From Pseudomonas sp. (GTDB lineage: Bacteria > Pseudomonadota > Gammaproteobacteria > Pseudomonadales > Pseudomonadaceae): a stretch of DNA of 42,965 nucleotides. Position 1 is the first letter of the stretch. Each line of letters starts with the position of its first letter. The notes below the pieces were generated by a model. That model was not told the origin of the DNA, did no database searches, and saw nothing but the letters and a program-made list of their open reading frames with translations. The translations under genes were made by a program, and so were the position numbers. Below are positions 1-42,965 of the stretch, in pieces. The stretch covers positions 1-42,965 of the forward strand of contig JAUVYN010000022.1 in NCBI GenBank assembly GCA_030603065.1, read 5' to 3'.

Positions 1-1
1 C

Positions 2-871
2 TGCGACTGCAACGTTTCGGTACGACCAAAGGGCCAGACCGAGTTCGGCACTCGCTGCGAGATCAAGAACGTCAACTCCTTCCGCTTCATCGAGAAGGCG
101 ATAAATTCTGAGGTGCAGCGCCAGATCGAGCTGATCGAGGATGGCGGCAAGGTGATTCAGGAAACTCGCCTATATGATCCGAACAAGGACGAAACCCGCT
201 CGATGCGCAGCAAGGAAGAAGCCAACGACTACCGCTACTTCCCCGACCCTGATCTGTTGCCGGTGATCATCGAGCCGGCGTTCCTCGACGAGGTCCGTGC
301 GGAACTGCCGGAACTGCCGCAGGACAAGCGCGAGCGGTTCCAGCGTGACTTCGGCCTGTCGAGCTACGACGCCAACGTCCTGTCCGCGCAGCGCGAACTG
401 GCGGATTACTTCGAGGAGGTCCAGCGCGTCTGTGGCGATGCCAAACTGGCGGCCAACTGGGTGATGGGCGACCTGTCAAGCCTGCTCAACAAATCCGACC
501 TGGACATTAGCGAGTCGCCGGTCAGCGCGGCCCAGTTGGGCGGAATGATCCTGCGCATCAAGGACAACACCATTTCCGGGAAGATCGCCAAGATGGTGTT
601 CGAAGCGATGGCCAGCGGTGAAGGCGACAGCGCCGATGCAATAATCGAAGCCAAGGGTTTGAAGCAGGTCACAGACAGCGGCGCCATCGAGGCTATGCTG
701 GACGAGGTGCTGGCGGCCAATGCCGAACAGGTGGAGCAATACCGGGCCGCTGATGAAGCCAAGCGCGGCAAGATGTTCGGCTTCTTCGTCGGCCAGGCCA
801 TGCGCGCCTCCAAGGGCAAGGCCAACCCGCAGCAGGTCAACGAACTGTTGAAACAGAAACTGGAAGGCTGA
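2..871 (+). CDS. gatB: Aspartyl/glutamyl-tRNA amidotransferase subunit B, C-terminal part (5' truncated by window)
   Basis: GatB is the kinase/amidase-coupling subunit of GatCAB, which converts misacylated Glu-tRNA(Gln) or Asp-tRNA(Asn) to the correct amide form in the cytoplasm. The frame is open from base 2 and reads straight into the GatB core, with the conserved stretches [19 protein letters not shown] and [10 protein letters not shown], then the Y-R-Y-F-P-D-P motif (PDPDLLP) and the helical GatB/YqeY tail ending near residue 289. The GTG at 113 is internal, not a start. The N-terminal half, and normally gatA and gatC, lie to the left of the window. A tRNA-Gln gene is present at 37243, so GatCAB and direct glutaminylation may coexist, as in Pseudomonas generally. 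Confidence 0.97.
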
Positions 872-909
872 CGCGAGCCGGCTGGGGCCCTCGCAGGGAG
901 CGTGACTGA

Positions 910-1290
910 ATGCGCCTATCGATCATCGCGGCAGCCCTGCTGGCGTGCCTGCCGGCGACGGCGCAGGAGCCCTCGGACCAACCGCAGTACAGCGCCGTCG
1001 GCAAAGCGTCCTTCTACTCGTCCCGCTTTCACGGGCGCCCCACCGCAAGCGGAGCGCCCTATGACCAGACGGCGCTGACCGCCGCGCACCCGACACTGCC
1101 TTTCGGCACCATGGTGTGCGTCACCAATACCCAGAATGGTCGCAGCGTAGCCGTCGAAATCAACGATCGCGGCCCTTTCACCGGAGGCCGCATTATCGAC
1201 CTTTCCCGCCGCGCAGCGCAGGAAATTGGCATGATCAATTCAGGCTCCGCTCGAGTACGAGTCGAAGCCTGCGAGGAAGAAACGATCTGA
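910..1290 (+). CDS. RlpA-like double-psi beta-barrel secreted protein
   Basis: A 126-residue exported protein. Residues 1-19 form a signal peptide (hydrophobic core [13 protein letters not shown], cleavage near TAQ-E). The remainder is one double-psi beta-barrel of the RlpA type, with the family signatures [30 protein letters not shown] and the NDRGPF segment carrying the catalytic Asp of RlpA lytic transglycosylases. The lipobox and C-terminal SPOR domain of true RlpA are absent, so it should be a soluble periplasmic protein and may or may not cut naked glycan strands. It follows gatB by 38 bases, as I recall for the PA4484-PA4485 pair. An AGGGAG about 9 bases upstream supports the ATG at 910. 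Confidence 0.85.
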
Positions 1291-1441
1291 AGCGGGGCAT
1301 CCGCACTCTGCAGTATCTCAATGCAAACACCGGGAGATTGAAACAACTTCGGCCTGGTTGCAGTCCACACTTCAGGTCAGGACCTTTCGTGCTCGTCTCA
1401 GACAGCGGCGAAACACCCTCAACCAGAACAAGGACCCTTCC

Positions 1442-3499
1442 ATGACGGATACCTCGACTCTTCGCAAGTCCACCATTCTGCTACCGGTCTTCGCCCCCGC
1501 TGTAATAGTGACGCTGTTACTGGTGGTAGGCACCATCAGCAATCCGGAGCTGGCCGGCGAAGCCTTCAGTGCGACCCTCGCCTACATAACCACCAACTTC
1601 GGCTGGTTTTACATGCTGGCGGTGGCGTTCTTTCTGGTATTCGTGGTGATAATCGCGCTGAGCAAGTGGGGTAACATCAAGCTCGGTCCGGACCATGCCG
1701 AGCCGCAATACAGCTTCCCCGCCTGGTTCGCCATGCTGTTCTCCGCAGGCTACGGCATCGCGCTGTTGTTCTTCGGGGTTGCCGAACCGGTGCTTCACTA
1801 CGCCTCGCCGCCGGCGGGCGCAGCGGAAACGGTAGACGCCGCCAAGCAGGCCATGCAGATCGCATTCTTTCACTGGGGTTTCCACATCTGGGCGATCTAC
1901 GGCCTGGTCGGCCTGGTTCTGGCTTATTTTGCCTTCCGCCACGGCCTGCCCCTGTCCATCCGCTCGGCCCTTTATCCGCTGATCGGTGAGCGCATCTACG
2001 GACCGATCGGCCATGCGGTAGACGTCTTTGCGATCCTCGGAACGCTGTTTGGCATAGCCACTACGCTGGGCCTGTCCGTGGCGCAGATCAATGCCGGAAT
2101 CAACTACCTGTGGCCGGAGATTCCGGTAAATACCGGCGTCCAGATCATCGCCATCGCGGCCATCACTGCACTGGCGCTGATCTCGGTGGTCGCCGGCCTG
2201 GACAAGGGCGTGAAGAACCTGTCCATTCTGAACATGCTTCTGGCGGTCTCGCTCATGCTCTTCGTGTTCGTGGTCGGCCCGACCATCTTCATCCTGGAGA
2301 CCTTCCTGCAAAATACCGGTAGTTACCTCAACAACATCGTCGAGCGCACCTTCAATCTCCAAGCCTACGTGCGCAGTGACTGGATCGGCAACTGGACGCT
2401 GTTCATCTTCGGCTGGACCATCGCCTGGGCGCCCTTCGTCGGCCTGTTCATCGCCAAGATCAGCCGTGGGCGGACCATTCGCCAGTTCGTACTGGGTGTA
2501 ATGCTGGTCCCTTCGATCTTCACCTTCCTGTGGTTTTCCATTTTCGGCGATACAGCCCTGCATCTGATCATGAACGAGGGCTACAACACGCTCATCACTG
2601 ATGTACAGAACGACACCGCCATTGCTCTGTTCAAGCTTTACGAGGCGCTGCCGCTGACTGCGATCGTCTCCTTCGTCACAGTCATCCTGATCATCACCTT
2701 CTTCGTCACCTCCTCCGACTCGGGCTCGCTGGTCATCGACTCGCTGGCCTCGGGCGGAGCCCTGGCGACGCCCGCCTGGCAGCGGGCATTCTGGGCGATA
2801 CTCGAAGGCGCCGTGGCTTCGGTGCTGCTGCTCGCCGGCGGACTTAGCGCGCTACAGACCATGACTATCGCGAGCGCCCTACCCTTTGCGATCATCATGA
2901 TGATCGCGGCGCTCGGCATGTGGCGCGCCCTGGTCATCGAGAGTCATCATGAAAGTAGCCTTCAGCACCATATGCAGGCCCACCGCAGTGTTGGCGGGAG
3001 CCCCACCAGTCTCTGGAAAAAGCGCCTGAGCAGCATCATCAACTTTCCGGAGCGGGCCGAGGTCGAACGCTTCGTATCGGTGACCGTGAAGGAGAGCATG
3101 GAACGGCTGGCTCGCAATCTGGCTGACCAGGGCTGGCCGGCCGAAGCACACTATGACCCTGAACTGGTCCGTGCCTGGATCGAGATCATCAAACCGGACC
3201 AGACCGACTTCCTGTACGAGATCCGCATGCGCGAGTATGCCCGCCCCACCTACGCCTTTCCGGAGATGGACCATAACCGCGAGGGTGAAGCACTTTACTA
3301 TCGCGCCGAGGTGTTCCTGCGCAGGGGTGGGCAGACCTACGACATCTACGGGTACGAACAGCCAGAGATCATCGGCGACATACTCGACCACTTCGAGCGC
3401 TACCTGCATTTCCTGCACATTTCCCCCGGCGTATTGCCCTGGAACATGGCAGAGCACGACGAGATGCTCAATCAGCCTACGGCGGACCCGAACGCCTGA
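1442..3499 (+). CDS. betT: BCCT-family betaine/choline/carnitine transporter (BetT-like)
   Basis: Inner-membrane secondary transporter for a quaternary ammonium compound (choline, betaine or carnitine), used for osmoprotection and carbon. The 685-residue product has 12 predicted membrane segments. It carries the BCCT signature around residue 324 (FGWTIAWAPFVGLFIAKISR) and the SDSGSLVID segment late in the core. After the last membrane segment (near residue 525) there is a hydrophilic cytoplasmic tail of about 160 residues, as in long BetT proteins, where it is linked to osmotic control. The start at 1442 is chosen because AAGGA (1430-1434) sits 7 bases upstream; the frame stays open further upstream, but that part is not membrane-protein-like. 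No bet biosynthesis genes are adjacent. Substrate is inferred; choline is most likely from length. Confidence 0.88.
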   Translation: MTDTSTLRKSTILLPVFAPAVIVTLLLVVGTISNPELAGEAFSATLAYITTNFGWFYMLAVAFFLVFVVIIALSKWGNIKLGPDHAEPQYSFPAWFAMLFSAGYGIALLFFGVAEPVLHYASPPAGAAETVDAAKQAMQIAFFHWGFHIWAIYGLVGLVLAYFAFRHGLPLSIRSALYPLIGERIYGPIGHAVDVFAILGTLFGIATTLGLSVAQINAGINYLWPEIPVNTGVQIIAIAAITALALISVVAGLDKGVKNLSILNMLLAVSLMLFVFVVGPTIFILETFLQNTGSYLNNIVERTFNLQAYVRSDWIGNWTLFIFGWTIAWAPFVGLFIAKISRGRTIRQFVLGVMLVPSIFTFLWFSIFGDTALHLIMNEGYNTLITDVQNDTAIALFKLYEALPLTAIVSFVTVILIITFFVTSSDSGSLVIDSLASGGALATPAWQRAFWAILEGAVASVLLLAGGLSALQTMTIASALPFAIIMMIAALGMWRALVIESHHESSLQHHMQAHRSVGGSPTSLWKKRLSSIINFPERAEVERFVSVTVKESMERLARNLADQGWPAEAHYDPELVRAWIEIIKPDQTDFLYEIRMREYARPTYAFPEMDHNREGEALYYRAEVFLRRGGQTYDIYGYEQPEIIGDILDHFERYLHFLHISPGVLPWNMAEHDEMLNQPTADPNA

Positions 3500-3508
3500 C
3501 CCCTGCGC

Positions 3509-3543
3509 ATGAAAAAGCCGGACGCGAGGTCCGGCTTTTTCAT
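3509..3543. terminator. Bidirectional rho-independent terminator
   Basis: A perfect 15-base inverted repeat (arms 3509-3523 and 3529-3543, five-base loop GCGAG) has the core AAAAAGCCGGAC / GTCCGGCTTTTT. The run of A on one side and T on the other lets it terminate both the plus-strand transporter and the convergent minus-strand lipoprotein gene. Confidence 0.9.
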
Positions 3544-3556
3544 TGCTGCATGTCGG

Positions 3557-4141
3557 CTACTGCTGAAGAATCTGGACGATCTGCTGATCGCGAAAGATTC
3601 GGGTGAGAGCGTCACTCAGAACGTCGGTCACCAACTTGGTATTGGTCGCCTGGTTCGGTGCGTAACCGAACCGGTGCTGGGACGAGGCACTGTAGCGGCC
3701 GGTGTAGTTCCGATTCATGGAGCGCGCCTCCGCGGTGAAGGTGGCGCTGATGTCCGCCTGGGTTACGTAGGCACCGTCAGTAGGCGTGCGATAGGTCAGC
3801 TCGGCCAGACTGACCGTGAGTCGATTGGCATTGGGCGTGCTCTGGTCCACCACCACGAAGCCGAGCTGGCGCAGCGCCTGTTCGACCTGCAGGCGGATGG
3901 CCGGGAACGACTGCTCGCTGAGCGTAAGTGCACTGGAGTCCGGGTAAATTCCACCCCGGGTGCCGATGATCTTCGACTGACGAGTGTCCTGAACTACCAC
4001 GATCACGGGCGTGTTACGCGCGACCGGATTGAGCGGCACCTGGACCTGAGGCTGCACATTCAGCTGCTGCGGGCTATGCGCACAGCCCACCAGCACCAGG
4101 GCGATAACCGACACCAGCAGCATCCCCACGGGTTTCAACAT
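3557..4141 (-). CDS. yajG: YajG-family outer-membrane lipoprotein
   Basis: A 194-residue lipoprotein. Residues 1-19 are a signal peptide ending in the lipobox LVGC, with Cys20 as the lipidated residue; +2 is Ala, consistent with outer-membrane sorting. The body matches the YajG family: VVVQDTRQSKIIGTRGG, then TRIFRDQQIVQILQQ at the C terminus and near-full family length. Function is unknown; YajG is usually encoded near ampG or housekeeping genes. AGGAG lies 9 bases before the ATG. Transcription runs into the shared terminator at 3509-3543. The roughly 180 bases upstream (4142-4321) should hold its promoter, but I see no clear -35/-10 pair. Confidence 0.85.
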   Translation of the reverse strand: MLKPVGMLLVSVIALVLVGCAHSPQQLNVQPQVQVPLNPVARNTPVIVVVQDTRQSKIIGTRGGIYPDSSALTLSEQSFPAIRLQVEQALRQLGFVVVDQSTPNANRLTVSLAELTYRTPTDGAYVTQADISATFTAEARSMNRNYTGRYSASSQHRFGYAPNQATNTKLVTDVLSDALTRIFRDQQIVQILQQ

Positions 4142-4321
4142 GTCACGGCACTCCTGAAATTCTTCTAGGCTTGGAAAAAAGGCTCCGGAGGCGGTCTACC
4201 GACACGGAGTGGCTAAAGCATAGCCTGATTCAGAGGCGCTTCCCAGACGTCAGACATGTCATGAGATTGCAAACAGAAACGCCCATATTGAGCAGGTTAG
4301 AGCCCAAAAGAGCCGCTGCAC

Positions 4322-4516
4322 ATGTTCGGATTTCTGCTGCGCAGATCCCCCGCCTGGCGCAATTATATTCGCCTGGATAGCGAGGGACGCTGCCTGTCTG
4401 CCTGGAAACTGCAGCGACCACCTGACGGGCCGGGCTGGATGGAGGTGGACGACTTCGATCCGGTCCGCATCGGCCAGCCGGTACAGCTTCCCCGCGAAGC
4501 CGTCGAATCACAGTAG
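4322..4516 (+). CDS. Small hypothetical protein (64 aa)
   Basis: A 64-residue reading frame filling the gap between the divergent yajG and the convergent PA4642-family gene; its stop (4514-4516) abuts that gene's stop (4517-4519). The product is soluble with no signal peptide, starts MFGFLLRRSPAWRNYIRLD and has several Trp residues and a charged, proline-rich C-terminal half. I have a weak recollection of similar short Pseudomonas proteins but cannot name a family. Only a poor ribosome site precedes the ATG. The argument for a real gene is mainly its exact fit to the space and ordinary amino-acid composition. Confidence 0.5.
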   Translation: MFGFLLRRSPAWRNYIRLDSEGRCLSAWKLQRPPDGPGWMEVDDFDPVRIGQPVQLPREAVESQ

Positions 4517-4807
4517 TCAGCGCGCGCCAGCTTCCTGCAGGGCAACGATGTACTCTTCTGCCTGGGCGTGTTCAGCAAGCGTGTCGAGAAAGCTCTTGCC
4601 GTCCGCCCCGCGAGCGTCGAGATCATGCCCTGCCGCCTTGAACATTTCGAGGAATCGGCGAAAATCGTCGACCCGAAGGCCGCGGTACGCACGGGTCAGC
4701 ATGTGCAGCTCGGCGCTTTCATCGGCATAGGGCCGCGCCTCCAGAAAGGCCGCTACCTGTTCATCGGTCATTGGCTCGCCAATAACCTTCTGTTTGTCTT
4801 TACGCAC
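4517..4807 (-). CDS. PA4642-family conserved protein
   Basis: A 96-residue cytoplasmic protein resembling PA4642 of P. aeruginosa: it begins with the basic RKDKQKVIGE stretch, then MTDEQVAAFLE, and ends with an ankyrin-like helical part (AAGHDLDARGADGKSFLDTL). The function is unknown. I place the start at the GTG at 4807, because GAGG lies 6 bases upstream and the family starts at this RKDK motif; the in-frame ATG at 4864 would add 19 residues foreign to the family. It is convergent with, and abuts, the small gene at 4322. Its position just before hpt-upp-uraA matches the P. aeruginosa order, with extra genes in between. Confidence 0.75.
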   Translation of the reverse strand: MRKDKQKVIGEPMTDEQVAAFLEARPYADESAELHMLTRAYRGLRVDDFRRFLEMFKAAGHDLDARGADGKSFLDTLAEHAQAEEYIVALQEAGAR

Positions 4808-4879
4808 GTTGGACCTCACTGACCCCGATGGAGGCCGGAATTGTAGCCGGCCCGGCAGGAGCACACCAGTCTGGATAGT

Positions 4880-5374
4880 CTACTGTCTCGGGAGCATAAC
4901 CGGGCCGGCGTGGAGATCGGCCCAGACAGTTCCGTTAGCATAGAAGCGGCCCTGAACATACTGCGGGCCAGGCCCCGTCAGCAATTGCATCAGCGCCTCG
5001 ATCATCGGCTGAGGGTAATAGAGCACCAGAGTCGCATTTGCCGCATCAAGCTGCGCAGGACGCAGCCGAGCACCCGGCTCGATCAGCACGATGCGAGCCC
5101 GGGACACGTCACTGCCTGGCACCAGCGAAGTGCCTTCCAGATGCACCCAGGCCCCGGCCTGAACCGCAGCGGCGCTACCTGTCCGCGCCTCGCTTCCCAG
5201 CGTCAGGCGATACTGACGCACTTCGAACAGAATCTGTTCGGGTCGGTCGACCCGCAGGCCGTACGTATCCGCGGGCATGAACTCATCGTGCGGCAGACTT
5301 ACTGCATTAGCCATAGGTGCAGTTCCCAGTATCACCAGGATTATGCTAACAAGACGTATTGCGCTGATTCGCAT
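4880..5374 (-). CDS. Hypothetical exported (periplasmic) protein
   Basis: A 164-residue protein with a signal peptide (hydrophobic core IRLVSIILVILGTA, likely cleavage after MANA). The mature part is about 140 residues, rich in beta-prone stretches, with no Cys and no further membrane segment. I do not recognise a domain. It might be co-transcribed with the PA4642-family gene 72 bases downstream on the same strand. The frame on the opposite strand is an upstream extension of the sulP frame and is not a competing gene. Its start is supported by the signal peptide beginning exactly at the ATG; 63 bases separate it from the divergent sulP ATG. Confidence 0.65.
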   Translation of the reverse strand: MRISAIRLVSIILVILGTAPMANAVSLPHDEFMPADTYGLRVDRPEQILFEVRQYRLTLGSEARTGSAAAVQAGAWVHLEGTSLVPGSDVSRARIVLIEPGARLRPAQLDAANATLVLYYPQPMIEALMQLLTGPGPQYVQGRFYANGTVWADLHAGPVMLPRQ

Positions 5375-5437
5375 ACCCTCTCACTCCGCTTTCCAACAGG
5401 TTGGGGCTTTTGGGGAGGGGCCTTCGCAAACGGAAAG

Positions 5438-7180
5438 ATGCACGGAGGAGCCGCCCTGAAACTGCCCTTGTTCACTGCGCTGCGAGAAAGCCTCGCAGGA
5501 GGCTACACCCGCCGTATGCTGCGAGGCGACCTGATCGCGGGGGTCACGGTCGGCATCATCGCCATTCCACTTGCCATGGCGCTGGCGATCGCAGTAGGCG
5601 TCGAGCCTCAGCAGGGCCTTTATACCGCCATTATCGCCGGACTGATCATCGCCGTCACGGGCGGCTCACGCTTCAACGTATCCGGCCCGACCGCCGCCTT
5701 CGTGGTGATTCTGCTACCGATCACCCAGACCCACGGCCCGGCTGGCCTGCTCATGGTCACCATGATGGCAGGGATCATTCTCATGCTGGCAGGGATGGCG
5801 CGGCTCGGCAACCTGGTTCAGTTCGTGCCCTACCCGGTCATCATCGGCTTCACTGCGGGTATTGCCGTCGTCATCGCGACCCTCCAGATCAAGGACCTTC
5901 TGGGCCTCAGCATGCCAACGGCCGAGGCGGGCTACATCGACCAGGTGGCGGCACTGGGACGAGCACTATCGACGTGGCGCCCTGGCGATAGCCTTGTCGG
6001 CGTACTGACCCTTTCGATCCTTATCTTCTGGCCGAAACTGACGCGCCGCGTACCCAGTCATCTGGTGGCACTGCTTGCGGGTAGCCTGGCTGCGATCATT
6101 CTGGGGCAGGTGGCCATTCCGGTCGAAACCCTTGGCAGCCGTTTCAGCTATACCCTGGATGGCGTGACCCATCCGGGCATCCCTCCCGTGGCACCCCAGC
6201 TATTGCTTCCCTGGAACTTGCCAGGTCCCGACGGCGTTCCGCTGCTTCCGAGCCTCGCACTGATACGCGAACTCCTCCCGGCAGCCCTTGCGGTGGCCAT
6301 GCTGGGCGCCATCGAATCGCTGCTCTGCGCGCTGGTGGCCGACGGGATGAGCGGAACCCGCCATGACCCCAACGCCGAATTGACCGGCCAGGGCCTCGGC
6401 AACCTTATCGCTCCGCTGTTCGGGGGAATTACCGCCACTGCAGCGCTGGCCAGGACGGCTGCCAACGTCAGGGCCGGCGCCTTCACGCCTCTCGCCGCCG
6501 TCATTCATGCGCTGGTCGTGCTCGCAGCTGTCGTGCTACTGGCTGAACTGTTCGCCTATTTGCCGATGGCTTCGCTGGCTGCCCTGCTGCTGATGGTGGC
6601 CTGGCACATGAGCGAAGCGCCACGGGTACTCCGCCTGCTCAGGATTGGCCCTCGGGGCGACATTGCCGTACTGCTCACCTGCCTGAGCCTGACGGTAATA
6701 TTCGACATGGTATTGGCGGTGGGTGTCGGCCTGCTGCTTGCCGCGGCACTGTTCCTGCGCCGGATGGCCGAAGTGAGTCAGGGTTCGGATCAGCCTCGGG
6801 CAGTTCACCCGGCCCTGGCGGAATTGCCCGCCAGCGTAGCGCTCTATCAGGTCCGTGGACCGTTGTTCTTCGCCGCGGCGGACAAGGCGCTGAGCGCCAT
6901 GACCCGCTACGACGCGGAGACCTCGGTATTGGCGCTGGACCTGAGTGAAGTTCCGAGCATGGACATGAGCGCCCTGATACTACTGGAAAAAGGACTGCAG
7001 GATCTGGCTCGGCGCAACATCCGGGTTTGCCTGATCGGTACCAACGCCGCCCTGCGCCATCAACTCAGTCGCGCCGGCGTTGGCGCGCGACGCGGTCAGC
7101 GCGCCTTCGCCGCCACCCCCGAGACCGCTGCACACCTGATCCGCCGGATGCTCGGGGAATCTGCGCTCAGTGTCCCTTGA
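5438..7180 (+). CDS. SulP-family anion transporter with STAS domain
   Basis: Inner-membrane transporter of the SLC26/SulP family, which carries sulfate, bicarbonate or dicarboxylates. After a short cytoplasmic start the SulP core begins (MLRGDLIAGVTVGIIAIPLA), with the conserved GSRFNVSGPTAAFVVILLP segment and about 12-14 membrane spans. A C-terminal STAS domain spans roughly residues 466-560 (VALYQVRGPLFFAAADKAL ... SMDMSALILLEKGL). At 580 residues it is of normal length, close to DauA/YchM. The frame is open far upstream, but I place the start at ATG 5438; a CTG at 5456 with GGAGGAG seven bases before it is an alternative. Its last 14 bases overlap the convergent hpt gene. Substrate is not predictable. 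Confidence 0.88.
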   Translation: MHGGAALKLPLFTALRESLAGGYTRRMLRGDLIAGVTVGIIAIPLAMALAIAVGVEPQQGLYTAIIAGLIIAVTGGSRFNVSGPTAAFVVILLPITQTHGPAGLLMVTMMAGIILMLAGMARLGNLVQFVPYPVIIGFTAGIAVVIATLQIKDLLGLSMPTAEAGYIDQVAALGRALSTWRPGDSLVGVLTLSILIFWPKLTRRVPSHLVALLAGSLAAIILGQVAIPVETLGSRFSYTLDGVTHPGIPPVAPQLLLPWNLPGPDGVPLLPSLALIRELLPAALAVAMLGAIESLLCALVADGMSGTRHDPNAELTGQGLGNLIAPLFGGITATAALARTAANVRAGAFTPLAAVIHALVVLAAVVLLAELFAYLPMASLAALLLMVAWHMSEAPRVLRLLRIGPRGDIAVLLTCLSLTVIFDMVLAVGVGLLLAAALFLRRMAEVSQGSDQPRAVHPALAELPASVALYQVRGPLFFAAADKALSAMTRYDAETSVLALDLSEVPSMDMSALILLEKGLQDLARRNIRVCLIGTNAALRHQLSRAGVGARRGQRAFAATPETAAHLIRRMLGESALSVP

Positions 7181-7724
7181 GGGCGTAGATTCCCGGCGCG
7201 TTGCGCCAGTAACCCTTATAGTCGAGACCGAAGCCGAAAATATAGCGATCCTCGACGTCCAGTCCGGTGAAGTCGGCTCGCATGCCCGGATAGGCCTTGC
7301 GGTCATGCTGCTTGTCCAGCAGCACCGCAGTCAGCACCTCCCGCGCGCCGGCGTCACGGCAATATTCGACGATCGCGGCCAGGGTGTGCCCTTCATCAAG
7401 AATGTCATCCAGAATCAGAATGGTGCGGTCGACCAGTGAGTGTTCGGCACGGGCCTTCCAGAACAGTTCGCCGCCGGTCAGCTTGTTGCGGTAGCGAGTG
7501 GCATGCAGATAGCCCAGCTCGAGCGGGAAGTTCAGTCGAGTGGCCAGTTGGCCGGCAATGATCAGGCCGCCATTCATTACGCTGTAGACAATCGGGTTGC
7601 TGTCCGCAAGGCGTGCGTTGATGGCGCCAGCCATGGCATCCATCGCCGCCTGGACCTGCGCTTCGGTGAACAGACAATCGGCTTCGTCCATGACTTGCTG
7701 AACGTGTTGAAGATCAAGGGACAT
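7167..7724 (-). CDS. hpt: Hypoxanthine-guanine phosphoribosyltransferase
   Basis: Salvages hypoxanthine or guanine to IMP or GMP using PRPP, in the cytoplasm. The 185-residue protein has the type I phosphoribosyltransferase PRPP loop at about residues 102-117 (ILILDDILDEGHTLAAIV), the VMNGGLIIAGQL strand-helix and YRNKLTGGELFW. It corresponds to PA4645, found beside upp-uraA in P. aeruginosa. ATG 7724 is preferred over TTG 7730 because GGAGG (7731-7735) sits six bases away. It is divergent from upp (153-base gap) and convergent with sulP (14-base overlap). Xanthine or another purine as substrate cannot be excluded from sequence. Confidence 0.88.
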   Translation of the reverse strand: MSLDLQHVQQVMDEADCLFTEAQVQAAMDAMAGAINARLADSNPIVYSVMNGGLIIAGQLATRLNFPLELGYLHATRYRNKLTGGELFWKARAEHSLVDRTILILDDILDEGHTLAAIVEYCRDAGAREVLTAVLLDKQHDRKAYPGMRADFTGLDVEDRYIFGFGLDYKGYWRNAPGIYALKGH

Positions 7725-7807
7725 GCACAACCTCCGCTAGCGGGCGAGAAGGGGCCGCAAAATACTGATCCTGCAGCGTAAAGGCAAGCGCCGCAAGCGC
7801 ACTACCA

Positions 7808-7821
7808 TGGCAATATTGCCA
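7808..7821. repeat. Perfect 14-bp palindrome in hpt-upp intergenic region
   Basis: TGGCAATATTGCCA is its own reverse complement. It lies in the 153-base space between the divergent hpt and upp starts, 57 bases before upp. Size and position would suit a dimeric repressor operator for salvage genes, but I do not recognise the motif, and palindromes of this length can occur by chance. Confidence 0.35.
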
Positions 7822-7877
7822 GCGAAACCCTAAGCTATGCGCAATTCAAACTCCCCGCCGTCCGAGAGCATCCCTCG

Positions 7878-8519
7878 ATGAACGTTCAAGAGATTCGTCA
7901 CCCGCTAATCCGCCACAAGCTCGGCCTGATGCGCCGCGCCGACATCAGCACCAAGAATTTCCGGGAACTGGCCCAGGAAGTCGGTGCCCTGCTGACCTAC
8001 GAAGCGACCAAGGACATGCCAGTGGAGGACGTCACTATCCGGGGCTGGTGCGGCGACGTCACGGTGGACAAGCTGTCCGGCAAGAAGGTGACAGTGGTGC
8101 CGATTCTGCGCGCTGGCCTGGGCATGCTCGACGGCGTACTCAGCCTGATCCCCAGTGCCAAGGTCAGCGTGATCGGCCTCGCGCGCAACGAGGAAACCCT
8201 CGAAGCGGACACTTATCTGGAAAAACTGGTGGGCGAACTGAACCAGCGGATGGCCCTGATCATCGACCCGATGCTGGCCACCGGCGGCTCAATGGTCGCC
8301 ACCATCGACCTGCTCAAGCGCGCCGGCGCTCGGGAGATCAGGGCGCTGGTGCTGGTCGCCGCTCCCGAGGGAATCCGCCGCGTCAACGCGGCTCATCCGG
8401 ACGTGCAGATCTATACCGCCTCGGTGGATGAGCGCCTCAACGAGCATGGATATATCATTCCGGGCCTGGGCGATGCCGGCGACAAGATTTTCGGAACCAA
8501 GCAGAAGGATCTGGACTGA
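7878..8519 (+). CDS. upp: Uracil phosphoribosyltransferase
   Basis: Converts uracil and PRPP to UMP, the pyrimidine salvage reaction. The 213-residue product matches Upp along its whole length: [20 protein letters not shown] at the N terminus, [15 protein letters not shown], the PRPP-binding loop [12 protein letters not shown] near residue 130, and the uracil-binding C-terminal [16 protein letters not shown]. The stop overlaps the uraA start by one base (TGATG), so uracil uptake and trapping are translationally coupled. The ribosome site is weak (GAGAG). The divergent hpt gene and the palindrome at 7808 may share regulation. The PRPP used here is made by prs at 37434. Confidence 0.97.
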
Positions 8520-9766
8520 TGAACGATAGCTACGAAACATCGGGCTGGCGCACCGCACTAGCCGGCTCTCAGATGCTGTTCGTGGCCTTCGGCGCCCTGG
8601 TGCTGATGCCACTGATTACCGGTATGGACCCAAGCGTTGCGCTGTTTACCGCCGGCCTCGGCACACTACTGTTCCAGTTCACCACGCAGCGCCAGGTGCC
8701 GGTTTTTCTCGCCTCGAGCTTCGCTTTCATCGCCCCTATCATGTACAGCAACCAAACCTGGGGGCTCGAAGCGACTCTGGGCGGATTGCTGGCAGCGGGC
8801 ATGCTGTATGTCCTCCTGAGCCTTTTGGTACGGCTGCGTGGTCCCGGCTTCATCCAGCGCCTGCTACCGCCGGTGGTGGTCGGCCCGGTAATCATGGTGA
8901 TCGGTCTGGGCCTTGCCTCGGTGGCGGTGAACATGGCCATGGGCAAGTCCGGAGATGGCAGCCTTCAGTTGGTGGAATACTCCACAGCGGTGATCATCTC
9001 TTTGGCCTCGCTGACCACGACCATCCTGGTCGCGGTATTCGCCAAGGGCATCTTCCGCCTGGTGCCGATCCTCGCAGGGGTTGTAGTTGGCTATACGCTG
9101 GCCTGGTTTCTCGGCGCAGTAGACTTTTCGAGCGTCGGCTCGGCCAACTGGCTTTCGGTGCCGGCCTTCGTTACCCCGGAGTTCAAGCTGGCGGCGATCC
9201 TGTTCATGATCCCGGTGGCGATCGCCCCGGCCATCGAGCATATCGGTGACGTACTCGCCATCGGCTCGGTGACCGGCAAGGACTACATTCGCAAGCCAGG
9301 CCTGCAGCGCACCCTGCTCGGCGACGGCATCGCCACTTCTGCTGCCGCCTGCCTGGGTGGACCGCCCAATACCACCTACTCGGAAGTGACCGGCGCAGTC
9401 ATGCTGACCCGCAACTTCAACCCCAACGTGATGATCTGGGCGGCGGTATTCGCCATTGGCCTGGCTTTCGTCAGCAAGTTCGGAGCTGTACTGCTGAGCA
9501 TGCCGGTCCCGGTCATGGGCGGAATTCTCTGTCTGTTGTTCGGCTCGATTGCCGTGGTCGGCATGAATACGCTGATGCGCAACCAGGTGGACCTGACGCA
9601 GCCGCGCAATCTTTGCATCGTCTCGGTCACGCTGGTCTTCGGCATCGGCGGCATGATCATTGGCAACCAGGATTTCAATCTGCAGGGCATCAGTCTCTGC
9701 GGCGTGGTCGCTATCGTGTTGAATCTGGTGCTTCCGCGGCATGACGAGGCAACCAGAGCAGCTTGA
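8519..9766 (+). CDS. uraA: Uracil:proton symporter (NCS2 family)
   Basis: Inner-membrane uracil importer. The 415-residue protein has the NCS2 14-span pattern, the EHIGDVLAIGSVTGKDY segment containing the conserved Glu-His used in substrate binding, and the family motif GGPPNTTYSEVTGAVMLTRN. It overlaps the stop of upp by one base, giving the standard upp-uraA operon. Its own stop lies nine bases from that of the convergent pilE, and I see no hairpin terminator between them. Confidence 0.95.
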   Translation: MNDSYETSGWRTALAGSQMLFVAFGALVLMPLITGMDPSVALFTAGLGTLLFQFTTQRQVPVFLASSFAFIAPIMYSNQTWGLEATLGGLLAAGMLYVLLSLLVRLRGPGFIQRLLPPVVVGPVIMVIGLGLASVAVNMAMGKSGDGSLQLVEYSTAVIISLASLTTTILVAVFAKGIFRLVPILAGVVVGYTLAWFLGAVDFSSVGSANWLSVPAFVTPEFKLAAILFMIPVAIAPAIEHIGDVLAIGSVTGKDYIRKPGLQRTLLGDGIATSAAACLGGPPNTTYSEVTGAVMLTRNFNPNVMIWAAVFAIGLAFVSKFGAVLLSMPVPVMGGILCLLFGSIAVVGMNTLMRNQVDLTQPRNLCIVSVTLVFGIGGMIIGNQDFNLQGISLCGVVAIVLNLVLPRHDEATRAA

Positions 9767-9775
9767 GCATAACGC

Positions 9776-10180
9776 CTACCGGCGCCAGCAGCGCATATCG
9801 GCAGGCGATCGCTCACCCGCCTGGGTAACGCTGTAAATGGCGCAAGGGTCCGCCGCCATGATGCCCCCGGGAACAGCTTCCGCACGCAGCGTATAGGTGT
9901 TGGGCGTAAGCACGACAGCCGCGATGGAGTAGACGGCTGCACCCTCTGCCGGGCTCTGAACCACCAGATTCAGACCGGACGTGTTATACGCACCGGTACG
10001 AGTGAAATGGCGCTCGAGAAGCTGAGCGTTTTCCAGCAGCACGCTGGTCACTTCCGCCCGCCGGGTCTGCCGAACCTGTTCGCTGTAAGCTGGGTAAGCG
10101 ATTGCCGCGAGAATCCCGACGACCGCCACGACGATCATGAGCTCGATGAGGGTGAACGCTGTCTGCTGCGCTGAATTCAT
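9776..10180 (-). CDS. pilE: Type IV minor pilin PilE
   Basis: Minor pilin incorporated into or priming the type IV pilus. The 134-residue prepilin has a short leader, then the classic hydrophobic N-terminal helix FTLIELMIVVAVVGILAAIA with Glu at +5 and YPAYSEQ following. Two Cys near the C terminus (ADPCAIY and DMRCW) would close the D-loop. Odd: the residue before the cleavage site is Ala (QQTA/FTLIEL) instead of the near-invariant Gly. AGGGG lies six bases before the ATG. It is the last gene of the pilV-W-X-Y1-E unit, nine bases after pilY1. Confidence 0.9.
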   Translation of the reverse strand: MNSAQQTAFTLIELMIVVAVVGILAAIAYPAYSEQVRQTRRAEVTSVLLENAQLLERHFTRTGAYNTSGLNLVVQSPAEGAAVYSIAAVVLTPNTYTLRAEAVPGGIMAADPCAIYSVTQAGERSPADMRCWRR

Positions 10181-10189
10181 CGCTATCCC

Positions 10190-13084
10190 CTACATCAGCT
10201 GGCGCCACATGACGCGGCGAAACAAAGAAAGTGACAAGCCGGTCAGCGTCTCGGTTCCAGCTGAGCCTCCTACCACGTAGTGTTCGACTCCATCGCCGGT
10301 CACCACGGTAATATCTCCAGGCCAGCCGACATTCAGATCAATCCCTGCACTCAGCCCGTCCGCCTCGCTTACGACGCCGTCCCCACCGATATCGAGCACC
10401 CCGTAGGCCATCATCGAGCCGCTCAGCAGGTCCAGAGCCATCAGCCAACCGTCACCGCTCAAGCCCTCACAGGGGTCTTTGCTATTCGTGGCATCCACCA
10501 ACCCGGTGTTGAACAGCACCCTGTTTCCACGGACCAGCAGGTTGCGCGTGACCCGCTCACCAGTCCGGCTGCCATTGAATGACAATGGCAGATACCAGCC
10601 CGACTCGGTGGACCAGCTCACTGGGTACTGGGTGACCACGCGGTTGGCGCGTCCGTTGACCATTTTCTCGGCTGCGATGCGCTGCGCTCGAAGGTCGCCC
10701 GCCCCCAGTCCACCCGAGCCGCCGGGCCTGTCCCATACGCCATAGAACGCCTGGAGTGCGGTGGAGCTGATGTCCGTCTGCTCGAGAAGCTTGCCCGTGC
10801 CGAACAGTACCATTCGTCCACCTTGTGGATGCTCTGCAATCTGAGGCTGGACCGTGATGGGCTGATCGTCTTCAGTTCTGAACAACGGTTGCGCATCGAA
10901 CGCAAGGCTCCAGCCAGACACTTCGCTACCCGCCAGGTCGAACCTCCATAGCTGGCCGTGCAGATCGCCAGCATAGGCGGTATGCAGTACACCCCGGCTA
11001 TCCGTCACCAGCCTTGCTGACGACAGGCCGTTATTCCCAGGAACACCGTGGCGGTCGGGTACCATCAGCTCGCGGATCACTTCGCCAGTAGCTGCGTCGG
11101 CAACGATCAGCGAGGCCTTGCCCGACGCACTTCCGTACCCATTGCCGACAACCACCACCGACCTACCGTCCGCCATCCGCCCGAAGGCCGGCATGGCGTA
11201 GGTAAAGCCCAGATTGGACCAGTTGGCGTGAGAGGGATTGCGCTCCCAAAGGGCCCCCAGGGCTGTGTTTCCCGAAGCCTCGTCAAACAAGCGGAGACCA
11301 ATCAGAGACTTTCCTCCCGCCCCCATGCCCGCCACCGCCAGCGTCGTCCAGAGACCGCCGATCCTGACGTCCGCCAGAGCGATAGGGCCGTCTACCCCCG
11401 GCGTGTAGGTGGCTCCCCCATACTGCGAGCTGGCCTTGCTACCCAGGAAACCGTATGCCGATACGGGCAGATAGCCCATTCGGTGCTCGCCCGTATTCGC
11501 ATCGAGCACATGCAGCAGGCCATCATTCGAGCCGATTACCAGACTCGGCGTCATTTCGACCAGGCGCGCCAGCCTGAAGGCCTCGAAGGCCGCGCTGCCA
11601 TCGCCTGCCGACTCGGTATCCTGGACGGTGTGCCTGATAGGTGAATTGATGACGTCGCCCATCAGCCGATGTCGACGGCGAAGGGGCGCGGGGTTGTTTC
11701 CACGAACCCAGTCCAGCAGAACATTGGCGGCGCTGAGATCGTCTCCCACCGCCCCGGCACGGCGGGCTTCCGAGGCAAGCCGCGCGACCTGCGGGGCAGC
11801 GAGCCTGGTGGCACTTTCCTTGCCAATCACCACCCGCATGCCGGAAAACTCGTTGATGGTTTCGACACGTCTGTTACCGGGAACGTAGGTACTGTCAGTG
11901 GTCCAGACCCGAGCTTCCAGCTGTCCGAGCGCCCCCAATTGGACGGCTTCGATCGAGCCACTCCAGTCTTCCGGATCATATCGGGTTCGATAGAAAAGAC
12001 TTTCGCCGGGCATAAGTACCGGGCTACTGGCCGTACCGCTCCCACCGGACCCCGCCGTCGCATTGATCTCGCCCACCACCTTTCTGAGGGCTGCAGACAA
12101 CTGGTCGGCCGAATCTGCGGCGAAGTACTGCCCGCCACCCGCCTGCGCAGCCGCGGCGAGCGGATTGGCGCCGGCATCAGGCTGCTCCTCATCGTCGAGA
12201 CCCGCCCCGAACCCGAAGCCGATGACATGTGTCTGCATGCTCTGCATGGGGTAGTCGGGGTCATCCCAGGACTTGCCAGCCGCATCGTTGCGCACACCAT
12301 GGCGTCGGGTATTGCGAAGGTCCGTCTCGTTGGCGAAGGCCGCGAGCTCGGCCAGATGGAACGGTGCTGAAGAGCCGCGCCAATTAGGCAGATTGTTTTC
12401 GCCCGCCACACCGGGGTTGTTGCGGTCAGGGTCGGAAGCGGGGGGCAGCTCGCTGGGCCTGTCAAAGTCCGCGGTAGGCAGTCCGTCGGTAAGCACGAGG
12501 GCGAAGTTGCGCTGACAGCGGTATTCGATCGGACTGGTGAAGGTCGTCACGCCACTGCCCTGATAGTGCGGCGTCAAACCTCGCATATAGCGGGTTATTT
12601 CGTAGTAGGTTTCGCCAAGCGGGGTATAGGTGGCGGGCCTAACTGACGGCTCGATTGCGGCGATCTGTCGACTCAGACTGGCGAAATGGGCGTCTCCCTC
12701 CCCCGGCGCCACGGATGCGACGCCCAGCAGCTTTCTTCCCCCCGGACCATCGCTTTCGCTGATGCTGCCGTTGTACACGAAAAGACCGTAGCGAAGCCCA
12801 CGATTGTCCGCCAGCACGTTTTTCAGCACGGTTTTGGCGATGGTGATTCTTCTGCGGGAGTCATCGGAGGTTATCGCACCATCGAGATCACGACGCATGC
12901 TGCTCGAGTTATCGAACAGGATCACCATGTTCGGTGCCACGGCAGTCCCCGCCAGCATGGCGCCCGGCCTTGGTGTGAAGGCCTGGGCCATCTGGGTCGA
13001 AGCAAGCACCACGGCCACGCCGGAGAGCACAGGTGCGAATTGCAACCTTCCCAGCACCCCGCGTTCAGGCCTGACTGTGGACAT
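10190..13084 (-). CDS. pilY1: Type IV pilus tip adhesin / assembly factor PilY1
   Basis: PilY1 sits at the pilus tip with the minor pilins, supports assembly and acts in adhesion and surface sensing. The 964-residue product has a signal peptide ending near residue 35 (MAQA), then a von Willebrand A domain (about 50-330) with the MIDAS motif DNSSS at residues 58-62. The PilY beta-propeller fills the C-terminal half (from about 470), including LVIGSNDGLLHVLDA. An EF-hand-like calcium loop DIGGDGVVSEADG lies near residue 898. It is shorter than the roughly 1160-residue P. aeruginosa protein. ATG 13084 is chosen over an earlier in-frame codon at 13117 because GGAG lies seven bases upstream; it overlaps the end of pilX by 20 bases. 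Confidence 0.92.
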   Translation of the reverse strand: MSTVRPERGVLGRLQFAPVLSGVAVVLASTQMAQAFTPRPGAMLAGTAVAPNMVILFDNSSSMRRDLDGAITSDDSRRRITIAKTVLKNVLADNRGLRYGLFVYNGSISESDGPGGRKLLGVASVAPGEGDAHFASLSRQIAAIEPSVRPATYTPLGETYYEITRYMRGLTPHYQGSGVTTFTSPIEYRCQRNFALVLTDGLPTADFDRPSELPPASDPDRNNPGVAGENNLPNWRGSSAPFHLAELAAFANETDLRNTRRHGVRNDAAGKSWDDPDYPMQSMQTHVIGFGFGAGLDDEEQPDAGANPLAAAAQAGGGQYFAADSADQLSAALRKVVGEINATAGSGGSGTASSPVLMPGESLFYRTRYDPEDWSGSIEAVQLGALGQLEARVWTTDSTYVPGNRRVETINEFSGMRVVIGKESATRLAAPQVARLASEARRAGAVGDDLSAANVLLDWVRGNNPAPLRRRHRLMGDVINSPIRHTVQDTESAGDGSAAFEAFRLARLVEMTPSLVIGSNDGLLHVLDANTGEHRMGYLPVSAYGFLGSKASSQYGGATYTPGVDGPIALADVRIGGLWTTLAVAGMGAGGKSLIGLRLFDEASGNTALGALWERNPSHANWSNLGFTYAMPAFGRMADGRSVVVVGNGYGSASGKASLIVADAATGEVIRELMVPDRHGVPGNNGLSSARLVTDSRGVLHTAYAGDLHGQLWRFDLAGSEVSGWSLAFDAQPLFRTEDDQPITVQPQIAEHPQGGRMVLFGTGKLLEQTDISSTALQAFYGVWDRPGGSGGLGAGDLRAQRIAAEKMVNGRANRVVTQYPVSWSTESGWYLPLSFNGSRTGERVTRNLLVRGNRVLFNTGLVDATNSKDPCEGLSGDGWLMALDLLSGSMMAYGVLDIGGDGVVSEADGLSAGIDLNVGWPGDITVVTGDGVEHYVVGGSAGTETLTGLSLSLFRRVMWRQLM

Positions 13085-13553
13085 AGACCGTCTCCAGTAT
13101 GGTGCGCGTGGCGCCACGGAACGAGACCACCACTATCTTGTAAAGTGTCCCCGGAGCGGCAGATAGTACGTTGACCGGCGCATGACTCTCGCCAAGATTG
13201 ATGATGCGATACCAGAGCGTCATGCCGTTGGTCTGCGGGGACGCTGTTATGACCTGCCAGCCGAGCGGGGCGGTGACCGAATCCACATCGAAGATGCTTT
13301 GCTCCACATTGCAGCCCGCTCCAGAGCACACCTGTGCGAAGGCCGCCGGATCATCCTGGATTACCTTCTCGGCCACTCTCAATGCGGCTTCGGCGGCTTG
13401 AAAGCTATCGATCTTGAAGCGTGTGTTCGCCGCCATCCGTTCCTGGGTGGCAGAAAGTCGAACAGCAGAGACAGCAGCCAGTGTCGTGATCAGTAGAAAG
13501 ACCAGACTGATCGCCAGGGCGACGCCTTGTTGGGGAGTGCGAGGGGACCTCAT
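13065..13553 (-). CDS. pilX: Type IV minor pilin PilX
   Basis: A 162-residue minor pilin of the PilX type. The prepilin site is QQG/VALAISLVFLLITTLAAV, in which the position-5 glutamate of ordinary pilins is absent, as is characteristic for the PilX/GspK-like tip pilins. The conserved RMAANTRFKIDSFQAAEAAL segment follows. Two Cys (CSGAGC) could form a disulfide. It begins eleven bases after the pilW stop, with GGAG five bases before the ATG, and its end overlaps the pilY1 start. PilX probably joins PilV, PilW, PilE and PilY1 in the priming complex at the pilus tip. Confidence 0.9.
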   Translation of the reverse strand: MRSPRTPQQGVALAISLVFLLITTLAAVSAVRLSATQERMAANTRFKIDSFQAAEAALRVAEKVIQDDPAAFAQVCSGAGCNVEQSIFDVDSVTAPLGWQVITASPQTNGMTLWYRIINLGESHAPVNVLSAAPGTLYKIVVVSFRGATRTILETVYVHSQA

Positions 13554-13564
13554 GAGTGCTCCAT

Positions 13565-14338
13565 CTAGTCCATGCGATTGCGAAGCGCGGCGACCACGGT
13601 GAACTCCTGGGTGCCCACCTGCGCATTCATCGGGTTGTCAGGGCTGTCGCTCAGTTGCAGGGCTAACCTTACGCTTCGGATCCGGTCGAAATCGGCATCG
13701 GCGACGCTTCCCTGATAATCACCAGCGACATTCAGATCTCCAGCAGCCGCGGCCAGCGCGAAACTGATATCCAGGCCAACCACTCCATCGATAAGGGTCT
13801 GGAAGCTCCCGCTGCCATTACTGCGGACCTGTAGCCTGTGTTCGTCGACGCGGTACTCCACCTGGCGCAGCGGTATGAGCACGTCCCCGGGATTTACGAC
13901 AACGGCTCCGCTGTCGGCGATGCGTGCCTCGCTTCGGCAGTCGGTAGCGATGAGCCATTTCGCACCGAGGCCAGGAAGGGTTCGGGTAGTCTGGGTCACG
14001 AAGGATTCGGCATTGGGATCGGCGGTGATGATCTTCAGGCGACCGGATTCATATGAAATCGGCGTATCGAAGGCTGCCGGAAAGCTGTCTGCGTTGGCCA
14101 GACGAGAGCGGTTGAGGCAGCCGTACATGTTGACCATGCGGATCTCCGACGCCATCCGGGTCAGGACGAAGCGCGCATCCTCCTGCATGGCCGCGACCTT
14201 GCGCTGCAGCGCGTAGGCCTGATTATTGCCGAGAAAGACCTGTATAACCCCCAGCACCACGATCAGCCCCAGCACCAGGGCAATGAGAACCTCCACCAAC
14301 CCGAATCCACCCTCCTGTGCAGGCGATTTCATGATCAT
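13565..14338 (-). CDS. pilW: Type IV minor pilin PilW
   Basis: A 257-residue minor pilin with cleavage site EGG/FGLVEVLIALVLGLIVVLG (Glu at +5) and the PilW hallmark FLGNNQAYALQRKVAAMQEDARF. This is followed by SEIRMVNMYGC and a long globular part ending QVGTQEFTVVAALRNRMD. Its ATG overlaps the pilV stop in an ATGA arrangement, so the two are translationally coupled; a second ATG at 14332 would shorten the leader by two residues. PilW is thought to link PilV, PilX and PilY1 in the tip complex. Confidence 0.92.
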   Translation of the reverse strand: MIMKSPAQEGGFGLVEVLIALVLGLIVVLGVIQVFLGNNQAYALQRKVAAMQEDARFVLTRMASEIRMVNMYGCLNRSRLANADSFPAAFDTPISYESGRLKIITADPNAESFVTQTTRTLPGLGAKWLIATDCRSEARIADSGAVVVNPGDVLIPLRQVEYRVDEHRLQVRSNGSGSFQTLIDGVVGLDISFALAAAAGDLNVAGDYQGSVADADFDRIRSVRLALQLSDSPDNPMNAQVGTQEFTVVAALRNRMD

Positions 14339-14814
14339 TCGCGACTGACCAGAGAGCTGACGACGAACTCGGTGTCCGCTTCTCCAGACCTGATGCGAGA
14401 GTCAGACCACCTGATGCTGACCGTCGCCCTGTTACCGGTTATTAAGATGGCGCCCTTGCCCTCGGGCAGGCGGCAGCCTACCGCAGTAGCGAAATCGGTC
14501 AGATCTTGCGCTTCGACACTGGCAGGTGCCTCCGGTGTCGAAGCGCACGCATCAACATTGATGGTATAGCTGGCGAGGTTGCCTGAATTGGCTCGCATTC
14601 GATCGAGCATGTCATAGGCTATGAAGCTCGCCTGGGTCGCATGGGAGGCGCTCGCGTTGTAACGAAGCGCATTGAGCTGCAACGATGCGGCACCCAGTAT
14701 GCCGACAGCGAGCACCAGCACGGCGATCAGCACTTCCAGCAGACTGACGCCACGCTGAACCCTGCTGCTTGAACCGAGCCGGAATCCCGTTAGCGCGACC
14801 CGCCCGCCTGGCAT
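14335..14814 (-). CDS. pilV: Type IV minor pilin PilV
   Basis: A 159-residue minor pilin. The cleavage site VQRG/VSLLEVLIAVLVLAVGILGA has Glu at +5 and Val rather than Phe or Met at +1; ASLQLNALRYN and IAYDMLDRMRAN follow, as in PilV. The start is uncertain: ATG 14814 gives a plausible 22-residue leader but no Shine-Dalgarno, while in-frame ATGs at 14892, 14913 and 14946 would give leaders of about 48 residues or more. It is the first gene of the pil unit here; the usual upstream fimT and fimU are missing, and the next gene upstream is an unrelated dehydrogenase. Confidence 0.85.
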   Translation of the reverse strand: MPGGRVALTGFRLGSSSRVQRGVSLLEVLIAVLVLAVGILGAASLQLNALRYNASASHATQASFIAYDMLDRMRANSGNLASYTINVDACASTPEAPASVEAQDLTDFATAVGCRLPEGKGAILITGNRATVSIRWSDSRIRSGEADTEFVVSSLVSRE

Positions 14815-14917
14815 TCTGATCGGGCTACTGGCCAGTCGAGTCGCAAGGGCGCGAGAGTCGAGTTGAGTTGAGGTTCGGGTATCCACATCCATGTGCGCAG
14901 TTCCGGGTAGCTCCATT

Positions 14918-14937
14918 GGCCAGCCAAAAGGCTGGCC
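14918..14937. other. Small perfect hairpin upstream of pilV
   Basis: GGCCAGCC-AAAA-GGCTGGCC forms an 8-bp GC-rich stem with a four-base loop. It lies between the dehydrogenase stop and pilV. There is no T-tract on either side, so it is not a standard intrinsic terminator; it may be a leader structure or an incidental repeat. Confidence 0.35.
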
Positions 14938-15040
14938 GGGAAACACTACCCGCCCGAGAAGGCCAAGGGATCACCCGTTCGGGTGTATCACTGAGCAGCA
15001 TCTCACAAAAAGACACGAGCCAATTCCGCTTTGGATCATG

Positions 15041-15982
15041 TCAGAGCTGGTGCAGCGACTGCAGGTGCTCCGCCAGTTGTTCGACGATACGCTGGCGTGC
15101 GGCACGGCTACCCCAGGCACAGTGTGGCGTGACGATGAGATTGGGTACGTTCGCGGCGAGCAGCGGGTTGTCCGCTGCCGGAGGTTCGGAAGTGAGCACG
15201 TCGCAAGCGGCACCGGCGAGATGGCCTTCGCGCAAGCTGTCGGCCAACGCACGCTCGTCGACCAGCCCACCCCGCGCGGTGTTGATCAGAAAGCTGCCTC
15301 GCTTCATGCGCATCAATTGCTCGGCTCCTATCAGGTTGCGGGTAGCGTCGGTGAGGGGACAGTGCAGACTCAGCATGTCCACATCCGCCAGCAGTTCGTC
15401 GAGGCAGGGCCGCCCCTGCTGCTCGCGGCCCGGCAAAGACCCGGCTACCACCTGCATACCGAAGGCCTCGGCGAGGCGCGCCACTGCCTGCCCCAGCTCG
15501 CCATACCCGAGGATTCCCAGACGCATTCCGCAAAGCTCTTCGATCGGATAGTCCAGCAGGCAGAACTGCGAACTGCGTTGCCAGTCACCGCGCACTACAG
15601 CGCTCCGGTAGGCCTCGAATCTGGTGACCAGCGCGAGCATCAGCATCAGGGTGTGCTGGGCTACCGACGAGGTGCCGTAGCCCCGGCAATTGAAAACTCG
15701 GATACCACGACGTGCCGCCGCCTCGAGGTCGACGTTGTTCAGCCCTGTGGCCGCGACCAGAATGCCGCGCAGATCCGGGCAGGCGCCCATGACGGCGTCA
15801 TCGATGACCACCTTGTTGGTAATAACGGCCTGGCAGCCCGCCAGCCTGTCGGTCACCTGACCAGGCGCTGTCGTCGAGTAGAGGCTTAGGCTGGAAGACG
15901 CATTGCGCAACGGCTCCAGATCCAGGTCGTTGCGATCGAGCGAGTCGTGGTCAAGAAACACTACACGGGGTTTCTGATTCAT
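15041..15982 (-). CDS. D-2-hydroxyacid dehydrogenase (glycerate/hydroxypyruvate reductase type)
   Basis: NAD(P)-dependent oxidoreductase acting on a small 2-hydroxy- or 2-oxo-acid such as hydroxypyruvate or glyoxylate. The 313-residue protein has the nucleotide fold GILGYGELGQ (about residues 156-165) and the catalytic triad of the family: Arg237 (NTARGGLVDE), Glu266 (TSEPP) and His287 (TPHCAW). The substrate-side N-terminal part includes LVAATGLNNVDLEAA. Closest group from motifs is HprA-like glycerate dehydrogenase; the exact substrate is not determinable. ATG 15982 is preferred over GTG 15985. It is divergent from the LysE-type exporter. Confidence 0.87.
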   Translation of the reverse strand: MNQKPRVVFLDHDSLDRNDLDLEPLRNASSSLSLYSTTAPGQVTDRLAGCQAVITNKVVIDDAVMGACPDLRGILVAATGLNNVDLEAAARRGIRVFNCRGYGTSSVAQHTLMLMLALVTRFEAYRSAVVRGDWQRSSQFCLLDYPIEELCGMRLGILGYGELGQAVARLAEAFGMQVVAGSLPGREQQGRPCLDELLADVDMLSLHCPLTDATRNLIGAEQLMRMKRGSFLINTARGGLVDERALADSLREGHLAGAACDVLTSEPPAADNPLLAANVPNLIVTPHCAWGSRAARQRIVEQLAEHLQSLHQL

Positions 15983-16043
15983 CACTGTACCTGTCTGCTA
16001 ATGCATGGGATGTCTAAAATGGCTGCTTTGGCTGGAGACGCTA

Positions 16044-16679
16044 ATGTATCTGCAGGAGTTCCTGGTGGTCGCGCTGGTTCATTTGCTGGCCGTAGCCAGT
16101 CCCGGTCCCGATCTGGCGGTAGTGCTGCGCAACAGCGTGGGGTTTGGTCGCCCGGCCGGTCTTGCCACGGCGGCCGGCATCGGAACCGGTATTCTGCTGC
16201 ACGTCGGATATTCGCTCCTCGGCATAGGTCTGATCGTCAGCCAGTCGCCGACGCTGTTCAACGTCCTCAAGGGCGCCGCGGCGCTGTATCTGATTTATCT
16301 GGGGATACAGGGGCTGCGATCGAAACCCCGCGGCCCGGCTGACCCAATCGACCCGCTGGTTGCACCGCGGGCTCGCAGGGCGTTCATGACAGGGCTGATT
16401 ACCAACGGGCTGAACCCCAAGGCGACACTGTTTTTTCTGGCGTTGTTCAGTGTGGTGATCGACCCGGGCACGCCCACCCTGGTGAAGGCAGGTTATGGTG
16501 CCTATCTCGCACTGGCCACGGCGGCGTGGTTCTGCCTGGTAGCGCTGTTCTTCACACGGCCGGCGATCAGGGCTGGCCTTACACGGTTCGGCCACTGGTT
16601 CGACCGGGCGATGGGCGTCATCCTGCTCGGGCTGGGAATGCAACTGGCGCTTTCCGAAGGGCTGCGCCAGTTGCCCTGA
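16044..16679 (+). CDS. LysE/RhtB-family amino-acid exporter
   Basis: A 211-residue inner-membrane protein with about six spans. The family signature is at the N terminus: LAVASPGPDLAVVLRNSVGFGR (split by PGPD), then LYLIYLGIQGLRS and the internal TGLITNGLNPKATLFFLALF motif typical of RhtB/LeuE-type exporters. It should export small neutral amino acids or homoserine lactone-type compounds, but the substrate is not known. GGAG seven bases before ATG 16044 decides the start; upstream in-frame ATG 16005 lacks one. Its stop is five bases from that of the convergent hemH. Confidence 0.88.
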   Translation: MYLQEFLVVALVHLLAVASPGPDLAVVLRNSVGFGRPAGLATAAGIGTGILLHVGYSLLGIGLIVSQSPTLFNVLKGAAALYLIYLGIQGLRSKPRGPADPIDPLVAPRARRAFMTGLITNGLNPKATLFFLALFSVVIDPGTPTLVKAGYGAYLALATAAWFCLVALFFTRPAIRAGLTRFGHWFDRAMGVILLGLGMQLALSEGLRQLP

Positions 16680-16684
16680 ACGGC

Positions 16685-17707
16685 TCAGGCTGATGCAGGC
16701 TCGCTGCGGCACCAGCCAGCCAGCGCGTCGATCCACTGCGGATGGTCATTCATGCAGGGAATCAGCACCAGCTCCTCGCCCCCTGCTTCGATGAACTGCT
16801 CCCGTGCCCGGTCACCAATTTCTTCCAGCGTCTCGATGCAGTCAGCGGTAAACGCCGGACACATCACCAGCAATCGCTTGACGCCCCGGGCGGCAAGCTC
16901 ATCGATGCGTTGCTCGGTGTAGGGCTCGATCCACTTGTCGCGGCCCAGACGCGACTGGAATGCCAGCGACCACTGGTCGTCGCCCAGTCCCATGCGGGCC
17001 GCAAAAGCTTTGCTGACCGACACGCATTGGGCGCGGTAACAGGTCGCGTGCGCCACCGAGGGGCGGTCGCAGCAATCCGGAAAGCTCAGACAATGGCTCT
17101 TGGTCGGGTCCGCCTTGCGCAGATGGCGTTCCGGCAAGCCGTGATAGCTCATCAGCAAATGATCGAAGGGCCGCTGCAGATGGGGTTCGGCACTGGCCAC
17201 CAGCGCATCCATGTAGGCCGGACGGTCATGGAAGGCCGGCACGACCGTCAGCCGGACCTTCAGCCTGTGTGCGGCTATCACCCGCTGCGCTTCACGAATA
17301 GAGGTGGTGGTGGTGCTGTCCGCATGCTGGGGATATTGCGGAATGAACAGTATTTCACGTAGTCCGGGGCGCTCGGCCAACGCCAGGATACCCCTCTCGA
17401 TCGAAGGTTCGCCGTAGCGCATCGCCAGTTCCACCGGCATGTCCAGACGCGCCTGAAGCGCCTGTTGAACACGGCGACTGATCACCACCAAAGGCGAGCC
17501 GTCCTCCCACCAGATACTGGCATAGGCTTCAGCCGACTTCTTCGGCCGCACGGCGAGGATGATCCCCACCAGCAGCCTGCGTAACGGCCATGGCAGATCG
17601 ACCACATAGGGATCCATCAGAAACTGGTTGAGGTAACGACGCACATCGGCCACCTCGGTACTGGCCGGAGAGCCGAGATTAACCAGTAACACTCCTCGTT
17701 CAGACAT
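16685..17707 (-). CDS. hemH: Ferrochelatase (protoporphyrin ferrochelatase)
   Basis: Inserts ferrous iron into protoporphyrin IX, the last step of heme synthesis in this lineage. The 340-residue protein has the catalytic His in SYHGLPERH (His189) and the metal/proton-channel Glu residues in CPAFTADCIETLEEIG (about 288-297), plus LVNLGSPAS at the N terminus. A Cys-rich insert (SHCLSFPDCCDRP ... ATCYRAQC) lies after the catalytic His. It starts only 17 bases after the stop of the TIGR01777 gene on the same strand, so the two are probably co-transcribed from the promoter region at 18744-18772. That promoter overlaps a LitR/PplR-type box, which would tie removal of a photosensitising porphyrin to light (inference). 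Confidence 0.95.
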   Translation of the reverse strand: MSERGVLLVNLGSPASTEVADVRRYLNQFLMDPYVVDLPWPLRRLLVGIILAVRPKKSAEAYASIWWEDGSPLVVISRRVQQALQARLDMPVELAMRYGEPSIERGILALAERPGLREILFIPQYPQHADSTTTTSIREAQRVIAAHRLKVRLTVVPAFHDRPAYMDALVASAEPHLQRPFDHLLMSYHGLPERHLRKADPTKSHCLSFPDCCDRPSVAHATCYRAQCVSVSKAFAARMGLGDDQWSLAFQSRLGRDKWIEPYTEQRIDELAARGVKRLLVMCPAFTADCIETLEEIGDRAREQFIEAGGEELVLIPCMNDHPQWIDALAGWCRSEPASA

Positions 17708-17724
17708 TCAGGACCACTCCACTC

Positions 17725-18624
17725 TCAATGTTCGCCAACGACGTCTTTCAGGGCCTGATCCAACTGCGAGAACTGGAACCGGTAGCCCACTTCCTGCAGC
17801 CGGGCCGGCCGCGCATTCTGCCCCATCAGCAGAAGTGTTGCCATCTCTCCCAGCCCAGCCTTGAGCACCAGCGCCGGTACCGGGAATATGGCAGGCCTGT
17901 GCAGCGTGGCAGCCAATGTACTGGTGAACTCGCGGTTGGTGACCGGATTCGGGGCGGTGGCGTTGAACACGCCCTTCAAGTCCGCATGTCGAAGCAGATG
18001 CAGGATTATGCCTACTTCATCATCCAGATGAACCCAAGACATGTATTGCTGACCCGAGCCGAGGCGCCCGCCCAGACCAAGGCGAAACGGCAGAAGCATG
18101 CGCTTCAGGAATCCCTCTCCTGGAGCCAGCACCAACCCCGTACGAACCAGGCAGACACGCACACCGTGCGCACTGGCCCGCCGCGCCGCCGCCTCCCAGG
18201 CATCGCAAAGCGTATGAGTGTAGGCCGGCCGCGCAGCGGAGTCCTCGGTGAGCGGAAGCTCACCCCCGTCGCCGTACCAGCCCACCGCCGAGCCGCTGAT
18301 CAGAGTGGCAGGCTTCTCACTGCGCTGATCGATCCAGGCGACCAGTCGCTCGGTCAGCGAAACGCGGCTGGCCCATAGTTCAGCCTTGCGCTTGGCGGTC
18401 CAGGGGCGATCTGCGATGGGCGCCCCCGCCAGATTCACCACCGCATCGACCTGCTCGTCGCCCAATTCCACGCGGTTGGCGATGCCCCGCGCTCCGTTGC
18501 CACAGAGGTTACCGACCTGCGCCGGCCTGCGGCTCAACACCGTGACCTGATCGCCTGAAGCCAGCAGCCGATGTGACAAATGCCGCCCTATGAGGCCGGT
18601 CCCTCCTGTGATCAATACATGCAT
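17725..18624 (-). CDS. TIGR01777-family epimerase/oxidoreductase (YfcH-like)
   Basis: A 299-residue extended short-chain dehydrogenase-like protein. It begins with the nucleotide-binding motif MHVLITGGTGLIG and contains VVNLAGAPIADRPW, SGSAVGWYGDGGE, RTGLVLAPGEG and the C-terminal DUF1731-like QEVGYRFQF, all typical of TIGR01777/YfcH. The reaction is unknown. Start ATG 18624 is chosen at the nucleotide fold with GAGG about five bases upstream; the frame is open back to 18801, but that part is not protein-like. It lies 17 bases before hemH and is divergent from the renalase-like gene across a putative light-response operator. Confidence 0.88.
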   Translation of the reverse strand: MHVLITGGTGLIGRHLSHRLLASGDQVTVLSRRPAQVGNLCGNGARGIANRVELGDEQVDAVVNLAGAPIADRPWTAKRKAELWASRVSLTERLVAWIDQRSEKPATLISGSAVGWYGDGGELPLTEDSAARPAYTHTLCDAWEAAARRASAHGVRVCLVRTGLVLAPGEGFLKRMLLPFRLGLGGRLGSGQQYMSWVHLDDEVGIILHLLRHADLKGVFNATAPNPVTNREFTSTLAATLHRPAIFPVPALVLKAGLGEMATLLLMGQNARPARLQEVGYRFQFSQLDQALKDVVGEH

Positions 18625-18743
18625 GGCGACCTCACGTTTACGGAAAGGAACTATCTTTAAGGGGACCATCATGCGTATGGCGTCCGGAAAAAAGCATATC
18701 AGTACTGGCCGCCGGTGACTTGCGGTCAGTTCACATATGGTGG

Positions 18744-18772
18744 ATGCTATACACGTAATATGATTTGTACAA
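18744..18772 (-). promoter_or_regulatory. Putative minus-strand promoter for TIGR01777-hemH
   Basis: Read on the minus strand: -35 TTGTAC (plus 18767-18772), a 17-base spacer, and -10 TAGCAT (plus 18744-18749). The LitR/PplR-type box at 18748-18771 fills this space, the arrangement expected for MerR-family control. The leader to the ATG at 18624 would be roughly 110 bases. Confidence 0.45.
18748..18771. promoter_or_regulatory. Putative LitR/PplR-type light-response operator 1
   Basis: TATACA (18748-18753), twelve bases, TGTACA (18766-18771). This is an exact match to the box T(G/A)TACA-N12-TGTA(C/T)A that I recall for the class II LitR regulators (PplR) of Pseudomonas putida. It lies between divergent genes for a TIGR01777 protein (with hemH) and a renalase-like flavoprotein. 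A -10-like TATGAT (18759-18764) facing the renalase gene also falls inside it. Confidence 0.6.
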
Positions 18773-18803
18773 GTTATGAAGAACTTTTCGGAATGAAGCA
18801 TTC

Positions 18804-19781
18804 ATGAATTCTTTGAACATCGCGGTAATCGGCGCAGGCATGGCCGGAATCAGTGCTGGTCGCGCCCTGCGCGAGGCCGGCCACCAGATAACCCTGTTCG
18901 ACAAGTCCAGAGGCAGCGGCGGGCGCATGAGCAGCCGACGAACCGATTCGGGCAGCTTCGACATGGGTGCCCAGTACTTTACAGCCCGGGAAGGAGCCTT
19001 TCGTCAGCATCTTCATCAGTGGCTTGAGCAGGGCTGGGTCGCTGAATGGGCACCGCGACTGTACATGTTCGACGAACGGGGGTTGACGGAGTCACCGGAC
19101 GACCAACCGCGCTACGTCGGCCTACCACGGATGACTGGCCTTTCCCGCGGGCTGCTCGGCGACCTTCCGCTGGTCAGCCAGACCCGCATTACTCAACTGC
19201 AGCATGACGAACCGGGACACTGGACCCTGCTCGACGACACCGGAGGCGCTCACGGCCCCTTCGACCGAGTGGTGGTAGCTGCGCCGGCCCCCCAGGCCGC
19301 AGCGCTGCTCGAGGTGGCTCCCTCACTGGCGCAGGCCGCAGCATCTGCCTCCATGGAGGCAGGCTGGACTCTCGCGCTTTCATTCAAGGATGCATTGCTC
19401 ACCCCGGTGGAAGCCTGCTTCGTACGCAGCGGTCCGATCGACTGGATCAGTCGCGACAGCAGCAAACCAGGTCGCTCGGGAGACGACAACTGGGTCGTTC
19501 AGTCAACACCCGAATGGGCGGCGCAGCATCTTGACGCCACGCCGGAAGAAGTCGCCCTGGAGCTCACCGGCGCGCTGGGCTACGTACTCGGCTTCGACAT
19601 CCCTGCGGCGCATTACCGCCACGCTCACCGCTGGCTATATGCCCGGCCGGCGACTATCAACAACTGGGGCGCACTGGCGGCGCCGGCTATGGGCCTATAC
19701 GTCTGCGGCGACTGGTGTCTCGGCGGTCGGCTGGAAAACGCCTGGCTCAGCGGCATGCAGGTCGCGCGCACGCTGACCTGA
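18804..19781 (+). CDS. Renalase-like FAD-dependent NAD(P)H-isomer oxidase
   Basis: A 325-residue soluble flavoprotein. The FAD dinucleotide fold (IAVIGAGMAGISAGRALREAG) starts at residue 5, followed by FDKSRGSGGRMSSRR and FDMGAQYFTARE, a block I recognise from bacterial renalase of Pseudomonas. The C-terminal FAD-contacting part is YVCGDWCLGGRLENAWLSG. Bacterial renalase oxidises 2- and 6-dihydro isomers of NAD(P)H back to NAD(P), a metabolite-repair role; an unrelated amine-oxidase activity is the alternative. The ATG at 18804 is preceded by weak GAAG/GGAA. The next gene begins one base after its stop. The upstream box at 18748 suggests light or photo-oxidative control. Confidence 0.85.
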   Translation: MNSLNIAVIGAGMAGISAGRALREAGHQITLFDKSRGSGGRMSSRRTDSGSFDMGAQYFTAREGAFRQHLHQWLEQGWVAEWAPRLYMFDERGLTESPDDQPRYVGLPRMTGLSRGLLGDLPLVSQTRITQLQHDEPGHWTLLDDTGGAHGPFDRVVVAAPAPQAAALLEVAPSLAQAAASASMEAGWTLALSFKDALLTPVEACFVRSGPIDWISRDSSKPGRSGDDNWVVQSTPEWAAQHLDATPEEVALELTGALGYVLGFDIPAAHYRHAHRWLYARPATINNWGALAAPAMGLYVCGDWCLGGRLENAWLSGMQVARTLT

Positions 19782-19782
19782 C

Positions 19783-19998
19783 ATGCGTCACCTTAATCCG
19801 CGCAAGCTCATGCATTCCAAATGGACCGCATGTCACCCTGCCAATCGTGAGCGCCACTTCATGGTGGTGAGTTGTATCGAAGACGACCTTGGCGACATCG
19901 TCGAAGTCGAGCTCGAGGCAGTGCTTACGAAACGCGTCCAGCGACTGCCTTGGCAGACTCTGCGAAATGAAGAAGCATGGTATCAAGGTTGGCAATGA
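19783..19998 (+). CDS. TIGR02450-family small Trp-rich protein
   Basis: A 71-residue soluble protein matching the small tryptophan-rich family TIGR02450: NPRKLMHSKWTACHPANRE (core of the family), then HFMVVSCIEDD and a C-terminal Trp pair in LPWQTL and AWYQGWQ. Function is unknown. It begins one base after the renalase-like gene and must be translated from the same mRNA. In gene neighbourhoods I recall the family near photolyases and photo-stress genes, which agrees with this location, but I cannot check that here. The 93 bases after it hold the promoter/operator of the rudS-phr operon. Confidence 0.8.
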   Translation: MRHLNPRKLMHSKWTACHPANRERHFMVVSCIEDDLGDIVEVELEAVLTKRVQRLPWQTLRNEEAWYQGWQ

Positions 19999-20024
19999 AT
20001 CCCATCGGAACGTATTCAAAAAAC

Positions 20025-20052
20025 TTGTACAAACCCACCAGAGGTGTAGACT
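20025..20052 (+). promoter_or_regulatory. Putative promoter of the rudS-phr operon
   Basis: -35 TTGTAC (20025-20030), 16-base spacer, -10 TAGACT (20047-20052). The -35 is identical to that proposed for the TIGR01777-hemH promoter. TGTACA (20026-20031) and TGTAGA (20045-20050) inside it form an imperfect copy of the light-response box, spaced 13 instead of 12. Transcription would begin near 20059, inside the next operator. Confidence 0.45.
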
Positions 20053-20055
20053 AAT

Positions 20056-20083
20056 CCTATACAAGACAATCACCTTGTATAGG
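20056..20083. promoter_or_regulatory. Putative LitR/PplR-type light-response operator 2 (perfect dyad)
   Basis: CCTATACAAG (20056-20065) and CTTGTATAGG (20074-20083) are perfect 10-base inverted arms around an 8-base spacer. Within it TATACA-N12-TGTATA (20058-20081) is an exact match to the recalled PplR box. It overlaps the expected transcription start and the first bases of the AGGAG ribosome site (20081-20085) of rudS, so bound protein would block initiation; the dyad in RNA could also mask the ribosome site. Confidence 0.65.
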
Positions 20084-20091
20084 AGTCTACC

Positions 20092-21081
20092 GTGACCGAA
20101 TTACAACCCCAGGCCACCCCTGCGTCACCACCCGAACGCATACCGGTCGGGATCAGTCACTGCCTGCTTGGCGCTGAAGTCCGCTTCAACGGTGGACATA
20201 AGCACTCTTCCCTGTGTACCGGGACGCTGGGCACCCTGTTCGCCTATGTTCCATTCTGTCCGGAAGTCGCCATCGGCATGGGTACACCGCGCCAGGCAAT
20301 CCGCCTGGTTGGCGACCCGACTTCCCCTCGGGTGGTCGGAACGCGCGATGCCAGTCTGGATGTGACCGAGCCGTTGCAGAGAGAAGGTTCGACCGCCCTC
20401 GCCCGGCACCCTGAGCTGCGCGGGTTCATTCTGATGCAGAAGTCGCCCAGTTGTGGCATGGAGCGCGTCAAGGTCTACGATGACGACGGCAACCGTCCTC
20501 CGGAGGCCGCCGGCAGCGGAGCCTTCGCAGCTGCGCTGATGCGCAGCGACCCTCTCCTTCCGGTAGAAGAGGAAGGTCGCCTCAACGATCCGGTGCTGCG
20601 CGAGAACTTCGTCACTCGAGTCATCATTTACGCCCAATGGCGGGCCCTGCTCGAGGCGGGACTCAGCGCCGGCGCACTTGTCGAATTCCACACCCGCCAC
20701 AAGTATCTGCTGATGGCTCATCAGCGCGACCTGTATCAGGCCATGGGCCGACTGGTAGCTGGGTTTGGCCAGGCGGACCACAAGGAAGTTGCGGCCAGTT
20801 ATGGCGCACTGCTGATGCAGTGCCTGCGCACACGGGCCAACCGTCGCAGCCACAGCAATGTGCTCCAGCACATGGCCGGACATTTCAAGCGCGCCCTGGG
20901 AAGGGCGGAAAAACAGGAACTGCAGGAGCTGATAGTCCAGTATCGCAACGGGCTGGTTCCACTGGTTGTTCCCATGACCCTGCTGAAGCACCACCTGCTT
21001 CGACATCCGGACCCCTTCTTACTGCGGCAGGCCTATCTGCAGCCGCATCCGGCCGAGCTGAGCCTGCGCAATGCGATATAG
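20092..21081 (+). CDS. rudS: RudS-type tRNA 4-thiouridine desulfidase (TudS/DUF523 + DUF1722 fusion)
   Basis: A 329-residue fusion. Residues about 18-165 are a TudS (DUF523) domain with the three Cys expected to hold a [4Fe-4S] cluster: Cys24 (SHCLLGAEVRFNGG), Cys56 (FCPEVAIGMGTPR) and Cys121 (QKSPSCG). Residues about 192-310 are DUF1722/YbgA (HTRHKYLLMAHQ at 200-211). This architecture is RudS, reported to remove sulfur from 4-thiouridine in tRNA, with DUF1722 binding tRNA; s4U is the near-UV chromophore behind UVA growth delay. Start is GTG 20092, six bases after AGGAG. It heads the operon with the MerR regulator nine bases downstream and phr next; E. coli similarly has ybgA beside phr. Light control is inferred from operator 2. 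Confidence 0.88.
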   Translation: MTELQPQATPASPPERIPVGISHCLLGAEVRFNGGHKHSSLCTGTLGTLFAYVPFCPEVAIGMGTPRQAIRLVGDPTSPRVVGTRDASLDVTEPLQREGSTALARHPELRGFILMQKSPSCGMERVKVYDDDGNRPPEAAGSGAFAAALMRSDPLLPVEEEGRLNDPVLRENFVTRVIIYAQWRALLEAGLSAGALVEFHTRHKYLLMAHQRDLYQAMGRLVAGFGQADHKEVAASYGALLMQCLRTRANRRSHSNVLQHMAGHFKRALGRAEKQELQELIVQYRNGLVPLVVPMTLLKHHLLRHPDPFLLRQAYLQPHPAELSLRNAI

Positions 21082-21090
21082 GGGACAGCA

Positions 21091-21993
21091 ATGACACCGC
21101 GCGTCGATGGGCTACTGCCGATCCGCGAAGTGGCTCGACTCACCGGAGTGAACGCCGTCACCCTGCGCGCATGGGAACGGCGCTACGGGCTGATCGAACC
21201 CCATCGGACCGAAAAGGGCCATCGCCTGTACTCGCCGGACAACCTCGACCGGGTCCGCGCCATCCTGACCTGGCTGTCCAGGGGGGTGAATGTGGGTCAG
21301 GTCAAGGGACTGCTGGAGCAGGAATGCGCGCAGACCGCAAGCTCTGGCGAGGCACCCTGGGGAATGTTGCGGAACGAGCTGCTTGAGGGCCTGCGCCGCT
21401 TTAACATGAGCCCGTTCGAACAGCAGCTCCAGCGATATCGCGAGCATTACTGCAGCATGCTGATCTGCGAACAGGTCTTCGAGCCGCTGCTGGCACATGT
21501 GCAGCAGCGTTGGCAAGGGCAGTTCGGCAGCCAACTCGAAGAAGTCTTCTTCCATACCTGGCTGCGCGATCAGATAGCCGCCTGGATGCGCTCGTGCAGC
21601 AGTACTGAAACCAGACGCGTCGTGCTGGCCAACCTCTCGACAGAGCACTATGCGCCAGCGATGTGGCTGCTGGCTGCGCTGCTGGCCGACCAGGGGGTCG
21701 CCGTCAGCCTGCTCGAATGGGAGTTTCCGGCGAGCGAGCTGACCCTGCTGCACGACCAGAGCTCACTCTGCGCGGTGGTGTTCTACAGCAGCCAGGCCCT
21801 CCCCTCCCACCAGCTGAAGCGACACCTGCCAAAGCTCAACCGACACCTGCCCGGCGGCCTGTTCATGGCCGGCCCCGCGGCGGTCATTCATCGGGAACAC
21901 TGGATGGCACTGGGGATCGGCAATCTCGGAACACTACCGTCTGCTGCATGCCGCCAGCTGATACAGACCTTAAAGGGCGCGGAAAATGACTGA
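21091..21993 (+). CDS. MerR-family regulator with degenerate cobalamin-binding domain (class II LitR/PplR-like)
   Basis: Predicted DNA-binding regulator, 300 residues. The N-terminal MerR winged helix (about 9-75) reads LPIREVARLTGVNAVTLRAWERR then YGLIEPHRTEKGHRLYS. A helical bundle follows (about 90-170) and a cobalamin-binding-like Rossmann domain (about 176-295). In the latter the usual E/D-x-H-x-x-G loop has become T-E-H-Y-A-P around His186, and no W-x9-E-H capping motif is visible. Photo-sensing by adenosylcobalamin as in CarH is therefore unlikely. This fits class II LitR (PplR) proteins, which in P. putida depend on separate LOV photoreceptors; none is in this window. It probably represses its own operon through the boxes at 20056 and 18748. 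Its stop overlaps the phr start by eight bases. Confidence 0.85.
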   Translation: MTPRVDGLLPIREVARLTGVNAVTLRAWERRYGLIEPHRTEKGHRLYSPDNLDRVRAILTWLSRGVNVGQVKGLLEQECAQTASSGEAPWGMLRNELLEGLRRFNMSPFEQQLQRYREHYCSMLICEQVFEPLLAHVQQRWQGQFGSQLEEVFFHTWLRDQIAAWMRSCSSTETRRVVLANLSTEHYAPAMWLLAALLADQGVAVSLLEWEFPASELTLLHDQSSLCAVVFYSSQALPSHQLKRHLPKLNRHLPGGLFMAGPAAVIHREHWMALGIGNLGTLPSAACRQLIQTLKGAEND

Positions 21994-23419
21994 AGCAACC
22001 CAACTGGTCTGGCTGCGCGCCGACCTCAGACTGCACGACAACACCGCGTTATGGAATGCATCGCGACGCGGCCCGGTAGTGGTCGTCTATTGCCTCACAC
22101 CACAAACCTGGCGCGAACATGACGACGCGCCCATCAAACTGGATTTCTGGTTGCGGAATCTGAAGGCTCTGGCCGAGCAACTCGCGCAAGTCAACATTCC
22201 GCTGCGAATACTTGAGGTGCCCGCCTGGCGCGACTGCCCCCAGGCCCTGACGGCTCTGGCAGGCGAAACGGGTAGCACAGGCCTCTGGTTCAATGACGAA
22301 TATGGCATTCATGAACAACGGCGCGACGCCGCAGTTAGCGCAGCATGTGAAGCTGCGGGCCTGGAATGCCACAGATTCGTCGACCAGACGCTATTTCGGC
22401 CGGGTAGCCTACTGACCCAGGCAGGCACGATGTTCAAGGTATACAGCCAGTTTCGCAGGGCAGCCTACCGCGAACTGCGTGCCAGCCTTCCTGCATGCTG
22501 CCCGCCACCAGTTGCCCAGCCGCGGCTCGCCCTTGCTTCGGACCCGGTACCGGACCTTGTGCCAGGATTAGTTGCCTGCGACGAGTCTCAGCGCTGTCTC
22601 TGGCCGGCTGGAGAAGAGCCCGCCAACCGGCGCTTGCAGGCTTTTTGCGAGTCCAGCATAGCCGACTATGATAACGATCGCGATCTGCCGGCGGTGGATG
22701 GTACGAGCCGGCTGTCCGCCTACCTAACCGCTGGTGTGCTTTCCCCCCGCCAGTGTCTGCATGCGGCTCTGGCTGTCAATCAGGGCGAATTCGACGGGGG
22801 CAATCCCGGAATTGTCAGCTGGATCAATGAACTTCTCTGGCGCGAATTCTACAAGCACATTCTGGTGTGCTATCCGCAGGTGTCCCGCGGCCGCGCCTTT
22901 CAACCGCATACCGAGTCGCTACGCTGGCGCCAAGACCCGGCCGGCCTGAAAGCCTGGCAGGAAGGCCAGACCGGCATACCAATCATCGATGCCGGAATGC
23001 GTCAGCTGAAGGCGACCGGCTGGATGCACAACCGCCTGCGCATGCTCACCGCGATGTTTCTCACCAAAAATCTTCTGATCGACTGGCGCGAGGGCGAACG
23101 CTGGTTCATGCAGAACCTGGTCGATGGCGACCTGGCAGCCAACAACGGCGGCTGGCAATGGAGCGCTTCCACCGGCACCGATGCAGCGCCCTACTTTCGC
23201 ATATTCAATCCGGTCACCCAGTCGGAGAAGTTCGATCCCGAGGGTGCCTACATTCGCAAGTGGGTCCCGGAGCTATCCGGCGTAAAGGGCAAGCAAATCC
23301 ATCAGCCCGTGTCACCCGACCTCTTCGGAGGCAGTGGTTACCCCGCCCCCATCGTCGACCTCAGACAATCCCGCCAGCGAGCGCTGGACGCGTTCAAATC
23401 GTTGGGAGATCGGCCATGA
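21986..23419 (+). CDS. phr: Deoxyribodipyrimidine photolyase (class I CPD photolyase)
   Basis: Light-driven repair of cyclobutane pyrimidine dimers. The 477-residue enzyme has the N-terminal antenna-cofactor domain (LVWLRADLRLHDNTALW) and the C-terminal FAD/DNA-binding domain with ELLWREFYKHIL, GWMHNRLRMLTAMFLTKNLL, the WREGERWFMQNLVDGDLAAN block and SASTGTDAAPYFRIFNP. The Trp residues of the electron-transfer chain appear to be kept. Length is typical for the E. coli type. It is coupled by overlap to the regulator upstream (eight bases) and the NTF2-like gene downstream (ATGA), so expression should follow the operon promoter. In P. putida phrB is a light-induced LitR target, which agrees with the operator found here. 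Confidence 0.97.
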   Translation: MTEATQLVWLRADLRLHDNTALWNASRRGPVVVVYCLTPQTWREHDDAPIKLDFWLRNLKALAEQLAQVNIPLRILEVPAWRDCPQALTALAGETGSTGLWFNDEYGIHEQRRDAAVSAACEAAGLECHRFVDQTLFRPGSLLTQAGTMFKVYSQFRRAAYRELRASLPACCPPPVAQPRLALASDPVPDLVPGLVACDESQRCLWPAGEEPANRRLQAFCESSIADYDNDRDLPAVDGTSRLSAYLTAGVLSPRQCLHAALAVNQGEFDGGNPGIVSWINELLWREFYKHILVCYPQVSRGRAFQPHTESLRWRQDPAGLKAWQEGQTGIPIIDAGMRQLKATGWMHNRLRMLTAMFLTKNLLIDWREGERWFMQNLVDGDLAANNGGWQWSASTGTDAAPYFRIFNPVTQSEKFDPEGAYIRKWVPELSGVKGKQIHQPVSPDLFGGSGYPAPIVDLRQSRQRALDAFKSLGDRP

Positions 23420-23844
23420 CGTGCACCGCTGCGGAACGCTTCGCGGAGGGCTTCGCTGCCATTGGCAGGGACAACCTTTCGAAACTGACGGATCTCTATC
23501 ACGACGACCTGGTGTTCACCGACCCCCTGCACGAGATACACGGGCTAGCTGCGATGCACGCCTACTGCGCCAACCTGTACGCGAATGTCAGCGAGACACG
23601 TTTCGACTTTCAGCACTGTCAGCAGCTAAACGAAACCGACGCAGTGCTGCGCTGGACCATGACCTTCAGACACCCGCGCCTCGGGGGCGGAAAGCCGATC
23701 AGCCTGGATGGCTGCAGCTTCCTGACCTTTCGCGGCGACAAGGTGTGCCGCCACCGGGACTATTTCGATGCAGGCGCCCTGCTCTACGAGCACTTGCCGG
23801 TACTGGGCGCCATCATCGGCTGGCTTAAAGGGAGACTGGCATGA
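23416..23844 (+). CDS. NTF2-like / SnoaL-like protein
   Basis: A 142-residue soluble protein with the cone-shaped NTF2/SnoaL fold pattern: an N-terminal helix (RFAEGFAAIGRDNLSKLTDLY), then HDDLVFTDPLHEIHGLAAM, a curved-sheet region with WTMTFRHP, and FRGDKVCRHRDYFDAGALLYE near the end. Such proteins bind small hydrophobic ligands or act as isomerases or hydrolases; the substrate is unknown. It recurs in this gene set (photolyase, dehydrogenase, amine oxidase, DUF1365, methyltransferase), which suggests a step or a chaperone role in fatty-acyl modification. It overlaps phr and the downstream dehydrogenase by four bases each (ATGA). Confidence 0.8.
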   Translation: MTCTAAERFAEGFAAIGRDNLSKLTDLYHDDLVFTDPLHEIHGLAAMHAYCANLYANVSETRFDFQHCQQLNETDAVLRWTMTFRHPRLGGGKPISLDGCSFLTFRGDKVCRHRDYFDAGALLYEHLPVLGAIIGWLKGRLA

Positions 23845-24608
23845 CAGCTCGACGCGTCTGGCTGACCGGTGCATCCAGCGGAATTGGCCACGCCCTGGCC
23901 TGCGAACTGGCAAAGATGGGCTATCTGCTGGCCGTGACGGCGCGCCGGCGCGAACCCCTCGATGAGCTGGCCGCCCGGTTTCCGGGGCAGATCCTGGTGC
24001 TTCCCGCGGACCTGACGGATCGAGCCGCGGTGATCGCTACCGGGCAGGCATTGCGCGACAGCTGGGGCGCACTGGATCTGGTGATCCTCAACGCCGGTAC
24101 CTGTGAATACGTCGAGGTAGATCGCTTCGACTCTGCGCTTTTCGCTCGGGTGATGAACACCAACGTGCAAGGCACCGTGCACTGTGTCGAAGCCGCCCTG
24201 CCTCTGCTGCGCCTGGGTAATAAGCCTCGACTGGTCGGAATCGGCAGCAGCGTGACCTTTTGCCCACTTCCCAGAGCGGAAGCCTACGGGGCATCGAAGG
24301 CCGCGATGCGCTACCTGTTCCAGTCACTCGAGCTCGATCTGGCCCAGTGGAAGATCGACGTCAGTCTGGTCAGCCCCGGCTTCGTCGACACGCCTCTTAC
24401 CGCGCAGAACGACTTCCCCATGCCCATGCGCGTCGACAGCGAAGCCGCCGCCCGCAGGATCATCCGGGGAATCGCCCAGGGCCAGCGCGAGATTAGATTT
24501 CCTGCGTTTTTCACCGGCTTCCTGCGCCTGTTGGGCAGCCTTCCAAACGCTCTACGGTTCGCGCTGACCAGACATATGGTGCGACCCGCTAACAAGGAAG
24601 CAAACTGA
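23841..24608 (+). CDS. Short-chain dehydrogenase/reductase
   Basis: A 255-residue classical SDR. The cofactor motif is VWLTGASSGIGHALACELAKMG (TGxxxGxG), the structural NAG is in VILNAGTCEYVEVD, and the active-site Ser, Tyr and Lys are in GIGSSVTFCPLPRAEAYGASK. A hydrophobic C-terminal segment (FFTGFLRLLGSLPNALRFAL) may associate with the membrane. It probably oxidises or reduces a lipid-derived group in the fatty-acid remodelling carried out by its operon partners; an SDR is also part of the singlet-oxygen-induced RSP1087-1091 cluster that I recall from Rhodobacter sphaeroides. Overlaps: ATGA with the NTF2-like gene and TGATG with the amine oxidase. Confidence 0.9.
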   Translation: MTARRVWLTGASSGIGHALACELAKMGYLLAVTARRREPLDELAARFPGQILVLPADLTDRAAVIATGQALRDSWGALDLVILNAGTCEYVEVDRFDSALFARVMNTNVQGTVHCVEAALPLLRLGNKPRLVGIGSSVTFCPLPRAEAYGASKAAMRYLFQSLELDLAQWKIDVSLVSPGFVDTPLTAQNDFPMPMRVDSEAAARRIIRGIAQGQREIRFPAFFTGFLRLLGSLPNALRFALTRHMVRPANKEAN

Positions 24609-25855
24609 TGCGAATCGCCATCATCGGCGCGGGCATATCCGGCCTGGTCTGTGGCTACAAGCTGGCAGAGAAGCATGACCTGACGCTGTTCGAAGCCGCC
24701 GACTGGGTTGGCGGGCACACCCATACGGTGGACGTTGAGGTGCAGGGGCATACCTACGCCATCGACACCGGCTTCATTGTGTTCAACGACTGGACCTACC
24801 CGAACTTCATCCAGTTGCTCAACGAGCTTGGCGTCGGATCACAGCCCACCGAGATGAGTTTTTCCGTGCATGACCCGGCTAGCGGCATGGAGTACAACGG
24901 CAACAACCTGAACAGCCTGTTCGCCCAGCGCCGCAACCTCCTGCCGCCCGGGTTCCTGCGGATGGTACGCGACATCCTGCGCTTCAATCGCAACGCATTG
25001 CACGATCTGGCCGAGCAACGGGTGCGCCCGGAAACCACCCTGGGTGAGTATCTTGCCGCGCAGGGCTACGGTCAGCGCTTCATCGACCATTACATCATCC
25101 CCATGGGCTCCGCGATCTGGTCCATGCCGCTGGCCGAGATGCTGGCCTTTCCGCTGCAATTCTTCCTGCAGTTCTTCCGCAATCACGGCCTGCTCTCCGT
25201 CACTGACAGGCCGCAATGGCACGTGATCCAGGGCGGTTCGCGTAGTTATGTGGGTCCGTTGAGCGCTCCCTTCGCCGAGCGCATCCGCACCAGTTGCCCG
25301 GTGCAGCAGGTCGAGCGCGACGCGGAAGGCGTAACGGTACACAGCGCCGCTGGCAGCGAGCGCTTCGATCGAGTCATATTCGCCTGCCACAGCGATCAGG
25401 CGCTGGCCATGCTGAGCCAGCCCAGCCCCCAGGAAGAGGCCATTCTTGGCGCCATCGGTTACGCAGACAACGATGTAGTGCTGCATACCGATACGCGCCT
25501 GCTGCCCGACCGCCGCCTGGCCTGGGCCAGCTGGAACTATCGCCTCGGCGGCGACAGCCGGCAGCCCGCCGCCGTGACCTACAACATGAACATCCTGCAG
25601 GGCATCAGCGCACCGCAAACCTTCTGCGTGAGCCTGAACCAGACCGCGGCGATCGACCCCGCGCGGATTCTTGCGCGCTACACCTACGCCCATCCCCAGT
25701 TCAGTCTTGCCGCTCAGAAGGCACAACAGCGCTGGGCCGAACTCCTGGGTCCCCGCCACAGTTATTTCTGCGGCGCCTACTGGGCCAATGGCTTCCATGA
25801 GGATGGTGTCGTCAGTGCTCTGCGAGTGGTGAAAGCGATCGAGGACGAGCCATGA
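24608..25855 (+). CDS. FAD-dependent amine oxidase-like protein (UfaD-like, fatty-acid modification)
   Basis: A 415-residue flavoprotein of the amine oxidase/phytoene desaturase superfamily. The FAD fold starts at residue 1 (MRIAIIGAGISGLVCGYKL), followed by GGHTHTVDVEVQGHTYAIDTGF (split by VEV), a hallmark of the group next to DUF1365 and cyclopropane-synthase genes; the C-terminal FAD contact is CGAYWANGFHEDGVVSALR. In R. sphaeroides a protein of this family (RSP1091, later UfaD as I recall) acts with the methyltransferase UfaM in making methylated unsaturated and furan fatty acids that quench singlet oxygen. A similar desaturase role is inferred here. It overlaps the DUF1365 gene by four bases. 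Confidence 0.85.
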   Translation: MRIAIIGAGISGLVCGYKLAEKHDLTLFEAADWVGGHTHTVDVEVQGHTYAIDTGFIVFNDWTYPNFIQLLNELGVGSQPTEMSFSVHDPASGMEYNGNNLNSLFAQRRNLLPPGFLRMVRDILRFNRNALHDLAEQRVRPETTLGEYLAAQGYGQRFIDHYIIPMGSAIWSMPLAEMLAFPLQFFLQFFRNHGLLSVTDRPQWHVIQGGSRSYVGPLSAPFAERIRTSCPVQQVERDAEGVTVHSAAGSERFDRVIFACHSDQALAMLSQPSPQEEAILGAIGYADNDVVLHTDTRLLPDRRLAWASWNYRLGGDSRQPAAVTYNMNILQGISAPQTFCVSLNQTAAIDPARILARYTYAHPQFSLAAQKAQQRWAELLGPRHSYFCGAYWANGFHEDGVVSALRVVKAIEDEP

Positions 25856-26694
25856 TGCAGTCAAGCGCGCTTTACCGAGGCTGGATTCGGCACCGGCGTT
25901 ATGCGCCGAAAACCCACAATTTTACCTACCGCCTGAGCCTGTTGTGGCTGAATCTGGACGAGCAGGCGCAGGTGTTCAAGCTGAGCAGCCTCTGGTCCGG
26001 GCGCTGGTGGTCACCGATCCGCTTTCGGGCTGGCGATTATCTTCGCCATCACCGCCGTGATGACGAAGACCTCAAGGCCGCCGCCCAGCGTCTGGTCCAT
26101 GAGCAGCTGGGGCTGCAACTCACCGGGCCCGTTTGCCTGCTAACCCAGGTTCGCAGCTTCGGCCTGGTATTCAACCCGGCCTCGTTCTTTTACTGCTATG
26201 ACGAGCACAGGCGCCTGCGGGCAATCATCACGGAAGTCAGCAATACCCCATGGCTGGAGCGCTACTGCTACGTGATGAAGACCGACCCGGAGCAGCGCAC
26301 GCAACGCTTCGAAATCGCCAAATCCTTCGATGTGTCCCCCTTCCTGCCCTCTGGGCTGGATTACCGCATGCGCTTCTCCCGACCGGACAGAACGCTGCTG
26401 ATTCATATGGAGGACTGGCAGGCGCAGGAAAAGCTCTTCGATGCCACGCTCAATCTGGCGCGCGAGCCGCTGAGCAAGACGCTGCTGCGCCGTGAAGCCT
26501 TCAGCTTTCCGTTCATGGTGCTGAAAACCGTCACCGCCATCTACTGGCAGGCGCTCCGCCTGGCGCTCAAGCGCATTCCAATCTTCGATCACCAGGCTCC
26601 CGTGCAAATCACCGCGGCGACCACCGCAATCAAGGTCAAGGACTCCCCGCATGAAAGACATTATGCAAGACAAGACACTGGCCTGCTGCGCTGA
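25852..26694 (+). CDS. DUF1365 protein of the fatty-acid modification cluster
   Basis: A 280-residue protein with DUF1365 features: ALYRGWIRHRRYAPKTHNF at the N terminus, FGLVFNPASFFYCYD in the middle, ITEVSNTPWLERYCY and FDVSPFLP after it. There is one likely membrane-associated helix near the C terminus (VLKTVTAIYWQALRLAL). The biochemical role is unknown, but the family almost always sits between the amine-oxidase-like gene and a cyclopropane-synthase-like methyltransferase, as here, and is therefore assumed to help in acyl-chain modification. Two adjacent ATGs (25852, 25855) are possible starts. Its last 44 bases overlap the methyltransferase gene in another frame. Confidence 0.85.
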   Translation: MMQSSALYRGWIRHRRYAPKTHNFTYRLSLLWLNLDEQAQVFKLSSLWSGRWWSPIRFRAGDYLRHHRRDDEDLKAAAQRLVHEQLGLQLTGPVCLLTQVRSFGLVFNPASFFYCYDEHRRLRAIITEVSNTPWLERYCYVMKTDPEQRTQRFEIAKSFDVSPFLPSGLDYRMRFSRPDRTLLIHMEDWQAQEKLFDATLNLAREPLSKTLLRREAFSFPFMVLKTVTAIYWQALRLALKRIPIFDHQAPVQITAATTAIKVKDSPHERHYARQDTGLLR

Positions 26695-28003
26695 CGACCA
26701 GTCGTTGCTGGAGGCGCGTGCCAGCCAGCTGCTGGGCGATACTCGGGCCCGGGCCCAGCGAGTTGCCGCACGGCGGTCCTGGGTACAGAAATTGTCCCGC
26801 CGCCTGGTACTGGCCCAGCTTAGCGCACTGCGCTTTGGCACGCTGACGGTCCACGAGGAGGACCAGGTACTGCAATTCGGGCAGGATGCGAGCGATGGCC
26901 TACACGCCGAAATCTATCTGCACAGTCCGGCGGCCTATCCCATGGTTGCCGGCAACGGCAGCGTCGGTGCCGGAGAGGCCTACCTGCACGGCTTCTGGTC
27001 TACGCCGGACCTGAGTGCGGTAACGCGGATTTTCGTGCGCAATATGAACGTGCTCGACGCCATGGAGCGGGGCTTGGCCCGGCTCGGGCGCCCGGCGCTC
27101 AAATGGCTTCACTGGCTCAATCGCAATACGCTGGAGGGTTCGCGGCGCAACATCCAGGCTCACTACGACCTGGGCAACGAGTTGTTCAAGAGTTTTCTCG
27201 ACCCGACCATGATGTATTCGGCGGCGATCTTCCCGCCCGGGTGTGACAACCTGGAACAGGCGCAGCTCAACAAGCTCGAACGCATCTGCCGCAAGCTGGA
27301 GCTCAAGCCGGACGATCACCTGCTCGAGATCGGCACCGGCTGGGGCAGCATGGCGATTTACGCAGCGCAGCACTACGGTTGCCGAGTCACCACTACCACC
27401 CTGTCGGACGAACAGTTCACCTACGCTACCGCAAAGGTTGCCGAACTGGGGCTGCAGGATCGCATCACCGTACTGCTCAAGGACTACCGCGAGCTCAAAG
27501 GTGAATACGACAAGCTGGTTTCGATCGAAATGGTGGAAGCCGTTGGCCACAACTATTTTCGAACCTACTTTCAGCACTGTGCACAACGACTAAAACCCAA
27601 GGGGTTGATGCTGCTGCAGGCCATTACGATCAGAGATCAACGTTACGAGCAGGCACGCAGAAGCGTGGACTTCATCCAGCGCTTCGTCTTTCCCGGGGGA
27701 TCGCTGCCTTCGGTCAGCCTGATTGGTGAGCTGACCCGCAGGCACACCGATCTGGCCATGCTGCACATGGAAGACATAGGGCTGCACTACGCGCAGACCC
27801 TGCGTCACTGGCACCGCAACCTGAAAAACGCGCGCAGCCACCTGCAGCAACTGGGGTATGATGACTACTTTTTCCGGCTGTGGGAGTTCTATCTGTGCTA
27901 TTGCGAAGGCGGCTTCGACGAGCGCTCGATCGGTACAGCTCAGATATTGTTCAGCAAACCCGATGCGCGGCCGGAACTGCACCTGCACAACCTGGGAGCC
28001 TGA
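26651..28003 (+). CDS. Cyclopropane-fatty-acyl-phospholipid synthase family methyltransferase (UfaM-like)
   Basis: SAM-dependent methyltransferase acting on unsaturated acyl chains in phospholipids. The 450-residue protein has the N-terminal lipid-binding part and then the catalytic core: NIQAHYDLGNELFKSFLDP, MMYSAAIFPPG, SAM motif LLEIGTGWGSMAIYAA, VSIEMVEAVGH, and FIQRFVFPGGSLPS. The last is the family signature. The operon context (photolyase, SDR, amine oxidase, DUF1365) resembles the UfaM group, whose Pseudomonas member is light-induced, rather than the housekeeping Cfa. AAGGA eight bases before ATG 26651 decides the start and creates a 44-base overlap with DUF1365. Whether the end product is cyclopropane, methyl-branched or furan acid is not readable from sequence. 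Confidence 0.9.
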   Translation: MKDIMQDKTLACCADDQSLLEARASQLLGDTRARAQRVAARRSWVQKLSRRLVLAQLSALRFGTLTVHEEDQVLQFGQDASDGLHAEIYLHSPAAYPMVAGNGSVGAGEAYLHGFWSTPDLSAVTRIFVRNMNVLDAMERGLARLGRPALKWLHWLNRNTLEGSRRNIQAHYDLGNELFKSFLDPTMMYSAAIFPPGCDNLEQAQLNKLERICRKLELKPDDHLLEIGTGWGSMAIYAAQHYGCRVTTTTLSDEQFTYATAKVAELGLQDRITVLLKDYRELKGEYDKLVSIEMVEAVGHNYFRTYFQHCAQRLKPKGLMLLQAITIRDQRYEQARRSVDFIQRFVFPGGSLPSVSLIGELTRRHTDLAMLHMEDIGLHYAQTLRHWHRNLKNARSHLQQLGYDDYFFRLWEFYLCYCEGGFDERSIGTAQILFSKPDARPELHLHNLGA

Positions 28004-28004
28004 A

Positions 28005-28538
28005 ATGCCGGTCAAACTGATTGCCAACGCCCTTCTTTTTCAGCTTGGCTGGGTAGCGGCGGTCCTGGGCGGCAACTCATTCTGGCTGGTCATTCCCTTG
28101 CTCGCCTTGTTGGTGCATTTCACCTGGATCAGCAGCTGGGCCGAGGAAGGCAAGCTGGTGATGAGCGTATTTCTGGCCGGCTCGGCACTGGACTCGTTTC
28201 TGATGCACCTGGGCCTTTTCGCCATCCCGGGGGACTCCGACCTGATTCCCTTCTGGCTGGCAGTGCTGTGGGCACTGCTGGCAACCACGTTGAACCACTG
28301 CCTCACCTGGAGCAGGCCATGGTGGATCGCCGCAGGGGTGGGCGCCGTAGGCGGCTCCTTCGCCTACATCGCCGGCGCACAACTCACTGAAGTGGAGCTG
28401 CCGCTTGGAACCGGCCCCAGCCTGGCAATTCTGGCCGCCATCTGGGCCCTGGTATTGCCGGTGCTACACGGTTTCGCGCATATGTATCGCGAACAGTACC
28501 GCTTGCGACTCGCTGCCGAACGGCAGCGGCAGCGTTAG
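28005..28538 (+). CDS. DUF2878 inner-membrane protein
   Basis: A 177-residue protein with four to six hydrophobic spans (ANALLFQLGWVAAVLGG, the WLVIPLLALLVHFTW segment, SVFLAGSALDSFLMHLG and two more), matching DUF2878. A basic tail (YRLRLAAERQRQR) closes it. The function is unknown; the family travels with the amine oxidase, DUF1365 and methyltransferase genes, so a membrane role in lipid remodelling is plausible. The ATG follows the methyltransferase stop by one base. It is the last gene of the nine-gene operon; its stop overlaps the convergent pagL stop by four bases, and I see no intrinsic terminator. Confidence 0.85.
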   Translation: MPVKLIANALLFQLGWVAAVLGGNSFWLVIPLLALLVHFTWISSWAEEGKLVMSVFLAGSALDSFLMHLGLFAIPGDSDLIPFWLAVLWALLATTLNHCLTWSRPWWIAAGVGAVGGSFAYIAGAQLTEVELPLGTGPSLAILAAIWALVLPVLHGFAHMYREQYRLRLAAERQRQR

Positions 28539-29062
28539 AAACTGAAGCGGTAATGCAGCGCGGCTGTCTCGATTCCGTTGTTCGGCTTGCGAATACCCGC
28601 ATTCGAGTAGTGATAGATTCTCAGGCCAATCTCGGTTCCGGTAGGAAACCTCACCCCCGCGCCGAAGCGATCTTCGAACAGTAGCCGGGAGCCGAGATCA
28701 CGCTCTTCTGAACGAAAGTTGCTGCGGGTAAAGTAGGCCGCACCGATACCCGCTTCTATATAGGGAACCATATTGCTGCCCGGTCCGAACTCGAGAACCA
28801 GCACCGGAGAGACCGAAAGGGTATTCGCATCCAGCCCAGCCCAGCGCGTCAGGCCCATGTCCCAGTATCCGCCGAGCCGCATGCTGCCGCGCTGGTTCTG
28901 CCAGATGGCCTGGCCGAAATCGAATTGCCCTGCCACACGGTAGGTTTCGGTAGATTCACTGCTCAGGCCGAATTCGAGAGTCAACCCGTCTACTGCATGG
29001 GCAAGGGGGGCAACACTCGAAACCGACAACATACATCCAAGTAAGAGACCGCGTTTGTTCAT
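28535..29062 (-). CDS. pagL: Lipid A 3-O-deacylase
   Basis: Outer-membrane beta-barrel enzyme that removes the 3-linked acyl chain of lipid A, dampening endotoxin signalling and adjusting the outer leaflet. The 175-residue precursor has a signal peptide (residues 1-23, ending AHA). The catalytic residues are all present with correct spacing: His151 and Ser153 in IYHYSNAGI and Glu165 (GIE), twelve residues after the Ser. It ends in an aromatic barrel signature, YRFSF. Start ATG 29062 is chosen over upstream 29089 because AAGGA lies nine bases before it and the signal peptide starts there. The position between the phr cluster and murI is as in P. aeruginosa (PA4661). Confidence 0.92.
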   Translation of the reverse strand: MNKRGLLLGCMLSVSSVAPLAHAVDGLTLEFGLSSESTETYRVAGQFDFGQAIWQNQRGSMRLGGYWDMGLTRWAGLDANTLSVSPVLVLEFGPGSNMVPYIEAGIGAAYFTRSNFRSEERDLGSRLLFEDRFGAGVRFPTGTEIGLRIYHYSNAGIRKPNNGIETAALHYRFSF

Positions 29063-29113
29063 TGGTTTTGATCCTTGCGAAATAGGCATCCGGACGGAAA
29101 CTCACCGTCGCGA

Positions 29114-29905
29114 TTACAAAGACAACTGGGTAACAACCCCGTTCCCGCTCCAGAGCCTCGGCAACACAGCGTTCAATGAAACGGGATCACCCGTTGTCCA
29201 GAACCGCGCTGGGCAAGCCGGCCCGCACGCAAGCAGATCACCTTCACGCAGACGTTGGCGTAGCTGTCTGGCCACCGCAGCCCCAGTGTCGACCAGCGTC
29301 ACGTTCTCCGGCACCAGACGTCGCAACAGAGGCCGGAGGAAGGGATAATGGGTGCAGCCCAGGATCAGAGTGTCGCAACCCTCGGCAAGCAAGGGCCGGG
29401 TATAACTGCGCAGCAAGGCTTCGAGCTCTGGCCCGTCGAGCTCTCCCCGTTCGACGCACTCCACCAGGCCCGGGCACGGCTGAGTGACAACCCGAACGCT
29501 ACCAGCGAAGCGATCCAGCAGCGCGGCAAACTTGGCGCTTTGCAGCGTGCCGGTTGTGGCCAGCACACCCACCACCCCCGAGCGGGTGGCCAGTGCTGCC
29601 GGCTTGACCGCCGGCTCCATGCCGATCACCGGTACTTCAAAGAGGCTGCGCAGATCGTTAACGGCGGCCGCTGTAGCAGTATTGCAGGCGACCACCAGTG
29701 CCTTGGCGCCCTGACCGAGCAGAAAATCGGCGAGTATGCGACTACGCTGGCGAATGTAGTCGGTGGACTTTTCACCATAGGGAACGTGCCCACTGTCGGC
29801 AACGTACAAGAGCGACTCGGCTGGCAGAAGGTCGCGTATTTCAGCCAGCACCGATAGCCCGCCGACTCCCGAATCGAATACCCCGACCGGCGCCTCAGAA
29901 CCCAT
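29114..29905 (-). CDS. murI: Glutamate racemase
   Basis: Makes D-glutamate for peptidoglycan. The 263-residue protein has the acid in [12 protein letters not shown] (Asp11) and the two catalytic Cys: Cys74 in [11 protein letters not shown] and Cys184 in LGCTHYPFL. The start at ATG 29905 is chosen from the family N terminus and the purine-rich GAGCGGGAAA just upstream; the frame is open further back, but only over moeB. It overlaps the end of moeB by eleven bases and is the last gene of the hemA-prfA-prmC-moeB-murI unit. Confidence 0.95.
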
Positions 29906-30653
29906 TTTCCCGCTCGCCGCAACAACAGCACGCCGGGTCTCGGCGCACCTTGAGTTCCCTGAAACGACAACCCATCCCATCGATCAGCAGCAAACGGCCG
30001 ACCATGGGCTCGCCGAACCCGGCCAGCAGCTTCAGCGCTTCCAGTGCCTGCAGGGATCCGACCAGCCCGACCATCGGACCGGCCACCCCGGCTTCGCTGC
30101 AGCTGAGCGCGGTCTCGTCACCATTCCCATACAGACACTCGTAACAGGGACTATCAGCCTGGCGCGGATCGAACACGCTCAACTGACCCTCGAGACGAAT
30201 GGCGGCTCCGGACACCAGCGGCTTGCCCAGCTCGAAGCAGGCTGCGTTGATAGCCTGACGAGTGCCGAAATTATCCGTGCAGTCGAGCACCAGATCGGCT
30301 TCGCCAATCGCGTCCAGCAGCGCCTGGTGCTCCAGCTTCTGCCTTAGCGGATCCAGCGTCACATCCGGATTAAGGGCGCGCAGGCGATGCACTGCCGACT
30401 CCACTTTCGCCGATCCGATACCATCGTTCTGGTGCAGGATCTGCCGCTGCAGGTTGGTCAGATCAACGTCATCGTGATCTGCCAACAACAGGCGCCCGAC
30501 CCCCGCCGCCGCCAGATAGAGCGCGACCGGAGAGCCGAGACCACCCAGACCAATAATCAGAACGCTACTATCGAGCAGACGCTGCTGTCCTTCCACGTCG
30601 ATCTGCGGCAGCAGGATCTGCCGGCTGTAACGCAGCAACTGATCATCCCGCAT
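29895..30653 (-). CDS. moeB: Molybdopterin-synthase adenylyltransferase (MoeB/ThiF family)
   Basis: Adenylates the C terminus of the small sulfur-carrier subunit (MoaD or a ThiS-like protein) in the cytoplasm. The 252-residue protein has RYSRQILLP at the N terminus, the ATP loop [22 protein letters not shown] (GxGGLG), and NLQRQILH. It also has the [12 protein letters not shown] segment with its catalytic Asp, and two Zn-binding Cys pairs (CYEC and CCCC near the end). The fourfold Cys run near the C terminus is unusual, but only two are needed for the Zn site. ATG 30653 with GGGGGA upstream is preferred over GTG 30668. It overlaps prmC by eleven bases. Confidence 0.93.
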
Positions 30654-31479
30654 GCCATCTTCCCCCACTCACCCGATCATGCCCGGCCAGATCCTGCCAG
30701 GACTGCGCCTGCTCGAAACCTCGCTCTGTCAGCAACGTGCGTACTGCAGCCCCCTGCTCGAAGCCATGCTCCAGCAGCAGCCATCCCCCACCGACCAGCC
30801 ACGCGGGCGCCTGTTCAACCAGCTTTCGAATATCTGCCAGCCCGTCAGCGCCACTCACCAGCGCGCTATGCGGCTCGAAGCGCACATCGCCCTCGTCCAG
30901 GTGCGGGTCGCTTTCGGCGACATAAGGCGGATTGGACAGGATCAGTCGATAGCGCCCGCCTGCCGGCAGGTCAGCAAACCAGTCGCTGCGAACGAAGCGG
31001 GCATTGGCTATTCCCAGACGCTGACGGTTGCGTTCAGCCAACTGCACAGCCGCATCGATGCGATCACTTCCCAGGACCGACCAGGTCGGCCGCTCCGTCG
31101 CCAGGGCGAGGGCAATAGCCCCGGTACCGGTACCGAGATCGAGCACCCGGCAGGGATCCTGCGGCCCCAGCTGCAACGCAACCTCCACCAACCGCTCGGT
31201 GTCCGGCCTGGGAATCAGCGTCGAAGGGCTCACCTCCAACTCGAGGTTCCAGAAGCCGCGATAGCCAAGCAGATAGGCCACCGGCTCGCCAGCTCGACGC
31301 CGCGCCAGCAATGACTCGAAAGCCTCCTGCTGCGCGGGGGAAGGCTGGTGTTCCGGCCAGGTCATGAGAAAGCTTCGCGACTTGCCCAGCACATGCGCCA
31401 GCAGCAGCTCGGCATCCAGCCTGGGACTGGCGGAGGCCGGGAGCGTGACCGCACTGAGGAGCTGGGCGACGCTTGGCAT
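30643..31479 (-). CDS. prmC: Release-factor glutamine methyltransferase
   Basis: Methylates the Gln of the GGQ motif in release factors RF1 and RF2. The 278-residue protein has the N-terminal helical RF-binding part (LDAELLLAHVL), LIPRPDTERLVE, the SAM loop VLDLGTGTGAIALALA and the catalytic NPPY motif in LILSNPPYVAE. It lies directly after prfA, the gene of its substrate, overlapping by one base (ATG at 31479 shares a base with the prfA TGA). This order is conserved across gammaproteobacteria. Confidence 0.96.
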   Translation of the reverse strand: MPSVAQLLSAVTLPASASPRLDAELLLAHVLGKSRSFLMTWPEHQPSPAQQEAFESLLARRRAGEPVAYLLGYRGFWNLELEVSPSTLIPRPDTERLVEVALQLGPQDPCRVLDLGTGTGAIALALATERPTWSVLGSDRIDAAVQLAERNRQRLGIANARFVRSDWFADLPAGGRYRLILSNPPYVAESDPHLDEGDVRFEPHSALVSGADGLADIRKLVEQAPAWLVGGGWLLLEHGFEQGAAVRTLLTERGFEQAQSWQDLAGHDRVSGGRWHAG

Positions 31480-32564
31480 CAGGCCTGTTCCAGCGAAGCC
31501 AACTGGTCTGCCTGGTACTCACGCAGCAGTGGTTCGATAACGCCTTCCAGATCGCCCTGGATGATCTGGTCGAGACTGTAGAGGGTGAGATTGATCCGGT
31601 GATCGGTCAGGCGCCCCTGCGGGAAATTGTAGGTGCGAATACGCTCGGAACGATCACCGGAGCCGACCAGTGAGCGGCGGGTGTCGCTCAGCTCCTTTTC
31701 CTGAGCGGCGCGCTGCTGATTGACCAGCTTCGCCTGCAGCAGGCTCATGGCCCGCGCACGATTCTTGTGCTGAGAGCGTTCGTCCTGGCACTCGACCACG
31801 ATACCGGTGGGCAGGTGGGTGAGACGCACTGCCGAGTCGGTCTTGTTGACGTGCTGGCCACCGGCCCCTGAGGAGCGATAGGTGTCCACCCGGAGATCGG
31901 CGGGGTTGATCTCCACCGCGGCCTGCTCATCCATCTCCGGAAGAATCGCGACGGTGCAGGCGGAGGTGTGGATACGGCCTTGCGACTCGGTTTCCGGCAC
32001 CCGCTGAACGCGGTGCGCTCCGGATTCGAATTTGAGCTTCGCGTAAACGTTCTGCCCTTCGACCCGCGCGATGACCTCCTTGTAACCGCCATGCTCGCCC
32101 ACGCTCTCGGACAAGATCTCCACCCGCCACCCCTGGCGCTCGGCGTACCGCGAATACATGCGAAACAGATCACCCGCGAACAGTGCCGCCTCGTCCCCAC
32201 CGGTGCCTGCGCGCACCTCGAGAAAGACGTTGCGCTCGTCATTGGGGTCCTTCGGCAGTAACAGCTTGTTCAGCTCGGTTTCCAGTTCACCAAGCGTCGC
32301 TTCGCAAGAAGCCGCATCGTCCTCTGCCATCTCGCGCAGGTCCGGGTCGCTATCCTTCAGCAGGCTACGTGCTTCGGCCAGGTCGGCACTGACCTTGCGC
32401 CACTGCTCGTAGCAGCGCACAGTCGCCTCCAGTTCGGCGTATTCGCGCGAGTACGCTCTAAATCGCGACTGGTCGCTGATCACCTCGGCGTCGCTGAGCA
32501 GCGCCGAGAGCTCCTCAAAGCGCTCGCTCAGAGTTTCCAGCCGATTCAACAGGGATGCCTTCAT
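31479..32564 (-). CDS. prfA: Peptide chain release factor 1
   Basis: Recognises UAA and UAG stop codons and triggers peptide release. The 361-residue protein has the stop-codon-reading P-x-T motif as PET in [16 protein letters not shown], and the catalytic GGQ in [16 protein letters not shown]. The length is that of typical RF1. It overlaps hemA by four bases (ATGA) and prmC by one base, so translation of all three is coupled. The PrmC methylation site is the Gln of GGQ. Confidence 0.97.
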
Positions 32565-33841
32565 GATTGACCTTGTGTTGGATTGGACTCGTCGTTCAGG
32601 GCGAAGAGTTCCTGGGCCAGAGCCAGCGCTTCCGCGCGCCCCTGGGCACTCATCTGCTTGAGCTGCACGCTCGGATCATGCAGCAGCTTGTTGGTCAGCG
32701 CACGCGCCATCTCGGCCATGACCGTGGCCGGCTCGGCGCCCCGCTCCAGGCGGGCCTGCGCCTTGGCCAGCTCCTGGTCACGCAGATGTTCCGCCTTCTC
32801 TCGATAGCGCCGCAGGACATCCACCGCGGCCAGCGCACGGAGCCGCTGCATGAACTCACTGGTGCCGATCTCGATCAGCCGCTCCGCCGCCTCCGCTGCA
32901 CCTTTTCGCGAGCGCATATTCTCTTCGATCACCTCATGCAGGTCATCGACGGTATAGAGATAGACATCATCAAGGCTGCCGACCTCAGGCTCGATATCCC
33001 TCGGAACAGCGATATCCACCATGAACATCGGCTTGTGCTTGCGCTGTTTCAACGCTCGCTCCACGGCGCCCTTGCCAAGGATGGGCAAAGAGCTGGCAGT
33101 TGAACTTATGACGATGTCGCAGCGCGGCAGCACCTCGGACAGCTGGGTCAGCACGATTGCCTCGCCACCCAGGGGCTCACTGAGCAGCTCGGCTCGCTCC
33201 AGCGTCCGGTTGGCGACGATTATGCGCCCTACCCCCTGCTCGTACAGATGCCTGGCCACCAGTGCGATGGTTTCCCCCGCCCCGATCAGCAGGGCTGTAC
33301 TGCGGCCGAGGTCAGAAAAGATCTGCCGCGCGAGGCTGACTGCCGCGAATGCCACCGAGACCGGGTTCTCGCCGATGGCCGTGTCAGTACGCACCTGCTT
33401 GGCGGTGTTGAACGTGCTCTGGAACAGACGGTCAAGATAGGGACCGAGCGTTCCCGCGTCCCGGGCGGTCTGCCAGGCTTCCTTCATCTGCCCGAGAATC
33501 TGCGGCTCGCCGAGGACCATCGAGTCGAGACCGGAGGCCACACGCATCATGTGCCGCACCGCTGCTGCATCCTGATGCAGATAGCTACAGCGGGCAATTT
33601 CTTCGACCGGGACGCCATGGTAGTCCGCAAGCCACTTGAGCAGGCTGTCGGTATCGGCATGGTCCTGGGAACAGTAGATCTCGGTGCGGTTGCAGGTCGA
33701 GAGAATGGCCACTTCCTGAGTCAGACTGGCCCCGAGGATTTCGCGCAGCGCTTCACCCAGTCGCTCGGGCGCGAACGCGACGCGCTCGCGGACATCCACG
33801 GCAGCGGTTTTGTGATTGATCCCGAACGCGAGAAAGCCCAT
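32561..33841 (-). CDS. hemA: Glutamyl-tRNA reductase
   Basis: First committed enzyme of C5-pathway tetrapyrrole synthesis: reduces Glu-tRNA to glutamate-1-semialdehyde with NADPH. The 426-residue protein has the N-terminal [18 protein letters not shown], the nucleophile Cys50 in [12 protein letters not shown], a [13 protein letters not shown] nucleotide-binding loop and the C-terminal dimerisation helices. The start has GAGG four to five bases upstream. It leads the hemA-prfA-prmC-moeB-murI unit and is divergent from the TPR lipoprotein. With hemH at 16685 both the first and last steps of heme synthesis are encoded in the window, in separate units. Confidence 0.97.
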
Positions 33842-33881
33842 GACGCCTCATATACCCGTACGACCCGGGTGGAAACTGGAG

Positions 33882-33910
33882 ATTGTCCTATTTACCGCCG
33901 CCCCAATCAA
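33882..33910 (-). promoter_or_regulatory. Putative hemA promoter
   Basis: On the minus strand TTGATT (plus 33905-33910), 17-base spacer, GACAAT (plus 33882-33887). Each hexamer matches the sigma-70 consensus at four of six positions, and spacing is ideal. The leader would be about 35 bases. Confidence 0.4.
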
Positions 33911-33982
33911 TTCCCCCGCATGCGCCCGTTGGGATTGGAACCTATCCTGTGTCATCATGAAGCCCCGCCTGGAAGTGTCCGG

Positions 33983-35752
33983 ATGTCCATGAACGCACCC
34001 ATGAAGCCCGCACCGAGAACGACCCTGCTGACAGCCGCGCTGAGCCTCTGGCTGGCGGGCTGCGCTGCCACAGGCCAGCCCCCGGCTCCCGTGCCCACCG
34101 CTCCGGAGACAGAGGAAACTGCCCTGCTGCACACCCCCGAGCCGGAGCCACCGGCTCCGATAACCTATGGTCAGTTTTCCAAGGAAACCCTGTTCGCGCT
34201 CCTGACCGCCGAGATCGCGGGCCAGCGCAATCGTTTCGACATCGCCCTGAGCAATTATGTCGAGCAGGCCTATGCCACGCGTGATGCCGGCATCATCGAG
34301 CGTGCCATGCAGGTTTCGGAGTTCCTCGGCGCTCAGCAGACCGCGCTGGACCTATCGCTGCTGTGGATAGACGTTGCGCCAGACAACCCGGATGCCCTGC
34401 GCGCCGGCGCTCTGCAACTGGCGCGTGCAGGCTCGCACGAGCGAGCCATGGAATTGATGCAGCGGGTGCTCGCGATGCAGGCCGAGACGAACTTCGACTT
34501 CCTCGCGCTGGCCGCTGCGCAATCCGACCCCGAAGCCAGGCAGGGCATCCTGCGCACTCTGGAAAACCTGCTTGAGCGCAACCCTGGCAACGCTCAACTG
34601 GTCTTCGCTACAGCCCTGCTGCTTCAGCAGGAAAACCGGGAAGAGGAAGCACTGCGCCTGCTCGAGGCACTGCCTGACGCCGAATCTAGCGAAGCATCAG
34701 TGATGCTCCAGGCTCGCCTGCTCGCAGGTCAGGGTGATCTCGATCGCTCGATCGAAGCCCTGCAGGAAGGCCTGCGTCAGCACCCCGACGACCCCAGACT
34801 ACGGGTCCTTCTGGCCCGCATGCTGGTCACCAACGGGGATCTGGAAGCTGCGACTCCGCATTTTCGGATTCTGCTCGAGCAGAACCCTAACGACGTGGAG
34901 CTGATCACCACGCTGGGGCTGCTCAACCTCGAAAGCGGCAACCCCCGTGGTGCCATCGGCTATCTGCGCCAGGCCGCACAGTTATCGGGCGATAACAGTC
35001 TCGCCGTGTACCACCTTGGTCTCGCCCTTGCCGAGGACGGACAGGCCGAGGCAGCGGTCCAGGCGTGGAAGGGTATCGGCGAAGGTAACGAGTTTCTTAC
35101 CTCGCGGCTGCAGATCGCAAGAGTCCTGGTCGAACAGAAGCGCTTCGACGAACTCGCGGAAACCCTTGCCGAAGACCGCCGTAACTACCCAGCCGTCGCA
35201 TTGCCGCTTTATCTGATCGAAATCGAAACGCTGCTTGACGCGGATCCGCAACGCGCCATGGAGCGGACCAACGAGGCGCTGCAGGAATTCGAACAGGACA
35301 GCAGCCTTCTGTATACCCGTGCCATGCTCGCCGAACGCCTCGGTGATCCCGCGGGGCTGGAGCGCGACCTGCGCGCCATCATTGATAGAGAGCCAGACAA
35401 CGCGATGGCGCTGAATGCGCTGGGGTATACCCTGGCTGATCGCAACGAGCGTCTTGACGAGGCGCTCGAACTCATCGAGCGGGCGCACGCCCTTGAACCG
35501 GACGACCCGGCAATCATCGACAGTCTCGGCTGGGTCCATTTCCGCCTCGGCAATCTCGATCTGGCCGAGGAACTGCTGCGCCAGGCCTACGCGGCCTTCC
35601 CCGACCAGGAAGTCGCCGCCCACCTCGGCGAGGTACTCTGGGAACTGGGTCGGCGTGACGAAGCCCGTGCCATCTGGAATGAAGCTCAGGAAAGTGGCGC
35701 AGAGGCGCCTACCGTCCGCGCCACCCGTGAACGCCTGGAGGCTCGCCAATGA
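33983..35752 (+). CDS. TPR-repeat lipoprotein
   Basis: A 589-residue lipoprotein. Its signal peptide ends in lipobox LAGC, with Cys27 lipidated, followed by a proline-rich linker (about 28-60). The rest is helical tetratricopeptide repeats, clearest in ALRLLEALPDAESSEASVML, in the segment around NPNDVELITTLGLLNLESGN, and in the C-terminal DPAIIDSLGWVHFRLGNLD. It corresponds to PA4667, beside lolB in Pseudomonas. Its role is unknown; an envelope-assembly scaffold is plausible. Start ATG 33983 has GGAAG seven bases upstream; the frame is open back to 33248, but that part lies antisense to hemA. Confidence 0.9.
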   Translation: MSMNAPMKPAPRTTLLTAALSLWLAGCAATGQPPAPVPTAPETEETALLHTPEPEPPAPITYGQFSKETLFALLTAEIAGQRNRFDIALSNYVEQAYATRDAGIIERAMQVSEFLGAQQTALDLSLLWIDVAPDNPDALRAGALQLARAGSHERAMELMQRVLAMQAETNFDFLALAAAQSDPEARQGILRTLENLLERNPGNAQLVFATALLLQQENREEEALRLLEALPDAESSEASVMLQARLLAGQGDLDRSIEALQEGLRQHPDDPRLRVLLARMLVTNGDLEAATPHFRILLEQNPNDVELITTLGLLNLESGNPRGAIGYLRQAAQLSGDNSLAVYHLGLALAEDGQAEAAVQAWKGIGEGNEFLTSRLQIARVLVEQKRFDELAETLAEDRRNYPAVALPLYLIEIETLLDADPQRAMERTNEALQEFEQDSSLLYTRAMLAERLGDPAGLERDLRAIIDREPDNAMALNALGYTLADRNERLDEALELIERAHALEPDDPAIIDSLGWVHFRLGNLDLAEELLRQAYAAFPDQEVAAHLGEVLWELGRRDEARAIWNEAQESGAEAPTVRATRERLEARQ

Positions 35753-36363
35753 TCCGCATGCGTCTTGCCGCCACACTCGGCCTTGCCCTGCTGCTGACTG
35801 CCTGCGGCAATCTCCATCAACGTGAAGCGCTAGACTTCGGTGGCGACCCGGCAGCCTGGCAAGCCCACCGGCAGACCGTCGAGCCGATCACCGACTGGAC
35901 TCTGCAAGGCAAGCTCGGCCTGCGCTCTCTGCGCGAATCCGGGAGCGGCACTCTGTACTGGCTGCAGCAAAAGGATGCCTACGATATTCGCCTCTCCGGC
36001 CCCCTGGGCCGCGGCGCCACCCGCATCGCCGGTGACCAGCAGGGGGTCACCCTGGAGATCGCCGGTCAGCCTTCGCTCAGCGCAACCTCAGCCGAGGAAT
36101 TGGTGGAAGAGCAGATAGGCTGGCGACTACCTGTCGACAATCTGCTCTGGTGGGTGCGCGGACTGCCCGCCCCCAACAGCCCCAGTCGCCTGCAGCTGGA
36201 CACCGACAGTCGTCTGGCACGACTGACACAGGCCGGCTGGGTCATAGAGTACAGCCGGTACCAGCAGGTTGATGGGGTCACCCTCCCGCAGCGGATGCAG
36301 CTGTCGGGGCATGATGTTCTGTTGACCCTGGTGGTCACTCAGTGGGAGCCGGATCTGCGCTGA
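35749..36363 (+). CDS. lolB: Outer-membrane lipoprotein receptor LolB
   Basis: Receives lipoproteins from LolA and inserts them into the outer membrane. The 204-residue precursor has lipobox LLTAC with Cys19, followed by Gly. The LolB body includes [34 protein letters not shown] (split by the Lys-Asp turn) and the hydrophobic-loop region [11 protein letters not shown]. It overlaps the TPR gene by four bases (ATGA) and ispE by one base (TGATG). It is therefore translated together with the TPR lipoprotein that it may itself deliver. Confidence 0.95.
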
Positions 36364-37241
36364 TGAGTGAACACCTCTCCCTACCCGCTCCGGCCAAGCT
36401 GAACCTGTTTCTGCACATCACCGGCCGCCGCGCTGACGGCTACCACTTGCTGCAGACGCTGTTTCAATTTATCGATCACGGCGACACGCTGCACTTCAGT
36501 TCCGCGCCGGATGGTCAACTTCATCTGGAACCCGACCTGCCTGGCGTGCCGTTGGAAGGCAATCTCATTTATCGTGCTGCCCGCTGCCTTCAGGAGGCGA
36601 CCGGCTGCAACCTGGGAGCCAGAATTCATCTGGAGAAGCGCCTGCCGCTTGGTGGCGGAATCGGTGGCGGCAGCTCCGACGCCGCAACCACGCTGATCGG
36701 GCTGAACCTCTTGTGGCAGACCGGCGTTTCGCTGGATCGCCTGGCGGAGATCGGCCTGACGCTAGGCGCCGACGTGCCGGTCTTCGTACGCGGCCAGGCG
36801 GCCTGGGCGGAGGGTGTCGGAGAACAGCTCACCCCGGTGGAGCTTGATGAACCCTGGTACCTGGTAGTGGTGCCGCCTTGCCAGGTGAGCACCAAGGAGA
36901 TTTTTTCCGATCAGAGGTTGACGCGTGACACCCCGCCCATTACATTAGCGGCCTTCCGTGAGTACGGCGGTCGGAATGACTGCTTACCGGTGGTCGAAGA
37001 GCGTTATCCTGAAATACGTAACGCTTTGATCTTGCTAAACAAATATTGTGAGGCTAAGATGACCGGGACTGGCAGTTGTCTGTTTGGGGCCTTCCCAAAC
37101 AAGCGTGAAGCTGATAAAGTTCGCGCCCGGTTGCCAGCCACACTGCAAGCATTTGTCGCCAGAGGTTGTAACAGATCACCGTTACATCAACTACTAGACA
37201 AATCCGCGCAAAAAGGATGCAACCGAGCATCCGGACAGTAA
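36363..37241 (+). CDS. ispE: 4-diphosphocytidyl-2-C-methyl-D-erythritol kinase
   Basis: ATP-dependent kinase of the MEP isoprenoid pathway. The 292-residue GHMP kinase has [21 protein letters not shown] at the N terminus (split by LNLF), the ATP loop [18 protein letters not shown], and the third motif [12 protein letters not shown]. The ATG at 36363 overlaps the lolB stop. The C-terminal tail ([13 protein letters not shown]) is slightly longer than in most homologues, and the TAA stop ends one base before the tRNA-Gln gene, so the mRNA must be cut for tRNA maturation. Confidence 0.95.
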
Positions 37242-37242
37242 T

Positions 37243-37317
37243 AGGGGCGTAGCCAAGCGGTAAGGCAGCGGGTTTTGATCCCGCCATGCGTTGGTTCGAA
37301 TCCAGCCGCCCCTGCCA
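37243..37317 (+). tRNA. tRNA-Gln (TTG)
   Basis: A 75-base cloverleaf. The acceptor stem AGGGGCG pairs with CGCCCCT, G is the discriminator and CCA is encoded (37315-37317). The anticodon loop TTTTGAT has anticodon TTG at 37275-37277, and the T-loop is GGTTCGAATCC. It begins one base after the ispE stop and is probably processed from the ispE-prs transcript. The same ispE-tRNA-Gln-prs order occurs in P. aeruginosa as I recall. Confidence 0.97.
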
Positions 37318-37433
37318 TTTTCTCCGGTAGCAATCAAACATCTCGAGTCGGCTTGCAGCAAGGCACGGGCTTTTCCCGTCCGGCCGCAGGTCGGATCATC
37401 GCATCGACCACTACCCAGCAAAGGTAATGCAGC

Positions 37434-38375
37434 GTGTCCAAGATGATGGTTTTCACGGGGAACGCAAACCCCGATCTGGCACGGCGCGTCGTGCGTCAGT
37501 TGCACATTCCCCTTGGTGACGCTTCGGTCAGCCGATTCAGTGATGGCGAAGTCAGCGTCGAGCTCAACGAGAACGTTCGTGGCAAGGACGTATTCGTTAT
37601 CCAGCCGACCTGCGCACCGACCAACGACAACCTGATGGAACTGGTGGTCATGGCCGACGCCCTGCGTCGCTCCTCCGCCTCGCGCATCACCGCGGTCATC
37701 CCCTACTTCGGTTACGCTCGCCAGGATCGCCGTCCGCGTTCGGCCCGCGTGCCGATCAGTGCCAAGGTCGTGGCCGACATGCTCGACGTCGTCGGCGTCG
37801 ACCGCGTGCTGACTGTAGACCTGCACGCCGATCAGATTCAGGGCTTTTTCGACATACCTGTCGACAACATCTACGGCTCGCCGGTCCTGATCGACGACAT
37901 CCAGGACCAGCGCCTGGAAAACCTGATGATCGTTTCCCCCGATATCGGCGGCGTAGTCCGCGCGCGCGCGGTTGCCAAGTCCCTCGGGGTTGATCTTGCG
38001 ATCATCGACAAGCGCCGCCCCAAGGCCAATCAGTCCGAAGTGATGCACATCATCGGTGATGTTGAGAACCGCAACTGCATCCTGGTCGATGACATGGTCG
38101 ATACTGCTGGCACCCTTTGCCATGCGGCCAAGGCTCTCAAGGAGCACGGTGCGGCCAAGGTCTTCGCCTATTGCACACACCCGATCCTGTCGGGCAAGGC
38201 CATCGAAAACATCAACGGATCGATGCTCGATGAACTCGTGGTTACCAATACCATCCCACTGTCTGCCGCCGGCGAGAACTGTGAGCGCATCCGGCAGCTG
38301 GACATGGCGCCGATCATCGCCGAGGCGATGCGCCGAATCAGCAACGAAGAATCCATCAGCGCCATGTTCCGCTAG
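37434..38375 (+). CDS. prs: Ribose-phosphate pyrophosphokinase
   Basis: Makes PRPP from ribose-5-phosphate and ATP; PRPP feeds hpt and upp in this same window as well as de novo nucleotides, His and Trp. The 313-residue protein has [20 protein letters not shown] (split by SVE), the flexible-loop [20 protein letters not shown] region, and the PRPP-binding [19 protein letters not shown]. Start is GTG 37434, giving the Pseudomonas-type N terminus [16 protein letters not shown], with AAGGT eight bases upstream. A hairpin separates it from rplY. Confidence 0.97.
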
Positions 38376-38397
38376 GAACGAGGGGCTGGTTCAAACG

Positions 38398-38419
38398 GCC
38401 CGGAACGAATCCGGGCTTT
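38398..38419 (+). terminator. Hairpin terminator/attenuator between prs and rplY
   Basis: GCCCGGA (38398-38404), loop ACGAA, TCCGGGC (38410-38416), followed by TTT. The short T-run suggests a partial terminator that lowers read-through into rplY or separates the two transcripts. Confidence 0.55.
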
Positions 38420-38476
38420 CATCAATCATTCGTCACGTTGGTCGCAAACGTCCGAATGCTTAGCAAGGAGACTACA

Positions 38477-39109
38477 ATGGTCGACTTCACACTGAATGCG
38501 AAAGAGCGTAACGACCTGGGGAAAGGTGCGAGCCGCCGCCTGCGTCGTAACGCCGATCTGGTACCAGCCATTGTCTATGGCGGTGAGAAGGCTCCCCAGA
38601 GCATTTCCCTGGAAGCCCGCGAGCTGAACAAGGCACTGGAAAACGAAGCCTTCTACGCCCACATCATCAGCCTGTCTGTCGATGGCAAGAAGGAAGACGT
38701 ACTGCTCAAGGCACTGCAGCGTCACCCGTCCAAGGCCCGCATCATGCACGCAGACTTCCTGCGCGTGGTGGCCGGTCACCAGGTAACCGTCCAGGTGCCT
38801 CTGCACTTCATGAATCAGGAAGCCTGCGTTGGCGTGAAGCAGCAGGGCGGGATCATTTCCCACACCATGACCGAAGTGGAAATCACCTGCCTGCCGAAGG
38901 ATCTGCCGGAGTTCATCGAGGTGGACATGGCCAAGGTGGAACTGGGTAATACCGTTCACCTGTCCGACCTGAAGCTGCCCAAGGGCGTTACGCTGGTAGC
39001 CCTGACCCAGGGTGCCGACCACGATCTGCCGGTTGCCAACGTGCATGCGCCGCGCACATCTGGTGACACCGCTCAGGAAGGCGAGGCTGGCGAAGGCGCA
39101 GCCGAGTAA
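38477..39109 (+). CDS. rplY: 50S ribosomal protein L25 (CTC/TL5-type, long form)
   Basis: Binds 5S rRNA in the large ribosomal subunit. The 210-residue long form has the N-terminal L25 domain ([21 protein letters not shown], split at LGKG, and VPAIVYGG) and the C-terminal beta domain of the CTC type ([15 protein letters not shown] ... [17 protein letters not shown]), ending in an acidic, Glu/Ala-rich tail. AAGGAG six bases before ATG 38477 fixes the start; the earlier in-frame codon at 38438 has no ribosome site. pth follows 36 bases downstream, the usual pair. Confidence 0.96.
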
Positions 39110-39145
39110 TACTGCGCTGTAGACGCTTCTGGAGGGGCGCCCGTC

Positions 39146-39733
39146 GTGACGCACGGAATCAAGTTGATGGTCGGCCTGGGAAACCCCGGGCCCGAATATG
39201 AACTGACCCGGCACAACGCGGGCGCCCTTTTCATTGAGCGGCTGGCGCAGCGGCACGACGCGCCGCTGCGGCTGGACAGCAAGTTCTTCGGCCTTACCGG
39301 CCGTCTGACCATTCACGGCCAGGACCTGAGAGTTCTTATTCCTACCACATTCATGAATCGTTCCGGGCAGGCCGTCGCTGCGCTCGCCGGGTTCTACCGC
39401 ATTGCGCCGGAAGAAATCCTGGTCGCCCACGACGAGCTCGACCTGGCCCCGGGTGTGGTGAAATGCAAGCAAGGTGGTGGTCACGGCGGGCACAACGGCC
39501 TGCGTGACATCATCTCGGCACTTGGCAACAACAACAGTTTCCATAGGCTGCGACTGGGTATCGGTCATCCCGGCCACAGCTCGCAGGTTACCGGCTTCGT
39601 TCTGGGCCGCGCGCCCAAACCCGAGCAGGACCTGATCGACGCCTGTATCGACGAAGCGATTCGCGAGGTCCCCGGCATGGTTGCCGGCGACTGGACCGCG
39701 GTCATCCGCCGTCTGCACAGCTTCAAGCCCTGA
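39146..39733 (+). CDS. pth: Peptidyl-tRNA hydrolase
   Basis: Recycles peptidyl-tRNA dropped from ribosomes. The 195-residue protein has [22 protein letters not shown] with the catalytic His in TRHN, the [10 protein letters not shown] motif, the DELDLAPG Asp and [13 protein letters not shown]. Start is GTG 39146 with GGAGG ten bases upstream; a later ATG (39167) would remove conserved residues. It lies between rplY and ychF, the order common to Pseudomonas and many gammaproteobacteria. Confidence 0.96.
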
Positions 39734-39765
39734 CATTACAGCCATCTTCGGCAGAGGACATTTTC

Positions 39766-40863
39766 ATGGGTTTCAATTGCGGTATCGTCGGCCTGCCGAA
39801 CGTCGGCAAATCCACGCTTTTCAACGCGCTCACCAAGGCCGGCATCGGGGCAGAGAACTTTCCCTTCTGCACCATCGAACCCAACAGCGGAATAGTGCCC
39901 ATGCCGGACCCGCGCCTCGATGCCCTGGCTGCCATCGTCAAGCCGCAGAAGGTGCTGGCGACCACCATGGAATTCGTCGACATCGCCGGTCTGGTTGCCG
40001 GCGCATCCAAGGGGGAAGGTCTTGGCAATAAATTCCTGGCCAACATCCGCGAGACCGATGCCATCGCGCACGTAGTGCGGTGTTTCGAGGACGACAACGT
40101 CATCCACGTTTCGAACTCGGTCGATCCCAAGCGGGACATAGAGATCATCGATCTCGAGCTGATCTTCGCCGACCTCGACAGCTGTGAAAAGCAACTTCAG
40201 CGCGTCAGTCGCAACGCCAAGGGGGGTGACAAGGAAGCCCTGGCGCAGAAGGCCATGCTCGAGAAACTCATTCCTCACTTCAGCGAAGGCAAGCCGGCCC
40301 GCTCGCTGATCAAGTCCATGAGCCCGGAAGAGAAGCAGCTGATCAAAGGCTTCCACCTGCTCACCAGCAAGCCGGTGATGTACATCGCCAACGTCGCTGA
40401 AGACGGCTTCGAGAACAATCCACACCTTGACGTCGTGCGCGCCATTGCCGAGGAGGAAGGCGCGGTCGTGGTGCCGATCTGCAACAAGCTCGAAGCGGAA
40501 ATCGGCGAGCTCGAGGACGAAGAAAAAGCCGAATTTCTGGCTGAGATGGGCATGGACGAACCCGGCCTGAACCGCGTTATCCGCGCCGGCTATCAACTTC
40601 TGAACCTGCAGACCTATTTCACCGCAGGCGTGAAGGAAGTGCGCGCCTGGACCGTCAAGGTAGGCGCAACCGCGCCACAGGCGGCCGGCGTGATCCATAC
40701 CGATTTCGAGAAAGGCTTCATTCGCGCTGAAGTGGTGGCCTATGACGACTTCATCCAGTACAACGGCGAAAACGGTGCCAAGGAAGCGGGCAAGTGGCGT
40801 CTGGAAGGCAAGGAATATATCGTGAAGGACGGCGACGTGATGCATTTCCGCTTCAACGTCTGA
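39766..40863 (+). CDS. ychF: Redox-regulated ribosome-associated ATPase YchF (OLA1)
   Basis: Obg-like P-loop NTPase that prefers ATP and binds ribosomes; linked to translation and to catalase/oxidative-stress control. The 365-residue protein has G1 [15 protein letters not shown]3 [10 protein letters not shown], a G4 region with the ATP-favouring NKLE instead of NKxD, and the C-terminal TGS domain ending [12 protein letters not shown]. It follows pth by 32 bases and probably shares its transcript. A GC-rich dyad follows its stop. Confidence 0.97.
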
Positions 40864-40879
40864 CTTCCTGCATACCTCA

Positions 40880-40904
40880 CTGCCGCGACCCATCGGCGCG
40901 GCAG
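40880..40904. terminator. GC-rich dyad between convergent ychF and DUF2945 gene
   Basis: CTGCCGCG (40880-40887) and CGCGGCAG (40897-40904) form an 8-bp stem with a 9-base loop. No T-tract follows on either strand, so termination by it alone would be weak; position between two convergent stops is the main argument. Confidence 0.4.
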
Positions 40905-40929
40905 CCCCCCAGCCTCACTGACCTATCGT

Positions 40930-41142
40930 CTATGACCGCCTGGTCAATGCCTCGGCATGATGCATTGCAGTGGCACCGGTCTTGTCGCTCTTCACCTCGT
41001 ATTGCGGATCGTCGTCGCTGGCGCGCCGTTGGCGCCCCTTGAACTCGACATCCCGGGTATGCACTCTTATCACCGTCCCGCAGACATGGCCGGCTTCCGA
41101 GTTCCAGCGCACCTGATCCCCAACCTTATAGCGATTGCCCAT
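40930..41142 (-). CDS. DUF2945 (HVA1/Tudor-like) small protein
   Basis: A 70-residue basic protein matching DUF2945: YKVGDQVRWNSEAGHVCGTV (split by NSEA) with the Tudor/SH3-like strand pattern, then DPQYEVKSDKTGATAMHHAEAL. Function is unknown; the name hypervirulence-associated protein comes from fungal relatives. The start at ATG 41142 is fixed by AGAGGAG six bases upstream; the open frame back to 41283 is not coding-like. It is convergent with ychF and divergent from mscS (141 bases between). Confidence 0.85.
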   Translation of the reverse strand: MGNRYKVGDQVRWNSEAGHVCGTVIRVHTRDVEFKGRQRRASDDDPQYEVKSDKTGATAMHHAEALTRRS

Positions 41143-41283
41143 TGGATTCTCCTCTTGATGATCCATGGACCAGACTGAGCGCCGTTTCATTCCCCGGCAT
41201 ATCACGCTCCGCTTCATCGGAGGAACTATTCGATTCGCTCGCCACCGAAACAGGATTCGGATCACTTCTTCGAGGAGTCGCAT

Positions 41284-42378
41284 ATGAGTTGGGAAGCTCT
41301 GATGGAAAACAACCTCTGGGTCAGCTTGGGGACCGTCCTGTTAATAACGCTTGCCTGTTACTGGCTCCTGCGGACGCTGTTATTACTGGTCAGCCGGCGC
41401 CTCGACAAGCTGGCAGCCAACTCCCGGGTACGGCTGTACCGGCTGATCGCGGAGATGTTCCGTAACACCAGCCGTATCCTGCTGTTCACCTTTTCGCTGA
41501 TGTTTGCCATGCGAATGGTCGAGCCGGTTACAGGCTGGGACCGCCTGATGTCCCACGGCTGGTTCATTGCTCTGGCATTTCAGATCGCGCTCTGGCTCGA
41601 TATAGCCGCACGCCTGTGGATGGAAAGCCTCACACGGGATGGCAAGACGCGTAACCCGGTAACCACCACTGTCATCGGCATCATGGTCAGGATCCTGGTC
41701 TGGACCATGACACTGCTTTCCATCCTGGCCAACCTGGGCGTGGACATCACCGCCATGGTGGCCAGCCTTGGTGTAGGCGGCATCGCAATCGCCCTCGCTC
41801 TGCAGACGCTCCTGAGCGACGTATTCGCCTCGCTGGCTATCGGCGTGGACAAACCCTTTGAAATAGGCGACTTCGTGGTTTTTGGCGAGGTCGCCGGCAC
41901 CATCGAGCACATTGGCCTGAAAACCACCAGGATTCGCTCACTGAGCGGCGAACAAGTGGTGTGCGCCAACGCCGATTTGCTTTCCCAGATCGTGCACAAC
42001 TACAAGCGCATGAATACCCGGCGGATCGTCTTCAAGTTCGGCATTACCTACTCTACCCCCACCGAAAAGGTCCGCGAAGTAGGCGCCATGGTTCGCCGGA
42101 TCATCGAGGAGGTCGAGAACGCCCGCTTTGACCGCGCCCACTTTTTCGGCTTCGACGACAGCCAGCTCACTTTCGAAGTGGTCTATATCGTCCAGACTTC
42201 CGATTACAACAAATACATGGATATCCAGCAGGAGATCAATCTTGGACTGCTTCAGGGCGTACGCGACCTGGGGGTCCAGTTCGCCTTCCCAACGCGCAGT
42301 ATCGAGTTCGTTGGGGGAAGCCTGCCTGAGGTTTCGGTAGCTGGCGTACCCCGCCCCCGGGACGCCGCTAACGGATGA
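41284..42378 (+). CDS. MscS-family mechanosensitive ion channel
   Basis: Inner-membrane channel opening under membrane tension to release solutes during osmotic downshock. The 364-residue protein has about five membrane segments, with the pore helix TM3 in MVASLGVGGIAIALALQTLL followed by the MscS beta-domain (PFEIGDFVVFGEVAGTIEHIG, split by VVF) and the alpha/beta C-terminal domain. It is larger than E. coli MscS (286) and closest in layout to YbdG/YnaI-like members. GAGGAG six bases before ATG 41284 supports the start. With the BCCT transporter at 1442 it gives the window both solute import and emergency release functions, although the two are far apart. Confidence 0.9.
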   Translation: MSWEALMENNLWVSLGTVLLITLACYWLLRTLLLLVSRRLDKLAANSRVRLYRLIAEMFRNTSRILLFTFSLMFAMRMVEPVTGWDRLMSHGWFIALAFQIALWLDIAARLWMESLTRDGKTRNPVTTTVIGIMVRILVWTMTLLSILANLGVDITAMVASLGVGGIAIALALQTLLSDVFASLAIGVDKPFEIGDFVVFGEVAGTIEHIGLKTTRIRSLSGEQVVCANADLLSQIVHNYKRMNTRRIVFKFGITYSTPTEKVREVGAMVRRIIEEVENARFDRAHFFGFDDSQLTFEVVYIVQTSDYNKYMDIQQEINLGLLQGVRDLGVQFAFPTRSIEFVGGSLPEVSVAGVPRPRDAANG

Positions 42379-42473
42379 GGCAGCGCGAGTTAACCAGTTG
42401 AAAAAGATCACGAAAAAGCGACTCAAGGGCCTTGACTTTAAAACCCCGCACCGGAATAATGCGCGCCTCGGAT

Positions 42474-42550
42474 GGCTACATAGCTCAGCTGGTTAGAGCA
42501 CAGCATTCATAATGCTGGGGTCCCTGGTTCAAGTCCAGGTGTAGCCACCA
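42474..42550 (+). tRNA. tRNA-Met (CAT, elongator type)
   Basis: A 77-base cloverleaf. Acceptor GGCTACA pairs with TGTAGCC, A is the discriminator, CCA is encoded. The anticodon stem CAGCA/TGCTG encloses loop TTCATAA with anticodon CAT at 42508-42510; T-loop is GGTTCAAGTCC. The paired first base and lack of the initiator's GGG-CCC stem argue for elongator Met; the GGCTAC acceptor stem argues against tRNA-Ile2. A terminator follows. Confidence 0.95.
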
Positions 42551-42558
42551 ACCTTTTC

Positions 42559-42588
42559 AAGGGCTTAGCTTCGGCTAGGCCCTTTTTT
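42559..42588 (+). terminator. Rho-independent terminator after tRNA-Met
   Basis: An 11-bp stem (AAGGGCTTAGC 42559-42569 with GCTAGGCCCTT 42574-42584, one G-T pair) closed by the extra-stable TTCG tetraloop and running into six T (42583-42588). Confidence 0.95.
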
Positions 42589-42648
42589 ATTTCTGTGCCT
42601 GATGACGCACGGAAGACCGCGAGACTGCCGGTTCCGAGCATCCTTGTC

Positions 42649-42965
42649 TCAGCGCGCCTCTCTGGTCGCTAACAGAAGCCCCAGAAATGTCAGCGCCCCA
42701 CCCAAGAAGTGATACCAGTAAAGCGCCTCGCCAAGCAGTAACACCCCCAGCAATGCAGCGAACACCGGCATCAGATAGCTGAACAGCGACGCGGTCCCAG
42801 GGCCGAGTACCCGCACTCCGTTGTTCCAGGCCAGATAGGCCATCAACGACGCCAGAACCGCAGTGTAGGCGATGGCACCCAGACTATGGGGCGTGAGCGG
42901 CAAGCTTCCTGTCTGGCCAAACTCCCAAAGATAAAACGGCAGCAGCAGCGGCACTCCCGCCAGCA
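42649..42965 (-). CDS. EamA/DMT-family transporter, C-terminal part (5' truncated by window)
   Basis: C-terminal half of a drug/metabolite transporter. The frame is open to the window edge and has at least three to four hydrophobic spans. The EamA repeat reads GAIAYTAVLASLMAYLAWNN, then GPGTASLFSYLMPVFAALLG and LGEALYWYHFLGGALTFLG, typical of the second repeat in YdcZ/RhaT-like and YedA-like exporters. The N-terminal repeat lies outside the window, so length and start cannot be judged. The GTG at 42954 is internal. Substrate is unknown. Confidence 0.87.
   Translation of the reverse strand, partial: LAGVPLLLPFYLWEFGQTGSLPLTPHSLGAIAYTAVLASLMAYLAWNNGVRVLGPGTASLFSYLMPVFAALLGVLLLGEALYWYHFLGGALTFLGLLLATREAR

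Follow-up and report, generated by a model that had tools for sequence, protein, structure and literature searches.

The window analysed here is a 42,965-nucleotide stretch of a Pseudomonas sp. genome (GCA_030603065.1, contig JAUVYN010000022.1), in which the open reading frames and a Pfam search place nine plus-strand genes between 20092 and 28538. As an earlier sequence-only reading had described, these genes overlap or lie at most nine bases apart, and they form one tight operon in the order rudS, litR1, phrB, SnoaL-like, SDR, FAD oxidase, DUF1365, ufaM and DUF2878, the 9-base rudS-litR1 gap being the widest. The two divergent units described beside an operator are likewise real, TIGR01777-hemH running on the minus strand and renalase-DUF2389 on the plus strand. 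The features are as follows.

16685-17707, minus: hemH, ferrochelatase (PF00762, E 5e-98; TIGR00109)
17725-18624, minus: TIGR01777 (YfcH) family oxidoreductase, which opens the hemH unit (TIGR01777, 352.9 bits, cut-off 207)
18748-18771: LitR-type operator TATACA-N12-TGTACA between TIGR01777-hemH and renalase (exact motif match; half-sites kept in the genus)
18804-19781, plus: renalase homologue, FAD (PDB 4zcc, residues 4-324, E 9e-109)
19783-19998, plus: small Trp-rich DUF2389 protein, with a 1-base gap to renalase (PF09493, E 8e-20)
20025-20030, plus: proposed -35 TTGTAC (3/6 bases of the sigma-70 consensus; by analogy with P6650; unlisted by the promoter scan)
20047-20052, plus: proposed -10 TAGACT, 16 bases from the -35
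20058-20081: LitR-type operator TATACA-N12-TGTATA, just 5' of GGAG and the rudS GTG start (exact motif match)
20092-21081, plus: rudS, tRNA 4-thiouridine desulfidase homologue, GTG start (PF04463, TudS; PF08349, DUF1722; PDB 6z92)
21091-21993, plus: litR1, MerR-type LitR/CarH-family repressor, B12-binding domain match not significant (profile and PDB matches)
21986-23419, plus: phrB, CPD photolyase (NF007955 above cut-off; PDB 1dnp, E 7e-133)
23416-23844, plus: SnoaL/NTF2-like protein (PF12680)
23841-24608, plus: short-chain dehydrogenase, SDR (PF00106)
24608-25855, plus: FAD amine-oxidase-like protein (PF01593)
25852-26694, plus: DUF1365 protein (PF07103, E 7e-73)
26651 (or 26663)-28003, plus: ufaM-type CMAS methyltransferase (PF02353, E 2e-85)
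28005-28538, plus: DUF2878 protein, last operon gene (PF11086, E 3e-38)

As in the published RudS (PMC11417400), the first protein of the operon fuses TudS (PF04463, residues 19-161) to DUF1722 (PF08349, residues 204-320), and its Cys24, Cys56 and Cys121, invariant in an alignment of 7 sequences, show the spacings (32 and 65) of RudS_KT Cys17, Cys49 and Cys114. Desulfidase activity is putative here, and the earlier guess of tRNA s4U erasure fits both RudS and the TudS structure 6z92. On the minus strand, hemH follows TIGR01777 after 17 bases. The TIGR01777 start was taken as the ATG at 18622-18624, 123 bases from the 18748 operator, because a longer ORF to 18801 would overrun that operator. 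The 18804 protein resembles bacterial renalases of known structure (4zcc, 3kkj; E about 1e-108), in support of the previously suggested repair of NAD(P)H isomers, a role that is assigned by homology. A simple scan of 16500-29200 revealed three terminator-like sites, all on the minus strand (8.4 expected from shuffles), and a sole promoter-like site at 22645 inside phrB (2.6 expected); it listed no promoter upstream of rudS.

The operator pattern T(G/A)TACA-N12-TGTA(C/T)A was scanned with shuffles or the reversed pattern as controls. With up to two mismatches the window held 4 sites versus 0.79 expected from shuffles, and the genome-wide scan proposed by the sequence-only reading yielded 4 exact sites in this genome versus 0 for the reversed pattern. 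At up to one mismatch the genome held 14 sites (4 exact) versus 5 reversed, and about 7 of the 10 one-mismatch sites fall inside likely coding frames, so that a lone one-mismatch site is weak. The two operators had been called exact copies of one dyad; both match the consensus exactly but are not identical to each other, and the second, formerly put at 20056, truly lies two bases away, inside a perfect 11-base inverted repeat (20055-20084). The proposed rudS -35 carries a TGTACA half-site (20026-20031) and the proposed -10 overlaps the half-site-like TGTAGA (20045-20050, N13); in the window this upstream operator (site 1) is degenerate, a half-site with N13 spacing in place of a full N12 site.

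Elsewhere this genome encodes a second LitR (LitR2, contig C83, 33% identity) and a short LOV protein of 153 aa (PAS_9), which has a single LOV core with the motif YQDCRFLQ and the adduct cysteine Cys53, and no effector domain. Among solved structures, those of Sensory box LOV proteins are nearest to the latter (7r5n best, E 3e-68). The light sensor is probably the separate LOV protein and not the MerR protein itself.

Across a set of 33 genus genomes, LitR and short LOV occur together in 26 and both are lacking in the other 7, and the CRFLQ motif is kept in 26/26 LOV proteins. Exact operators number 50 over the set versus 5 for the reversed pattern, and occur in 22/26 genomes with LitR and LOV (zero sites in G001, G005, G008 and G012) versus 0/7 without. 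Full-length RudS shows the same counts, 22/26 versus 0/7, which suggests that s4U erasure has been retained as a light response. The cross-genome comparison of targets that had been advocated showed that the rudS and TIGR01777 promoters keep half-sites genus-wide: at least two lie 5' of rudS in 22/22 loci (24/1100 shuffles) and 5' of TIGR01777, at the 18748-type promoter, in 18/18 loci with that cluster (8/900 shuffles), versus 0/22 loci 5' of phrB. TTRTACA precedes rudS in 22/22 loci and TTRTAC-N16-TANNNT in 11/22. The rudS half-sites are spaced partly N13 or N14, as putative operators, and a strict N12 site (up to one mismatch) is absent 5' of rudS in 9/22 loci (L081, L082, L085, L086, L087, L091, L093, L096 and L098).

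The litR1 gene between rudS and phrB is missing or cut to a short match in 9/22 loci, and LitR1 is therefore not essential to the arrangement. Operator loss tracking litR1 loss was considered as a natural experiment and proved not clean: three of the nine loci lacking strict N12 sites keep litR1 (L081, L085, L086), and three others (L089, L090, L095) lack litR1 and keep a strict N12 site before rudS. We did not use this comparison as evidence, because half-sites persist in all 22 loci. Among 80 named loci, 9 of them on contigs of genomes already counted, there were 90 sites (up to one mismatch) versus 2 for the reversed pattern.

Gene content, the operators and their conservation, and the joint occurrence with LitR and LOV make it very probable that this locus represents the class II LitR/short-LOV blue-light operon in its Halopseudomonas form, and by analogy it would work as in P. 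mendocina. In the dark, LitR (LitR1 at 21091, LitR2 or both) would sit on the TGTACA dyads of the rudS promoter and leader (20026-20081) and at 18748 between TIGR01777-hemH and renalase, blocking RNA polymerase. Under blue light, Cys53 of the short LOV protein would form an adduct with FMN, and the lit protein would then bind LitR and remove it from DNA. The derepressed operon would supply the tRNA s4U eraser, which would remove a near-UV target in tRNA, together with photolyase, the UfaM set of fatty-acid-modifying enzymes and more LitR1. Conserved operators suggest that light may also control the divergent units, which would yield renalase, the TIGR01777 protein and a ferrochelatase converting photosensitising protoporphyrin to heme.

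LitR1 might instead sense light itself via adenosyl-B12, as class I LitR/CarH do, since most of the protein resembles CarH (NF052513, residues 7-239, 74.9 bits, under the cut-off of 400; PDB 5c8d). Its best B12-binding domain match, however, falls short of significance (E 0.07; 13.4 bits, cut-off 32.1), its B12-binding_2 score (16.6 bits) is below the cut-off of 23, and 26/26 genus genomes with LitR also carry a short LOV gene; we ruled the idea out on domain evidence and consider it highly improbable. In relatives, B12-binding_2 exceeded the cut-off in L127 (28.6 bits) and L131 (23.8 bits) and fell below it in L134, and two LitR2 proteins scanned gave no match. With a MerR HTH (PF13411, E 2e-18) at its N terminus, a CarH-like middle region and no true B12-binding domain, LitR1 fits class II LitR. 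The Rhodobacter singlet-oxygen regulon includes similar lipid genes and a photolyase, and the proposed rudS promoter is a poor sigma-70 match, as might be expected were another photo-oxidative regulator, such as an ECF sigma factor with ChrR, in charge and the dyads those of an unrelated regulator. The dyad is nevertheless the published LitR motif, its exact sites fall only in LitR genomes, and the P. mendocina relative is transcribed from a sigma-70-type promoter (PMC9758184), leaving this reading the slightest chance of all.

Somewhat unlikely, though to be taken more seriously than either of these, is light control of the rudS operon alone, with the 18748 site unused or serving only renalase and hemH having its own promoter. 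The 123 bases between that site and the TIGR01777 start are in keeping with this, and the literature examined contains no report of hemH or TIGR01777 as a LitR target. Against it stand the paired half-sites before TIGR01777 in every genus locus with the cluster, in all 18 of which TIGR01777 and hemH are near each other. Moreover, several Stutzerimonas loci with no renalase hit near rudS (e.g. L264, L266, L288) retain a site beside TIGR01777, and in Zooshikella L303 and L324 a site lies between TIGR01777 and phrB. Support is weaker outside the genus, where 14/29 named loci have at least two half-sites before TIGR01777.

Beyond this locus, chemoreceptor and cyclic-di-GMP genes are repeatedly preceded by exact operators. 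One precedes a GGDEF gene in this genome; orthologues of this gene occur in 29/33 genus genomes, with a site (up to one mismatch) in only 5/23 genomes with LitR and 0/6 without, and two LitR-less genomes have 2-mismatch sites near the same GGDEF position. For the chemoreceptor, exact sites precede 4/11 genus orthologues and 4/9 examined in another genus, among the matches listed. Candidates scored were 43/51 in this genome and, in the family search, 7 per genome; because only part was scored, absence of the chemoreceptor from a genome is not proven. A further site (C133:9809) has no recognisable target gene in this genome; it lies beside an mnhE homologue, which adjoins the chemoreceptor in three relatives. 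In G013 and G018 the glutamine-synthetase sites have a palindromic core and may belong to another regulator, and two G011 sites have BrkB-like and unknown neighbours that were not met again among the loci fetched; none of these four sites was counted as a LitR target.

We lean towards the view that in Halopseudomonas and one or more neighbouring genera the LOV-LitR switch drives behaviour besides repair, with blue light altering transcription of a 4HB chemoreceptor, a PAS-chemoreceptor adjoining the LOV gene and several cyclic-di-GMP enzymes (GGDEF, protoglobin-GGDEF-EAL, HD-GYP and EAL) and raising ferrochelatase, and with lineages attaching different motility and cyclic-di-GMP genes to the same operator. 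Judged from sequence, this wider regulon, including ferrochelatase by predicted co-transcription, looks new: titles, abstracts and passages among the literature matches listed contain no chemoreceptor, cyclic-di-GMP or ferrochelatase control by class II LitR, which does not establish absence from print. The switch, often with the tRNA s4U eraser first, is a lasting unit in marine pseudomonads, and the operators before chemoreceptor, cyclic-di-GMP and ferrochelatase units yield a concrete set of candidates for light regulation that can be tested. If true, light-damage repair would be tied to the decision to swim or to settle in bacteria that do not photosynthesise.

The operon is the Halopseudomonas counterpart of the published P. 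mendocina pmlR1 operon, and its kind is already known. In P. mendocina NBRC 14162 the nine-gene pmlR1 operon (PME6650-PME6610) is induced by blue light (phrB 27-33-fold, ufaM 25-33-fold), is read from a sigma-70-type promoter with two motif copies, one overlying the -35 and the other lying between start site and ATG, and is repressed by class II LitR2 bound at these sites until a lit short LOV lifts repression (Maruyama et al. 2022, PMC9758184). The sequence-only reading had found rudS in one operon unusual; the full nine-gene order occurs in 8/22 genus loci and several named relatives, the P. mendocina authors term the region highly conserved (PMC9758184), and the RudS authors had pointed out the light-operon context (PMC11417400). 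Its idea of a photo-stress regulon agrees with the tested P. mendocina operon. The text examined of the P. mendocina paper (PMC9758184) has no treatment of a TIGR01777-hemH/renalase operator, and its main text no mention of hemH or ferrochelatase. Each operon has nine genes, and by locus tag their order agrees for the named members (pmlR1, phrB, SDR, FAD oxidoreductase, ufaM) as well as for those without a name. Operators of one consensus lie at the first promoter of both, one copy falling between the start site and the start codon, and both genomes hold a second LitR and a short LOV elsewhere; site 1 of the window differs in being a half-site with N13 rather than a full N12 site.

In E. coli ybgA-phr, DUF1722 adjoins phr and there is no desulfidase domain, an arrangement resembling the reduced form of five genus genomes (three of the five checked by Pfam). 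The P. putida KT2440 PplR/PpSB-LOV regulon of Sumi et al. 2020 reportedly comprises 19 genes. That strain has three LitRs and two short LOVs (via PMC9758184, PMC8508746), against two LitRs and a single short LOV found in the present genome, and class II LitR, the motif, phrB and ufaM are common to both.

The sequence-only reading had described a cluster of nine same-strand genes and two operators, and the locus was right as described. The open reading frames of the operon (20092..28538, plus strand) follow the order rudS, litR1, phrB, SnoaL-like, SDR, FAD oxidase, DUF1365, ufaM and DUF2878, every junction is an overlap or a gap of at most nine bases, the assigned families match those proposed, and both LitR-type operators fit the dyad exactly. 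A simple scan of the operon stretch found terminator-like sites on the minus strand only and no promoter ahead of rudS. The features discussed are as follows.

18748-18771: exact operator, a match to T(G/A)TACA-N12-TGTA(C/T)A, lying between the divergent TIGR01777-hemH (minus strand) and renalase (plus strand) units
20058-20081: exact operator, a match to the same pattern, T(G/A)TACA-N12-TGTA(C/T)A
G000 (the window's genome), contig C148 (locus L039:391-1632): HD-GYP gene adjoining the short LOV gene and preceded by a one-mismatch operator
G000:C42:380-403 (locus L040): exact operator 183 bases upstream of a gene for a GGDEF diguanylate cyclase
Locus L100:2223-4483: exact operators in two places, the start of the PAS-chemoreceptor gene that adjoins LOV and the EAL-rudS interval

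The complete nine-gene order was present in 8 of 22 loci of the genus, Halopseudomonas (the window, L081, L085, L086, L088, L092, L094 and L099) and, outside the genus, in Terasakiispira (L309) and Aeromonas cavernicola (L331), neither of which has an operator at up to one mismatch. Three loci (L080, L083 and L084) keep DUF2878 in the operon with no match to snoaL, SDR, FAD, DUF1365 or ufaM, so DUF2878 may have a separate function.

The genome-wide operator scan proposed with that reading gave four exact matches against none for the reversed pattern in the window's genome, a draft of 3.59 Mb in 171 contigs with 95.4% completeness. At up to one mismatch the counts were 14 and 5, and one-mismatch matches alone are therefore weak. 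Across 33 genus genomes, each at least 90% complete, 50 exact operators were found versus 5 reversed. By manual assignment to neighbouring genes, 18 lie at TIGR01777/renalase, 11 at rudS, 3 ahead of litR1 and 18 elsewhere; the three before litR1 belong to genomes lacking rudS (G006, G013 and G014), as checked by gene order. Half-sites were then counted in the 189 bases upstream of each gene and compared with shuffles. At least two preceded rudS in 22/22 genus loci (24/1100 shuffles), TIGR01777 in 18/18 (8/900) and renalase in 18/18 (12/900), and operon-internal phrB in 0/22. Among 71 named loci of other genomes (of 80 in all, the 9 on contigs that the genus set contains were left out), the same was true of rudS in 42/71, TIGR01777 in 14/29, renalase in 6/17 and phrB in 1/58.

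LitR occurs in 26 of the 33 genus genomes and the short LOV protein in those same 26, always with CRFLQ; both are absent from G003, G004, G007, G015, G022, G024 and G026. Under random assignment of labels, uncorrected for kinship, this identical distribution has a probability of 2.3e-7. Exact operators were found in 22/26 genomes having LitR versus 0/7 without, and full-length RudS likewise in 22/26 versus 0/7. The DUF1722 part alone adjoins phrB in five genomes (G003, G004, G005, G007 and G022; L101-L105), and the three such proteins scanned (G005, G003 and G022) gave no TudS match. Four of these genomes lack LitR and LOV; the exception, G005, has both but no TudS domain. Besides rudS, the window's genome, the one searched, carries a TudS (2-thiouracil-desulfurase) gene at C111:33591-34022 (L355), whose 195-residue frame is too short for a RudS-type fusion.

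The window's genome also encodes a second LitR (LitR2, C83:15077, 33% identity) and a short LOV protein of 153 aa (C148) with Cys53 within YQDCRFLQ. LitR2 and LOV lie on separate contigs, so we infer their adjacency there. The HD-GYP gene stands between them in 5 of 14 relatives compared. It is preceded by a one-mismatch operator in the window's genome, G009 and G030, and an exact operator precedes LitR2-HD-GYP in G032; none was found before HD-GYP in G031 or G018.

Predicted operators make motility and c-di-GMP genes candidate targets beyond the operon. GGDEF orthologues were checked in 29 of the 33 genus genomes, and an operator at up to one mismatch was found in 5/23 genomes with LitR (at -183 to -196) versus 0/6 without. 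Three TGTACA copies lie near one another around C42:380-403. A 4HB chemoreceptor, not found in the window's genome among the 43 of 51 candidates scored, is present in at least 11 of 33 genus genomes, all 11 with LitR; an exact operator lies upstream in 4/11 (L195, L198, L203 and L204), and one at up to one mismatch in 7/11, one of the seven outlying at -242. Beyond the genus, 21 of the 38 additional family genomes that gave a chemoreceptor match were examined: genus g14 had exact operators in 4/9 (L334-L337) and one more at one mismatch, far upstream, and none occurred at up to one mismatch in g5 (0/7) or g15 (0/5). Exact operators also accompany a protoglobin-GGDEF-EAL gene in two genomes. 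In G017 they mark both the start of the PAS-chemoreceptor gene that adjoins LOV and the interval separating an EAL gene from rudS; by homology the same holds for G021 and G027. Another exact operator, C133:9809-9832 (L041), lies beside an mnhE homologue where the contig ends; three relatives have the 4HB chemoreceptor there.

A gap of 17 bases separates TIGR01777 from hemH in the window, and the two genes are near neighbours in all 18 genus loci that have the cluster, so if the 18748 site controls TIGR01777, hemH would be expected to follow. Induction of hemH would make sense, because E. coli hemH mutants accumulate protoporphyrin IX and show a blue-light response (PMC12627116).

The promoter region of rudS resembles P6650 of P. 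mendocina, in which the -35 is overlapped by site 1, while site 2 falls in the leader, after the start site and before the ATG (PMC9758184). By this analogy TTGTAC-N16-TAGACT at 20025-20052, followed by the complete operator from 20058, may supply the rudS -35 and -10, the proposed -35 matching the sigma-70 consensus at only 3/6 bases. TTRTACA is found upstream of rudS in 22/22 genus loci and the TTRTAC-N16-TANNNT layout in 11/22; in these 11, N13 separates the -35 half-site from the -10 half-site, and a dyad follows. According to the same study, blue light induces the P. mendocina counterpart operon, with phrB rising about 27-33-fold. LitR2 gives footprints on both sites and acts as a repressor of in vitro transcription, which is restored when LOV, once illuminated, binds LitR2 (PMC9758184). 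The rudS genes are described as often sitting in light-responsive operons, one with phrB and LitR (PMC11417400). Given these two bodies of work, an ordinary light-operon reading is well supported, and the photo-stress interpretation first offered for the locus holds in its main lines. Operons of this kind are already known, and the interest remaining is in the wider putative regulon.
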